A stretch of DNA of 64,000 nt from Mesostigma viride (Eukaryota > Streptophyta > Mesostigmatophyceae > Mesostigmatales > Mesostigmataceae): contig RPFO01001628.1 in the NCBI GenBank assembly GCA_009746045.1, positions 45,351 through 109,350 of the forward strand, in the 5' to 3' direction. Position 1 is the stretch's first letter. Each line of letters begins with the position of its first letter. The notes below the pieces were generated by a model. It was not told where the DNA came from, ran no database searches, and saw nothing but the letters and a program-made list of their open reading frames with translations. The translations under genes were made by a program, and so were the position numbers. Below, one piece after another: positions 1-64,000 of the stretch.

Positions 1-132
1 TATAACCGGATAGGGTTTGCTGGCTAAGACATAAACCAGTGGTGGGCCAGCTCCGACAGCAGTTCTCTGTGTTCACCTTATCCCAAGCTCAACGTGACCG
101 ACCGCCATAGCTGAGCCGGTCGGGCTTTAACT
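1..132 (+). repeat. E1 5' LTR, distal part
   Basis: Identical over 130 bp to 6707-6836 (bases 1-2 differ). The repeat stops exactly after CTTTAACT, where the two copies diverge (TGTATT here, GGCTTA downstream). This sets the LTR end, which is AACT rather than the usual CA. The rest of the LTR lies left of the window. Confidence 0.85.
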
Positions 133-144
133 TGTATTCATAAA
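133..144 (+). promoter_or_regulatory. Putative self-complementary primer-binding site of E1
   Basis: The 12 nt immediately after the LTR are an exact reverse complement of 6141-6152, shortly before the 3' LTR. A normal tRNA primer site would begin with TGG here and does not. Element B has the same arrangement with an unrelated 11-nt sequence. Pairing between the two sites in the RNA could prime or circularise reverse transcription; that role is inferred. Confidence 0.4.
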
Positions 145-151
145 AATCCCG

Positions 152-1330
152 ATGGCTTCCGGTACACGGAGCCGCACGGGCGAACACACAGATACGCCAA
201 GTGGCGAGGCCGCAGGGTCCGTCCTGCCACGCTTTAGTGCGGACGAGGCCACGAGGTTGATGCAAACCCTCGTGGCGCAACCTGAACTGGCCAAGCAGTT
301 CAAGCATCTCATGCTGGCTGCTGACGATGCACTAAATCGCGGCCCTCTCAAGCAAACGGAGGTGCCCGCTGATCTACCGGCCGACTATACGGCGGACGAC
401 GCAGCAGATTTTCTAGCTGCTCTCAAGCGTCTGCGCGATGGACGCGCAGACAAAGATTCGGAGCTGATTGGCAAGTTCCGTGCAGTATTCTGCAGTACAA
501 CAAAGCACCCAAACATTGCCAATCTAGTTCGCATTGCGGACGACAACAAACAAACCTGGGAAGTTTTTTACAACGGTCTAGATGCCCACTTGTCGCGGTC
601 TAAGGAAGAGGCCGACGAGCAAGCCTTCAACGACTTCGAGGGCTATGCAGTTAATAAGGCAAATTTGCCCGGGGCAGCACGTGATTTCCAGGTCTTCGTG
701 CACAAGCATAAGCTGCTAGATACTCTCAAGCCCATTTTCCTGTGCAATCGATTTCTCAAGAAATGCGACCTGTCGTCGGATGTGCATCTGACCATAGCGA
801 CGGAACTCAAAAAGAAGAGTGCCGTCAGTTTCGACGAGGGCATGCTGTATTTGATCTCATGCTTCAAGAGTGCGCAGTCCAAGCCGGCTGCCTCGGCTGC
901 TCTGCCATCCCTGCGCAAGGTGGATACCGGCGTGTCTTCTTCTTCAGGCGCAGAGGCCCCCATTACGCGGTCGGAGCTTACGGCCATCCTGAAAAAGGTC
1001 GTCGGCCACGGCAACAACGGGGGCCAGCGAGGGCGCAAGCGCGGGCATGGTGGCGACGCCAAGCAGGGTGATAATCCCCCGGCCAAGCGGCAGCAGGGGG
1101 CGTCTACTGACCGCAAGCAACGCTGTGAGCGCTGCTTCGGACGTCGCCATGTCCGGGATGACTGCCGAGTTCGCCCGGACCTGGAGGCTGGAGCTCGAGG
1201 ACAACCTTTGCCGCAAGTGCCACGACGTTCTGCGTGGTCACAGCGTGGAGGCGTGCAAGGCCAAGCGCATCGTCGTCCACGGCACACGCGAGGAGTGGGC
1301 AGAGCGACGGGCAGCACGAAAGTCAGGTGA
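152..1330 (+). CDS. E1 Gag-like nucleocapsid protein
   Basis: A 392-residue ORF whose ATG lies 20 bp after the LTR end. It has an N-terminal low-complexity stretch, a helical capsid-like middle, a basic GQRGRKRG-type patch and a CCHC zinc knuckle, CERCFGRRHVRDDC, at nt 1124-1165 (CX2CX4HX4C). It would coat the element RNA and build virus-like particles. The last ~50 residues after the knuckle look like out-of-frame read-through: a second knuckle-like motif lies in the next frame at 1209-1256. This implies either a programmed +1 frameshift into pol or a small indel between about 1165 and 1205. Assignment as Gag rests on position and zinc knuckle; the capsid part was not matched to a named family. 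Confidence 0.75.
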   Translation: MASGTRSRTGEHTDTPSGEAAGSVLPRFSADEATRLMQTLVAQPELAKQFKHLMLAADDALNRGPLKQTEVPADLPADYTADDAADFLAALKRLRDGRADKDSELIGKFRAVFCSTTKHPNIANLVRIADDNKQTWEVFYNGLDAHLSRSKEEADEQAFNDFEGYAVNKANLPGAARDFQVFVHKHKLLDTLKPIFLCNRFLKKCDLSSDVHLTIATELKKKSAVSFDEGMLYLISCFKSAQSKPAASAALPSLRKVDTGVSSSSGAEAPITRSELTAILKKVVGHGNNGGQRGRKRGHGGDAKQGDNPPAKRQQGASTDRKQRCERCFGRRHVRDDCRVRPDLEAGARGQPLPQVPRRSAWSQRGGVQGQAHRRPRHTRGVGRATGSTKVR

Positions 1331-1687
1331 GAGCACGCTCGATACCCCTTCTTTTGCTCAATGCGTCACGCTGAACCGGGCCGTCGTAGAGCCTGACGTC
1401 GTTCCTAAAAGCAACGTGACTGCATCCTCTGTCTCCTTCCGTGATGTGCTCACGCAATCTGTTGATGCTGCTCTGGCTCTGTCGCGCCAGGATCACGTGC
1501 TTCCTGAGCACGGGTCTACAATGCGTGACCTAGGCAATGTGGTGTCTTCTAGGTCGGGTGTGTACAACGCCGAGCGACCAAGCACTACTGCAGCACCCCA
1601 GCTAGATACTGGGGCGGTTGGGCCTATGAGGAATGTTGTGACAGTGCAAGAGAATGCTGGGCGGGCAGATGTTCTCGGTACACACCA
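1047..1687 (+). CDS. E1 gag-pol junction, 5' part of pol (interrupted by FB1)
   Basis: This frame is +1 relative to gag and overlaps its 3' end. It carries a second zinc-knuckle-like motif CRKCHDVLRGHSVEAC (CX2CX6HX4C) at 1209-1256, then a stretch with no recognisable domain up to the FB1 insertion. Past 1687 the ORF reads into FB1 and stops at 1742. If FB1 (1688-2569) and one CACCA copy are removed, this frame continues directly into the integrase ORF after 2574 without a stop, so the two were one gene before the insertion. The real start is uncertain: translation may come by frameshift from gag rather than from the ATG at 1047. Confidence 0.6.
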
Positions 1688-1893
1688 AGTTACGTTAAAT
1701 AGTGCCGGAACCTTTTGCCGCCTGAGGCAAATCGGTCCGTAACACTATTTTGCCCGGAATAACCACTTCCGAGCACCCAAGTTAATTCGGCCGAATTAAC
1801 TTGGGTGCTCGGAAGTGGTTATTCCGGGCAAAATAGTGTTACGGACCGATTTGCCTCAGGCGGCAAAAGGTTCCGGCACTATTTAACGTAACT
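1688..1893. repeat. FB1 palindrome 1 (206 bp, perfect)
   Basis: Centre of symmetry lies between 1790 and 1791 (GTTAATTCGG / CCGAATTAAC). The arms run outward to AGTTACGTTAAATAG at the left and its complement at the right. It is identical to palindromes 2 and 3. Confidence 0.95.
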
Positions 1894-2025
1894 AAAACCT
1901 GGCCTCATGGAGGGGGGACGAAGAGCCCGAGACATCCGCCTAGGCCGCTGAGCACGCACCACTAAATGCGCCGGAACTGCCTCAGTGAGGATTCGAACCC
2001 CTGACCTCCAAGGTGCACAGGTTTT
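1894..2025 (-). repeat. FB1 spacer 1 with tRNA-like B-box
   Basis: 132-bp spacer, repeated identically at 2232-2363. On the minus strand it carries GGTTCGAATCC (plus 1989-1999), an exact match to the tRNA T-arm/RNA polymerase III B-box consensus, within a nearly complete T-arm and acceptor-like 3' segment. No matching 5' half was found, so it is not a tRNA gene. It begins AAAACCTG and ends CAGGTTTT, so its two ends are complementary directly next to the palindromes. Confidence 0.6.
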
Positions 2026-2231
2026 AGTTACGTTAAATAGTGCCGGAACCTTTTGCCGCCTGAGGCAAATCGGTCCGTAACACTATTTTGCCCGGAATAA
2101 CCACTTCCGAGCACCCAAGTTAATTCGGCCGAATTAACTTGGGTGCTCGGAAGTGGTTATTCCGGGCAAAATAGTGTTACGGACCGATTTGCCTCAGGCG
2201 GCAAAAGGTTCCGGCACTATTTAACGTAACT
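2026..2231. repeat. FB1 palindrome 2 (206 bp, perfect)
   Basis: Same sequence as palindromes 1 and 3. Because spacers lie on both sides, its inverted symmetry extends 8 bp further each way (CAGGTTTT/AAAACCTG). Confidence 0.95.
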
Positions 2232-2363
2232 AAAACCTGGCCTCATGGAGGGGGGACGAAGAGCCCGAGACATCCGCCTAGGCCGCTGAGCACGCACCAC
2301 TAAATGCGCCGGAACTGCCTCAGTGAGGATTCGAACCCCTGACCTCCAAGGTGCACAGGTTTT
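2232..2363 (-). repeat. FB1 spacer 2
   Basis: Identical to spacer 1, with the B-box-like sequence at 2327-2337. The exact tandem repetition of spacer plus palindrome points to recombination or template switching between palindromes. Confidence 0.9.
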
Positions 2364-2569
2364 AGTTACGTTAAATAGTGCCGGAACCTTTTGCCGCCTG
2401 AGGCAAATCGGTCCGTAACACTATTTTGCCCGGAATAACCACTTCCGAGCACCCAAGTTAATTCGGCCGAATTAACTTGGGTGCTCGGAAGTGGTTATTC
2501 CGGGCAAAATAGTGTTACGGACCGATTTGCCTCAGGCGGCAAAAGGTTCCGGCACTATTTAACGTAACT
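2364..2569. repeat. FB1 palindrome 3 (206 bp, perfect)
   Basis: Identical to the other two copies. Its right end AACT is followed by CACCA, the right target-site duplication. Confidence 0.95.
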
Positions 2570-2574
2570 CACCA

Positions 2575-3829
2575 CCCTAGTGTGGATCTTCACATTGGCA
2601 AGGTGCTCACACGGGCGGCCTTTCGTGCAGCCTCTGAAGCTGCCCAGTTAGCCAATGTCACTACCCCAGTAGTCACCCCACCTGTTGAGAACCCTGACAA
2701 TGCCACTGCACCTCAGGCTGTCACCCTGAAACTGTTAGCATACCAGATGCACCGTGCATACGGGCATGAGGCCCAAGCCGAGGTAGAGGGGGCACACATG
2801 TTGGGGGCACCTTTATACAACGAGCTGAAGAATGTGCGTGCTCAGTGTCCTGCCTGCATCAAGATCAGGAAGAAGTCGCGTAGGCGGCATGCCAAGACTC
2901 CACCCTTGGAGCGAGGGTACCTTGTGGGGGATGTCATGCACATGGAAGGGGGGGACACCTATTTCATAGTCAAGGATAGGTTCAGCAAGGTCACCTACAT
3001 TGAGCCGCTGCCCCACATGTATGAGGCTGACCTGCACAGGGCTATCAAGATCAGCCTGGCTTTCTTTCATCCCGTAGTGGAGCTCATGCTAGACCAGCAG
3101 TTCCGCTGTGTGCAAGGTTTGCCGGGGATGGAGGCCGTGGTCATCGTGGGGCGTGAGGATCACGGCAATATGGGCATGATAGATCGCACTGTAAGCTATG
3201 TCAAGACTGTGGCAGCCAAGCGACAGGATAACCCACATGGCAAATCCTACGCGGTCAAGACGGCGTGGTGCAAGGAGCTCATGCATGTGTGCAACCATAG
3301 GCACGTGCTTGATGTCAAGGGCTTTGGGCTAGTCACGCCTCGGGGGCTGTCAGCGGGCACCTACTCACCCGAGGTAGTAGAGGCATACCAGCAGCATCTA
3401 CAGGATACCGCCGCCAAGCTGCGGCTCAAGGATGCCACGCTGCCTGATTTGTCTAGCGCTTTTGAGGTCGGGCAGTTGGTCATGTTCCACAAGGAGAGCT
3501 CGCCCAGCGGCAAACGGGGCACCATGCAGGGGCCTGGGGCCATCACAAAGTTAGACTGGCCGCTGCGGGTCATAGACATAGAGTGGAATGATCGGGTGTA
3601 TAGGGTACCATGGGCATCGGTGGCAGGCTATAAGCAAGGGGATAGCATGGAGAGTGAGCTGGCAGCCAACAGGGCACTGGGGTGGGTAGTGAAGGATAAT
3701 GCGCCTGTCGTAGCATCTGAGGTGGTACCCCACGGGTCGCTCCCAGGGGCAGACACAGCTACACCCCCCCCTCCCCTGGGCCCCAATATGACCCCGTGGA
3801 TGGGTGGGATGAGGATGGGGTGGGTTTGA
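2575..3829 (+). CDS. E1 integrase region of pol
   Basis: The frame is open from 2575 right after the CACCA duplication; the first in-frame GTG is at 2582 and no true start is expected, because this is the continuation of pol. Counting from 2582, residues 57-92 hold an HHCC zinc-binding motif (HRAYGH then CPAC). A DDE-type core follows: the first Asp in GDVMHMEGGDTYF, the second in LMLDQQF, the Glu in GREDHGNMG. A basic C-terminal region follows with a WNDRVYRVPW segment. It would insert the cDNA, probably making the 5-bp duplications seen for this lineage. The ORF ends 34 nt inside the next one, which is in the -1 frame, just after a run of eight C at 3764-3771: a candidate slippage site or an indel. 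Confidence 0.75.
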
Positions 3830-6114
3830 CGGGACCTAGTGCACGTAGTGACTCACCTCCTGTGCTAGCCACGGATAATGTGGGAGGCCCGCCTAGCGTG
3901 GCCTCGCCGGAGGGTCAGGGTCCTGCCCATGCGCCTCGCCCACCTAGGGACCTGGCTTCAACGGTCACGGCCTTGTGGCGTGCTCAGGCGCTTAAAGCGA
4001 AAGCTGCATCAGGGGTGGCTCAGGTCAAAACTCTCTCACAGGGGGTCAGGCCGGTTAAGTCAGCCTTGTTTCCTACGTGTAGACCGTGGCAGCTGGTGGC
4101 TGTGGACACGCAAGCATCCGTGTCTATTATCTCTCGTCGGGCAGCCACCCTGTATCCAGTGCTAGAGTCGCCGTACAAATCGGTGACCGACTTTGCAGGC
4201 ACTTCGGCATATCAAGTTACCGGGATGGTGGTGCTGCCGGTGTTGGGCATTGACACGCCGTTTCACGTCGTGGATGGCTACGAGGATGTGGCCTTGCTGG
4301 GCGAACCTTTCGTATCATACCCGGGGTTCTCAGTGTCCGCTGACTTGCTGTCAGTCGCGGGGGTGGGCAGCATCCCGCTTCGCGAGTACCACGCTCCATT
4401 GGGGGTGGTGGTCGGGCAGCCCGGCGTCGTGCGGCGCTTACCGATGGCGGCGTTTTCCACACCGCCGCTCGTCCAGTCCATCATTCAGCCTCAGGATTGG
4501 CACCCGCGCAGCTTCGGCCTCCACTCACACTCACTGGCGGCGGATAGCCCTGTGACGTGGGAGCAACTTGTCCTGGACTGTCAAGATCCTCTCAAGTTTG
4601 CTTTGTGGCGCGACGCGTTCATTCGAGCCAAGGAGCAGTGGCGAGAGCGCGAGGTCTACCGAGGATTGGAGAGTGTGCCAGCCGGGGCCACGCGGTTGCG
4701 GTTGAAGTTCGTGCTCACCTACAAGCCGGACGAGACCAACTCTTCGGTGGTGTTCCGGGTAAGGCCCGTGGTCACGGAGACGAAGGGGTCCTCCCCGCTG
4801 GACGCCAAGGATCTTTATACCCCTGGGCTCAACCATGTTTCGCATCGGCTACTGACGGTCATCTACTTGGGCAAGCGGAACGCGGGCAAGGACTACGGGA
4901 TGTGGTGCGGTGACTTTCAGCGGGCATTCCTCCACAGCGACGCTGGGGTCGCGCAGCAAACATGGCAAGGCACCCGCTACGTGGTGAAGGTCCCGGTGGT
5001 CTGGCAGGATGGCACCATTGGCAGCGAGTATATCGAGCTGTTGACAGGGGTGGAGGGGCTGCAGAGCTCTCCCATCATCTTCCGCATTTCCGCGGAGGAG
5101 GTCTTGCAGAGCTTAGGGGCCACGTACCATCGCGCTGATCCTAACTTCTTTGTGGTCCCCACCGGCGTCCCTGGCGAGCCAGCCCTCTTCGTGTGGCATG
5201 GCGATGACTTCAAGCTGGTGGCACCTCGCACCTTTGCTACCCAGTTTCTTGCTGCAGTGGCGGCTAAGTTTCCCCTGGGCAGGGCGGTGGATCATGAGGA
5301 GGGTAAACCCGTGGTGTTTTGCGGCGTGCAGTCTACGTTGCAGCGGGATTCGCGTTCTGGCGAATGGGTCATGCACATGCAGGATAGCCGCAACTATGTG
5401 GTTGACCTGCTGGCCGACCTCCCGTCCCCGCTGTTGGCAACCCATGGGCCCTCGGTTAAGGGCAAGCTCGGGTGGTTGGCGGACACGGTGGCACCTGATT
5501 TGGCGGTGCTCGCTCGCCTGCCCGATGATGTGCTGGAAGGACTAGGGTCCATTCATGTTCGGCGGCAGCTGGCCATGACGCCCGGCATTGTGCTTCGTGG
5601 GCTCGATTGCTCACAGCCGGTGCACCTCGAGATAGTGACGGATGCTAATCTAGAGACGCGCACAGTCAGCCAAGTGCGGGCCCGCATGGGGGCGCTGTTC
5701 TTTATCAGCAATGAGGGCCAGCCTGGCATGTTGTTAGATTGGTACTCGCGCTTGCACAGCCGCATTGCCACTAGCCCCAACACGGCTGAATGCCGGGGCA
5801 TTGTTTCAGCTATCTCACATGGCATGTGGCTGCGGTACTTGCTGGGTTGGGTATTTGGCTCGTGTGGGTTCACTCTTCACTGGACTAGCACGGTGCACAC
5901 TGACTCACAAAGTTGTTTGGCCTTCCTTGACAATCCCTATGCGCGGTCACAGGACGTTGATTACCTCGTACTCGCTGAGGCGGCCTCCTGCGTCACGCGT
6001 CTCCAGCACATCGCGGATGAACTCAATCCCGCGGATGCACTCACCAAGGAGGCGCGGGAGGCTGCCCCGCAGTACGCAGTGTTGCGCAAGCGCATGACGA
6101 TGCAACACCCGTGA
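3796..6114 (+). CDS. E1 protease-like, reverse transcriptase and RNase H
   Basis: 772 residues, opening at a GTG; it is probably reached by -1 frameshift from the integrase ORF. Residues ~103-175 look like a retropepsin: VDTQASVSIIS, then DVALLGEPF. The usual catalytic Gly of DTG/DSG is Gln, so activity is uncertain. The RT domain follows, with RLKFVLTYKPDE, a GDFQRAFLHSD block, GLQSSPIIF, and the catalytic box WHGDDF at nt ~5194-5211 (copia normally has YVDD). RNase H follows with IVTDANLETRT (~613), NTAECRGI (~660), HTDSQSC (~700) and the ADALTKE motif typical of copia RNase H ends. Element B has the same domains in the same order. Confidence 0.85.
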   Translation: MDGWDEDGVGLTGPSARSDSPPVLATDNVGGPPSVASPEGQGPAHAPRPPRDLASTVTALWRAQALKAKAASGVAQVKTLSQGVRPVKSALFPTCRPWQLVAVDTQASVSIISRRAATLYPVLESPYKSVTDFAGTSAYQVTGMVVLPVLGIDTPFHVVDGYEDVALLGEPFVSYPGFSVSADLLSVAGVGSIPLREYHAPLGVVVGQPGVVRRLPMAAFSTPPLVQSIIQPQDWHPRSFGLHSHSLAADSPVTWEQLVLDCQDPLKFALWRDAFIRAKEQWREREVYRGLESVPAGATRLRLKFVLTYKPDETNSSVVFRVRPVVTETKGSSPLDAKDLYTPGLNHVSHRLLTVIYLGKRNAGKDYGMWCGDFQRAFLHSDAGVAQQTWQGTRYVVKVPVVWQDGTIGSEYIELLTGVEGLQSSPIIFRISAEEVLQSLGATYHRADPNFFVVPTGVPGEPALFVWHGDDFKLVAPRTFATQFLAAVAAKFPLGRAVDHEEGKPVVFCGVQSTLQRDSRSGEWVMHMQDSRNYVVDLLADLPSPLLATHGPSVKGKLGWLADTVAPDLAVLARLPDDVLEGLGSIHVRRQLAMTPGIVLRGLDCSQPVHLEIVTDANLETRTVSQVRARMGALFFISNEGQPGMLLDWYSRLHSRIATSPNTAECRGIVSAISHGMWLRYLLGWVFGSCGFTLHWTSTVHTDSQSCLAFLDNPYARSQDVDYLVLAEAASCVTRLQHIADELNPADALTKEAREAAPQYAVLRKRMTMQHP

Positions 6115-6199
6115 GCCACACAGGGTTACGGCTCGGGCGCTTTATGAATACAGCCATAACTCACCCTGTGTTGCTAGCATTCACGAATATCATGGTGGT
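6115..6199 (+). other. E1 3' untranslated region with complement of the primer-site region
   Basis: Non-coding. TTTATGAATACA at 6141-6152 is the exact reverse complement of 133-144, the first bases after the 5' LTR. No clear polypurine tract is visible. Confidence 0.5.
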
Positions 6200-6836
6200 A
6201 GTTTTTTTGCTTGTCCTGACCATACCCTAGCCACGTTGGACGGTGCCTTGGGCCCGTCGGCGGGTCACTGGTCCTAATAAATGGGTCACCTTTTGTCTGG
6301 TGGCATAGTTGTTTTTTTCTCGATACTTATTACATCACTATTCATGTGTGATCACAAGGGCGCGGGTCGATACCGTGGTGATTTTGACGGCCTTGAGGCC
6401 CCCTTGAGTTCCCTACCTTAGAGGGTTTTGTATGGTCTGCATTTGATGTAATTATTTTGATAATTAATCAAAGAACAAAAGAGTATGTCGGAGTTGAGTA
6501 ACTCTAGAGCCCTAGGATCTGGCTCTGAGTTCCCCATGTCCGTCCGCACGCCTTCCGCTAGCGTCCGCTCAGCCGCCGGCTATAATCCGGCGGTCCGATG
6601 CGGGCGACCGGTCTAAGGGCGGCGCCTAGGGCCGGCGCCACCTAGGCCCCAGTCCGGGGCCTTATCCGGGTCAGTACGGACGGCTAGCTTGTCCCACGGT
6701 TACGGCTAACCGGATAGGGTTTGCTGGCTAAGACATAAACCAGTGGTGGGCCAGCTCCGACAGCAGTTCTCTGTGTTCACCTTATCCCAAGCTCAACGTG
6801 ACCGACCGCCATAGCTGAGCCGGTCGGGCTTTAACT
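6200..6836 (+). repeat. E1 3' LTR (left border inferred)
   Basis: The right border at 6836 is fixed by divergence from the 5' copy. The left border cannot be measured because the 5' LTR is cut by the window. AGTT at 6200 is the best candidate, because element B and FB1/FB2 all use AGTT...AACT termini and the length (637 bp) is close to B's 616 bp. The true start could lie up to a few hundred bp away. Confidence 0.55.
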
Positions 6837-7126
6837 GGCTTAATGTTGCTAGTGTGCCCTGGCTGCTCGAGCCTGTCGCACGGCTGGCTGCGTCGAGGGC
6901 CGCCGCAGTCAGAGCATTGCCATTCCGTGCCGTCACCGTCTTCTGCGTGCCTGAAAATATGCGTACAGATGCCGTGCAGGACCTTGCCACATCGGCCGGC
7001 GCATTGGTGGTTTGCACCGGCCAAAAAATCTGCTTTCATGGCACCAGATTTCTTTCCTAGCACCCATTTCCTACAATCGTCCCCGGCATAACACAAATCA
7101 ATCAATTCCTCGATCCATGTCATCAC
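6782..7126 (-). pseudogene. Zinc-finger (PHD-like) ORF fragment truncated by E1
   Basis: A 114-residue minus-strand ORF with a Cys/His series CAGRCGKVLHGIC...H...WQCSDC, spaced like a PHD-type finger (CX3CX4HX2C ... WXCX2C). Its C-terminal third (downstream of about 6837) is E1 LTR sequence, so the original protein was cut by the insertion. No further domain and no obvious upstream exon. Could be a host chromatin-protein exon or part of a transposon protein. Confidence 0.3.
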
Positions 7127-7326
7127 TTCGGCTAATAATCAGCATCAGGCATAGTTCCCGTGGCTAGTGCCCATCATTCTTTCCACCTTGAGCGGGGCGA
7201 AGTCACGAATTCAAGCGCTAAGTGCATTTGAATCAAGCGGGAACTGGGTGACTCTACTGCTTGAAGACGTGCAGCTCCAAGGCATGCAATTGATGCAATG
7301 TATCAAAGATACGATACGCAAAGTTC

Positions 7327-7795
7327 AGGTGTTCAGGTGAAGACGTGAAGACGTGAAGACGTGAAGACGTGAAGACGTGGTGAAGACAGGTGAAGACGCG
7401 GTGAAGACGTGAAGACGTGAAGACGTGAAGACACGATACGGCAAGTTCAGGTGAAGTCACGAAGACGTGAAGACACGATACGGCACGTTCAGGTGAAGAC
7501 GTGAAGACGTGAAGACGTGAAGACGTGAAGCCGTGAAGCCGTGGTGAAGACAGGTGAAGACGCAGTGAAGACGTGAAGACGTGAAGACGTGCATGCAAGG
7601 TATCAAAGATACGATACGCCGCAAGTTCAGGTGAAGTCGTGAAGACGTGAAGACGTGAAGACGTGAAGACGTGAAGACGTGAAGACGTGAAGACGTGAAG
7701 ACGTGAAGACGTGAAGACGTGAAGACGTGAAGACGTGAAGACGTGAAGACGTGAAGACCAGGACTGTCACGTGAAGACTGGGACGTGAAGACAAG
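7327..7795. repeat. 8-bp tandem repeat GTGAAGAC
   Basis: Long array of the octamer GTGAAGAC, nearly perfect at 7635-7758 and more broken to the left, where short unique pieces (GATACGATACG-type) recur. Because 8 is not a multiple of 3, all minus-strand frames read as repeats of the same octapeptide family (HVFTSSRL). The long ORFs here are repeat artefacts, not genes. Confidence 0.95.
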
Positions 7796-7859
7796 TTGCA
7801 GCACTCGATCGGCCGCAGCAGTCGCACGCAGGTAGAAACGAGTATTGCTGCTTGAATCT

Positions 7860-8250
7860 GTGAAGACCCCATCGAATGTAAAACAGGTTTTTCGTAAAGA
7901 AATCCGATTTGTGGGCGGGCTTTACATATTGCTTCTGTCCAAGCACTACCGGATGTAAAACAGTATACTTCTTGAAGAAATCAGTTGGGGCTTTGTTGGG
8001 CGTCACATGTGACCGATGGGCGGAGTTTCCTGCTTCTGTGAAGGCGCCATCGAATGTAGATCAGTAGATTTTCTAAAGAAATCTGAGTTGTGGGTGGGGC
8101 CTTTATTGCTTGTGTCCATCCACCACCGGATGTAGAACAGTAGACTTATTGAAGAAATCAGTTTGGGGCTTTGTTGGGCGCCACATTTGAGCGGTGGGCG
8201 GGGTTTCTTGCTTCTGTCCAAGCACCACCGGGTGTAATACAGTAGATTTC
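7860..8250. repeat. ~180-bp higher-order tandem repeat
   Basis: The segment ATCGAATGTA...CAG...AAGAAATC occurs at about 7870, 7950, 8049, 8130 and 8227. Odd and even copies are most alike (179-180 bp apart), giving a two-part unit with CCATCGAATG- and CACCGGATG-type halves. It lies directly upstream of gene X and is non-coding. Confidence 0.8.
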
Positions 8251-8258
8251 CTATTAAC

Positions 8259-10124
8259 ATGGATGAAGAATGGGATGTGCCAGACCTGGTGGATTAGGAT
8301 GCGAGTTCTGGAGCTAGTTGGGGCGTGGATTCTGACGGCTCTGACGACGACCTGCTTCACACGGAAATGGGGCCCGGCACGTCTTCCTGTCGAGCGAAGC
8401 GCAGTGGGAAGAAAGATGGCGCCCGGCTTCTCGCCTCCAAATTGCAGTCCGTTGACAAGGACATCGCCAAGGCCAGGAGTTGCGGTCCGACTTGTGGGGA
8501 GCATTGCCTCGAGAAGGTGGGCACCTTCCTTACCGATACTAGGTCGTGGACTGCCTTTCGAGAGTTCCTGTACAACCAAACGGACAAGCAGCGCATGGCC
8601 TCCCTTTGCGACGTGATCCGGTCGGCCGGCGTGGGCAACATCGAGGTAGAATCCCCTGCCGACGGTGGCCGTTACAACGGAAGTACATCATTATCGGCCC
8701 TAAGTTTACACGTGGACGTGGTGATTGCGGGGTGCATGTACACCGTCACCGGTTGTGCATCTGCCATCCGGAAGATGGCCGGCGTTACCCGGCCCTTGGA
8801 ACAATCTGGTGGCGTCGGTCGTGTCGGCGAAGGAGTATTTCCTGACCGTGCATCCCAACGACCTAGCGACTTTCGGTGTGGTCTGGAGCACGCACCAACT
8901 GAGCGTGATGCTCGGGGGCGTTCGGAGGTTGGCCAACACGCAGCAATGTGGATGCACGAGTTGGTGCAGCAGATCACAGACCATGACCCGACTCATGCTG
9001 GCGTTGTCTTCATGGACGTCATGTCCATCAAGGAGATGCACGCCATGTACGTTGAAGACGTGGTGGCAGAAGCGGGGGAAGGGGCCAAGGTGCTAGGCTA
9101 CAACGCATTCTACCGCATCTGGCGCACCTACTGCAAAGGCGACTGCCGGCGGCGGCGCAGCCGGCACGCGGCGGGGCGGGGCAGTCGGCGGGCATGCAGC
9201 GGGGCGGCGCAGCCGGTGCGCGGCGGGGCGGGGCATGCAGTCGGCGGGCGGTGGGGCGGGGCAGTCGGCGCGCGGCGGGCCAGTGGCGCAGCCGGCGCGC
9301 GCGGGCGGCGGGCCGGCGCAGCCGGCACCCGGCGGGGCGGGGCAGTCGACGGGCGGCGGGGCGGGGCAGCCGGTGCGCGGCGGGGCGGCGCCGTCGGCGG
9401 GCGGCGAGGTGGCGCAGCCAGCGCGCAGCGAGGTGGCACCGGCGGCGCAGCCGGCATGCGGCGGGGCGGGGCAGTCGACGGGCGGCGGGGCAGGGTCGTC
9501 GGCGCGCGGGGGGCCAGCGGCGCTGCCGGTGCGCGCGGGCGGTGGGCCGGCGCACCTGGCATGCGGTGGGTCGGGGCTGTCGACGGGCGGCGGGGCGGGG
9601 CAGTCGACGCGGGCGGCGGGGCAGGGCCGTCGGCGCGCGGGGGGCCAGCGGCGCTGCCGGCGCGCGTGGGCGGCGGGCCGGCGCAGCTGGCATGCGGCGG
9701 GGCGGGGCTGTCGACGGGCTACGGGGCGGAGCAGCCGGCGCGCGGCGGGCCGGCGGCGCAGCCGGCGGGCGGCGGAGCGGCACAGCCGGTGCCTGAAAAA
9801 CGCGGTCGCTCAATGAAGGTGCACCATGCATGCCGTCTTCTTCCAGGTACAGGGCAACACAGAGACCTGGTTGTCCTACCGGACCACGGAGTCCCAAAAG
9901 ACGCCGTGGCAGCCCGCGGGGACTCGACAGGAAGGCGCGCCACGGTGCGGGAAGGCGATGACACAGCCTTACAAGTTTGATGCGGAGGGGCGGCCGCTGT
10001 TTGGCGTCCGACTTGTGGATCCAGACCGCATTCCGATGTTGCAGGACACCCCAGCCTTCGCACCATTGAACATGGAGTTTCTGGGGAAGGAGCTGGAGTC
10101 GATCAAAACAAGGGACTCGAGAAG
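8259..10124 (+). pseudogene. Gene X, 5' part (unidentified protein, possibly transposase-related)
   Basis: A plausible ATG at 8259 is followed after 12 codons by an in-frame stop (8295-8297); the same frame then stays open through an acidic leader (DSDGSDDD), a CGPTCGEHCLEK motif and a helical segment FREFLYNQTDKQRMASL. Near 8990-9130 comes MDVMSIKEMHAMY and GYNAFYRIWRTYC, which remind me of transposon-encoded proteins, but I cannot name a family. At 9140-9790 the coding region is replaced by GC-rich repeats. A further coding stretch at 9826-10119 is in another frame, and a one-base loss in the A run near 10098 is needed to join it to the next piece. The gene is broken by stop, frameshifts and element A; DDE catalytic residues cannot be placed. 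Confidence 0.5.
9140..9790. repeat. GC-rich minisatellite inside gene X
   Basis: Imperfect repeats of 12-21 bp such as GGCGGGGCGGGGCAGTCG and GCGCGCGGCGGGCC, more than 80% GC, open in all three plus frames because stop codons are rare in such DNA. Reading frames on either side differ, so the repeat expanded within, or replaced part of, gene X (perhaps including an intron). The Gly/Ala/Arg-rich ORFs here are artefacts. Confidence 0.85.
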
Positions 10125-10813
10125 TGTTGCGTGCCCGACCCTTAAGGAACGGGCGCAACAATGGAATAAATTATGTATGTTGGCTTGTTGTCATAGTCCG
10201 TAGGACTTTGGGACTCATTTCGGGACTTAATTTGGGAATTGTCCCTTGTTGGTCAGGACTTTTGTATGGAACTATGATAGTTTGTGTGCATGATTCGGAC
10301 CAGTTATTTTGGGCCTAGGTTGATGTATGCGATCTTCTAGGGGCCGGTGCAGTCGCGCCGCGCTGCGTACTTTATAGCTGGTTGAGATATTGTACTCATG
10401 CGTGGATTCTGTAGCCTGGCGAGGGTCGATGTCGACCCGAGGATCAGTTGTGTGGACTGCATGTTTCGGAGTTCTCTGGTCGGCGCCATGTCGGCGCCTC
10501 TTGCCAGCTTGGTGGCAGACCTAGCTAGGTGAAATTGGTCCGAGGACGAGAGTCTCGTCCTCTTGGTTTGATGAATGTTAAGTGCGATGAAGCCTACACA
10601 TTAAACCTGGGGCAACTATCCATTTGTAATTGGTCTTGCTAGCCATTATAAGTGTGTATTAATTAGCTTGGCATCAAGTCGCGGTGCCAGATATCTCACG
10701 ACCCCAGTCGTGAAGCGCAATCTGCATTAGGCCACCTTGATTCTTCCTCTTACCGGCACAGTTGATCTTTCGCGACGTAGCTCAGGTTTAGGTGTAAATC
10801 TGGGTCCGTTACA
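10125..10813 (+). repeat. Element A 5' LTR
   Basis: 689 bp, TG...CA termini. Preceded by the AGAAG duplication. Differs from the 3' LTR by short indels (for example an extra CATG near 10288) and a few substitutions. Confidence 0.95.
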
Positions 10814-10814
10814 C

Positions 10815-10826
10815 TGGTATCGGAGG
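10815..10826 (+). promoter_or_regulatory. Element A primer-binding site
   Basis: TGGTATCGGAGG starts one base after the LTR. The same 12 bases follow the 5' LTR of element C. Both are near the plant initiator-Met site TGGTATCAGAGC, so the host's initiator tRNA probably ends CCTCCGATACCA. Confidence 0.8.
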
Positions 10827-12010
10827 TTTGTGTTGCTGGCAAGGTTAATTAGCTAACTCTCGCAGAGAGAGCTAGTGTAGCCAGTTAGGAAGACCAAGGC
10901 GGAGCTTGGTGTAGATAGAGGTTCCATTATTCAACGACCGCTGGACAGGTCGGCGGCAATCCCGCAAGGGATTCAACGACGACCTAGACGGCGAGCGGCC
11001 AGTAAGGAATACTCGGCGGGATCAGCAGCGATCCCGTGGTGTTGGGCTGCCGACGGTAGCGGCTAAAGCCCCAGTTTTCAACGACACCCGGTGGCGGCCA
11101 GAGCTCCGGCTTTCAACGACACCAGGTGGCGGCCAGAACTCAGGGGTTTCAACGATACTGACGGCAGTAAGGCATCGGTAAAGCAATATATATAGAAGTC
11201 CTTCTTGTCCTTCCTGTCTTACCCACGCGCGTAGAAACGGGGTTTCTGTTTTCTGTCGTGCTCTGTATTCATGTCTGTGCTTGTTGGTGAATGGGTTGCC
11301 CCGGAGGCAGACCTTCGTGAGCTGTGGGCGGACCCCCGGATCGAGGGCATTGAACGCTGCTTACAGCTCGAGGGTAGTTACCGGCTGGCCGTTGCCTTAC
11401 TGTGTTGCCGGTAGCTGTACCTCAACGTTTTTCGTACTGTCTGTGAACGTCCTGTTTCTGCCTTGTGTTTCTCTCTCGCTGTGAGCACGTCACCTGCACG
11501 TAGAGGTATCCTGGGTGGGCTTTCCTCCCTTCTTTCCCCCCCCCTTGCATTGCATGCTTCAATACCGTGTGATATTGCTTTATACCTAATCGGTAGTTCA
11601 TGGGAACCTCTCGCAGCAGACGTAATAATGAAGGAGGATATAGACGTGTTAATCAAGGAGGTAGATCCCAATACCTATACAATGCAGTAGCACAGTCGAC
11701 GGGGCCACAGGCCAACCAGGAATTTTCTATAGTTGGGCTGCATGTAGTAATCATATCAAGGATAAAGTGTGACACCCAGCGTCGTTAGCTAGGTAGCAGG
11801 GATTTAATACATTAGCGGAGGCAGATCAGTTTATTAAGGATAATATGCCCCTCCCAGAAGGGCTGCACCAGCATAGGAGTGTCACCCAGATCCCAGCACA
11901 GGATGTGTTGCGTGCACTGGAGCAGCTTCACCTGGGCCCATCCTCTAGGGCATAAGCACCACTCTCACTACTATATACAAGTATACAGTGATACTGCCTA
12001 CTAGCTCAGC
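10827..12010 (+). other. Element A leader region
   Basis: No convincing ORF. A short motif TTCAACGAC recurs about six times between 10930 and 11155, including two copies of a ~26-bp unit (CAACGACACC.GGTGGCGGCC) near 11078 and 11115. Probably an untranslated leader, possibly with packaging or regulatory repeats. Confidence 0.5.
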
Positions 12011-12023
12011 TACAATAGTTAGC

Positions 12024-13307
12024 TGAGTGCTCTCCCCATATCTATTCATCATTATGGTGGACTATATTATGCGGCGTGCACAAGCCCGCTTCGCCCGGGT
12101 GGAGGGGCGCCCGCCGGGGATCGAGATCACGGAGTACGCCAGCTACGGCGGGGTTGACCCACCCTACCGCCTGAGCGATCTGATCTACGCTGATGACACG
12201 ACACTCGTGGAAACCCCAGAGTCAGCCCAACTGTGGCTAGACAGCTTATCACTGGAAGCGCGGGCGGTGGGGCTTATGATCAGCAAGAAAACGGAGGTCA
12301 TGGCCATCGGCTTCCCTGCTGGGATAGCCCCACCCACCCTCCTCTTGCTGGACGGCAGCCCCGTCCCCGACTCGCTTCAAGCTCCTTGGCAGCTGGCTTC
12401 CCTCCATGCACGGCCGACGACATCAACACCCGCATTGGCCAGGCCTGGGCGGCCCTCCGCCGCCTCGACAGGTTCTGGACCTGTCGCTACCTGAGTGAGC
12501 GACGCAAGCGCATTCTGTTCAAGGCCCTTGTCCTCAGCATCCTCCTTTATGGCTGCGAGGCGTGGACCCTGGACCAGGCGCTGAGCCAGCAGCTTGACGG
12601 CTCCGTCACTCGAATGCTCCGTCATATCCTCGGCGTCCGCTACCAAGAACGCCGCACCCGGGCCGAGCTCTACTGCGAGCTCCCTCTTGTCACCCATACC
12701 ATCCGACACCGCCGCCTCCTCTTTGCCGGCCATCTTGCCCGCACAGACCAGGTGAATACCGATGTGGGCCCTGCCGGGGGGCTTAAGACGGGCCAACCAG
12801 GTAGACACCTCCTCCTATGGCAGGGTCCGGCCCTTGTCCCATCGCAAACCACTGGCAAACTTGCGCGCGCCGGGCACCGGCGCGGCACGACCCGGACCTA
12901 TGTGACACAACTGCTTGAAGATGCAGGGCTTCTGGGACTATCCGTACTCCGCGCCCGCATGATTGACAAGGAGAAATGGGCTGCCATCTGCGATAAGCAC
13001 CTTCCCGAGGGGTATGCTCCTGTTTTCTCCCCACGGGCCCCGCGGCCCGTTGCTAGCCAGGGTAGAAGTCCGCTGGTGGAGGTTATTGGTCCTGAGGATA
13101 GCCGCTACACTACCGCCTCGTCTGCCATTACAGTAGAGGACAGCTCGGATGACTGATGAGGATTACATCCCCATCTAGTGCTTAGCGGTTGGGGGATGAT
13201 GCAGACGATATTTGTGTAAACTTTTGTGTAATTATTTTTCTAATGAGATTAGCATAGTACTCCGTGGCATGCCTTGCGCATGACACGCAAGTACTTACTT
13301 ACTTACT
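12024..13307 (+). mobile_element. 5'-truncated LINE fragment inserted in element A
   Basis: Flanked by a 13-bp duplication TACAATAGTTAGC (12011-12023 and 13308-13320). The 3' end is a CTTA tandem tail (13291-13307), typical of target-primed reverse transcription. It keeps only the end of RT onward, in the same family as L2 and L3. Confidence 0.9.
12027..13156 (+). pseudogene. LINE RT C-terminal part, frameshifted
   Basis: First frame (12027-12494): a polymerase palm end with LIYADDTTLVE, the YADD catalytic box. Second frame (12233-13156): ...RILFKALVLSILLYGCEAWTL and ..RRLLFAGHLARTDQ.., the conserved region after the RT of jockey/I/L1-like LINEs. The frames must join by a one-base shift near 12390-12420, so the product is broken. 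No endonuclease or 5' part remains. Confidence 0.85.
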
Positions 13308-13351
13308 TACAATAGTTAGCAGATAATATATAATTACTATTAGAAGTAAGA

Positions 13352-13773
13352 TTGTGGCTTCCTCTTCTCTCTCTTGCTTGCCTGTGTTGGGGAGGTACTG
13401 GTGCTGGTACGGTACTAGGGCCCAAAATGCCCTCTAGGAAGCGAGGTGGTGGTAATGCACAGCCCCCGAAGGGCCGTAGAGAGACACAGTCCCCGGAGGA
13501 CAATAGCAGGGAAGAACAAGAAATAGCTAGCACATCTAGTCAGAGTTCCAGTGCCAGGGTCCCGGAGATCCGAGGCAGCCGCTAGGGTTACCGCAGAACG
13601 GCAGACGACCCTGGAGTCGCAGCTAGAGCAAGTTGCCCTAGGGTTTGATCAGCAACAGCAGTCGCCGCAGCGACAGCCTCAGTCTCAGCAGTCGCCGCAG
13701 CGACAGCCTCAGTCTCAGCAGTCGCGCCGCAGCGACAGCCTCAGTCTCAGCAGTCTCCGCCGTCGCGACAGAC

Positions 13774-13872
<99 letters not shown>

Positions 13873-15206
13873 GACGCAGCAGCAGCAGCGACCGCTATCG
13901 ACCCAGCATATGGGCAATTGGGACAGGGTACCTCCTACGCAGCGACCCCCTCCCGTGGAAGAGGTGCAGGAGGAGGAGGATGTAGAGGACGCAGGTAGCT
14001 CAACGGCCAGCTCTCCGTTCGTACCCCCGCCTGCTGCTCTTGTGGATCGGTACTACCCGGCGACGTACGCGCGCGGGAGCGCGCGTCTGATCCATGCATG
14101 GGCCGGGCGTGGACGGGGGGGGTCGGGACCGGAGCCCGGGCGGGTCCCTCGTCGGGGATCCTTCGGGTCTTACGATCGAGCGAGAGTCCAGGCCCCCGCA
14201 TAGAGTGCCAGGATCGTCGGCCTACGTCCACGGCGACCCATGGGACGATGGACAAGCTCCTCCTGGCCCATTCCCCACCGTACCACCATACACTCCCGCC
14301 AGGAGCGCGCCCACGAATGTCAACTTCAGTCGGCTGCCCCTGGATGACCCCGGTTATGAGCATCCCACGTCCATTCGAGTTCGGCGCGAGTCGGCCCCCT
14401 TTGCGTCGCAGCGGGTATCCGATGACTACGCGCCCCAGCGAGAATCGGGCGACTTCGATCCCGAGCATGAGGAGAACACCTTTGTGTCCCAACGTGGGCA
14501 TGACCAGACTGCAGGACGGGGCTCGCACCAGGAGATGCGGGCGCGACGTCGCGAGCCCCTCACCTTTTCCAGCCCCGCGTACTGCAGAAAGGGCGGTCCC
14601 TTGCGACCTGACCCTGTCAAGGCGCCGCCTATGCCAGATTTTAAGGCGGTGCCCCAGCTCCATGCGGGCATGACTCCCCGTGAGATTGACGAGTGGGCTC
14701 GTATGTGGCAACAGTTGTACACTGTATGGTGTGAACACCATGAGTGGCAGCTGGCCACCAAGGTTCTGATCCCCTACGTGGTGGTGAAGTGTATGGACCC
14801 ATCAGTGGTCGGGATGCTTAACGTCGAGAGTGTGGCGGCTCAGTCATACCCGCAGACGGTTGAGGAACTGCTGGCGCGCATCCGGCGCAAGCTCATCCCT
14901 CCCGGCTATCGACTGACTGAGCGGTTTGAGTTCGGCCGCCTACGTCAGGGCAACACTGACTTGGCGGAGTTCCTCACCACCTTTGACTCCTTTGCGGCGC
15001 GGCTGACCGGCGACCTGACGTGGACCGAGTACAAGATTCGGTTTCTGGAGGCTATTCACCCTGACCTCCTGGACGAGGTTACGAAACACTACGCGGAGGT
15101 CCCCTGGGAACGCCTGGACATCCATGCCGTCCAGCAGTACCTTCTCCAATTAAGTGGCCGACATCATCACGCGCCGGCGCTCAGCCAGCCGGCCGCGGGA
15201 AGTTGA
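13352..15206 (+). pseudogene. Element A Gag, several frameshifts
   Basis: Starts probably at the ATG at 13427 (MPSRKRGGG), hits a stop at 13583-13585, continues in other frames through a Gln-rich CAG tract, then in the frame 14094-15206 gives a long stretch with a typical retrotransposon Gag/capsid domain: EWARMWQQLYTVWC, a VKCMDPSVVGML segment and RQGNTDLAEFLTTFDSFAARL (the last matching the conserved Gag 'F..L.QG...EY...F' region). It would have formed capsids. Frameshifts near 13585, 13900, 14100-14200 and 15150 show decay or missed splicing. Confidence 0.7.
13640..13890 (+). repeat. CAG trinucleotide tract in element A gag
   Basis: A near-pure CAG run at about 13773-13862, preceded by three copies of a CAGTCGCCGCAGCGACAGCC-type unit. 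It reads as poly-Gln, poly-Ser or poly-Ala by frame; Gln fits the flanking gag best. Confidence 0.95.
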
Positions 15207-15459
15207 AGCCGTCCGGGAGGAGGAATCCGAGGACGATGAGGTGCCCACCACGCAGCTACACACCATCGACGTGTCCAAGGCCCGCTGCTTCAGGTGCAAC
15301 GAGATCGGACACCTCAAGAAGGACTGCCCGCGACTCAAGACGCGCACACGTGTTCCTGCGTGGGCCCACAAGTTCCAGCAAGGCCCCCCGGATGATGACG
15401 ACCAGCGCGCGGACGCGCGGTCTCCTGGGGAAGGGGAGGGATCCCACACTCAGGTTTGA
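15154..15459 (+). pseudogene. Element A Gag zinc-knuckle part
   Basis: Carries CFRCNEIGHLKKDC (CX2CX4HX4C), a classical nucleocapsid knuckle, in the +1 frame relative to the capsid part. The frames overlap at 15154-15206, so one indel separates them. A short basic region follows, then a stop; no protease motif is seen downstream. Confidence 0.75.
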
Positions 15460-17047
15460 TCCCTCAGTGCGCTGGAACCTCTCGGCCCTCCTGTGGTCGT
15501 GGCGGAGTACCTATACCACACACGTGACCAGCAGGAGGAGGCGGAGGAGGCCGACGTATACACGGTCACTTCCCCCGGGAGACGTGATGGTCGCAGTTAG
15601 TGTTGGTGCCTGTGTCATTCTACCAAACTAGCTGCGGGCCATTGGTGCCTCTCGCTAATACGTTTCCCGGACGACATCTTCGGACGCGATCCGAGTTGGC
15701 AGCGTTGTCTGTGTAATTCAGCCCCTGGGTGCCTTCCGCTGTGGTTGACTCGACATCAGGTGTCTTGCAGACAGGATGACGAGTTCAGCGCTTGCGCGCG
15801 CATCTCCGCACACGCGTGTAGGCAAGACGTGATTCAGCTTGGTGGTCCTCCCTCAGTGCATCGACCGCATCGGACAGTTCTGCACGCGAGCACCTCCCGT
15901 AGTCGCTGATGACGACTGCCGTGATCCGTATTTTGGCCTTTGCTCGGCGGTGGCGTTTACAACGCTGTCACATATGCTGGCGCGTGCGCGCCCCGCGGAC
16001 CACTTTTGCGCACCCCAACTGTTGCGTGCCCGCCACTGTGCATGGTCGCGCGCAACGTGTCCGCCACGCGCGTATTACTATCCCAGTTGTGATAAGCATC
16101 GTCGCCTGCAGTCGCGCATCCGGTAGTATTGTTATCGGTCGACCCCATCAATTGGGTTGTCTTGGCGTTGAGTGGTGTGCGCCTCTGATTCGGGCCGCTG
16201 GCGGAATTTTATATGCTGCCGCGGCCTTGCACTAGCGCCGTCGCCAGGGAGGGCAGCGGTGAGAGGAAAATTGATGGATTTGTGGGAAGTGGGGGAGATT
16301 CCAGGATGGATTCTGGGGGTTCCTGTTCCTGCTGTTCCAGTCAAGAGATCCAGAGTTTCCAGTCACATTGCCCTGTGATTTGTTCCAGTTTCCAGTGGTG
16401 CCTCATGTGATGAGGGCACGGTATTATGTTAGGCTTGACCTGGCGGGTAGGTAGCCGGCCTTAGGCCAACCTGGACCTGGTTCTTGGTGCATAAGGTCCT
16501 GGTAGATAGGACAAACGTGGGAGTCGGAAGGTGGACACTATAGGAATGACTTCGTGGTGCAGGGAAGACAGCCAGTAGGCAAGGTGGAGCGCCCCACACC
16601 TATAATGCCAATGGATGCCCTGTACCGTCAGTACTGGGAATATCCCCGCCGTCTGGAGCAGTCTCTAGTCATGGAAGCCCCGCCATGGCGAAAAAGTCAA
16701 ACGAGCTGTTCATTCAGGCGACTGTTAACCCCCGCGGAGAAGTTTCTGTGGTCAAAACCCGAAAGCCCTCACGTGATAGGATCTGGTTCCCTCCCTTCGG
16801 CCTATAGTAGGGAGAGATCGACGTTGACTACGTCAAGACTTGTCCTTAACTTAGCTTGTGTGGCGAGTTTTGGGGGAATTGGTTTTACTGGCCCGTTGGA
16901 GAACAAGGGTTGGGACATAGTACCCCTATGGTCAACCTACGGCCGCGATGATCAGCGACCGATTGGCTATACTCAGAATTAATTGTTGCGTGTGTTTTCT
17001 TTTCCTGTGCTTCTTCACCTCTATGTCGGTCGAGACTACCGTCCCCT
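15460..17047 (+). other. Element A 3' region without pol
   Basis: About 1.6 kb with no RT, protease or integrase motif in any frame. GC-rich, then AT-richer towards the LTR. It may be the remains of pol, but no motif supports that. Confidence 0.6.
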
Positions 17048-17062
17048 GGGGAGGGGGAGGAG
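17048..17062 (+). promoter_or_regulatory. Element A polypurine tract
   Basis: GGGGAGGGGGAGGAG directly before the 3' LTR start at 17063; primes plus-strand DNA synthesis in LTR elements. Confidence 0.85.
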
Positions 17063-17745
17063 TGTTGCGTGCCCGACCCTTGGAACGGGCGCAACAATGG
17101 AATATATTATGTATGTTGGCTTGTTGTCATAGTCCGTAGGACTTTGGGACTCATTTCGGGACTTAATTTGGGAATTGTCCCTTGTTGGTCAGGACTTTTG
17201 TATGGAACTATGATAGTTTGTGTGATTCGGACCAGTTATTTTGGGCCTAGGTTGATGTATGCGATCTTCTAGGGGCCGGTGCAGTCGCGCCGCGCTGCGT
17301 ACTTTATAGCTGGTTGAGATATTGTACTCATGCGTGGATTCTGTAGCCTGGCGAGGGTCGATGTCGACCCGAGGATCAGTTGTGTGGACTGCATGTTTCG
17401 GAGTTCTCTGGTCGGCGCCATGTCGGCGCCTCTTGCCAGCTTGGTGGCAGACCTAGCTAGGTGAAATTGGTCCGAGGACGAGAGTCTCGTCCTCTTGGTT
17501 TGATGAATGTTAAGTGCGATGAAGCCTACACATTAAACCTGGGGCAACTATCCATTTGTAATTGGTCTTGCTAGCCATTATAAGTGTGTATTAATTAGCT
17601 TGGCATCAAGTCGCGGTGCCAGATATCTCACGACCCCAGTCATGAAGCGCAATCTGCATTAGGCCACCTTGATTCTTCCTCTTACCGGCACAGTTGATCT
17701 TTCGCGACGTAGCTCAGGTTTAGGTGTAAATCTGGGTTCGTTACA
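17063..17745 (+). repeat. Element A 3' LTR
   Basis: 683 bp, TGTTGCG...TTACA, followed by the AGAAG duplication and then gene X sequence. Confidence 0.95.
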
Positions 17746-18192
17746 AGAAGTTGCCCCATGGCATCTGGCAGTGGTACTTTCTGCCCGACACCATCAAGCC
17801 AAACGAGGCCTTTTTCGCAAAAGTCCCACATGCCCCTGAGGAGGTGCCTGAGGAGTGGCGCCCTTTGCCGTGGCCATCTCGCGCGGACATCTACGCCCTG
17901 CGCGAGCACGATGCAGCGCCTGAACCACCACCGACGCAAGAAGAGCACTTCATGGCGTTGGTCGACGCAGAGGCGGTGCGCGTCACCCCGCTGGTAGACC
18001 GAGTTCCTCATGATGGCCACACACAGCAGGAATGGGCGGCAGAAGACAGGGCCATGGCAGCCAAGGTCGCTTACTTGAAGCGCATGCAAGGCGTTGAGAA
18101 AGGCTCCGCTGTTCTATACTGGCACCCTTCAGCTGGTATTCTCTGCAACTCGAAGCTCACGTGGACAGTCTCCAGTCCTCTTTGGCATCATC
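17746..18192 (+). pseudogene. Gene X, middle part
   Basis: Reads KLPHGIWQWYFLP, then a Pro/Glu-rich stretch and EEHFMALVDAEAVRV and EWAAEDRAMAAKVAYLKRMQ. It directly follows the element A duplication and is the continuation of the coding stretch ending at 10124 (frame offset by the A-run loss near 10098). Function unknown. It stops at element B; the frame that continues past B is one base off, so another indel or an intron lies between about 18110 and 18192. Confidence 0.5.
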
Positions 18193-18794
18193 AGTTGAAT
18201 GAGGGAATCCATGGCTCTTGCAGGAAAGTTGCCTTTATTATAATGAGCAAACACAGACGTAAGTCACGTCAAGTCCGAGACTGCACGTAGCACAGACGAC
18301 AGGGTCGTTATGCCAAGAGAGCGTGCACGCAAGAGCTAGCGCCCCAGTGTGACCAAGTCACTCATATAGCTTGCTAGGGACGCGTCCAAGTATTCAGCTG
18401 CACTGTCACAGCTGAACTGTCAATCAATTGATTACACAGACTCTGGCACGCCTTTGGCGCGCAGATCTATCAATTGTCCATACGGCTAGTCCTGTGGACC
18501 TATCCGTACACTACTCAGCATCAATTGTCTCATAGGTCCTGGCGCGCTACAGTGCGCCTACCTATCAATTGACCATCAAGTCCTGTACAAGTCCTGTCAA
18601 CGTCCTGCGGACTATCAAAGTGACACTTGTACATCCTGTGTCCGTACGCGCCCACAGTGGCGCGCCGGGTACTGTCGGCACAGCCTAGGAAACGTCATAA
18701 CTTTTACGTTCCTTAACCAAATGAGGCGTTCAAGGTGCCGTTGGAAAGAGCGTAACAATCTCTATCCATCTAACGTAAATCCTTTACGTTAACT
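18193..18794 (-). repeat. Element B 3' LTR
   Basis: 602 bp. Compared with the 5' LTR it lacks 14 bp near 18203, explained by slippage between two GAG triplets. In element orientation the LTR opens with AGTTAACGTAAAGG and then a small inverted repeat, AACGTAAA/TTTACGTT. Confidence 0.9.
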
Positions 18795-18818
18795 CCAATC
18801 CCTTCTTTTCTTTAGGGA
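18795..18818 (-). promoter_or_regulatory. Element B polypurine tract
   Basis: On the minus strand a purine-rich run (AAAGAAAAGAAGGGA) ends a few bases before the 3' LTR. Confidence 0.7.
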
Positions 18819-19745
18819 TCACATCCCCTGCCAGGGACCCTTGAAGTAGCTTGAAATGTCCTTCACTCCAGCTTGAAGCTTGAACAGATGTCTTTAATGG
18901 CCAATGCCATTCCCCCAGCCCTTTCTTTTAAGGAACTGGAAAAGAAACAGATCTGCCACAGGGAAAACCATTTCATGAGAAATGGATAAAAACCTATGGA
19001 AGTGGCATTACAGAGTACCACCAGATATTAGAAACACACAAAATTAAATACATACAGGTTAATTCTATGAGGTCTTCTCCAGGAATTAATCCCATCACCT
19101 CGGTAGAGCCTCCAGTACAATGACCTTCTGGCGGTGAGTTACATTAATCCCAGATACTAATCCCATAAAACCCAGTACATATCTAATATAAGCACAATAA
19201 ATCCATGACAATTGAAATACCACTTGACAAAGTAAGACGTATTACAATAGTTTCCCCGTCATACTCTCAACAGGTTAGTATTGGCGCCCGTCTTATGGCG
19301 CCCGTCTACTTGTCAGATGATAAATTGCCACAGCAAACAAATGACAAAATGAAACACATAGGCAACAATTAAATCCTGCCCTGGGGAACTAGGGAAGTCT
19401 GAACAGGTAAAACACCTGAGCAGGCCAGCTTGTAGAAACATAATACCAGGGAATTGAACCCCGCCCTATAAACCCCAGAATAAAGGTTCCCAGACCATTG
19501 TGTGAGGTATGTACAAATATACATTTCTTTTAAAATAGAATACATGGTCTGTAATGGACCTGTCAACCTTGTGTAGTCAACAGCATGAACCCCAGCCAGA
19601 ACCTGGCTGTATCCTGATTAAAATCAGAGTGAGTGTACCATGGTCCATGAGCCTTAGTACTGACTAAAATACAGGTATTATGCCAGTCACAATGCTGACA
19701 CTACCACACAATCTGCTCTCCAATGCCCTATAACCAGGCACCAGC
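18819..19745 (-). other. Element B 3' untranslated region
   Basis: About 930 bp after the RNase H stop, AT-richer than pol, no ORF with support. It contains CGTATTACAAT (plus 19238-19248), the match to the bases next to the 5' LTR. Confidence 0.6.
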
Positions 19746-21322
19746 TTAGACAGCTTGCTGAGATGGGTCCATCAGAGACTGAAGAACCTTGTATTGCACT
19801 GCTGCCTTCTGCACTAGCTTGGTCAAAGCATCAGCAGGATTGTCAACCCCAGGGATATGCTCAATATTGGCCAAGGAGGACAATTCCTTAAGAAGGAGAT
19901 AATCCAAGTCCCTACTTCTGGCCATCTGCCTGTGCACAAACTGCACCATCCCCATGGAGTCTGTTTTGAGAAGAGTGGTAACCTGAAGTGGCCAAGGAGT
20001 GTTAGAAGTCATCTGATGAAGCAACTCCTTCAGATAAAGGCTTGTGTGAATGCCTTCACAAATAGCCCTGCATTCTGCCACATCACTACTGACAGCCACC
20101 CGTTTGTGCAGGCGACTGAACCAGCTCACCAAACTCCCCAGGCCTTCCTGTCTGAGCACAAAGAGCCCTGCAGCCCTGCCCCTGACCTTGGAGACCTGCC
20201 TGCTGTCCATTGAGCTATCCACATACAGCTCCATGCAAATGGGTTGTGATAAATCCACTGCAGACAACAGAATGCCAGACGAAGCCCTGACCTGATCAGC
20301 CACCTTGGCAGACCCTAGCTCTGTCAGCATGTCATCAGGCAACCTGGCTATGACCATAAGGTCTGGCCTGGAAATGCCTGCCACCCAAGCAACCATGCCC
20401 CTCACCATGGGACACAGTGCCTGTGTGATGACTGGAGGAAGCTTGCTAATGAGGGTCTCTTGATAATCGTTGCCCCCCACCAGCAGCATACGCCACTCCC
20501 CCCCCTTCTTCACCAGTGTGGCCTCCATGCCCACAAACAGGAGAGGCTCATTCTCCACCTGCCATTGCTCCCTACCCAGAGGAAACTTGGACTTAATGAT
20601 GGAGATCAGCTCCTTAAGCCACGACGTGGGAGCTATCAGATGTAGGTCATCCCCGTGCAGCGAAGCATACACTGGTAGGCCTTCCCATTGCCCCAGAAAC
20701 AGACAGGGGTCTACAGGAGAAACCTTCAAGTTGCAATGCTCCTTCAGGAAACGGTTGAGAGTCTCCCTCCAGATTATTGGACTTGACCTCAGGCCCTCCA
20801 GGCCCTTGAGGATTTTAAGGAACTCAGTGTGAATGTCCCTTTTCCATACAGCAGGCACCCTGACATAGAAAGGCGTCTTGCCCTCCCACTTTTCCTGTGC
20901 CACATCTGCATCCCCCTCCAGAAATGCCCTCTTGAAGTCTACCACCACTGAGCCATAGTCCAAGCCCTTGTTGAGAAGGCCTAGAAATACACACAGCAGC
21001 AGCCTCCAAGTGTCATGCAGCATGCCAGGGGTATACAACTCCTCAGCGGTGCACTCACCAGTACCCTTGAACTCATTCAGTACTGGCCTGACGTGTGGTA
21101 CCTTGACCCCGTCCACCTCCTTCATCTTGATGACAAACTTGAGCTTGAGTAGACGTCGTGCAGGAGGCAGGTCATTGACAGGTTCCACGCATTTCTTGGA
21201 GATCCAGTCCTCCCCAGATTTAATCAGACCCAGTGTGACCTGGGGACACATAATGGGAGAGGACATGAGCTTCACCAGGCCTTGGTAGTTTATAGGGCTG
21301 TGTCCAGCAAGTGAGTGAGGAC
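19746..21322 (-). CDS. Element B RT and RNase H (3' part of pol)
   Basis: The pol frame resumes at the left AGGAC duplication of element C; the ORF upstream of that (to 21425) is C's LTR. RT motifs: LKLKFVIKMKEVDG, then VVVDFKRAFLEGD, LEGLRSSPIIW and the catalytic box SLHGDDLHL (plus ~20645-20671). RNase H: LYVDSSMDSRQ, DVAECRAI, LKTDSMG, and NPADALTKL at the end. The HGDD box and the spacing match E1 closely. Removing C with one AGGAC copy joins this in frame to the INT-PR ORF. Confidence 0.85.
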
Positions 21323-22100
21323 TGTTGGAAAGGTAGAGGAAACTAATGGGTTTTACACAATGCCTTGTGCTTGGCCTTGTTACCCTTGCACCTTGCAGGT
21401 GATGAAAGACTGAGCTTGAAGACAATGGAAGAGAGACCAGAAAAAGAGTTTTATTTCTTAGGCTGAGAGGTTAGGAAAAGAGGTACCTGGCCTTAGGAGC
21501 CAGTTTCTTTTTATACCTTTCTAGCTAGGAAGGATGACATCAGATGCTGATGTCATCATAGAAGCTTGTAGAAACATCTAAGCATATTCCCAGCATATTC
21601 TCAGTATATTCCAGGAATATTCCTGGCATATTCCTAGAACATTCCAAGGTCATTCTAGAAAGGTTCTAATGAGCTGGCATGACAGTTGATTGCCAAATGT
21701 CCTCTGAACAATGTGCCACATCTAATGCTTAATAAAGTGACACATGGTTTCTACTTGGAATGACAAGTGTAATCCAATGAGTCTATCCACTTGTCAGTCA
21801 ATGGAATGCAACACTTGTCACTATGAGCTTCCAACACATGTCAGCTCATGGAATGGACACTTGTCTACCAAAGAAGTACACCACTTGTCAAGCATGGAAG
21901 TGATGCTACTAGACCAACTCAGGTACAAGAGATCTATGGCCAAATATAGGACTATGGCACATGAACATTGATCAGCTCATTGAGAGCAATTCATCTAACT
22001 TATCAAATCTATCAAATTCTCAGCCCTTGTGAAGTAAAACAAAGAAGAATAAAGTCAGGCTGGAATATAGTGTGGGCAGGTGGGTATATGATCCCCAACA
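21323..22100 (-). repeat. Element C 3' LTR
   Basis: 778 bp. Begins TGTTGGAAAGG on the plus strand and ends CCCCAACA, so both ends carry the inverted TGTTGG/CCAACA. Confidence 0.97.
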
Positions 22101-22113
22101 CCCCCCTTAGCCA
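22101..22113 (-). promoter_or_regulatory. Element C polypurine tract
   Basis: Minus strand AAGGGGGG immediately before the 3' LTR. Confidence 0.85.
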
Positions 22114-22128
22114 GCTGAACACAAAGGA

Positions 22129-25100
22129 CTAAGTTGACATGAGTTTGCCACGCAGGGCAGTGAACCTGGCACGTGAAAGTGCCTTCGTCAGAAGATCAGC
22201 AAGCATGTCCTCCCCAGGACAATGCTTCATGGCGATGAGTCCCCCCTCCACCTTCTCCCGGATGAAATGGAAACGCACGTCAATGTGCTTCGTGCGCTTG
22301 GGATGAACAGGGTCACGAGCGAGTGCCACGGCGCCTGTGTTGTCGCAGAAGACAGGCGTGGGCCCCTGAACTGGATGCCCCAGCTCCCCCAACATGTGCC
22401 TCAGTGGAAGCACTAGCTGGGTTACGCTGCTAGCAGCAATGTACTCCGCCTCGCAGGAAGACAGGGCGGTAACGTGCTGCTTGCGGCTGCACCACTCGAC
22501 TGCGGCCCCCCTGAACATCACTACATTGCCAGAGACAGATCTGCGTGTCTCAGGGCAGTTCCCCCAATCGGCATCCGTCCACCCCTCCAGCCCCCCTTGG
22601 CCACCATAGCGCAGTCCCAAGTCCTTGGTGTGGACAAGGTAGCGCACCACTCGCTTGGCCAGCTCCAAGTCGCCCTCCGTGGGTGCCTGCATGCATTGGG
22701 CCAGCTGGTTGACAGCAAAAGCAATGTCTGGGCGCGTCCATGTCGCGGCGTACATGAGAGCACCAACAATCTGCTGAAAGAGTTGATGGTTTGGGGCATC
22801 ACACATTCCCCCCTCGCGACGGGGACTACCAGGCACTATAGGGGTGTGCACAGGGTGAGGGGTAGAAAGCCCAAAACGGGCAGCAATAGCTTCAATGTAG
22901 GGCCGTTGGTGCATGGTAAGGGAACGAGACGCAGGGTCGATAGTAAGGGAAACACCGAGGAAAAGAGAGGGATTGTCCGACTCAGTGATTTGAAAAGTAT
23001 TAGCCAAACGGCGAGACCAGGATGCCAGCCAGGAAGGGGAAGGATGAGCAGCAAGAATGTCATCGACGTGCACGAACACGAAACCACGAGACGAAGGGTA
23101 GTAATACAGGCACGCATCAATTTGGCTTTGGATGGCGCCGTCAGAAAGAAGGTGTGCACGGAACGTTTTATGCCAATTGCGTGGCGCTTGCTTGATGCCA
23201 TACAAGCTGCGGTGCAGCTTCCACACAAGCACATCGCCATTGGCATCCCGCTCTTCAAAGCCAGTAGGGGGACGCACAAAGACATCCTCCTGTAGGGGAG
23301 CATAGAGAAAAGCGGTTCGGACATCGAGCTGCTTGACAGTAAAGCCAGACGTGACAGCTAAAGCAAGAGCAAGTCGCACGGTGGACGCACGAACAGTGGG
23401 GGAAAAGACTTCATTAAAGTCGATACCTTCACGTTGGGCAAAACCTTTCACGACAAACCTGGCCTTGTGACGGCCGTCGGACTTGACAGCAAATACCCAC
23501 CGGGAAGGGAGGACCTTGGCACCGGCGGGCAAAGTACGCGGGCTCACAAGCGAGTATACTGCATGATCACGAATGCTATTAATTTCGCTCAACATCGCAG
23601 CCCGCCACTCTGGACTGTTGTTAGCCTCAGTAAAGGAGACGGGAAGGGAAACGTCACTGCCAGTAAAATGCACTGTGTCAAAAAGATCACGAACTGACTG
23701 GTAATGCGGAAAAAAACGAGCCCATTTAGGCGACACCGTGACAGGGGGAGCATAGGTAGTAATCTCCATCGCGAGGGGTTCACGGGTGCTACCGCAAAAC
23801 ATCAGCTCATCAGCAGTTGCCATGGCGACATTACCAGCTGGGTTACGTCGCAGCGCAGAGATTGTACTTTGCAGTCGAGCAGCACTTGAAGTGGCAGTGA
23901 CCGGTGGACCAGCAGACAGCTCCCGTGCGTCACTTGGGGAGACGTCGTCAGTAGTTAGGACGGGCTGTGAAAAGTTTGGAGCACCGTCGAGCGCCTCCGG
24001 AACTGGTCTAGGACTTGGGACGTTGACTGCATCAGGACTTGGTGCGTCCGCTCCCTCGTGGCGAAGCTCCTCAGGAATATCCCTTCTGGTGGCGTCCAGA
24101 AACCTCGCCTGAGACCGGGTGACCGGTCCGCTAGGTTCGGCCAGAGAATTTGGCTGAACTTCTGCTACAGCCGGAAGATCAGTTGGTGAAGTTTCCTCCA
24201 GTGCGGCAGAACTTTCCAGAAGCGGCGCAGGAGTTGGCATGGCCCCATTGCGCCAGGCCTCATTGAAGGTGACATGCAGGCGGCGAATGACATCCTTGGA
24301 TTCTGGACGGTAAATGAGGTACGCCGGCGATTCCAGATCATAGCCGACGAAGATTCCAGGCAGAGCCTTGGCCTCCAGCTTGCCACGTGGGCCCTCCACC
24401 CGATAGAAGGCAGGGCAGCCGAAAATTCGAAGATTCGAGAGATCCGCATTGCGACCGGTGAGCAGGAAGTGTGGCGTGGCACCTCCAGGATTCGAGCTAG
24501 ACGGCAGGCGGTTAAGTATATAAACCGCGCAATTGAAGGCTAGTGCCCAGAATCCTTTGGGCAAACCGGCATGCGTGAGCATTGCCAGTGTCATGCCCAT
24601 GGCCAGACCCCACAGCCGCTCCGCCACTCCGTTCTGCTCAGGAGTGTAGGGGCTGGAGAACTCCTGGTGCACTCGGTGTTCAGCGCAGACGGCCCGCCAC
24701 GCCTGCCCAGTGAAGACTGCGTCGTTGTCGGTCCGGAGAAGAATCGAACCGTTGTAGAAGGGGCGAATTTCGCGCGCGAGCAGCTGTTGCAAGGCGTCAA
24801 CAGCCTCGTCCTTGTGTCGAAGCGGAAAGCACCATCGCCAGCGGGTAGCATCGTCGGTGAAGCCGAGCATGTAGCGGGCGCCTCCAATTGCTGGCTGCAT
24901 CGGCCCGAGAATGTCGCTGTGAAGCTTGGCTCGGGGAACAGTCGATCGGAGCTGTCCAGGCGAAAATGAGCGCCTCTTGATGAAGCCAGCAGGGCAGGAT
25001 GGGCAGCCAGGCGATGACAGGCGCCTCGAAAAAAGGTTAGACTCCGGAATGGCGGCCAGCCTCTTGATCCGATCTTCGCCAGCATGCCCAAGACGCCAGT

Positions 25101-26472
25101 GCCAGAGCAGGCTCGCCGGCCGCTCGATGGCCGTGGCAGCCATTGCCGCCTCGTCGCGCTCCGCAGGTAACACGTAGATGTTGTTCTGCAGCGCAATCTT
25201 GTGCGTCTCGTTGTCCAGCACCACTGTCTGCTCGGTGAGGTCGACTTTGTGGCCGTCCTTGGCGAGCTGCCCAGCTGATAGCAGTCGGGCGCTCAAGCCG
25301 GGCACGAAGAGCGCACCATTCAGGTGCACATGCTGGTTGGGCAGTTTGAGCCGAATCGTGCCCACTCCCGTCGCGCGAAGACGTCCTCCTGATCCGACGA
25401 TGTTCCTAGTGGTGGGGGTGAGGGACACAAAGTCAGTGCGGCATGGGGACATGTGGCTGCTTGCAGCGGAGTCCAGAACCCAGGCAGGGGGCTTGGGGCT
25501 ATACTGCGTGAGTGCAGCAGCCTCCTGCGACGGCGCCGACTCGGCGATGGTGGTGAAGACGAAGCCCTCCGGCAGCTCCGCGGCCTCCTGGGTGTTGTTG
25601 GCCACGCTTCCGCCAGGTGAGGTCTCCTTCTTGGTCGCTTGGTTGCCCCTCCTGCGCTGGTTGCCCCGCCGTCCTTGGTTCTTGCTTCGTGGCTTGAGCT
25701 GGGAGTTCTTTTGCCAGCACTGGGTCTCCGCATGCCCACTCCTGTTGCAGTAGGCGCAGTGCTTCCTCTCACCACCCTTGTTGGCAGTGTGGAAAGCTTG
25801 ACCTTGGGCTGGCTCCTCCTTGGTAGCTTGAGAAGGCCGTCCTCCCAGCAGCATGTCCTCCGCCTCCAGCAGCGCAGCCTTGACCTCCTCCAAGCTGTCC
25901 TCCTCTTTGAAGTGCGCTGAAATCAGGGCAGGGCGATATCGGTCAGGCAGGCCGCTCTTGAGGATAGCCGCAAAATCTTGGTCGCTCATGACGCCTCCCA
26001 CCGCACGGTAGTCCGCCAGCAGCAGCAATCCACGTAGGATATACTGCCCCATGGTCTCCCCAGGCTTCATTTGCAGCCGGTGAAGCTGAATCCTGAGGTC
26101 CATGCGGTGACTCTTGGTGAGCTTTTGTTGCTCGTAGACCTCCCTCAGCGTCTTGTAGAGCTTGCTGCCAGATTGGTCTGGCACGAGCGATAGGATGCGC
26201 CTCGCTTCTCCCACAAGTGCAGCTGAGATGACAAGGCCAACAGCTTGGTCAGCCTTGCGGTCCTGCCTGGTGCCCAGCAGGACGTCCTTAACCTCATAGA
26301 AGGAACAGAAACCCTCAAGAGATGTCTTGGTCTCCTCCCAGCCACGTAGGCTTGTGCCATCGAATTTCAGCACCATCTTGGAGCACACATTCAGCATAGG
26401 AGTGTAGTCGACGTCGCTTGCCATGGAGCTTGTAGCTGGGCTGGGTTTCTTGGTGGTCTTCTTGGAGCTCAT
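22129..26472 (-). CDS. Element C Gag-Pol polyprotein
   Basis: 1447 residues in one frame, ATG 8 bp after the primer site. Order: copia-type Gag (residues ~25-210), zinc knuckle CAYCNRSGHAETQC (~237), protease with DSAASSH (~333), HHCC integrase zinc region (HWRLGH, then CPSC), integrase core with D in LHSDILGP (~520), D in RTDNDAVF (~582) and E in PEQNGVAER (~611), RT with AFLYAPLQEDVFV and the VHVDDIL box (~1137), RNase H with TDADWGN (~1300), SCEAEYIA (~1340) and HIDVRFHFIRE. All key residues are present, the length is normal for copia and the order is the standard PR-INT-RT-RH, unlike its host element B. Expression presumably starts from the LTR at 26492-27269. Confidence 0.97.
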   Translation of the reverse strand: MSSKKTTKKPSPATSSMASDVDYTPMLNVCSKMVLKFDGTSLRGWEETKTSLEGFCSFYEVKDVLLGTRQDRKADQAVGLVISAALVGEARRILSLVPDQSGSKLYKTLREVYEQQKLTKSHRMDLRIQLHRLQMKPGETMGQYILRGLLLLADYRAVGGVMSDQDFAAILKSGLPDRYRPALISAHFKEEDSLEEVKAALLEAEDMLLGGRPSQATKEEPAQGQAFHTANKGGERKHCAYCNRSGHAETQCWQKNSQLKPRSKNQGRRGNQRRRGNQATKKETSPGGSVANNTQEAAELPEGFVFTTIAESAPSQEAAALTQYSPKPPAWVLDSAASSHMSPCRTDFVSLTPTTRNIVGSGGRLRATGVGTIRLKLPNQHVHLNGALFVPGLSARLLSAGQLAKDGHKVDLTEQTVVLDNETHKIALQNNIYVLPAERDEAAMAATAIERPASLLWHWRLGHAGEDRIKRLAAIPESNLFSRRLSSPGCPSCPAGFIKRRSFSPGQLRSTVPRAKLHSDILGPMQPAIGGARYMLGFTDDATRWRWCFPLRHKDEAVDALQQLLAREIRPFYNGSILLRTDNDAVFTGQAWRAVCAEHRVHQEFSSPYTPEQNGVAERLWGLAMGMTLAMLTHAGLPKGFWALAFNCAVYILNRLPSSSNPGGATPHFLLTGRNADLSNLRIFGCPAFYRVEGPRGKLEAKALPGIFVGYDLESPAYLIYRPESKDVIRRLHVTFNEAWRNGAMPTPAPLLESSAALEETSPTDLPAVAEVQPNSLAEPSGPVTRSQARFLDATRRDIPEELRHEGADAPSPDAVNVPSPRPVPEALDGAPNFSQPVLTTDDVSPSDARELSAGPPVTATSSAARLQSTISALRRNPAGNVAMATADELMFCGSTREPLAMEITTYAPPVTVSPKWARFFPHYQSVRDLFDTVHFTGSDVSLPVSFTEANNSPEWRAAMLSEINSIRDHAVYSLVSPRTLPAGAKVLPSRWVFAVKSDGRHKARFVVKGFAQREGIDFNEVFSPTVRASTVRLALALAVTSGFTVKQLDVRTAFLYAPLQEDVFVRPPTGFEERDANGDVLVWKLHRSLYGIKQAPRNWHKTFRAHLLSDGAIQSQIDACLYYYPSSRGFVFVHVDDILAAHPSPSWLASWSRRLANTFQITESDNPSLFLGVSLTIDPASRSLTMHQRPYIEAIAARFGLSTPHPVHTPIVPGSPRREGGMCDAPNHQLFQQIVGALMYAATWTRPDIAFAVNQLAQCMQAPTEGDLELAKRVVRYLVHTKDLGLRYGGQGGLEGWTDADWGNCPETRRSVSGNVVMFRGAAVEWCSRKQHVTALSSCEAEYIAASSVTQLVLPLRHMLGELGHPVQGPTPVFCDNTGAVALARDPVHPKRTKHIDVRFHFIREKVEGGLIAMKHCPGEDMLADLLTKALSRARFTALRGKLMST

Positions 26473-26479
26473 GAAGATT

Positions 26480-26491
26480 CCTCCGATACCA
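26480..26491 (-). promoter_or_regulatory. Element C primer-binding site
   Basis: Minus strand TGGTATCGGAGG directly after the 5' LTR, the same site as in element A; initiator-Met-like. Confidence 0.85.
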
Positions 26492-27269
26492 TGTTGGAAA
26501 GGTAGAGGAAACTAATGGGTTTTACACAATGCCTTGTGCTTGGCCTTGTTACCCTTGCACCTTGCAGGTGATGAAAGACTGAGCTTGAAGACAATGGAAG
26601 AGAGACCAGAAAAAGAGTTTTATTTCTTAGGCTGAGAGGTTAGGAAAAGAGGTACCTGGCCTTAGGAGCCAGTTTCTTTTTATACCTTTCTAGCTAGGAA
26701 GGATGACATCAGATGCTGATGTCATCATAGAAGCTTGTAGAAACATCTAAGCATATTCCCAGCATATTCTCAGTATATTCCAGGAATATTCCTGGCATAT
26801 TCCTAGAACATTCCAAGGTCATTCTAGAAAGGTTCTAATGAGCTGGCATGACAGTTGATTGCCAAATGTCCTCTGAACAATGTGCCACATCTAATGCTTA
26901 ATAAAGTGACACATGGTTTCTACTTGGAATGACAAGTGTAATCCAATGAGTCTATCCAATTGTCAGTCAATGGAATGCAACACTTGTCACTATGAGCTTC
27001 CAACACATGTCAGCTCATGGAATGGACACTTGTCTACCAAAGAAGTACACCACTTGTCAAGCATGGAAGTGATGCTACTAGACCAACTCAGGTACAAGAG
27101 ATCTATGGCCAAATATAGGACTATGGCACATGAACATTGATCAGCTCATTGAGAGCAATTCATCTAACTTATCAAATCTATCAAATTCTCAGCCCTTGTG
27201 AAGTAAAACAAAGAAGAATAAAGTCAGGCTGGAATATAGTGTGGGCAGGTGGGTATATGATCCCCAACA
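26492..27269 (-). repeat. Element C 5' LTR
   Basis: 778 bp, near-identical to the 3' LTR. Followed on the plus strand by the AGGAC duplication (27270-27274). Confidence 0.97.
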
Positions 27270-29297
27270 AGGACCAATGCCCAAACTGCTTGGATGACTA
27301 GCAGCTGGCAATATGAGGTCATCAACCAAGGGCTCCTGCCCCTGGCACACTTGCACACGCTTAACCGTCCTGGTTACTGCACGTGATAGGTGAGTGGTCC
27401 TGAAATTAATCAGTGGGACCTGACCAGCCCCTTCCTTAGTCAGGAGAGAGGACGTGATCACTACCCCATCCTGGCATAGGAAATTCTGCCCCAGAAGAGC
27501 AGGTCCCTGATAGCCCTCCAAGACACAAAAAGCAGTGTCCTGTCCAAGGATAGGAATGAATACCTCACCCAGTACCTTCACGTGTACCCCGCCACTGAAG
27601 TCAGACACAAACTGATAGCTGGGTTCAGTCATGCTGTACCCTGCTGCAGCTCTGGTCCCAATGATGGAAACCTGAGAATTAGTGTCTACCTCTAAGGCAG
27701 TGTCCAGCCCCAGATTGCCATGCCACCTGAGCTTGGCTACCTTGGGCTGCTTCTTGGCCCTTTGCAGAGCCCCAATTAATCCAGCCAAACTTGTCCCCCT
27801 GGGCTTGGTTAGAGCCTTGGGCTTGACAGTTGACTCCCCAGCTGTTGACCTTGCAGCCTGTTCAACAGGTACCTCTGCAACCTGGCCAGGGCTGACAGAT
27901 TCCCCTGCAACAGATGTGGTCGTTGCATCAGTGATGTCACTTGGGACCTGAAAATCCTGCAGGTCCTGTGAGCCTTGTGCCTGACTGCCCTCATTCATCA
28001 GGTTAGGCTTGACATATGACCAACTCAGCCGGTGCACATGCTTTGGTTCGTCCTCCATGCTGACCAAGCATGCGTGGCTAGCTTCATCAACCTGGGTAAC
28101 CACCCCAGGACTCCAGCTACCACGTTTGCCATAAAGGCTAGGTTCCTTCCAAGCTAGGACCTTCTGACCCACTTGTGGCTCCAGCATCTTCCAACCCCGG
28201 TCCTTCTCCCTCAGCTTGGCAAAGGTGACATGTGCAGCATGTTTCCAGCCCTCCAGCACATGTGGTGGGCACAGGCCATGATATAGACCCATTGGGCTGA
28301 CAGCAACTCCATCATAGTAGAAGTTAACCCTGCTGTTCAGCTGCTGCTCCACGTTCCTCAGCCATGCACTCCTGACAAGTGCAGGTGCAGATAAGGGTAC
28401 CCAGTCTTCAGAGATAATCAATTTCTTGACCTCCTGGATTGCCCTCTCTATAGCACCCTGCTGCCCATGAGCCTCCCTAGGTGTAACCAGCAACTCAGGA
28501 AGGGTGGGATCACCCTTGAGATGCTGAAACTGCATGTCCACCTGGATCCTTGTGGTAGGAAACTTGGCTCTTACATTCTGCAGGGCAGCCAGCAAGTACC
28601 TGTTCTTCATAGAAGGTAAATGCTCCAGCACCTTGTATTTTGTGTACCTGTCCACGCACACCAACAGTTGCATGCCCCTGATGTGTTGGATATCACACTG
28701 CAGATCACCAATGCTCTGAGGTATAGCTTTGGCATGTGATTTCCTGGGCTTGTTGGAGGACAACTGGCACTTACACCGTGAGGCAGGTTGCTGACACGCC
28801 TTAAGAAGGGGTGCCCTGCCCATACGGAAGGCAAAGTTGTTTGACAGAGAAGTGGCATGCCCAAACATGTTGTGGATTCGGGCACCCAACTCCTGGTACA
28901 CAGAGGAAGCAGTCCCTGGCACAGTCAGGACTGTGCTGTCAGGTTGTCCAGCATCACCATGCTGTCTTCCATCCTGTTCTGACTCAGAGTCTGAGTCACC
29001 CTGCTCATGCCCAACACCTGGACCGCCAGCAGGGACCACATGCATACCACCAGAGGCCTTCACACCCCTCTGTGGTTGTACATTGGTTTCTCTCAAAATG
29101 AGAGGTCCACCCTCGTGCCCAGCACAAGGATGCATGGGGTCAGACATTCTTACAGCTGCACCAGCTGTCAAGGACGTCTTCATAGGAACCTGTACCTCTC
29201 CAGGTGACCTGGGGCCACCATGAACCTGGAGATCACCCTCTTGTTGCCCAGATATAAAATCTGCATTGGAGCACCTGGCCTCCCCCTGGGTGAATTA
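27270..29297 (-). CDS. Element B integrase and protease-like part of pol
   Basis: The frame is open from about 29297, just after a stop and ~25 nt past the gag stop; the first ATG is 29183. HHCC zinc region: HNMFGH and later CKC; integrase core with D in LQCDIQHI, D in IQVDMQFQ and E in the REAHGQQGAIERA block; then SMEDEPKHVHRLSWSYV. About 70 residues after this comes a retropepsin-like region: LEVDTNSQVSIIG (plus ~27660-27700) and PALLGQNFL. The Gly of DTG is Asn here and Gln in E1. The same INT-before-PR order as E1 marks one lineage. At 27270 the frame enters element C; without C it runs on into RT. Confidence 0.8.
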
Positions 29298-29323
29298 AGG
29301 TGTGTAGGGGTTGCCTCAGACAG

Positions 29324-29891
29324 TCACTGCTCCTTGTTGTCTTCTTGCTGACTGCCCTTTGAAGGCTGGCCTGCCTGGGACTTGTTGTTGTTCTTGTTGT
29401 TGTTTTTCTTGTTGCTGCCCTGGCCCTGGGTCTTCTTGAAGCTGGGACACTCCTTCTTGATGTGCCCCCACCCCTTGCACAGGTAGCACTGGATCTTTGA
29501 CTTGCCCTGGCCTCCTCCCCCGTTGTCAGGCGCGTTACCCTGCCTGGGCTTACCACCCACCCTCCTGAACACCGACTTGGCATGTGATTGCCCGTCAGGG
29601 TCGGGTGAATGGTTGGCCTTCCGCTTGTTGTGGTTGCCCCCACGTCCTCCTTGGCTTCTGTCAGCCTCAGACGTCTTGGAGCCCCCCTGGGCACGCCCAC
29701 CTGCGTGGGTAGCCTTCACAGCTGGCATTCCACCCTCAAACAGCTCCTCTGCCTCGAGTGCTTGTTTGATTATGACCTTGTAGGCCTTGAGGGTAGAGTG
29801 TGGGGCACACATGACCTTTAAAGAGCCACGTGTTGCCTTGTCCAGCCCAGAAACCTTCAGCCAGTTTGTCAGGGCAATGCTGTCAGCTACA
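29324..29891 (-). CDS. Element B Gag, 3' part with zinc knuckle
   Basis: The frame is open from the T1 border; first ATG at 29812. Contains a helical segment ending EAEELFEGG, a basic Asn/Gly/Lys-rich region and CYLCKGWGHIKKEC (CX2CX4HX4C), then KKNNNKNNNKS-type low complexity. It is the 3' half of the gag gene begun at 32152; removing T1 with one TTAA joins the two halves in frame. Confidence 0.85.
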
Positions 29892-31617
29892 TTAACTCGT
29901 CGTCTGTCCCAACTCAGTCCTCACAGGAGGACTGAGTTGACAATTTTCAACCGCGTGTAGCGACTAGGTGGGGGGTCCATCCCAAATGTTTTGATGTGGA
30001 TCTGGGGTGTACTAGATATCATTTTGTTGGCAAAAATACTGCATATGTGAAAACTTGACCCAAACACCTGAAAATTACACGGACGTTGGGCGCCCCTCGC
30101 GAATTTGCATTTTTCGGGATAAGAACGAGTGGGAAAAATTCAATCAAATCCTGGTGCATGAAGAAAAAATATAGGCATGTAAACAACATAGTTCTTGAAG
30201 CGTGGCAAAAAACTGGGCTCCATTTGGCCACTGCAACTGCCTGAAACAATTAAAAAACTCTCAGTCCTCAGGAGAGGAATGGGGCTTTTGCTAACTTTGC
30301 TAGCATGTAAGTGCGGTCATACTACATCACCGTGGCCACCAACCATCCCAATCAACTCATTTCCCTTCAAGCATTACAGGACAACACACTTGCATCATCA
30401 TACTTCAGGTATATCATACCTTATCATGTAGTGAGAGCCTATGCATGCATGTAGGGAATGGGCTTGGATACCTACCAACAAAGGGTTATGTTATAAGTGT
30501 CAACCACCAATATAATGGGTAGGTTAAGCATATTTCCATTGTTTCAAACAACAATAGATATGGCTATAACTGTTTTGCCTTGCCATGATGTGGCCAACAT
30601 AGTTGCTGGCACATGATGGCAGTGGTTTGTCACCAAGACTTTTCACTCACCCGTAAAAGCTTGAATGCACCCTTGACGCAGCCCGTGGCCACACAATCAT
30701 GCAGTATGAACGTAGCAAAAGAATAACTAACATCTATGAAGGTGTTTAAACCTGCACAGCTCCTAAAACCCTGCACAACTACACTGGGTTAAGGCAAATG
30801 CCTGCTAACATCATCTGAAAAGGGGGTTTTAGAGAGGGGCAGGCAACGGTCAAGAAAGAGCATCAAGACTTGAACCTGACAACGCCTCGCAAGCTTAAAC
30901 TCATGTACGAACATCAAGGAACGAAGAGGCAACGATTATCCGGCTTTACCTGGCACGGCTGGCGTTACCTTGGCCCAGGCGGTGCCCGCAAAAGTGGCAC
31001 TTTGCGGCACATAGACCATGACGTGACAGAATGGTCGAGATCATCAAATCTATACTGTCACTCAATATATTCTAATACAAATCATGTTAACATGTAGAAA
31101 GAAACCTATCAGCCATTGAAATTGCGCCGGAAAGCAAGCGCAGTAATCAATTCCGTCGACCTGCCTTATCGCAGTTTTTTCCAGCAAGAACAGTGCCGAC
31201 ACCGGGTAAATCGCATCCCCGCGAGCTAAAAATTGATTTATATCATCTTTAGGGCATGTTAAATCTATTTACTGAGTTTGGACGGCTAACTCGTCCGCAA
31301 ACGTAAACTGCATGCATGGGCGCGAGCCGCCATGGCTAGGTCGTGCATTTCCGGAACTCGCGTTTCACGTGGAAAAGTACCCTTACCACCTGTACTTTGA
31401 CCGTACAGTTAGCCGCGCATACCAAATCCAAAAAAATCCCAAAAATATGTCCAAGAAAGATCTTTTCACGTAGTATTTGAATAAATTTTGAGAGAATTTT
31501 TTTGTCAAACATTCTGACCGGGGCGAATTTTCTACGAAACCCAAAAACTCGGTCCTCTAGAGAGGACTGAGTTCAACTCAGTCCTCCGTAGAGGACCAGG
31601 GACAGACGACGAGTTAA
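29892..31617. mobile_element. TTAA-flanked DNA element T1 in element B gag
   Basis: Bounded by TTAA on both sides (29892-29895, 31614-31617), with terminal inverted repeats TTAACTCGTCGTCTGTCC and its complement. Subterminal hairpins built on ACTCAGTCCTC/GAGGACTGAGT lie at each end, one at the left and a double one at the right. About 1.7 kb, no ORF with a recognisable transposase, so probably non-autonomous. TTAA targets with seamless frame restoration fit piggyBac-type (or Kolobok-type) transposition. A second full copy, inverted, is T2. Confidence 0.9.
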
Positions 31618-32152
31618 AGCCATGAGCTCTGCCCTCCTCAACCATTTTACAATAGTTGAGAAAATTCTGGATGAGGTCTCCTTTGACCTCCCACCCTTGG
31701 TATTTATCCTGCCAATGGATCCCCACTTTCTTCCGTTGATCCTCTAGCAGCTCCCTCAGCTCTGCCACGTAGACTGCCCAGGCCTTGTTGGCCTTCTTGC
31801 ACTCTCTAGTGAGGTCTTTAATCTGATCTGTGCACTTGCCAAAAGTCTGGCTGCCTATCCAGATCTGATAATAGTTTGTACCACCGTACAAGCTTGGAAA
31901 CCCCTCTAGTCCTTCCACAAACTCCTCTGCCTGTTTTGGCTTTGAGTCTGAAGTGACAGGTTGCAGCTGATTAACAATAAGGAGACCCTGTGTGGTGAGA
32001 TCATATCCAGAGACAGCATGTGTATTATTATTAATAGGCACATTGGTAATCTCGCCGGTAACCCCCACGTCATCTACGTGAGCGGTCCCGCTACCAGCAC
32101 CCCCATTATTATTCCCACTGGCTAGGCCCTTGCTACGGCGTCCCTCAGCCAT
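31618..32152 (-). CDS. Element B Gag, 5' part
   Basis: ATG at 32152 (MAEGRRSKG). 178 codons run to the T1 border; the remaining residues down to 31532 are T1 sequence. Contains a conserved-looking stretch LEGFPSLYGGTNYYQIWIG and a long amphipathic helix with Lys/Glu/Leu repeats, as expected for a capsid protein. No named domain assigned. Confidence 0.75.
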
Positions 32153-32274
32153 GGTAAACTACACTAGCTGTGTATGGCCCTGAGCTAAGCAGCTGGAAAA
32201 CAAAAGACAGGTAGATATGTACAATCTGTCAAAAAGCCGCCTGCCCCGGTGCCGACCGCGCCACCATGCCGAAT

Positions 32275-33060
32275 TCAGTCGAGACCACGAAAATCGCAGT
32301 AGTCGTAGTCGTAAATTGGATCGTTGGCGACAGGCGCAGGCGCCTCCTGGCCTTGCCCAACCTCAATCGTCACCGGAGTTTCGATGACGATGGGGTCCAA
32401 CCGACGTCCCGTCACCGGATCAATGCGGCGACGACGGCGGCGGGTGACGATGCGGAGCGGGTTGGTAAGAATCGTTAGAAAATCCCACCCGTCCGGCGCC
32501 CACTCTCGCAATGCAGACAAGAACGCGACAAGATTGAGCAGCAATTGCCGCTCACGCGTCCGGAAGCCTCGCGACAGCAACTGCAGAATCGCAAGGTCTT
32601 GAAACAGGTTGGTCGTAATCGTCGGAATGACGCCCGAACGAACCGACAGCCAGTTAGCGAGATTGCGCTGGTAACCTGTAAGCGATGAAATCGCGTTGTC
32701 GATCTCCTCAGAGACCTCGGCAACCGCGCTGGGCGCTTGCAACCCCGCCCGGGTATGGACCTCGAAGTCCGCGAGCAAAGCTCGAATGGAATCAAGGTAA
32801 TCGCGAAACCCCGAAACAATCGAAGGTTGCGGAGGCGGGGGCGGCAGTCGTAGGTTTTGCAGCAGTGCCTGCTGCTGAGCGCGTAGCTCCGCACTGGACG
32901 CTACCGCCTGGTCAACAACACGCTGCCACGCCGGATTAAGAACCGGACGATCTTCACGAACAGGAGTCGTCGAAGGACCAGCCGGAGATTCGGCGATGTC
33001 CGCTGGACTGCCCAAAATTTCAGAATCCCTCGGAATGCGGAACTCCATCGAGTCCGGCAT
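32275..33060 (-). CDS. Element B additional ORF between 5' LTR and gag
   Basis: 261 residues from the ATG at 33060 (MPDSMEF), 27 bp inside the 5' LTR border. A longer reading from 33159 starts in the LTR and is less likely. Features: Pro/Ala-rich N-terminus, PPPPPQPS, a helical middle (IRALLADFEVHTRAG, SSLTGYQRNLANWL, LFQDLAILQLLSRGF), a basic RRRRRR patch, and an acidic Tyr-rich end DPIYDYDYCDF. E1 lacks an equivalent. I do not recognise a family. Role unknown; it could be a second structural protein. Confidence 0.6.
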   Translation of the reverse strand: MPDSMEFRIPRDSEILGSPADIAESPAGPSTTPVREDRPVLNPAWQRVVDQAVASSAELRAQQQALLQNLRLPPPPPQPSIVSGFRDYLDSIRALLADFEVHTRAGLQAPSAVAEVSEEIDNAISSLTGYQRNLANWLSVRSGVIPTITTNLFQDLAILQLLSRGFRTRERQLLLNLVAFLSALREWAPDGWDFLTILTNPLRIVTRRRRRRIDPVTGRRLDPIVIETPVTIEVGQGQEAPAPVANDPIYDYDYCDFRGLD

Positions 33061-33076
33061 TTTTCTTGGTACGAAG

Positions 33077-33087
33077 ATTGTAATACG
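33077..33087 (-). promoter_or_regulatory. Element B putative self-complementary primer site
   Basis: Minus strand CGTATTACAAT starts at the first base after the 5' LTR. The complementary sequence in the sense RNA lies at 19238-19248, upstream of the 3' LTR. No TGG. Same arrangement as E1 133-144 / 6141-6152 with different sequence. Confidence 0.45.
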
Positions 33088-33703
33088 AGTTGAATGAGAG
33101 TTTACCACCGAGGGAATCCATGGCTCTTGCAGGAAAGTTGCCTTTATTATAATGAGCAAACACAGACGTAAGTCACGTCAAGTCCGAGACTGCACGTAGC
33201 ACAGACGACAGGGTCGTTATGCCAAGAGAGCGTGCACGCAAGAGCTAGCGCCCCAGTGTGACCAAGTCACTCATATAGCTTGCTAGGGACGCGTCCAAGT
33301 ATTCAGCTGCACTGTCACAGCTGAACTGTCAATCAATTGATTACACAGACTCTGGCACGCCTTTGGCGCGCAGATCTATCAATTGTCCATACGGCTAGTC
33401 CTGTGGACCTATCCGTACACTACTCAGCATCAATTGTCTCATAGGTCCTGGCGCGCTACAGTGCGCCTACCTATCAATTGACCATCAAGTCCTGTACAAG
33501 TCCTGTCAACGTCCTGCGGACTATCAAAGTGACACTTGTACATCCTGTGTCCGTACGCGCCCACAGTGGCGCGCCGGGTACTGTCGGCACAGCCTAGGAA
33601 ACGTCATAACTTTTACGTTCCTTAACCAAATGAGGCGTTCAAGGTGCCGTTGGAAAGAGCGTAACAATCTCTATCCATCTAACGTAAATCCTTTACGTTA
33701 ACT
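33088..33703 (-). repeat. Element B 5' LTR
   Basis: 616 bp, AGTT...AACT ends, followed on the plus strand by TCATC (33704-33708) and then gene X. Contains the 14 bp missing from the 3' LTR. Confidence 0.9.
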
Positions 33704-34491
33704 TCATCAAGGAGGTGGTTGCGAAGGAGGATGGCGGCCAACCTTCTATTGAGCTCTTTGTATACCGCGCTAAGCATTTGCATGACACGTGGTACCCGTG
33801 GAACCCAGACATTGCGCAATGGCCCCATCCGCCAACCACTGCGGCGCACACGGTGATCATCACCGTGTCAGACCTCGTCTTGACACAAGTGGTGGGCAAG
33901 CGAGGTCAGCCGCCCCATGGAGTCTCCTTGGGTGCGAACAAAAAGCTCACCAAGGAGTGCCTAAAGGCGCTGAAGGAGGTGCCCTATGACGCGGAACACC
34001 CGGTCGTGAAGTGGCAAGATGCTGAATGCTCGAAGGGCATCGTCGGCATGGCGAAGGCATGCTGGGAAGGCATAACGCTGCAGGTCAAGAGTGGCAGCCG
34101 CAACCTCGTAGGGCAAGTCGTGTGTCATTGGGCGTCGGAGCGTGTGACATCCACGGACGGTCGCACCGAAAGCCGGGACGGCAGGTACCATGGTCGTGTC
34201 GCTGTTGTCGACACGCAAAACGACATGGTAGCCATGTACTGGGGTGCCCGTTGGGAGGAGGACGCGGTTTCTTGCGTGCCTCTCCACGAGCTGGAGGCAC
34301 AGATCTGCGGATACCCCGGTGTGGTCGTCCCTGCGTTGCAAGCGCCGGATATCACCCTGGCCGAGGCTCGATTGCGCGAGATGGTTCCACCCAGCGACGT
34401 TGTGGCGGAGAACAACAACGCAGGCGCCTCCCGGCGTCGGAAGCGAGCGCTCATCCTTGCCGATGACGATGACGACGACGACGACTGCTGA
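33704..34491 (+). pseudogene. Gene X, 3' part with acidic C-terminus
   Basis: Open frame running to the stop at 34489-34491 with no internal stop. Segments: IELFVYRAKHLHDTWYPW, PPHGVSLGANKKLTKECLKAL, VVCHWASERVTS, MVAMYWGARWEEDAVSC, a basic RRRKRA patch and eight consecutive Asp before Cys-stop. It continues the protein started at 8259. The basic patch followed by an acidic tail hints at a nuclear protein. Function not recognised; a domesticated or decayed transposon protein is possible. Confidence 0.5.
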
Positions 34492-34499
34492 AGCGCAAG

Positions 34500-34920
34500 C
34501 AGCGTTGTTGTCATTGAGCTGCTCATGTGCTGCTGCTGCTGCTGTGCTGCCATGCTACTGCTGCTGCATTGCTGCCGTGCTGCTGTTGTGCTGTTGTGCT
34601 GATGTGTTGCTGCATTGCTGCCGTGCCGCTGATGTATTGCTGTCGTGCTGCTGCCGTGCTGCTGTGTTGATGCACTGCTGCATTGCTGCCGTGCTGCTGA
34701 GCTAGTACTGCCTATTCGTGAATTTCCTATCAATGGACTATAGTCCACTGATAGGAAATTCAGGAATCGGCATACTGGTTGCTGCTGTGCTGACTTGTGC
34801 TCCTGCTATGCGGCTGTGTTGATGTGCTACAGTTGTGCTGCTGCTGTGCTACGGTCATGCTGCTGCTGTGTTGCTGGGCTGATGTGTTGTTGCATTGATG
34901 TAGTGGCTATTGTTCCGCTA
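34500..34920. repeat. CTG-rich imperfect trinucleotide repeat
   Basis: GCTGCTGTGCTG-type repeats on both sides of a 44-bp inverted repeat. Long Cys/Leu-rich plus-strand ORFs and Ser/Gln/His-rich minus-strand ORFs here are products of the repeat. Confidence 0.9.
34719..34762. repeat. Near-perfect 44-bp palindrome within the CTG repeat
   Basis: 22-bp arms (TGAATTTCCTATCA...) with one mismatch and no loop, centre between 34740 and 34741. It would form a strong hairpin; it interrupts the CTG tract cleanly. Confidence 0.85.
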
Positions 34921-35285
34921 CTACAATTTGCTACCGATGCCGCTGCTGGTGCTTTTTTGCATGTCAGTGCCCGCTATGTTCACACCACTGTTGCCGCGGT
35001 TGGTATCGCGTGATTTCCACCGGTTGTGCGTTGACATGTGTTACTCATGCATTTCCCCCTATATTTGGTAGCACGCGCGGTTTCGCGTTAGTTAGGTGCA
35101 GACAGCTGCATGTAGACAAACATCTTGTTTAAGTCCGTCAATTAACTGTTCTTGACGCATCATGGTCCAAGTCGACCGACCTGTAGGGACCAGTAGAGCA
35201 ATTGTCTAGGAGAAAGAGCGTGATCGCTGCAGAAGCCGCGTGGCAGCCGTGGCTGTACCTGTAGTACGACCTGCATATATATACG
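34921..35285. other. Unassigned DNA
   Basis: No supported gene. A short ATATATATAC stretch precedes the 5' border of LINE copy R1. Confidence 0.5.
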
Positions 35286-36460
35286 GCAGCGCCTGACCTC
35301 CTGGACCCCAGCAGCCCTTTGCCCTTCGTCACCGCCATCCAGGAGGCCTATGCTGAGATCCAGCAGGCCTGTTCTCCCGTCCGTGCCGCTCAGGCGGTAC
35401 AGCGCCACCTCCCTCGCGGCACTCCCTCGGTCGCCTCCGTTCAATCTCCCGCCGCATTCCCTGCTCGCGTCATCGATAAACACCAGAAAACCTACGCGGG
35501 TATTCTGCACACGGCTGATTGGATTGCTCTTTTCGCGGACCTCAACGCCCAGGGACGTGCGTGGCTGTTCTCGCTTTCCTTGCGGAGTGTGGGCTCGGCG
35601 TACCTTCGTGCTCTTCCCATGGCCCCCCATTCGCCTTGGCTCCCAGCCACTACTCGGTGGCGCTCCGGCACCAGCTATTTGCCCCGCAGCCTCTTGTTCC
35701 GGCCGGGCGGCCTTGTGGTAGCTGTGGGCAGCCGCTGGATCCCACGGGGACTCACTACCTTGCCTGCATGGGGGGCCAACAGAATCAGAATTGGTATTTG
35801 TATTTGCACACTGTCCTCCTGACGGTGGTGCTCGCCATGATTCGGTCGGTTTTCCCCCACGCGAACATCCGGTCCGAGGATGCGGATGGCGCTGCCTTCT
35901 ATTCCCCAACCACCGGCCTGACATCGTGGTGCTGGACTTTGAGGGGGGTGGCCGGCATCTGCTTATCGACGTTTCGGTGGCGCGGCCCTTGGCTCTTAGC
36001 CACGTGGCTGGGGCCTCCCTCACGGCAGGTTACACGGCGGACCGGGCGGAGCGGGCCAAGCTCCTGGCCTACGGCGACGTCGGGCACCATCGTGTGGTGC
36101 CCTTTGTCCTGGAGGAGTTTGGGGCCATGGGGCCCCTGACCTCCGCCTTCTTCAAGGAGTGTTGCCGGCTCCGGGAGGACCGGCTGGACCTGGAGGGCCA
36201 GCGGGCCTCATGGTCGGCGCGGACCTGGACGTCATATTGGCGTCAGCGCTTGTCGGTGGCGCTGACTCGGGCCATGGCTGACATCATGCTCCGCCGTACG
36301 CGGGCTGATTTTGCGGTGCAGCAGGGCTATTAGGTTCCTCCCGTTAGAAGTTTCCATTGGTCTTATCGTAGTATAGAGATTTGACATGGCTCTGTATAGA
36401 GGTTTATAGCTGGGCGTTTGCTTTGGTTTGAGTGATTTCACTCTGCTGTAAGTAATTATA
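35286..36460 (+). mobile_element. RLE-type LINE copy R1, 5'-truncated
   Basis: Contains only the C-terminal part of the ORF plus 3' UTR, with frameshifts (frames 35319, 35519 and 35791 must be joined). Nearly identical to R3 but in the opposite orientation. The 3' end has the hairpin GAGTGATTTCACTC followed by GTAAGTAATTATA. No clear duplication found. Confidence 0.75.
35319..36333 (+). pseudogene. R1 C-terminal RT/endonuclease remnant
   Basis: Reads LPFVTAIQEAYAEIQQAC..., then the CGSCG...H zinc region and RPDIVVLDFEGGGRHLLIDVSV (restriction-like endonuclease core), ending at 36333. At least two frameshifts relative to the intact R2 ORF. Not functional. Confidence 0.75.
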
Positions 36461-36479
36461 TTACGAACCGGCCTTTGCG

Positions 36480-38906
36480 GTGCCCGCCCCGGCCACCCCC
36501 CCGCCCCCGCCTATTGTCCTGGACCTGGACATCTTCACGGCTGTGCTGAAGGATCTGCCGAACGCCTCCTCCACCGGCCCCTCAGGCTGGCGCTACGAGC
36601 ACCTCTCCGTGATGGCGGGCCATGGCGGGGCGACCGCACTCTTTGAGGCTGCCGCCGACTTGGCCGCGGGGTCCCTGGCCCCCGCGGCGCGCCCTTGGCT
36701 GGCTGGGGCACGCCTCATTGCCCTCCTGAAAGACGACCTCCCCCCGCCTGCTGGCCGCGTTCGTCCCATTGCTTGCGGCGAAGTCCTACGCAAGCTGGTG
36801 AGTAAGGTCATTTGTCGCCAAAAGGCCCCCGAGTTTCGCGCCTACTTCTGCCCCAACCGGAGTGATACTGAGGAGTCCGTCGCGGCCCAGCTTGGCGTCG
36901 CCACCAAAGGGGGCAGCGACATCATCGTGCACACAGTTCAGGCCTACCTCGAGACGCATCCGACCCATGTGGCGCTGAAGGTGGATTGCCACAATGCGTT
37001 CAATGCTGTCACCAAGGCTAGCATCTTTGAGGCCGTCGGCGAGGCGTTCCCTGACCTTCTTGCGTGGACAGCAGCCTGCTACGGCGAACCCACTCAACTC
37101 TCCTTCCTCATGGAGGATGGGACGTTCGCCGACATCGCTTCCCGCACGGGAACCCAGCAAGGTGACCCCCTCGGCCCCTTTTACCTGTCTGCCCCGCTGC
37201 ACAAGGCTCTCCAAGGTGTCCACGCTGCGCACCCGGATGTCGTGCTCCTCGCCTACATGGACGATATCCATGCCCTTGGCCCGGCCGACGCTGTGGTTGC
37301 CGCCCTGGCTGCCCTTGAAGTGGCCATGGCGGCCATCAACCTTCGGCTCACCCTCCCCAAGTGTGCAGTCTTTTCGCCCCAGGGGGACTGCTCTGGCTTC
37401 CCCGCGGCTATCCCGGGGGCATTGGCGCGGGCGCGTGGTTTCTCGTGCCTGGGCGTCCCTGTGGGTGACCCTGACTACGTCGAAGAGGAGCTCCGGGCCA
37501 CCGTGGAACAGCGCACCCATGTCCTTGAGACTTGGGCGCGCCTCAAGGACCCCCAGACCAAAGGGCTCCTCCTGTGGTTTTGCGCCCACCCGCGGGTGGT
37601 TCACTGGCTCCGTGGCGCTCCCCCCCACTTGGTGCGGCTTGCCGCGGAAGGCCATGACGAGCGCATTCAGGCCGCCTTGCAGGTGCTCCTCCCCGGCCCT
37701 AGCCTGCCAGCTCACTCCATGCGCTTGGCCACCCTCCCCTGCCGCATGGGCGGGTGTGGGCTCACCCGCGCCGCCCGCCTCGCCCCCGCCGCCTTCCTTG
37801 GCTCTGTTGCTCAGGCCTGGGCGGAGATCCGCCGGTTGGTCCCCAGCGCCGTCAGCGCCATTCCCGACTTGGTCACCCCATCCCCCTTCCCCTTTGTGCA
37901 GGCTGTGCAGGATTCTTACCTCGGGATCCAGCAGGCTTGCGACCTCGTCCGCCCCGCTCAGGCCGTCCACCGTCGCCTGCCCCGGGGCACGCCCGGCGTG
38001 TCCACTGTCGTCAGTCCTAGTGTCTTCCCTGCCTGCGTTCATGAAAAACAACAAAAGACCTACGCGGGTATACTACACTGTGCCGACTGGATGGGTCTGC
38101 ATGCGAGCTTGAACGATCAGGGGAAGGCTTGGCTTCACTCCGTTTCCCTTGAGGGGAGCGTGGGGTCCGCATTCCTGCGCGCCCTCCCCATGAGCCCTTT
38201 GTTCACACTGGTTCCGGCCCTTTACGCCATCGCTCTCCGCCACCAGCTCTTTGCCCCGCAACCTCTCATCACGGCGGGTGCGTCCTGCGGCAGCTGCGGG
38301 CTTGCTCTGGATACTACTGGGACGCACTACATCGCGTGCATGGGTGGCCAGCAGAACCAGAACTGGTTCCTCTATCTCCATACCGCTCTCCTCCGGGTGG
38401 TGTGTGCCATGGTTCGGTCGGTCTTTCCCCACTCCACCATTAAGTGCGAGGACGCGGATGGGGCCGCCCTCTACTCACCCAACCACCGCCCCGACATTAC
38501 CGTGCTTGACTACGACGGGCAGGGTTGCCACCTGCTCATCGATGTCTCCGTGGCTCGGCCGCTTTCCGGTCGCCACATCCTCCGGGCGGCTGTGGATGCC
38601 GGCGCTGCTGCCGCTGTGGCTGAGCGCGACAAGTTTGCCTCCTACGGCAATGTGGGGCCCCACCGGGTCATCCCCTTTGTCCTTGAGGAGTTCGGGGCCA
38701 TGGGCCCCAAGACAGCGGAGTTTTTCCACGAGTGCTGCCAGCGCCGTGAAGACCGCCTCGACCTCGAGGGTCAGACCGCCCCGTGGTCGGCCCGCACGTG
38801 GTCCTCGTATTGGCGGCAGCGTCTGTCACTCGCCCTCACTCGCACCGTGGCTGATGTGTTATTCCGCCGCACCCGGGCCGACTTTGTCGCGACCCACGCG
38901 GTCTAG
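36480..38906 (+). CDS. R2: LINE reverse transcriptase with restriction-like endonuclease
   Basis: 808 open residues starting at a GTG at the border with R1; the true N-terminus is probably missing. RT: STGPSGWRYEHL (~20), ALKVDCHNAFNAV (palm motif A), TGTQQGDPLGP, catalytic YMDDIH at ~258, LPKCAVFS. C-terminal CCHC zinc region CGSCGLALDTTGTHYIAC (~603-620), then HRPDITVLDYDG (~669) and LLIDVSV (~685), matching the PD-D core of R2/R4/NeSL-type endonucleases. Such enzymes nick DNA and prime reverse transcription at the nick. No AP endonuclease or N-terminal zinc finger is seen. The intact frame suggests recent activity. Confidence 0.85.
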   Translation: MPAPATPPPPPIVLDLDIFTAVLKDLPNASSTGPSGWRYEHLSVMAGHGGATALFEAAADLAAGSLAPAARPWLAGARLIALLKDDLPPPAGRVRPIACGEVLRKLVSKVICRQKAPEFRAYFCPNRSDTEESVAAQLGVATKGGSDIIVHTVQAYLETHPTHVALKVDCHNAFNAVTKASIFEAVGEAFPDLLAWTAACYGEPTQLSFLMEDGTFADIASRTGTQQGDPLGPFYLSAPLHKALQGVHAAHPDVVLLAYMDDIHALGPADAVVAALAALEVAMAAINLRLTLPKCAVFSPQGDCSGFPAAIPGALARARGFSCLGVPVGDPDYVEEELRATVEQRTHVLETWARLKDPQTKGLLLWFCAHPRVVHWLRGAPPHLVRLAAEGHDERIQAALQVLLPGPSLPAHSMRLATLPCRMGGCGLTRAARLAPAAFLGSVAQAWAEIRRLVPSAVSAIPDLVTPSPFPFVQAVQDSYLGIQQACDLVRPAQAVHRRLPRGTPGVSTVVSPSVFPACVHEKQQKTYAGILHCADWMGLHASLNDQGKAWLHSVSLEGSVGSAFLRALPMSPLFTLVPALYAIALRHQLFAPQPLITAGASCGSCGLALDTTGTHYIACMGGQQNQNWFLYLHTALLRVVCAMVRSVFPHSTIKCEDADGAALYSPNHRPDITVLDYDGQGCHLLIDVSVARPLSGRHILRAAVDAGAAAAVAERDKFASYGNVGPHRVIPFVLEEFGAMGPKTAEFFHECCQRREDRLDLEGQTAPWSARTWSSYWRQRLSLALTRTVADVLFRRTRADFVATHAV

Positions 38907-39125
38907 ATTCCTTCCAGGCCTGCATGGTGGGCCGGCAGCGCTGTTGCTGCGTGTAGTTTTGTGATGTATAGTTAGTTGTACCTTGTGCCGCTGGCGTGAT
39001 CCTTGGATGTCTGTGTCAGATTACTATTATTATTTCTTCAGGGTTATTCTCCCAGTCATCGGTTTTTTCCTTATGTTGCATGCCTATCTCACCTCCGTAA
39101 TCTATCATTCTCAATGAATATATAT
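38907..39125 (+). other. R2 3' untranslated region
   Basis: Non-coding, ending in AT-rich DNA used as target by R3 (TGAATATATAT at 39115-39125 is the left duplication). Confidence 0.6.
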
Positions 39126-40648
39126 TAAAAATATAATTACTTACAGCAGAGTGAAATCACTCAAACCAAAGCAAACGCCCAGCTATAAACCTATATACAG
39201 AGCCATGTCAAAGCTCTATACTACGATAAGACCAATGGAAACTCCTAACGGGAGGAACCTAATAGCCCTGCTGCACCGCAAAATCAGCCCGCGTACGGCG
39301 GAGCATGATGTCAGCCATGGCCCGAGTCAGCGCCACCGACAAGCGCTGACGCCAATATGACGTCCAGGTCCGCGCCGACCATGGGGCCCGCTGGCCCTCC
39401 AGGTCCAGCCGGTCCTCCCGGAGCCGGCAACACTCCTTGAAGAAGGCGGAGGTCAGGGGCCCCATGGCCCCAAACTCCTCCAGGACAAAGGGCACCACAC
39501 GATGGTGCCCGACGTCGCCGTAGGCCAGGAGCTTGGCCCGCTCCGCCCGGTCCGCCGTGTAACCTGCCGTGAGGGAGGCCCCAGCCACGTGGCTAAGAGC
39601 CAAGGGCCGCGCCACCGAAACGTCAATAAGCAGATGCCGGCCACCCCCCTCAAAGTCCAGCACCACGATGTCAGGCCGGTGGTTGGGGGAATAGAAGGCA
39701 GCGCCATCCGCATCCTCGGACCGGATGTTCGCGTGGGGGAAAACCGACCGATCATGGCGAGCACCACCGTCAGGAGGACAGTGTGCAAATACAAATACCA
39801 ATTCTGATTCTGTTGGCCCCCCATGCAGGCAAGGTAGTGAGTCCCCGTGGGATCCAGCGGCTGCCCACAGCTACCACAAGGCCGCCCGGCCGGAACAAGA
39901 GGCTGCGGGGCAAATAGCTGGTGCCGGAGCGCCACCGAGTAGTGGCTGGGAGCCAAGGCGAATGGGGGGGCCATGGGAAGAGCACGAAGGTACGCCGAGC
40001 CCACACTCCGCAAGGAAAGCGAGAACAGCCACGCACGTCCCTGGGCGTTGAGGTCCGCGAAAAGAGCAATCCAATCAGCCGTGTGCAGAATACCCGCGTA
40101 GGTTTTCTGGTGTTTATCGATGACGCGAGCAGGGAATGCGGCGGGAGATTGAACGGAGGCGACCGAGGGAGTGCCGCGAGGGAGGTGGCGCTGTACCGCC
40201 TGAGCGGCACGGACGGGAGAACAGGCCTGCTGGATCTCAGCATAGGCCTCCTGGATGGCGGTGACGAAGGGCAAAGGGCTGCTGGGGTCCAGGAGGTCAG
40301 GCGCTGCTGTTGCCAAAAGGGGCAGGAGCCGGCAGCTTTCCGCCCACGACTGAGCGACGGAGCCCAAAAATGCTGCTGGGGCCAGCCGGGCGGCACGAGT
40401 CAGACCGCAGCCACCCATCCGTGCAGGCAGGGAGGCAATGCGAATAGCATGTGGCGGGAGGTCGGGGCCCGGGACCAGCTGCGCCAAGGCCGACTGGATG
40501 CGTTCGTCGTGGCCCTCGGCGGCCAGCCGGACCTGAGCCGGAAGAGCGCCCCGGAGCCAGTGAACGACGCGAGGGTGAGCGCAAAACCACAGAAGCAGAC
40601 CCTTGGTCTGCGAATCATGAAGGCGCGCAATCAAGGGCAGTACCTCCC
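39126..40648 (-). mobile_element. RLE-type LINE copy R3, 5'-truncated, minus strand
   Basis: Flanked by the 11-bp duplication TGAATATATAT (39115-39125 and 40649-40659). The 3' end on the left shows the same GAGTGATTTCACTC hairpin and AT tail as R1. It starts at the RT thumb region, so it is 5'-truncated. Confidence 0.85.
39259..40634 (-). pseudogene. R3 C-terminal RT/endonuclease part
   Basis: First frame 40634 down to about 39760 (TKGLLLWFCAHPRVVHWLRG ... CGSCG ... GGQQNQNWYLYLH), then a frameshift to the frame ending at 39259, which carries RPDIVVLDFEGG and LLIDVSVARP. Same family as R2, about as long as R2's last half. One indel near 39750 breaks it. Confidence 0.8.
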
Positions 40649-40659
40649 TGAATATATAT

Positions 40660-41287
40660 GGATACTGTATTTGGATACTGGTTTGTTTATCAATTCTGGT
40701 TTTAATTTATTTAGTGTACCTGGTGTTGGCATGCCAACTCATCAGTGCTAAACTATTTTATGCACAATGATGCACTGACTTGATGCTATAGTAACGTGCC
40801 ACGATGTAACTTTATTAACTTCACCATTAGTCATGGGGTCAATAGGATTGCTCATTATGCCATGTTAACATGAACCATGGGTTACGTAATAGTGAAAACA
40901 GTAATCATGATGCTCCACTTGAAGTCTCCAACATGGTCATGTTTGGAATTTTATTGATCATATTTACAATATATGAAAAGAGACAACAAACGTGGAAGCA
41001 TGGCACGCCGAGGCCGATAATATATGTGTGAAATATGAAAAGAGACAACATCTTTGGCAAGCATGATCATATCATGCTTGCCAAACATATGAGTGATATC
41101 AACCATGTCCAGAAACCATGTTTGCCAATGGTGCATTTAGGATACATTTGAAGCCGTGCAAATGTATCCTAATCCGGTAAAACCACCCCTAGGGATGCAA
41201 ACCAGTCACGCACATTATCACTAGCATAAGCATGTGAGAGCTTGAACAACCATTCCCTAGCCTCATCCTGGGTATGGTGTCCAAAAA
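40660..41287. other. Unassigned AT-rich DNA
   Basis: No gene seen. ATATGAAAAGAGACAACA occurs twice (near 40971 and 41034), and a hairpin TTGGCAAGCATGAT/ATCATGCTTGCCAA lies at about 41053-41083. Confidence 0.5.
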
Positions 41288-42902
41288 CCAAATGTCCTCA
41301 TTTGAGGACATAGTCCTCGTTTGAGACGGGGGGGTCAGGGGGGCGGTTTTGGCGCCAAAGTTGGTCCTGAGGATCCCTGGTGGGTTTTGGCGCGAAACTG
41401 GGATAGGTACTGAGCGCGCCAAGCCCCCGGGGTCGACAGGGGCCGACCGTACCTGGAAAATATGAGGCGAGGAAAAGTACCTACTACAGCAAGAACGTTG
41501 CAATGTAATCGAGCATTTTGTCGAGTGACGGCTATGGGGTCGTTCCAGTTCTGAGGCTTGCCTGAACGTTATAGGCCATTATTTTGCCCCGAATGAAGAC
41601 AGAACTTTAGATCATCATCTATTCATTTTGAAGATGCTGCTTTTGACGTGCAGGTGCTTTGTATATGTCGAAAATATTGTTCATGAACGGATTTTGGCAT
41701 CGTTGAAGAAAATCTGGAAGCTACGTAGATGGCATGATAGGTCAGTATGCAGTTCGGTTTTACAATTTCTTTTTCCGCCCAGTAGCTGCGGATATCGCGA
41801 GTATGGGTTATGGTACGCTTCTGGGTTAATGGGCGACCCGGGCAACAGAGGGACCTGGGCAGTTAGATGGGTCAAAGAGTCTCCATTTTTTCGTCGTGAT
41901 ATCGCAGTCACGCCTGGCGAAAACCACGGCGAGCGCGAGCCATATTTTACTTTTGCCGCAAGGCTGGGTGCTTCCCGGGCGTCACCGTCCTCTAATATAT
42001 ATTTCTTGAGCTGTCCCGCGCAGCTGGCGGCCTGGGCGCACGTCAAGAACAAGGTTCCGGATGTCATCCGCAACCGCATCGTTCTAAATAAGCGTGTCAA
42101 GAGTATCGTAGCTTATAACCCCCGCAGACTTAATGATTCCGGTTCTTTTCAATGCCCAACGTCGTGGTTGTGATTACGCCTATGTCCGGGGAACTTAAAG
42201 GAAGTTTGCTGGGTAATGCTTTCTTTTCCCGTGGTGTCACTGAAAAGGTAAACGGCCTTGCGTCGTCAAAACAGCAGCAAGTAGAAGTCACTGTGCTTAG
42301 TTGCAATGTGGTAGTTTGATTTAACACATATACTGCCTTGTTGCTGAGAAGTTTTTCAAGGCTTGCTGGGATGTTGCCCATATGTTTCTAACGCTTAACC
42401 TCATGTCGAAGTGAGCTAGACTGGCTTGGAAACTTGAGCTTGTCATGCTTACATTGTGCTTGTATTGCTATTTGTGCCTCTTTGCAGTATCTGCTTCATA
42501 TATGATTGAAGGCTTCAGCATCATTGTCGAGCACCGTGGTGGCAGCCAAGCCTCCAATAACGATCACGGACCTAACCTTGGCAAGTATTTGCTTCTTATT
42601 TCATTCTTTGGACTGAGCTAGCTTTGAGCTAGCTTTACACATGCTATTTGGCCTGCACCATGGTCCCTGGCTGCCAGTTACATTTTGTGCCCCCCCCCGG
42701 CAGGCTGCAGGGTCTAGGATAGCGAGGGTGTAATGTAGACATGTTGTGGGCACCTTGGGTGCATTTTCAGGACCAGCCATGACCTGGCCCTGCCTTCTTT
42801 CTGGGCATATTGTTGACTTGAGTGCTTGTTGGTCACTCGCGTAGCGACCCCCCTGCATTCATAAATCGTAAACCATTATACCATGAGCATATTTCATGGA
42901 TG
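41288..42902. other. Unassigned DNA between a GTCCTC hairpin and T2
   Basis: Starts with a small hairpin TGTCCTCATTTGAGGACA (~41295-41312). A plus ORF 41628-42173 (181 codons, with AAWAHVKNKVPDVIRNRIVLN near its end) has no recognised domain and no supporting context; I would not call it a gene. A similar hairpin lies beyond T2 at ~44734-44751. Confidence 0.35.
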
Positions 42903-44630
42903 TTAACTCGTCGTCTGTCCCTGGTCCTCTACGGAGGACTGAGTTGAACTCAGTCCTCTCTAGAGGACCGAGTTTTTGGGTTTCGTAGAAAATTCGCCCC
43001 AGTCAGAATGTTTGACAAAAAAATTCTCTCAAAATTTATTCAAATACTACGTGAAAAGATCTTTCTTGGACATATTTTTGGGATTTTTTTGGATTTGGTA
43101 TGCGCGGCTAACTGTACGGTCAAAGTACAGGTGGTAAGGGTACTTTTCCACGTGAAACGCGAGTTCCGGAAATGCACGACCTAGCCATGGCGGCTCGCGC
43201 CCATGCATGCAGTTTACGTTTGCGGACGAGTGAGCTGTCCAAACTCAGTAAATAGATTTAACATGCCCTAAAGATGATATAAATCAATTTTTAGCTCGCG
43301 GGGATGCGATTTACTCGGTGTCGGCACTGTTCTTGCTGGAAAAAACTGCGATAAGGCAGGTCGACGGAATCGATGACTGCGCTTGCTTTCCGGCGCAATT
43401 TCAATGGCTGATAGGTTTCTTTCTACATTTTAACATGCATTGTATTAGAATAAATTGAGTGACAGTATAGATTTGATGATTTCGACCATTCTGTCACGTC
43501 ATGGTCTATGTGCCGAAGAGTGCCACTTTTGCGGGCACCGCCTGGGCCAAGGTAACGCCAGCCGTGCCAGGTAAAGCCGGATAATCGTTGCCTCTTCGTT
43601 TCTTGATGTTCTTACATGAGTTTAAGCTTGCGAGGCGTTGTCAGGTTCAAGTCTTGATGCTCTTTCTTGACCGTTGCCTGCCCCTCTCTAAAACCCCCTT
43701 TTCAGATGATGTTAGCAGGCATTTGCCTGAACCCAGTGTAGTTGTGCAGGGTTTAAGGAGCTGTGCAGGTTTAAACACCTTCATAGATGTAAGTTATTCT
43801 TTTGCTACGTTCATACTGCATGATTGTGTGGCCACGGGCTGCGTCAAGGGTGCATTCAAGCTTTTGCGGGTGAGTGAAAAGTCTTGGTGACAAACCACTG
43901 CCATCATGTGCCAGCAACTATGTTGGCCACATCATGGCAAGGCAAAACAGTTATAGCCATATCTATTGTTGTTAGAAACAATGGAAATATGCTTAACCTA
44001 CCCATTATATTGGTGGTTGACACTTATAACATAACCCTTTGTTGGTAGGTATCCAAGCCCATTCCCTACACGCATGCATAGGCTCTCACTACATGATAAG
44101 GTATGATATACCTGAAGTATGATGATGCAAGTGTGTTGTCCTGTAATGCTTGAAGGGAAATGAGTTGATTGGGATGGTTGGTGGCCACGGTGATGTGTAG
44201 TATGACCGCACTTACATGCTAGCAAAGTTAGCAAAAGCCCCATTCCTCTCCTGAGGACTGAGAGTTTTTTAATTGTTTCAGGCAGTTGCAGTGGCCAAAT
44301 CGAGCCCAGTTTTTTGCCACGTTTCAAGAACTATATTGTTTACATGCCTATATTTTTTCTTCATGCCCCAGGATTTGATTGAATTTTTCCCACTCGTTCT
44401 TATCCCGAAAAATGCAAATTCGCGAGGGGTGCCCAACGTCCGTGTAATTTTCAGGTGTTCGGGTCAAGTTTTCACATATGCAGTATTTTTGCCAACAAAA
44501 TGACATCTAGTACACCCCAGATCCACATCAAAACATTTGGGATGGACCCCCCACCTAGTCGCTACATGCGGTTGAAAATTGTCAACTCAGTCCTCCTGTG
44601 AGGACTGAGTTGGGACAGACGACGAGTTAA
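42903..44630. mobile_element. TTAA-flanked DNA element T2 (inverted copy of T1)
   Basis: TTAA at 42903-42906 and 44627-44630; terminal repeats TTAACTCGTCGTCTGTCC and complement; same subterminal GTCCTC/GAGGAC hairpins, with the double hairpin now at the left. Full length (1728 bp), colinear with T1 in reverse, with scattered substitutions. Small ORFs (43588-43890, 44273-44503) have no transposase motif; the second also exists in T1. Confidence 0.9.
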
Positions 44631-44739
44631 GCATTGCTACTCTTGAACATATCATAAATGAACATGGTTCCATGCCGTACCCATGGATATGTTGAAATGT
44701 GTGAGTTATTACAAATGGTATCCATGCTTAAAAATGTCC

Positions 44740-46467
44740 TCATATGAGGACATTTTCTTGGTGATTAGACAATGGCCCTCTGGCAGCCCCGGGAATACTA
44801 GTTAGCTTATCCTCTTTCTTCTTGGGATCAAACCTGGGCCTACACAAGGCCATGTTGGTTGTGGTTGTCGTTCCTGCGGGTGGCTGCTGCTGCTGTTGCT
44901 GCTCCCCGCCCGCTCGTTGCGCTGGTGCAGATTCTTGGTCGCCGTGTCCTCCTCTGCCCTGGGTTTCCCCCCTTTCTCCACCATCCTCCCCCTCATCCCT
45001 CCTGCGCTTGGGTTGTGGTGCACATGCCTCAGCCTGTGCCCGTCGCTTGGCTGGCTTCAGTGATGCAACCAACCTGGCCACCGTGTCGGCTAGCCTGCCG
45101 TGCTCTGCCGGGGTGAGCTCCCTCCCCTCGTCTAGCATCTGCTGCGCCAAACGAAGCTGCTGCCGGACGTCCTCTCGGTGCGACAATGTCGCTGGCCCAG
45201 GTTCTCCCCGGTGCGTCACCCGTGTACGCGCTGCTGTGCCATCTCTGTTGGAGATGGTGCGGGTGGGTTGTGACAGAAAATGATAAAGCTGTTCCGTTGA
45301 AACATCCTCATCTGGCATCAAACCAAACTCCGCCCTTACCGCCTCCCCCAATGGCCCACTCACAGCTGCCTTCTTCATGTTTTTTGACATGCGTCGTCGC
45401 TGCTTGAGCATACGACGCTCCAGCCTGCCGACGCTCTCCTCCCAGGCGGCCAGCTTCCTGCGGTCCCGTTCCTCGGCCTCCCTGCGGGCCGGCCCCTGCA
45501 ATGGCGCCAGCTCGGCGACCTTCCTGTACTTCCAGGACTTCATGTCGCGGGTCAGACGTTCACACCGCACCTTGGTGTGAGACATCTTCACCCGGATCCT
45601 CGCCGCGAGCTCTGCCGCCCGATCACGTTCCCGCTGCTCGCGCAGCCTCCTCTGCTCCAGCATGTTCCTCCGCCGCTGCTTCCTCTCGCGCTCTGCCTTG
45701 AATGCCGCTGCAGCCTCCGCTGCGCCTCCTTCTCCCGCGCCTGCATCGCCGGCGTCATCTCCACCAAGTCGTCGGCCTCTGATGCCGACGGCCCCGTCAA
45801 AGAGAACTCGGACTCCTGCAGAATCCCGTCGATCTCCCTCGGGATCGTCGCTGACCGACGAAGGCGTTGGAAGCACGCCAGGTCTCCCCGCCTCACCACC
45901 TCGTGGGTCGGCGACGCTGGCCTCCTCAGGGCCGCGCGGACCCGAGCAGCGTCCTCCATCTGTTGGGCGCGCTCACGTGAGCGCACGTCCAAACGCCGCT
46001 CTTCCGCGGATTCCTGCTCCTGCAGGCTACGTGCCATTGCAGCATCAGCTGCCACCTGCGCACTGCGAGCCTCGTCTGCCGACGAAGGCTGCAGACCGAA
46101 CAGCCCCAGCGAGCTGGTCTCCGACTCACTGCCGGAACCCCCGCCCGACTGCTCTCCCGACTCGGAGGCCCCCGGCCCCGCACCGCACGGTGCGTATGGC
46201 GGTCCCCTCGGAACCACCACTGGGGTCGACCCCCTCGTCCTGCGCGCATCAGGGGAATGCGCACCACCCTCTCCACCACATCCCGGTACGACGGGTCCTG
46301 CTCCTCCATAGCCACATCGTCGGGATATGCATCGGATCCTGACTGTACCTGTCCGAAAAATCCTGGCGCATGCTCGCCAGGATTGAATCAGACGTCCCCG
46401 AGTCATCTGACGTCGGGGACGAGGAAGAGTGCCTACGCACCTCCTCCTCAGAGGACTCCTCACGCAT
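44740..46467 (-). pseudogene. Coiled-coil, charged protein gene with frameshifts
   Basis: Begins MREESSEEEVRRHSS (ATG 46467), then moves through two further frames: 46315-ward (MEEQDPSYRDVVERVVRIPLM) and the frame ending 45588 (ARSLQEQESAEERRLDVRS, REIDGILQESEFSL), and finally the frame ending 44740 with a long Arg/Glu coiled coil (ERERKQRRRNMLEQRRLRE), KSWKYRKVAELAPLQGPA, DVSTEQLYHFLSQ and a Gln-rich tail. The frames follow one another with little overlap, which suggests indels in one ancestral ORF, or introns. No known domain. It could be a host gene or a structural ORF of a transposon. The stop lies inside a GTCCTCATATGAGGAC hairpin. Confidence 0.4.
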
Positions 46468-46515
46468 GAGGGCCTAGCTTGCCCTTAATTGTTGTTGTTT
46501 GGGTTCGAAGACATT

Positions 46516-48441
46516 TTAAGGTGAGGGTATGGTGCCAGCCCCCCTGAAACCATACCATGGAATAACATGTACTGTTGACCTGGGGGGACCCAAGAGATGA
46601 TTTTGGCATGTAAATAGGATGTATGGGGGTCCATCCCACTACTTGTTGAGGGTGGTATGCACAGTTACACGCTCGTATTGTGCTAAAAATAGCAAAAGAC
46701 GCTATTTATGGCACATTCTGCCCAGGACAACGGGAGCATCTTTTTGCATGTTTCAATATATTCCCATTTAGTTGCTCCAGTTTGCAAATTTTCCACCTAA
46801 TTGGCACCCCAAAATGGTGAGTATTTCATCAGTTATTAATTTTCCCCCCAAAGAGGTACTTTACTGGGCTGAAAAAAATAAAACAAATCATAGACACACA
46901 AGTTGACCCTGGGGAGATATACACAAATACTAGACTGTCATGGGCATACACAATCCCACAAAGTTTGAGCTCATTCTGCATGAGTACAAACGTGGAAGTT
47001 ATAGCGTTTGGCAGTTGGCCACCTGTGCAGCCGCTAAGGAAGGCAATAGTGAGTATTAAGGCACACTAACACTATCTATGCCATCCAAATGGCTCCAGAC
47101 CATGCCCAATTCGAGCACAACGTACAAGGAGGTGGCTGGGCACCTCATGTGCCCTTGCCTTACCTTGGCACGGGCAACCTCATGGGTGTGTGCACAGCAA
47201 CAAGGCAGGTAGCTCTACATGTCTAGCCAGCACTTCTGAAGCAAATTCTAGGCGTATGCTGTGATCATCATACCAAAAACAAGGTGTCCAATGGAAATAC
47301 ACCCTAGAAAGCCATATCCACTGATTGCCCAACCAAGGGGAACAACAGACAGTCCACAGAGAAAGCATACTAATCATAAATGCTGCGTGCCAGGGCTTCT
47401 TACCATGGTTACTTTGCCTTGCTAGCATATGACAGGGCTGTCTCATAATTCAGTGGGAGAGAGGCCAAGAAAACAACGGTATCCCCTACTACCTACATGC
47501 AGTTCCACCCATGCAATATGCCCCTCAGAACGCCCACTATAGCCCTTTTCTTTTCAGCGCGATTGTTTGCTAAGAAACAACCTCAACCTTGTGAGCCTCT
47601 AAGCACACTGAAACCGCTGCTAAGAAAGGCTGCGTCAATATTCATACAAAACTGAGTGTTTTTACCAAACTCCTTCCAAGAAACCACTCGACAAATCCCT
47701 GACAACTTGCCAACATGCCACGGCTCATGATTTGACACGTCCCAGCGATGCAACCTAGACTAAAATCACTGAAAGCTGCCAGGAATCTGGCGATGCGCCT
47801 CACGGAATGGCATGCTACCTGGCGCTAACTGCGCGGATAGAAGGCGGAAACTTGCGTTGACAACCCTTTAAAGAAGCGAAACATTCATAGGGGTACGCTA
47901 AGCAGGGGATCGTACCATTACCGGCAGTGTCATTTGCCCAGCGGTGCAAGAAAGACCAACCTTCCATGGAAGGATGAGACGCGCATCCGGCGAGCCTGGA
48001 CAGTGTCTTACCGAAAATGACGGAAATCTTGCAAAACCCCGGCAAATTTCTGTAGGATTCTCTATTGACAATGCAAACGCATCCTTGACGCTAAGTAGAG
48101 CCCATAAAACCTGACAATCACGGCCGCCAGCGTGCATTCATATTTATTCCTCGCGTCGAAAATTTCGGATTGGACCCCCGCGGGGATGGTCATCAATAAA
48201 ATTATCGACATTGCAAAGCGCACAAACTTAGCGATGAAATAATATCATAAACTCATCGCCTTCAAGATTCTCGCAATTTCTCTGCATTCCGCATGTTATA
48301 TTTGTCTAGTTTTGCCTGAAAGCCGTCGCCATGGCCAGCTCCGCTAGGGGTGCGCGCACCGTGCACCACTTTTTCACGGTACGGACGGGTACCGCGAATT
48401 TTTTCGGCGCCAAAAAATTCGCGACCGGACCCTCACCTTAA
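46516..48441. mobile_element. Putative TTAA-flanked element T3
   Basis: TTAAGGTGAGGGT at 46516-46528 and its complement ACCCTCACCTTAA at 48429-48441 frame 1.9 kb, with weaker inverted similarity for a few bases further in (GGT.C). TTAA at both ends fits the same target preference as T1/T2, but the terminal repeats are different. No ORF of note inside. It lies ~50 bp upstream of the coiled-coil gene start. Confidence 0.5.
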
Positions 48442-50400
48442 AGAAAGTGGGTGTGAAAAACGGGTTTCGAAATGAACGCTTGTTCGCTCGTCGTCAAAAC
48501 TGACGCACACCTTACGGGGTGTTTTTTAATGCAAGTTAGTGCAGGCTGAGAACTGGGAAGCTCAGTGCACGCAGACAATGCCAAATGGCTTGTGGGGAAA
48601 CGACGAGACACCTAATTGGCATTAGGATAGAATGGCACATATACTGCTGGTCAGCCGTCACTTGCGGCTGACCAGACTTTGCGTAAGTTAAGCCTAACTT
48701 ACTGATCCTGGACGGACTAGCCTATCAGTTACAACCTGATCTAGTCAGTCCTAACATGACAACTACAGTCCCGGTACTGAGGTACCGGCTCATCACATAT
48801 GTACTGAGTATAGTCACGTGTCCATGCCACGACTGCTCTAGTCCAGCACCGTCCCAGTACCCAATTGCCAGGGTGCCGGCGGTGCTGGCACGTGTCCACT
48901 TAGGCTACAGGCGGGAGACTTAGACTGACTCTCTACCGCCACCTCTACCTAACCCACGTCTAACACTACCTAAGTTAGTGAGGCCGCCTCTACTTAAACC
49001 CTGTGCGAAAGACGAGCGTGATGAACTGGATCTCAATGCATTAACAAAGTACGACTGTAATATGCCATAGGCCATTCAACCCAAAACCCGTTTACTCCAG
49101 GATAACGAAGGAAACACTACTACACTGACATGACCCTAGCTAATATGTGTTAATTCATAACACACGCCGAGTGCCAACCCGAGGGGTAGGTTGTGCATAA
49201 ATGATCACCAACGGTCCAGCATGCTCGGGCCGACATGGCCCTCGCCTACAGATACAGAGATGCACGCTGGTCCACTACATTCTACACGAAGGATAAGGGC
49301 CACTACTAAAGTACGCGGCGCGGCGCCAAATGCACCCATTACGCCGGGGTACCGGGACACACGATCAACGTTGTCCACCGGTACAAGCTACACGTAAATC
49401 TAAGAACGACTGAGGCGAAGGACCTAATTTACGTCCGTAATTACTGTGACAGGTTGTTACGCGACGTAACACCAGCGTACCTCTAGAGCTGCATTGGTGG
49501 CTGCACTGCTGCAATGACGAAACTTTATTGAAGCCTATCGGTCGGTCGATCGGTCAACATCAGTGATCATAGTTGTGGGCGGGCCGGGCCAGTGTTGAAC
49601 TCAACGGGCTGTGTGCCGTTGTTCCGAGTCACCGACGGACCGTCATGATGACCACGACTGCCGGTACCTAGGTACGTGGTGTGCTACACTACTGACTCTT
49701 GCGGTTGTCTCATCACTGATGTCAGTAATGTGATATATACTACATTGAGATGGACAACCGTCCAACTATAAACTGATGAGCCAACCTATAGTTACAAGTC
49801 TCACTTAATATTACTATACTGAGTTCATGCCTCTGAGTTAACTAGTACTGCCATACTACTACTAACTCGAATGATAGATCAACTACGCCGGCTAGGAGCC
49901 GCAGCTCTGACACTAGTGAATGATGACTACACGAGGGGCTCATGGGGCCTCTAGTACGTACATACGTGATATCAAAGAGACAAATTTCTAGCATATTACC
50001 AACCAATGTCACCGCATTCGAGTGGTCCCCTGGTCACCGCCACAGGCATGCATGTTAATTGTTATTACCCTTGGACCCCACCACAATGATACGGGACATC
50101 ACTGCTGACATGGCTGCAGGCTGGTAGGGGGTGCCTTGACACGTACGCTCTCTTTGGACCCACTCGAGTTCGGGTGGGTCCTCACATCGGGCGGTATCCT
50201 AACGGCGACGTGCATTTTCAAATACACGTTCCGCGGAACGGGGATATCGACTTCTTCCGTAAACATCACACCCGGCCGGGATGCACCCGGGTCGCCAACC
50301 GACGATGGCATCCCGAGTGGCTGGGTTTTACATCCGGCTGACCGCCGGCTACATGAAAAATCTACACCTAATTCATAGCTAATTGCTATGAACAATGGTC
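48442..50400. other. Unassigned DNA, no gene seen
   Basis: About 2 kb without an ORF I would support; the small ORFs at 49191-49397 and 50099-50395 have ordinary composition and no motif. Parts (48480-49000) read as mixed repeats of short TACC/GTAC-like words. Confidence 0.5.
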
Positions 50401-52730
50401 GGCATCATTAAAATTAAATTAAAGTAAATTATAACATGCCTAGCTCCGTTGGGAGATCATGTAGCACATATTCCTTGATGGATGGTGGAGTGGAGAGAGC
50501 CGCGTAATCTGACTATCCTAACGCTAATCTATCTAGTCTAGAAAAATCCTAACTAGTAGGGTAACCCTACTCATCAAAACGCCTCCTCCGCTTGGGGGGA
50601 GGTGGCTTGCCCACCTAGGGTCGGGCGTGTGAGCCTTGACAATCTTCTGCCACCGCGTCTTGTTCTGCATGGCAGTCCAAAGATTAAGGGAGAGAGAGTG
50701 GATGCGGTATTCAAACTGGGCTGGGACCAGTAGGTCATCCAGCAACATCTGGGTGTAGTTCGTGACATGTTTCCCTACCCTTTTGGGAATGCCCTTGGGG
50801 CCAGGCCAGGTCAGAATATGCCGCCCTGGCTGGCCAAGCCGCTGGGGGCCTGCCAGACCAAGGGCGGTGTCGACCTGGCTGGTGCGAGCAAGGTGTCCTA
50901 CAAATGCTATCCTACGCTGTCTAATCTCGTCCGAAATACGAGGCATGCCCTGATACAGAGTCTCTAATGACGGGCGCTTGGAAAACCCTACGTTCAGGAC
51001 CTGTCGGAGCATCCTGTAAACTGTGCCGTCTAGCTTAATAATAGCTGCCAGTGTGGGTGTGAGTGTCCACGCCTCGGCGCCATACGTGAGCACCGTGAGG
51101 ACGAGGACCTTGAAGAGCATGCGCTTGCGGTGCTCGCCCAGGCCCTTGGAGCGCCAGTAGGTGTTGAGCGAACGGAGCCTAGCCCAGGCCAGGCCGATGG
51201 GGATGTCCACATCGTCGGCGGTGTCAGGGAGCCAGCTCCCCAACAGTTTGAAGCGATCGCGGAACGGGACCTCCGTCCCGTCGAGCAGGCGCGGCAGCGG
51301 CGGTGTACTGCATGGAGGCCCCAATCACCATCGCCTCAGTTTTGACACTAATCTCCAACCCCACCGCCCTCGCCTCCAGGCCCAGACAGTCCAGCCAGGT
51401 CCGTGAATGTGCTCGGGGCTCGCGATGAGGGTGGTGTCATCCGCATACGGCATAAATCAGGTCGGCCAGGCGGTAACCAGGTTTAACCCCGCCGTGCTCT
51501 TTCTCGTCAAGGATGTCCAAGCCTGGCTCGAACCCCTTAAGTAAGAGCATGCAGTAATTAAGCGCGCACGTGCCCGGCGCATGACGTGATCCACGACAAT
51601 AATGAACAGGTATGGGGACAGGACACAACCTTACCACACCCCGTGGTGAAGGCCGGGGGAATGGTGGGGTGGTGCCTTCCGCAGTCCGCACTACTGCCCA
51701 TGTGAGCCCTCATACAGTCGACGAATGGCAGCAATAAACGCTGCTGGTACCCGATCCAGAGCTAGGATGGCCCAAAGAGCCTCCCAGAGGACCGTGTCAA
51801 AGGCCTTGATATAGTCAACAAAAATGAAGACCAGCGGCAAACTGTCAGGGCAAAGGCGACGCACCTCCTCCATCAACTGCTGGCGCGCGACAAACACAGC
51901 CATGACAGTGTTACGACCACGACGGAAACCCATCTGAGACTCACCCAGGTGTGGGTCCAGCGCGGCGCGGAGCCTGTGCAGCATCATGCGCATGAAGACC
52001 TTCAGCGCGCCGGGCGCTCTGGAGGCAGACACCCCGGTAGTTACTGGGGTCAGCAGCAGAGCCCTTCTTGTACAGCATGACGCGGATGGCCGTCTGCCAC
52101 TCAGAAGGCGGATCGAGGCTCGTCAGAAAGCAGGACACGGTTGCAGAACGCCAGCAGAAGATCCCTAACCGCCGGATCAGGGGTCTTCAGCAGCTCAGCA
52201 GAAAGGTGGTCGGCACCGACCGCCGCATCGTACCGCAGGCGAGCAAGGGCGCCGTCCAATTCCTTCAAAGTGAAGGGGTGGGCGACGTCGTCGGTGGCAA
52301 GGCAGCCCTCCTGCAAGGCGGGGACTTGGTAATCCGCGGCCGAGGAGGGGGGCGCTGGCGGCGGCGGGGGTCCGGCAACCCCGAGGCGGGCGGCTGTCTC
52401 GGGGTGCGAAGCGGCGGGGGGGGGGCGCGAGCCCCACCGGTCAAGGAAACATTGTGGGCCAACCGTCGGTCTAGGCTGACCGGCGCCGTGCCGTCCCCCG
52501 TGTGCTCCACCGGGGTGCGCTGCCGCCGGCCGCCGAGCCGGTCGAGGTGGTACCACATGTCCTTGCCCTGGTTGCGAGCTTGGCAGGCCTTGGCATCTGC
52601 GATGCACTGGGCCGCCTCCGCGTCCTGAGCGTGCTCGTAGTCGACTTCATGGTAGGAAGCTAGTTGTCTAGTAGATGGAGTCCATCGATTATGGGATAGC
52701 TTAGGTGCATTACAGCACGTTTGAAATGAT
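50401..52730 (-). mobile_element. Decayed LINE L2, 5'-truncated
   Basis: Minus strand, same family as L3 and the LINE piece in element A. It keeps the RT with 3' region; the 3' end is in AT-rich DNA near 50400-50440. The 5' border is around 52700. Confidence 0.75.
50533..52730 (-). pseudogene. L2 reverse transcriptase ORF2 remnant
   Basis: From 5' to 3': a pre-RT region in the frames 52765-52265 and 52607-52101 (KELDGALARLRYDAAVGADHL), RT core 52032-51691 (ESQMGFRRGRNTVMAVFVARQ, FIFVDYIKAFDTV), a short piece 51691-51437 with DLIYAVCG where YADD is expected, and the post-RT region 51324-50533 (RMLFKVLVLTVLTYGAEAWTL, RRIAFVGHLARTSQ). At least four frame changes; the catalytic box is lost. Not functional. 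Confidence 0.85.
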
Positions 52731-53082
52731 ATTAGCGCCCAGCATAACTTATATAGTACCTTCAATTAGCTCTGGCACCTTGTGGCCATCAGCTTGCGCC
52801 TTAGCCGACGTCTTGAGCCCAGTCCTCACCTTTGTACATAGCATAATAAGAGCCTATGCGTCATCCTACCTATATAATTATTGCAGTAGTTGTATTGCAC
52901 CCACAGTGTTGCATGCGCCCCGGCACCACGCTCTGGAGAGAGCGCTCCGGTGGCCTGCCTGGCTGCCCACTTGCGGCAGTGCATGAGAGAAGCTAGGGCG
53001 CCCTCCCTCCTTCTCGCTGTGTATATAGGGTTGAAGGTTCCTTTACTCTGTATTGGCACCCACGTGACGCAGTCAAGTGCTT
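52731..53082. other. Unassigned DNA
   Basis: No gene. CACGTGACGCAGTCA at 53061-53075, followed by AT-rich repeats, recurs at 55249-55263 just outside element Y1. Confidence 0.5.
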
Positions 53083-53168
53083 ATTAATTAATTAGGATAG
53101 GATTTTATTAATTAATTAGGATAGGATTTTATTAATTAACTAGGATAGGATTAATAATTAATTAATGG
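53083..53168. repeat. AT-rich tandem repeat (~27-30 bp unit)
   Basis: About three copies of TTAATTAATTAGGATAGGAT-type units, the last degenerate. Confidence 0.85.
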
Positions 53169-53904
53169 TAGGAACTAATCCCTGGAACAGGATGTGAATT
53201 ACATTAAGCTGGGCGGCGATGGCGGAGGTGGTGGTGGTGGTGTGGTTCATCAGCATGGCTGCCCAGGTCTGGGTGGGAGGGGCATCGCCGGCAGGGCCAG
53301 CAGGGGCTGCAGGCCGGGCGGCGATGTCCTTCACCGCCTGGGCAGTGATGCCTGCGGTGTTTTGCAGTCGATGGCGATGGCATTGTCCTGCAGGCGTTTG
53401 TCGATGGCGAGGAGCTGGGCGGTGAGGGCGTCGGTGGTGGTGGCCGGGTGGAGGCGAGGAGCTTGGAGGTGGCGGTGGTGGCGGAGGAGAGTAGGGAAAG
53501 CTCAGCAGCCAGCGTGCCGCCCATGGGCGCCACATCTGCGGCGAGGGGTGTCACGTGCTGCACTACGGCCTGGTTGATGATGGAGCGGATTTCGGAGGTG
53601 GAATGCATGGAATTAGTGGGAGCCCAGATCTCGGCGACAGAGCGCCCGAGGAGGGAGCAGAGGGCAAGGAGCTGAAGGCGGGGGCGGGGGAAGCTGGACA
53701 GATCCGGCGCGAAAGCACCGACCACGCGGCCAGGCGGAATGAGGCGACCTTGGACGTAAAGGTGCTGGCACAGGGCAAGAAGCGAGGTGCGCGACCCGTA
53801 GAACAGGGCGCTCATAAGCTGGGTGGGCGGGCTTGACCTCCATGTGGTTGAGGTGACGTCAAAGTCGATTTCGATCTTTCCAGCTCGGCTCGGCAGGGGG
53901 CCGA

Positions 53905-54110
53905 AGTTAGGTTAATATTGCGCGGAAACCTTTTTGCCACTTGGGCTACTCAGGTTCCGCACAATATTACCGGCGATAACCACTCGCCGGACACTCAAGT
54001 TCACGACGTCGTGAACTTGAGTGTCCGGCGAGTGGTTATCGCCGGTAATATTGTGCGGAACCTGAGTAGCCCAAGTGGCAAAAAGGTTTCCGCGCAATAT
54101 TAACCTAACT
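53905..54110. repeat. FB2 palindrome 1 (206 bp, perfect)
   Basis: Starts AGTTAGGTTAATATTG and ends with its complement; no loop at the centre (CACGAC/GTCGTG). Confidence 0.95.
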
Positions 54111-54346
54111 AAAACCTAGCCTCTTGGGGCGAGGACGAATCACTAGGCTCGGAACACCCGTATGCATGAATATGATCGAATATAAGCATCTCGTTGGTGC
54201 AAATATCGATATGAATATGATCGAATATGAGCATCTCCTTGGTGCGCATATGATTAGAGCCGGGTGCCAAATCGGAACGAATTATTCCCCCAAATAATCC
54301 GCTTCCGAGTGGATTCGAACCTGCGCCCCGCAAGGATCCAGGTCTT
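54111..54346 (-). repeat. FB2 spacer with B-box-like sequence
   Basis: Minus strand GGTTCGAATCC at plus 54311-54321, as in FB1. Starts AAAACCTAGCCTC and ends AGGTCTT: again complementary ends next to the palindromes, with one mismatch. Inside, a ~60-bp unit with GAATATGATCGAATAT and GAGCATCTC is repeated about twice (54165-54250). Confidence 0.7.
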
Positions 54347-54556
54347 AGTTAGGTTAATATTGCGCGGAAACCTTTTTGCCACTTGGGCTACTCAGGTTCC
54401 GCACAATATTACCGGCGATAACCACTCGCCGGACACTCAAGTTCACGACGTTGTGAACTTGAGTTAGTGTCCGGCGAGTGGTTATCGCCGGTAATATTGT
54501 GCGGAACCTGAGTAGCCCAAGTGGCAAAAAGGTTTCCGCGCAATATTAACCTAACT
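54347..54556. repeat. FB2 palindrome 2 (near-perfect)
   Basis: As palindrome 1 but with TAGT inserted right of the centre and a C-to-T change, so the hairpin would have a small bulge. Confidence 0.95.
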
Positions 54557-54715
54557 GCCGATATCCTCAGGGCGGCTGCGTTTAGGCTCAGGCGATGCAG
54601 AGGGCGAGGCAAGCCCGGGAGGGGGCTGGGCAAGTTCCACCAGTGCGCGACTAGTGTCACCGCTGCCTTCCGGGCCTGAGGGCGAAGCTGCAGCCGGATC
54701 GAGCTGCAGACGCAT

Positions 54716-55279
54716 TTTCAGGGCTTAGCGCATCCGCCAGGCTGCGTTGCGTGGAAGAGCGTTTGCTCGTCATATATTGCATGATAGCTTCGGAAAATTA
54801 TATCAGTGTGTGCGTCTTAGAAAGACGAAGCGATTGTGATAGTTCACGGCCGAATTTGGTGCCCAAACGTGAAAGTTATGAGCTCCGCCGTCAGCCATGG
54901 CTATCTCGTGGCTCGTGGCTGTTCCTGGATGCCTAGCCATAATCATGCATCTTATTCCACCCCATATCATCTTATTCCACCCCATGTCATGCAGGTCTTC
55001 TTTTAGGCCATCTCCCCATGTCGCACCGTGCGAGCATGATCGGGATGCATGATCCATCATGGTGGTGCAGGTGCACACTGTTCCCCCCGAGCAGGTGGCA
55101 GACTGGCAGTTTACATCCTCCCCGTGCAGGTTGTAGCCCAGACTGTATGATTAAATATACCCATATGCCCCTTCTCAGGGATATGTGTTGCATATGATCC
55201 CCACGGAGATGATCCCATATGTTCCACTCCCACTGAGGACTTATGCTCACGTGACGCAGTCACGTGTCTATAAATTAAT
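54716..55279. other. Unassigned DNA
   Basis: No gene supported. Ends with CACGTGACGCAGTCA (55249-55263), also seen at 53061. Confidence 0.5.
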
Positions 55280-55410
55280 TTCTATTAACCGTGGAACTCC
55301 AGGGTAACCAGACTCTTTATTAAAACAATGAGTGGAGCACATACAAAAGGCAGGCCACATCCCGGCCGCCGATGCTCATGGGAACACTTATTGCTTGGCA
55401 AAGGCTAGCC
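55280..55410 (-). repeat. Y1 split repeat B2
   Basis: 131 bp, matching B1 at 55878-56008. Its plus-strand left end (TTCTATTAACC) marks the 3' end of the element. Confidence 0.9.
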
Positions 55411-55443
55411 GTACCCCCAAACACGCAGGGAGGGTGGGCGGGA

Positions 55444-55676
55444 AAAGAAAAGAGGCCGACCTTAGCTAGGTGGGTTTGTTTTTGTCCTTTTTTGCGTGTC
55501 ATGCGGCCTTGGCCCGGACGGCATTTTTTCGCCACGCAAATGTTGCGTCTGAACAAATGACGCAATGTGGCGTTCTAATTGTCGGCAGCTTACGTAAGGC
55601 TGCCGGGGCTATTAGATCACATATTGCGTGAGAGAAAGAATCTAGATCTAGTTAATCACTACGCCATGAGCCAAGA
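55444..55676 (-). repeat. Y1 split repeat A2
   Basis: 233 bp, matching A1 at 60371-60603 with a few substitutions. Contains an internal hairpin, GGCAGCTTACGTAAGGCTGCC. Confidence 0.9.
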
Positions 55677-55877
55677 AACCTAGACAGTGGCAGGTTTATA
55701 TCTAGCTCAACGTAGCTCCTGCCACCTGGCCAAGAAAAACTGGCCAAAGTTTTGGCCACGACTGATCCGGATCAGGCCGCACCGGCCTCAAAAGGTATGT
55801 CACGTGAACCCAATAACCTAGCTATAGCGGCTACCCTTCCATCTCACTATAAAGAAACTATGTTCAGAGAACCACGA
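55677..55877 (-). other. Y1 segment between A2 and B1
   Basis: About 200 bp present once, no ORF. In well-described PAT-type elements the two repeats adjoin, so this extra piece is either lineage-specific or a captured segment. Confidence 0.5.
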
Positions 55878-56008
55878 TTCTATTAACCGTGGAACTCCAG
55901 GGTAACCAGACTCTTTATTAAAACAATGAGTGGAGCACATACAAAAGGCAGGCCACATCCCGGCCGCCGATGCTCATGGGAACACTTATTGCTTGGCAAA
56001 GGCTAGCC
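55878..56008 (-). repeat. Y1 split repeat B1
   Basis: 131-bp direct repeat of B2, downstream of the ORF in element sense. Confidence 0.9.
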
Positions 56009-56086
56009 TTACCCTTATATCCCTCCCTGGCGATCCATGCCAGGGGCAAAGAACCTAGCATAATGACAGAGAAATGAACAACCAAA

Positions 56087-59000
56087 TTAGGTGGAGGGCA
56101 ATTTCAAAATAGCCCGCCAGGCCCGAGGGGGGCAGGCGGCCATGGCCCGAAGAATAACCTCAGGCAGCTGCACCTCCAAACTGCGGTGCAAGCCCACATA
56201 ATGGGCAACCGTGGAGCTGCTAAGCCAGCGCCCCCGGCCCTGGATGTCCCCCATGCTGCGACCCGCGAGGAAATCGTGAGTGGCACCTCCATGCCGCAGC
56301 CCGTGAATGGTGAAAATCTGGGCGACCCCCAAGGCCTGACTCGCAGCCTGCCAAATGCGCCGGAATTGCGGGTAGGTGAAAGGGAACACGGCCTCCCAAG
56401 CGTGCTTACCCGCGATGCAGTGACGGAGGATGGTTTCAGACATCACATCTTCTACCACCACTGACTGAGTCTTGCCCTTAGAGGTCTTGGTAGACCTCAG
56501 CAGTAGGGCGCCCCGTTGAGCCGGCCCAAGCCGAACGTCAGGCTGGAGGCGCACATGGCCAACACGGAGGTTCAGCGCCTCCGAGATTCGCAGGTAATGG
56601 CGGAACACGATGACAACCAGCAGGCCCGCAAGGCGCTGACCTTGCATGACCATCGTGCTGGCAAGTGCAAACGCCGCCTCCCATGGAATGGGAGGAGGGG
56701 CACGGGGGGGCACAAGTGTTTTCCACCCAGCGAGGACGCCACGGGCCAAGTCCCACCGCTTCACCATACCGGGATAATAAAGTTGCAACCCCATCAAGGC
56801 ATTGACACACACTTGGCGGCTGTACCCCCGAAAATGAGCCCAGGCGACATACGCACAAAATGTCTCCTCAAGGGTGTCAGCTCGTGACGATGACCCGTCC
56901 GCCCGCCCACCAGCCTCCCACCAAGTCAAGAGGGAATCAAGACCACGACGGTAGGCCAGCAAAGTAGCCGGCTTTACTTTCCCCTCTAGCAATGGAAGGT
57001 AGCTAACAGGTGCAGGGGGCCCCGGGTTAGGATGGATGCCTTCCGCGGTCAGGTCGCGCACCCAGCCTGCCAAGAAAGTCGCCATGGATTGGCCGCGAGA
57101 AACGCCATCGGCTGGTTGAAGTGCACTCGGCGTCCACACCCACTGGGAACGACTCCCCGTGGCGAGGGTCAGCGCGCACAAGCGGCGGCACTGCTTGTTG
57201 AGCTTGTGGGATGAGGACCGCCCCTTAGCCAAGCAGCCCAACGCCGCGGTGGAGTCCACCAACCTCACCACCCGCTTGCCTCGGTTTGCCAAGCTGCGCG
57301 CACTCCTCTCCACGCCCTTCACTGCAGCCCGCACCTCCTTCTCGTTGATGTGCATCCCCGGATCCCGCCAACGACTCCGGACCCCAACCCGCCATTGCTG
57401 GCTAGTGATTGCTTGTTGCGCCCGCGCGCTCAGTGGCCTAGGGCCAGCGTAGGCCACCTCACTTGGTATGAGCAAAGTCGGGTACCCCCGCACCTCTCGT
57501 GCCCTCGCCAGCTCCGTCACATCGCCCGGCTCCATGGTTGCGTACACGACACCTTGCCCGTAGGTGGACGCGTCAGATGCAACCACCTCACGGGCCAAAG
57601 GTGCGCTTCGGTCAACCCTTAGCATGGGAGCCAAGGCCAGGGCACACTCTAACTCCTCCCGCACCCCGGCCCACAGCACCCAGGATCGCTGCCCCCACCC
57701 TTGCAGGCTGATGAATTTGAAACATTGCTGCCAAATGGACAAGCAGCTGCGGCTTAACATCTGCAGCCACAACCACCGCCCCAAGACGGCAGCCAGCCCC
57801 TCGGCCGTAGCTCGGCCTCGAGTGAGTATAGCCTGCGTGTGGGCGATCACAAGGTTGAGCTGCTTGACCGTTGGTTCCAGCACGCCGTTCCGTCGGTGCA
57901 CCACCCCTAGGGCTTCTAGCTCGTCCCCTTCCAGGCTCGCCATCTTAGTCTTCTCCTTAGACGGCACAAGGTTGTTAGGGAGGTAGCCTTCCTCAATAGC
58001 GCGCGTGATGAGCTGGTTCACCGCCTCGCAGGTCCGCCCGTTGCTGGCCACCAAGTCATCAATGGTGATGGACAGCATGGGGGCAGGGGGGTTTTCCAGG
58101 TCAATCTGAAGCTCCCCGGCGCGCTCCTCCTTGTACTCGATGGCCAAGCGCAGTGGCTGGCCACACTCGTCGCGCACCAAGGTGAGCTCACCTGCGCTTG
58201 AGAGGTAGTTGACCTGGCGCCTCGGATCCAGGGCACCGGTCATGTAGAGCACCATCTCATGGATGGCCTCCCCCAGCGCCACCGCATGGGAATGTCCCAT
58301 GGCCAGCACCTTGAGCACGGGCCACACCTTCCGCCTGGGCCCTGCCAGACCTACGCTAGTCGACCACACACTAGGAAGCCCTTGGTAGTCCCACCACCAC
58401 TCGGGCACCTCGATGGAATAGTAGTATGACACGAGGTCGCTCTTGGCGCAGTAGCACCAGCCTTTGATGTAGACCTCCACGAGGATGCCCAGGTGGGGTA
58501 GCAGGATCTTGGGGGGGTCCACCCACAGCAGGTTGCCCAGCTTCCTGTTGACGATGAACCGAAGCTCACCCACCCCCTTGGCCACTCCAAAGCAGCCATC
58601 CACCCACTTGGGCCGCCTCTCCCGGAACGCCACCATGCCCACGCCCGCTGCCCGGCTCATGAGCTTGCCCCATTCAGCCATGGAGCATCCCCGGCTGGGC
58701 TTGGGCACATTCCAATACTTTGCGCTCGCCACGACCGCTGGCTTGATGCAGTTCTCTTCGCTGGCATATATCTCCCGCCAGCTCGGCCGCATAGCCAACA
58801 GGTCGAGCAGCCGTGCCTTCCCCGCCACCTCCGCCTTTGGTAGACTCACCGCGTCCGCGCGCAGTTGTTCATACTTATTCTGCTTCCCATATATTGCATC
58901 AGCACCTTCTTGCTCCTGGCCTGTCGCAACGCCCCCTACGCGGCGACTGTGCCAGGTGCAGTGCCTCTTGACCCTCGCAAGGGCCTCCTCCCTCCCCTTA

Positions 59001-60262
59001 GAGCACGCCCCTCTAGGGTTAGGAGGAGGGTCTTGCCCCCCTCCCCACAGCCAATTAAGCCAACGCACTACCTTGCATTGCAGTGTGTACTCGCGGTGGC
59101 GGCGCGTGGCACGCTGTCGCCGGCGTGCCGATCTCACCCTGCCCCACGCGGTGTACGCTGGCCTAAGTGGGTATGGCAGCGGGAAAAGGGAGCGGTCCCG
59201 CTGGGATTCTATTTCCCTACTTGTTGAGCCTTGCTGAGCTTGTCCAAGAGGATGGCAGTTTGGAGAGCTGCCTTGACAGCCGGGGTGGCTGACAGTGCAG
59301 CCTCCTCCCCCAATGGCAGGAGGTGGCTGGCCACCTTCCACCCCCCCCTCCTTGCCCTCCACCTGCAGCAAGGCCGCCACCACCCTCATTAGGTACTCCA
59401 TGCCCACAAGCTCCCCGGCTGCTGAGCCCAGCTCCTTGAGAAGGGTGTCCATGGCCAATGCAATGTTCATGACAATTTTCCTGTTCTCCATGTTCCGCCA
59501 ATTTCCAGGCTTTACCGTCATGACCCACGACCGGATTCCCATCCCATTGTCGCTGGCGTCCTCCAACACCCCCGGCAGCACCCGCTCCGAAACCCGATAT
59601 TTCACGCTCTTGGCTCGGCTTGGCAGCGCCACCCCTTTCGAGGCCTTGAAGTGGCTTCCCGCCCCCTCCATTCCTCCCAGCGCTGCCTTCAAACCTTGCA
59701 TGAATTTCTCGGCTGCGACCTCCCCCTCCTCGTCCTCCTCGTCGTCCTGATTTTCGGTTTCCGGAGGTGCCCCAACGAATGTCGCCAACCTCGCCCTCAT
59801 TTCCTTTCCGACAGCCCCCCCACCTGCCGAAACCTTGGCCGCGCCTTTCGGCTTGGCCATTTTTCGCTGCGCAGGTGTCGTTGGTGGCAGCGCCTGATCC
59901 TCCTCCTCGTCCGCCGCGAGATCTGCCACGGCCAGCAGTTTTGCCACCAACGTTCCGTTTGGGTCACGTGCGTCCAACACGTCGCCAACATCAACGTGAT
60001 CGGCCAGCAACTGCACGACAGACTTCAGCTGGCTCGAGCTCCACGAGCTGGCGTCCGTCACCCAGTCCTCGGCACCGAAGACCTGCTCGACTGCCCCCAC
60101 CGCCTCTGCGGGGCTGATGCACTTGGCGAGCAGAGTGGCGAGCTGCTTCTTTTTGGCGCTGAAGGCGACTGGCGCGTGACTGGCGGCAGCAGCCCGAGGT
60201 GTGGGCGTCCCGTCCTCCCCGCGCGCTGCCTGCCCTCCTGTAGCTTTGCGCCCCTTCGGCAT
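56087..60262 (-). CDS. Y1 Gag-RT-RNase H-tyrosine recombinase polyprotein
   Basis: 1391 residues, ATG 60262 (MPKGRKA). Residues 1-300 are Gag-like with an acidic EEDEEGE run. RT: CAKSDLVSYYYS, catalytic ITIDDLV (~732), then PSKEKTKM. RNase H: VASDASTYG (~895), NEKEVRA, LVDSTAALGC (~1002). A 2A-like GIHPNPGPP follows (residue ~1075; plus 57014-57040). Tyrosine recombinase: Arg in HYLRISEAL (~1224), HGLRHGG (~1319), GRW and Tyr in VAHYVG (~1354): the R-HxxR-W-Y set is complete. Residues ~330-460 are Arg/Pro-rich and look non-coding; a ~335-nt intron (about 59220-58885) plus a small frame offset would remove them. No zinc knuckle found. Confidence 0.85.
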   Translation of the reverse strand: MPKGRKATGGQAARGEDGTPTPRAAAASHAPVAFSAKKKQLATLLAKCISPAEAVGAVEQVFGAEDWVTDASSWSSSQLKSVVQLLADHVDVGDVLDARDPNGTLVAKLLAVADLAADEEEDQALPPTTPAQRKMAKPKGAAKVSAGGGAVGKEMRARLATFVGAPPETENQDDEEDEEGEVAAEKFMQGLKAALGGMEGAGSHFKASKGVALPSRAKSVKYRVSERVLPGVLEDASDNGMGIRSWVMTVKPGNWRNMENRKIVMNIALAMDTLLKELGSAAGELVGMEYLMRVVAALLQVEGKEGGVEGGQPPPAIGGGGCTVSHPGCQGSSPNCHPLGQAQQGSTSREIESQRDRSLFPLPYPLRPAYTAWGRVRSARRRQRATRRHREYTLQCKVVRWLNWLWGGGQDPPPNPRGACSKGREEALARVKRHCTWHSRRVGGVATGQEQEGADAIYGKQNKYEQLRADAVSLPKAEVAGKARLLDLLAMRPSWREIYASEENCIKPAVVASAKYWNVPKPSRGCSMAEWGKLMSRAAGVGMVAFRERRPKWVDGCFGVAKGVGELRFIVNRKLGNLLWVDPPKILLPHLGILVEVYIKGWCYCAKSDLVSYYYSIEVPEWWWDYQGLPSVWSTSVGLAGPRRKVWPVLKVLAMGHSHAVALGEAIHEMVLYMTGALDPRRQVNYLSSAGELTLVRDECGQPLRLAIEYKEERAGELQIDLENPPAPMLSITIDDLVASNGRTCEAVNQLITRAIEEGYLPNNLVPSKEKTKMASLEGDELEALGVVHRRNGVLEPTVKQLNLVIAHTQAILTRGRATAEGLAAVLGRWLWLQMLSRSCLSIWQQCFKFISLQGWGQRSWVLWAGVREELECALALAPMLRVDRSAPLAREVVASDASTYGQGVVYATMEPGDVTELARAREVRGYPTLLIPSEVAYAGPRPLSARAQQAITSQQWRVGVRSRWRDPGMHINEKEVRAAVKGVERSARSLANRGKRVVRLVDSTAALGCLAKGRSSSHKLNKQCRRLCALTLATGSRSQWVWTPSALQPADGVSRGQSMATFLAGWVRDLTAEGIHPNPGPPAPVSYLPLLEGKVKPATLLAYRRGLDSLLTWWEAGGRADGSSSRADTLEETFCAYVAWAHFRGYSRQVCVNALMGLQLYYPGMVKRWDLARGVLAGWKTLVPPRAPPPIPWEAAFALASTMVMQGQRLAGLLVVIVFRHYLRISEALNLRVGHVRLQPDVRLGPAQRGALLLRSTKTSKGKTQSVVVEDVMSETILRHCIAGKHAWEAVFPFTYPQFRRIWQAASQALGVAQIFTIHGLRHGGATHDFLAGRSMGDIQGRGRWLSSSTVAHYVGLHRSLEVQLPEVILRAMAACPPRAWRAILKLPST
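57014..57040 (-). other. 2A-like motif GIHPNPGPP between RNase H and recombinase
   Basis: The NPGP core and Ile upstream fit 2A-type ribosome-skipping sequences, known from several retroelements, although the usual Asp-Val-Glu before NPGP reads Gly-Ile-His-Pro. It sits exactly at the domain border, so skipping would release the recombinase from RT-RH. Activity is inferred only. Confidence 0.4.
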
Positions 60263-60370
60263 TGCTGCTCAGGGCCAAAAATGGCTCCGACAGTAAAGGT
60301 TCGTCAAACCAGAGGTTCGTTTCCCCTGGCAAGCTGTCGCCGCCCTTTTTTTTCCAGGGTAACCAGGGAC

Positions 60371-60603
60371 AAAGAAAAGAGGCCGACCTTAGCTAGGTGG
60401 GTTTGTTTTTGTCCTTTTTTGCGTGTCATGCGGCCTTGGCCCGGACGGCATTTTTTCGCCACGCAAATGTTGCGTCTGAACAAATGACGCAATGTGGCGT
60501 TCTAATTGCCGGCAGCTTACGTAAGGCTGCCGGGGCTATTAGGTCACATATTGCGTGAGAGAAAGAATCTAGATCTAGTTAATCACTACGCCATGAGCCA
60601 AGA
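60371..60603 (-). repeat. Y1 split repeat A1
   Basis: 233 bp, 5' end of Y1 in element sense; at 60604 the sequence passes directly into LINE L3. Confidence 0.9.
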
Positions 60604-61536
60604 TCACTAAGCCATGCCCTCAACCCTGTCCACAACCACCTCGCCACCCACCACGCCCATTCCTCACACGCCGACACCTCCATCCACTCCGCCATCACCC
60701 ACATTGCAGCAGGGCTGCAGCAGCAGCAGCAGCTCCTCCACCAGCTCCAGCAACAACTTGCCGCCTCCATAACTCCTGCCAAGACCACCTATGCCGCCAC
60801 GCTTCAGAACCCTACGGAGCTCATCAACGAAATCAAAACAGCCGTCAAGGCCAGCACAAGGGATGCTATGCACGAACCCATTCGCTCATGCAGTATTGTG
60901 GTACGTGGCGTCCCCTCGAACGTCAACGATGCACGCCTGGGCACCTACCTCCGGGGCGACCCCTTCCTGGGGAAGCTCGGCGTGGCCCAAAGCGTCGTCA
61001 TCAAAACGGCACGACGGCTCGGCGGCCCCACCGCCCCTGTCTTGGTGGAATTCCACCGCAAGGAGGACAAACTGCAGGTGCAGAAGGCCCGCCGGAACCT
61101 CCACGATACCCAACTGAGCATCGACGATTACTATACCCCGGAGCAGCTTGAGGCCCGGGCTGCCGCTTTGAACCGGCCGGAGGTCCACGAGGCTCGGGCA
61201 GCCAAGCAGGCCAACCCGCAACTACGGTGCAGCATCTATGCCCGCCTCTTTATTAATGGCGTCTTCATCGTCCGCATTAACGGCCAGGACCTTCCTCCAA
61301 TGACGGCGACCCCCATGGATACCGCCGTGCCAGCGCCCCAGCCCCCTGCTCGGCCCCCGCCGTCACCGCCATCGCCACCGGCATCGACGGTCACCTGCTC
61401 CCCAGCACGTGTGGGGATCCGCCGGGGCAACTTCAGCTCAGGTATGGCTGCCAGGCTTGGCCGTCCCCCTAATAAATTCGTTCGCTTTGCACCTGAGCCG
61501 GAGCCCGCGCTGCGAACCCTTCTCTCCTATCAATGA
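60604..61536 (+). CDS. L3 ORF1 protein (RNA-binding, Gag-like)
   Basis: Frame open from the Y1 border; first listed ATG 60868. N-terminal part His/Ala-rich with a Gln run (LQQQQQLLHQLQQQL) likely to form a coiled coil; then SIVVRGVPSNVNDARLGTYL and VVIKTARRLGGPTAPVLVEF, which read like an RRM fold as in L1 ORF1 proteins, followed by LINE ORF1-like helices (YYTPEQLEARAAALNRPE) and a Pro-rich linker. It would bind LINE RNA. The true start is not in view; the ATG at 60868 is internal to the coiled-coil/RRM order. Confidence 0.65.
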   Translation, partial: SLSHALNPVHNHLATHHAHSSHADTSIHSAITHIAAGLQQQQQLLHQLQQQLAASITPAKTTYAATLQNPTELINEIKTAVKASTRDAMHEPIRSCSIVVRGVPSNVNDARLGTYLRGDPFLGKLGVAQSVVIKTARRLGGPTAPVLVEFHRKEDKLQVQKARRNLHDTQLSIDDYYTPEQLEARAAALNRPEVHEARAAKQANPQLRCSIYARLFINGVFIVRINGQDLPPMTATPMDTAVPAPQPPARPPPSPPSPPASTVTCSPARVGIRRGNFSSGMAARLGRPPNKFVRFAPEPEPALRTLLSYQ

Positions 61537-61932
61537 CGACGCTCGCGGCCCCGCGGCTCCGCGGCTCTAGCAGTGGGATCTGCCTAACTCCCCTTCCCGC
61601 CCCTTTGCCTTCGCAGCCCTCGGGCGGTCGGAGAGAGAGCAACGGGTCGGCAGTGAGCCAGGTTCGCCCCGCCTCGCGCGGCCGCCTCCGAAACCTCCTC
61701 AGACTGCACGCATTTCTTATGCGTGCAGACGCAAACTCATTCTACCTGGCCACCCGAGCCAACCGTCGGCGTCGCCTCGACGCGTTGGCAGGAAGAATCG
61801 AAATGGTGATTGAAAGCATAAGTCCCCAACCCGCCCCCCCTACCCACCACCTCCACCCCCACCCCCATCACCACCCTGCTCCATCTCCGCCCCCACCCCG
61901 CCTGCACCCCCCTTTTCGGTCAACGCGCGCCC

Positions 61933-63996
61933 TTGGTCATCGCCACCTTCAACGCCCGCACGCTCCAGCCCGACGCTGACCGCTGTCACTGCCTGCGCAG
62001 TGACGACTGTCAGTGCCATCGAGTCTCCAATCTTATTGGTTTCTGCATCGACAATAATATCGCCATCCTGGGAATCCAAGAACACAGGCGCACTGCATCG
62101 GCCCGCGGATCAACTGCCCTTGTTGCTGACGACATCGACGGCTGGCGGTTCTACTACGGAGGCGGCGACGGCACCGGGAACGGGGGCGTCGGTCTCCTCT
62201 GCTCCCCGCTCGCCGTACGCCACATGGGCGAACCCCAGCTGGTCAACGCTCGGCTCCTCATGGCCACTTTTCATTCGATGGAGGGCCACTCGACCTACGC
62301 CCTGACGGTGGGCGTTGGTTACGCACCCCACTCCGACCACCCAGAACAAGACCGCAAGGACTTCTTTGCAGCGCTGGAGAACCTGGCGAACGGCATCCCT
62401 GGTCGCAACTACCTCGCTCTGCTGCTGGACGCCAACGCCACGCTACCACCGGGTACTGGCGGATGTCAGCACGCCCCCAACGGTACGGTCTCCAATGCCA
62501 ACACCGAACTTTTTGCTGATTTGCTTACGACATGCGATTTGGTCACTGCCAACACCCGCTTTCCACATAGTCCAGATGCTTTGGTCACACACACCTCGCC
62601 AACTGGCACTGAACGCTGCATCGACTATGTTGTAATGCGCAAGCGTCATCAAGGATCTGTACTAGCTGCTCGCTCGCATGTGATCCCCCTGGTGCGCTCC
62701 GATCATCGCATCGTCACCGCCCGCATCCGCCTGCGATTCCCCTCGCCCTTTCGTAAGCACGTGGCACCACCTGATTTGCGCACACTTCAGTTGCTCGAGA
62801 AATCTGACGACGCTCTGGAGGACTTCCCTGAAAAACGCGCCCACAAGCGCGCCGCAGAGGCGTTCGTTGACGCGCTGGACATCCCGGCCAGCCACGCCCA
62901 GCTGTTCGCTGCCGGCCCGGCATCGGCCCTTCGGCACCTCGCTGACAAGCTGCCCGCGGCCGGGGCCCTACTGCCCCCCCGCCGCCCGCCCCGCTTCACC
63001 AGCCTGCACCGGCTCCCCGCCGTCATCCAGGCCCGGCAAGCCCTGCGCGACAACCGCGACCCCGCCCGCTACGCCCGCCTCAAAGCCGATTACCACTCGG
63101 CCATCCGGCAGGCGACCAAGGAGCAGGAGGACCTTCATGTCCGCGAGTACTTCGCCCACCTCAAGGACCAGCACGGCAAGTACGCCTGGACCCGCCTGCG
63201 CCACGCCCAACGGCCCGCCGGCGGCGCGCAGCCGGCGCCGCGGACGCTCTCTGGCTCACCGCAGCAGCAGCTCGACCAGTGGTATTCCTCCCAGTCCCGG
63301 CTGCTCGGCGCCCCCCGCCGCCTCGATCCGCCGCTTGGCCCTCTGGCGGCCGCACGCCTGGCAGTAGCACCGGCGGACGTCCCTGCGCCGCCCACGCCGC
63401 CCGCCGCTGAGCAGGACTACACGTACCCAGCCCTGACGGAACCCCTGGCCCACCCCAACGAGCTCCCGCCGTTCACCGAGCTCGAGCTGAGCACCGCCGC
63501 CAAGCAACTCCGCTTCTATGCTGCCGTTGGACCTGACCAGCTCCCAGCCCCGGTGATTAAGCTGACGGCGCTCACGGGGTTCCTGCTTGACGTCTGCAAC
63601 CGGATCCTGCTTGCCGACGCGCCGCCGATTCCTGAGTGGCAGCACAGCTACCGTATTATGCTGTACAAAAACAAAGGTTCCCCTGACGACCCCGCCAACT
63701 ACAGAGGAGTCTGCATCCAGAGCGCCGCACTTAAGTTGTTCATGCGCATGATCCTCAACCGCCTTCGTTCTGCTCTCGACTGTCACCTTGGGGAAAGTCA
63801 AATGGGCTTCCGTCCTGGGCGCAACACCGTCATGGCCATCTTCGTCGCGCGTCGCCTCTTCGAGGAAATCGCTCTCCTGCAACCTGGTGAGTTTCCCGCC
63901 ATCCTGATCTTCGTCGACTTCATCAAGGCTTTTGATTCTGTCCTCTGGGACGCTCTGTGGGCTGTACTTGCTCGCGCTCGCGTCCCCACTCCCTGA
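61933..63996 (+). CDS. L3 ORF2: endonuclease and reverse transcriptase (partial)
   Basis: 687 residues from a GTG/ATG near 61933. AP endonuclease: VIATFNARTL at the start, GIQEHRR (~50), LLLDANATL (~170), GTERCIDYVVM (~230), SDHRIVTARI (~256), i.e. the N, E, D, D, H set of the exonuclease-endonuclease-phosphatase fold. A linker with Arg/Ala helices follows, then RT: YRIMLYKNKGSPDDPANYRG, ESQMGFRPGRNTVMAIF, FVDFIKAFDSVLWDALW. It stops at 63994-63996 where L2 continues (RVP...); a missing base just before the stop would explain this. The rest of RT lies beyond the window. Confidence 0.85.
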   Translation: MVIATFNARTLQPDADRCHCLRSDDCQCHRVSNLIGFCIDNNIAILGIQEHRRTASARGSTALVADDIDGWRFYYGGGDGTGNGGVGLLCSPLAVRHMGEPQLVNARLLMATFHSMEGHSTYALTVGVGYAPHSDHPEQDRKDFFAALENLANGIPGRNYLALLLDANATLPPGTGGCQHAPNGTVSNANTELFADLLTTCDLVTANTRFPHSPDALVTHTSPTGTERCIDYVVMRKRHQGSVLAARSHVIPLVRSDHRIVTARIRLRFPSPFRKHVAPPDLRTLQLLEKSDDALEDFPEKRAHKRAAEAFVDALDIPASHAQLFAAGPASALRHLADKLPAAGALLPPRRPPRFTSLHRLPAVIQARQALRDNRDPARYARLKADYHSAIRQATKEQEDLHVREYFAHLKDQHGKYAWTRLRHAQRPAGGAQPAPRTLSGSPQQQLDQWYSSQSRLLGAPRRLDPPLGPLAAARLAVAPADVPAPPTPPAAEQDYTYPALTEPLAHPNELPPFTELELSTAAKQLRFYAAVGPDQLPAPVIKLTALTGFLLDVCNRILLADAPPIPEWQHSYRIMLYKNKGSPDDPANYRGVCIQSAALKLFMRMILNRLRSALDCHLGESQMGFRPGRNTVMAIFVARRLFEEIALLQPGEFPAILIFVDFIKAFDSVLWDALWAVLARARVPTP

Positions 63997-64000
63997 TTAC

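Follow-up and report, generated by a model that had tools for sequence, protein, structure and literature searches.

How does a genome come to hold three exact copies of a loopless palindrome, spaced as the repeats of a long terminal repeat (LTR) element would be? We addressed this question for the element FB1 in a stretch of 64,000 nucleotides of Mesostigma viride DNA (contig RPFO01001628.1, positions 45,351 to 109,350), the whole of which we call the window. An earlier note on this DNA had described perfect palindromes in exact copies, with ends AGTT/AACT and a duplication CACCA, and exact string tests bear out each of these points. FB1 consists of three perfect, loopless 206-bp palindromes, each its own reverse complement and identical to the other two, which are separated by two identical spacers of 132 bp (repeat period 338); its termini are AGTT/AACT, with CACCA on either flank. 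The statement that every copy is exact holds for FB1, but not for the second element of the window, FB2, whose palindrome 2 carries a 4-bp insertion and one substitution. The features of both elements are as follows.

1683..1687, no strand, left target duplication CACCA of FB1 (exact string; a single CACCA in the empty site)
1688..1893, no strand, FB1 palindrome 1, 103+103 bp without a loop (exact string test)
1894..2025, plus strand, FB1 spacer 1 (sp+), 132 bp, AAAACCTGG...CAGGTTTT (exact string test)
1979..2066, minus strand, FB1 region matching the tRNA-like stretch of locus L039, with outer stem GCCTCAG/CTGAGGC and B box (position by inspection)
1989..1999, minus strand, B box GGTTCGAATCC in FB1 spacer 1 (converted position)
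2026..2231, no strand, FB1 palindrome 2 (exact string test)
2232..2363, plus strand, FB1 spacer 2 (sp+), same as spacer 1 (exact string test)
2327-2337, minus strand, B box in FB1 spacer 2 (motif position)
2364..2569, no strand, FB1 palindrome 3 (exact string test)
2570..2574, no strand, right target duplication CACCA of FB1 (exact string test)
53900..53904, no strand, left target duplication GCCGA of FB2 (exact string test)
53905..54110, no strand, FB2 palindrome 1, perfect, 206 bp (exact string test)
54111..54346, plus strand, FB2 spacer, 236 bp (exact string test)
54311-54321, minus strand, B box GGTTCGAATCC in the FB2 spacer (motif position)
54347..54556, no strand, FB2 palindrome 2, 210 bp, its right arm having the 4-bp insertion and the substitution (string comparison)
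54557..54561, no strand, right target duplication GCCGA of FB2 (exact string test)

Apart from FB1's three palindromes and the first of FB2, a scan of the whole window returned only one palindrome, imperfect and with 32-bp arms. Aligned over 101 positions, the arms of FB1 and FB2 agree at 66. Direct repeats (3-132 and 6707-6836, 100% alike and extending further upstream) enclose FB1, which has open frames on either side; one of these frames, 3721-6111, matched no Pfam family, and calling it Copia-like is a reading only. Elsewhere the window holds a young Copia element (21323-27269; LTRs 99.9% alike, ends TGTT/AACA, duplication AGGAC) with the primer binding site (PBS) TGGTATCGGAG and one long open frame carrying rve and RVT_2; the best relative of this frame (22129-26511), 66% identical over 78%, is in a Mesostigma viride protein set. 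Positions 55440-60603, where direct repeats (238 bp, 98.7%) enclose a frame of 1,393 aa that matches tyrosine recombinases (Phage_integrase), look from the sequence like a DIRS/Ngaro-type retroelement. There are also 1.7-kb inverted repeats, 98% alike and about 11 kb apart (29892-31625 / 42894-44630), and within them, near RVT_1 frames, a second inverted pair (35283-36462 / 39130-40310).

We searched the whole assembly (440 Mb, 2243 contigs) with the ends of both elements. The terminal 32-mer of FB1 gave 1651 forward and 1672 reverse matches with up to 3 mismatches, and a 34-mer of FB2 gave 341 and 335 genome-wide, with no match for either control. As one palindrome yields one forward and one reverse match, these figures count palindromes rather than elements, and correspond to about 1,650 of FB1 type and 340 of FB2 type, in agreement with the earlier suggestion that FB2 is a diverged sister and that the two belong to a family rather than to a one-off rearrangement. 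The empty FB1 site, in which the flanks are joined through a single CACCA, occurs 251 times (113 + 138, up to 3 mismatches; control 0) and is exact at every place among the matches listed, which shows that the FB1 insertion and its CACCA target duplication are real. FB1 has thus inserted into one copy of a sequence that is itself repeated in the genome.

For a closer analysis we resolved 50 different elements into palindromes and spacers; 30 belong to the FB1 group and 20, with the chimera L099 among them, to the FB2 group. They come from the best 100 of 3,323 FB1 matches and the best 100 of 676 FB2 matches, then taken in contig order, so that damaged and diverged copies are under-sampled; L012 (the same as L014) and L092 (a copy of L091 with inverted flanks) were left out. 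The earlier note had staked its view on further copies with 5-bp duplications and AGTT/AACT ends, and perfect 5-bp duplications indeed flank 43 of the 50 elements, with an extension to 6 bp in only 1 of 41 tested. One locus, L095, proved to be two elements with a duplication each (CCCTA and CATGG), and the seven elements without a duplication (L043, L047, L048, L049, L086, L088, L089) have truncated or rearranged ends. Among 41 duplications tabulated as target sites, C at −1 / G at +1 and G at −5 / C at +5 each reached 41 of 82 after symmetrising, against an overall composition of 0.29 each for C and G. This weakly symmetrical target fits a dimeric enzyme with a fixed stagger better than LINE-type priming.

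Perfect loopless palindromes are known as a type of long-read artefact (PMC12870357), and we asked whether FB1 might be an error of assembly or of foldback reads. We give this almost no credence and reject it: contigs reach 14 Mb and 43 sampled insertions have duplications of their own, which makes a blanket artefact very unlikely; the FB1 empty site recurs 251 times, spacers separate the palindromes, and individual loci have variants of their own.

Patterns that exclude FB1 and FB2, used to look for a third family, matched 10 places, of which three were inspected: L104 is a variant of FB1, and L105 and L106 are FB1 copies with damage; another such pattern matched 1 place. Both L105 and L106 start with the arm's final 12 bp (GTTAACSTAACT) beside the spacer, in unrelated flanks, a recurrence that may be bias, since the search selected for it. 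No autonomous partner was found among the 50 sampled elements, and an exact 30-mer of the arm had no match in a viral collection that may omit the window's own genome.

The earlier note had likened the layout to LTR-internal-LTR-internal-LTR, but 26 of the 28 three-palindrome elements sampled have opposed spacers, in the order palindrome, sp+, palindrome, sp−, palindrome (14 FB1, 11 FB2 and 1 chimera), none has the reverse order, and two are direct, namely the window's FB1 (with a duplication) and L049 (without). The LTR-like layout is thus the rare form of the family, and a typical element is, as a whole, close to one large inverted repeat. In all 26 convergent elements the B-box end (see below) of every spacer points to the middle, and 26 +− against 0 −+ has p = 3e-8 if both are equally likely. 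The count leaves out L048 (rearranged) and the first element of L095 (a truncated +−, third palindrome and second spacer being truncated), and it scores L084, L087, L090 and L096 by spacer orientation despite one damaged palindrome in each. Among longer elements, all five regular four-palindrome elements are ++− (L103, L037, L050) or +−− (L033, L100; the same order on the opposite strand), the rearranged L048 is a four-palindrome ++−, and L039, with five palindromes, is +−+−. Two palindromes are found in WIN2, L007, L025, L036, L040, L042, L102 (with a 27-bp spacer remnant) and the second element of L095, and, in damaged form, in L047, L086, L088 and L089; L028 (duplication AAGGG) and the damaged L043 are solo palindromes.

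The spacers also carry a conserved motif. Read in (−) sense through arm' and spacer, both families carry the B box GGTTCGAATCC (11/11 match) at 130 nt (FB1) and 129 nt (FB2) from the palindrome centre, a spacing that is kept despite spacers of 132 vs 236 bp. The box stands at the palindrome/spacer border, within the spacer rather than the repeat. The FB2 arm matches the A-box pattern (TGGCAAAAAGG), and FB1's arm gave no match to it. TRGCCTCKTGG in the (+) strand spacer was discarded as an A box, because FB1 and FB2 place it at distances from the B box that are about 100 nt apart, and because the B box on the (+) strand is imperfect. Of four loci scanned, one (L039, on either side of one variant palindrome) gave a match to the Rfam tRNA model, at 25.6 bits, below the gathering score of 29, with a perfect 7-bp outer stem; ARAGORN found no tRNA within the window. 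No ribozyme appeared among the cmscan matches in four FB loci at E up to 5, on which ground we dismissed a retrozyme, and the Rfam microRNA and Dictyoglomi-1 matches, all below gathering, were taken as generic matches to long hairpins.

The arms themselves may fold as RNA. The loop of the first predicted stem-loop, GTGGTTA, is identical in FB1 and FB2, and 3 of the 7 pairs of its stem are changed on both sides between the families, 1 on one side and 3 not at all; in the outer stem of the second stem-loop, 1 of 7 pairs is changed on both sides. Fold z-scores were −3.0 to −5.0 against mononucleotide shuffles. The stems compared are those of single folds, with pairs matched by hand from the loop outward; RNAalifold on the two-arm alignment paired different positions and was not used. 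The apparent likeness of the folds and their compensatory changes, in a comparison of two sequences, is supportive only.

Signals of LTR replication were sought beside the palindromes. Neither spacer contains TGGTATC on either strand, TGG does not stand at the spacer start on the (−) strand, and the (+) strand of FB2 lacks the TGG of FB1; by inspection, no polypurine tract (PPT) is present at the spacer ends CACAGGTTTT, GGCCAGGTTTT, TCCAGGTCTT and GCTAGGTTTT. Two LTR elements of the same window carry TGGTATCGGAG as primer site, and the FB spacers have no canonical PBS. Where LTR retrotransposons end in TG...CA, FB1 and FB2 end in AGTT...AACT. The earlier comparison with small LTR elements survives in part: the family partly resembles a TRIM of the Pol III type, but canonical LTR logic does not account for its main form.

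The halves of one element can differ in origin. In L099 (C1106:9756800-9759200), the left side is FB2 (palindrome, spacer and arm) and the right side FB1 (arm', spacer in opposite orientation and palindrome), with one duplication, GGAGG, around the whole. At the join the sequence is CACGACGT-TC-GGCCGAA, unless FB1 sequence extends a few nt more; a second FB2/FB1 centre, at C1779, has an ambiguous join point. Within the FB1 group, L031 has variants 38 and 54 in its left half and mostly 15 and 54 in its right, the halves meeting in the central palindrome, and L035, L038 and L041 have G at position 6 only in the right half. The outer or central palindromes of L010, L044 and L045 differ beyond a simple scheme of two halves, to which recombination or conversion must therefore be added.

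Arm variation was analysed over 103 positions in 158 full-length arms from 30 elements. The mean number of differences was 0.64 within one palindrome (74 arm pairs), 1.15 across one spacer (48 pairs), 1.62 for other arms of the same element (270) and 2.75 between elements (12,011 pairs). None of the 48 across-spacer pairs was discordant at positions 6 and 13, while other arms of the same element were at 9% and 6%, and 32 of 66 marker pairs had all four combinations. These results indicate that palindromes act as matched units and that copies are mosaic; gene conversion could explain both as well as template switching.

Where the order is broken, some breaks fall at a defined point, 2 nt past the palindrome centre (+2). 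Junctions of 18 irregular loci include four that break exactly there: L048, where AATTCGGCC is followed by AGTT, L033, where the tip of L048 is joined within an arm, and L098 and L085, which break after CACGACGT. Three more (L090, L020, L049) are compatible with +2 through shared bases, and 11 are not clearly at +2 (L034, L042, L043, L047, L084, L086, L087, L088, L089, L095, L096). The FB2 side of the chimera L099 also breaks at +2. Genome-wide, the FB1 tip is followed within 0-8 nt by AGTTASGTTAA at 11 places (control 0), through CC in 6 (that is, +2; L048 included), CCT in 1, CCGTTTT in 3 and TTTT in 1, and the single FB2 tip join has exactly GT (+2). For 7 of 12 joins to fall at one of nine gap lengths has a chance of 1e-4, assuming independent matches. 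A +2 end joined to AGTT is what a template jump would give that left an RNA at its 5' end and resumed at an RNA 3' end; joining an opened DNA hairpin to an end made by excision would give the same junction. At their palindrome centres, L098, L033 and L048 hold partial or whole extra arms, which record which ends were joined.

We propose that the element behind FB1 and FB2, which are two of its families, is RNA-templated, non-autonomous and mobilised in trans, a proposition for which we see the chances as evenly balanced. RNA would start about 2 nt before the centre of each palindrome and, after arm', would cross the (−)-sense spacer and then the outer palindrome, ending in ...AACT. Its reverse transcript would be a cDNA with a self-complementary 3' tip (..GGCC-3' in FB1, ..ACGT-3' in FB2), and two cDNAs, copied from the same or different RNAs, could pair at these tips and prime or ligate one another. 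The product would have an RNA 3' end at each outer end and a regenerated palindrome in the middle, and an LTR-element integrase, or an enzyme comparable to it, would insert it at a 5-bp staggered cut. On such a scheme of half-units, a solo palindrome would be arm + arm, a monomer arm + unit, and a convergent dimer unit + unit; ++− would combine a unit with a dimer read-through, and +−+− two read-throughs.

The excess of +− over −+ (26 vs 0) would be explained by the polarity of the RNA, and the ++−/+−− four-palindrome elements and the +−+− of L039 are as the half-unit scheme predicts. The RNA-templated reading is further favoured by the chimera L099 and the mixed halves of L031, L035, L038 and L041, by the +2 ends (in L048, L033, L098, L085 and the FB2 side of L099, and in 6/11 and 1/1 of the genome-wide joins), by the conserved B box, the compensatory changes in the arm stems and the mosaic arms, and by the constant 5-bp duplication in a symmetrical target. 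Against it stand the lack of a canonical PBS or PPT in FB, the lack of an autonomous partner among the sampled elements, a tRNA match that is below gathering and in one of four loci, the lack of an A-box match in FB1, and irregular junctions that are mostly not clearly at +2. Moreover, the direct elements (FB1, L049) need one half to be read in the other orientation, L010, L044 and L045 need the added recombination or conversion, and the exact end at AACT has no explanation, for RNA or DNA. The mechanism is weakest where it places an RNA 3' end at AACT and where it lacks an autonomous partner. More tentatively, and with our judgement leaning somewhat against it, FB may represent a type of retroelement that normally produces two cDNAs fused head to head, in which the palindrome is the region of the RNA start, its tip makes the cDNA 3' ends self-complementary, and both genomic ends are RNA 3' ends.

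An alternative is that FB is a foldback transposon moving as DNA only, the palindrome being a minimal inverted-repeat element that a DDE transposase mobilises with a 5-bp stagger; composites, with two palindromes or three, would move jointly, and hairpin or cruciform tips opened 2 nt past the centre would rejoin into dimers. The solo palindrome L028 with its own duplication speaks for such a route, as do the many internal deletions within palindromes and the likeness of the arms of one palindrome (0.64 vs 2.75 between elements), which cruciform conversion would give; hairpin opening 2 nt past the tip also occurs with other enzymes. This alternative, however, gives no reason for 26 +− against 0 −+, leaves the conserved B box without a role and has no autonomous copy among the sampled elements; we hold it to be unlikely, if a contender to be reckoned with.

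The same orientation count weighs on the idea of a TRIMp3-type LTR retrotransposon with a palindromic LTR, in which primer-driven replication produces palindrome-spacer-palindrome and recombination between palindromes later produces dimers: spacer inversion by recombination predicts −+ as often as +−, and no canonical PBS or PPT adjoins the palindromes. This decidedly improbable model does account for monomers with 5-bp duplications (FB2, L007, L025, L036, L040) and for a B box of Pol III type; LTR elements of the window also have 5-bp duplications, and tandem arrays of about three LTRs are known for Cassandra (PMC7215508). Two-sided target-primed reverse transcription, similar to twin priming, would start from the 3' ends of a 5-nt staggered cut, priming on two RNAs whose cDNAs meet in mid-element. 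It would directly explain the central join and the presence of the same RNA end on either outer side, but in target-primed elements the duplication is usually variable and 5' truncation frequent, whereas the duplication is 5 bp in 43 of 50 elements and extends to 6 in only 1 of 41 tested, so that we allow it a slim chance. Two narrower readings were ruled out, a plain tandem LTR array by the spacer orientation count, and the snap-back of a single cDNA as sole route by halves of different origin.

If the RNA-templated reading is true, the elements solve second-strand synthesis through self-complementary cDNA tips and show a route by which long perfect palindromes are made and kept in genomes, and their many young marked insertions are a natural assay of which molecules joined, and where. 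Head-to-head cDNA fusion, if true, would be replication without PBS, PPT or strand transfer, in which the perfect palindrome is remade each time. For annotation, we expect short-read assemblies and LTR or MITE finders to split or collapse FB arrays.

FB shares features with several known systems. Foldback and MITE-type DNA transposons (FB/NOF, and Galileo of Drosophila) have long inverted repeats, non-autonomous copies and target duplications, as do FB1 and FB2, and by inverted repeats with a target duplication FB would count as a foldback transposon; unlike FB1 and FB2, such transposons are not, to our knowledge, loopless palindromes in polar convergent arrays. Penelope-like elements, with terminal repeats either direct or inverted, and twin-primed LINEs, with inverted halves within one insertion, are similar to FB, but their duplications are variable, and Penelope-like elements also have hammerhead ribozymes. 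FB is a short non-coding element with terminal repeats and a duplication of 5 bp (43/50), within the 4-6 bp of TRIMs. The two terminal repeats of TRIMs are in direct orientation; the palindromes of FB are without orientation, and the orientable spacers are inverted in 26/28 three-palindrome elements. In literature searches that mostly took in journals outside subscription, we recognised no description of a palindromic LTR element or of convergent dimers. The closest known elements are TRIMp3 (Helenus, Cassandra), which the FB families resemble in part, and we do not class them there. Helenus is a TRIMp3 with a tRNA-like sequence in the LTR (Kojima 2024, PMC10886601) and, like FB, is small and non-coding, with a Pol III-type box B, solo terminal repeats and, in plants and fungi, 5-bp duplications. 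It has ordinary LTRs with PBS and PPT, in contrast to the perfect palindromes of FB, where no canonical PBS or PPT was seen, and differs in that the main form of FB is a convergent dimer whose boxes straddle repeat and spacer. Cassandra is a TRIM with a 5S promoter (PMC7215508). The Pol III promoter in its terminal repeat is comparable to the putative Pol III-type signals of FB, and, like FB, it forms arrays in which internal domains separate about three repeats; the arrays of Cassandra are described as direct tandems with the primer site TGGTATCAGAGC, whereas those of FB lack the site and are mostly convergent.
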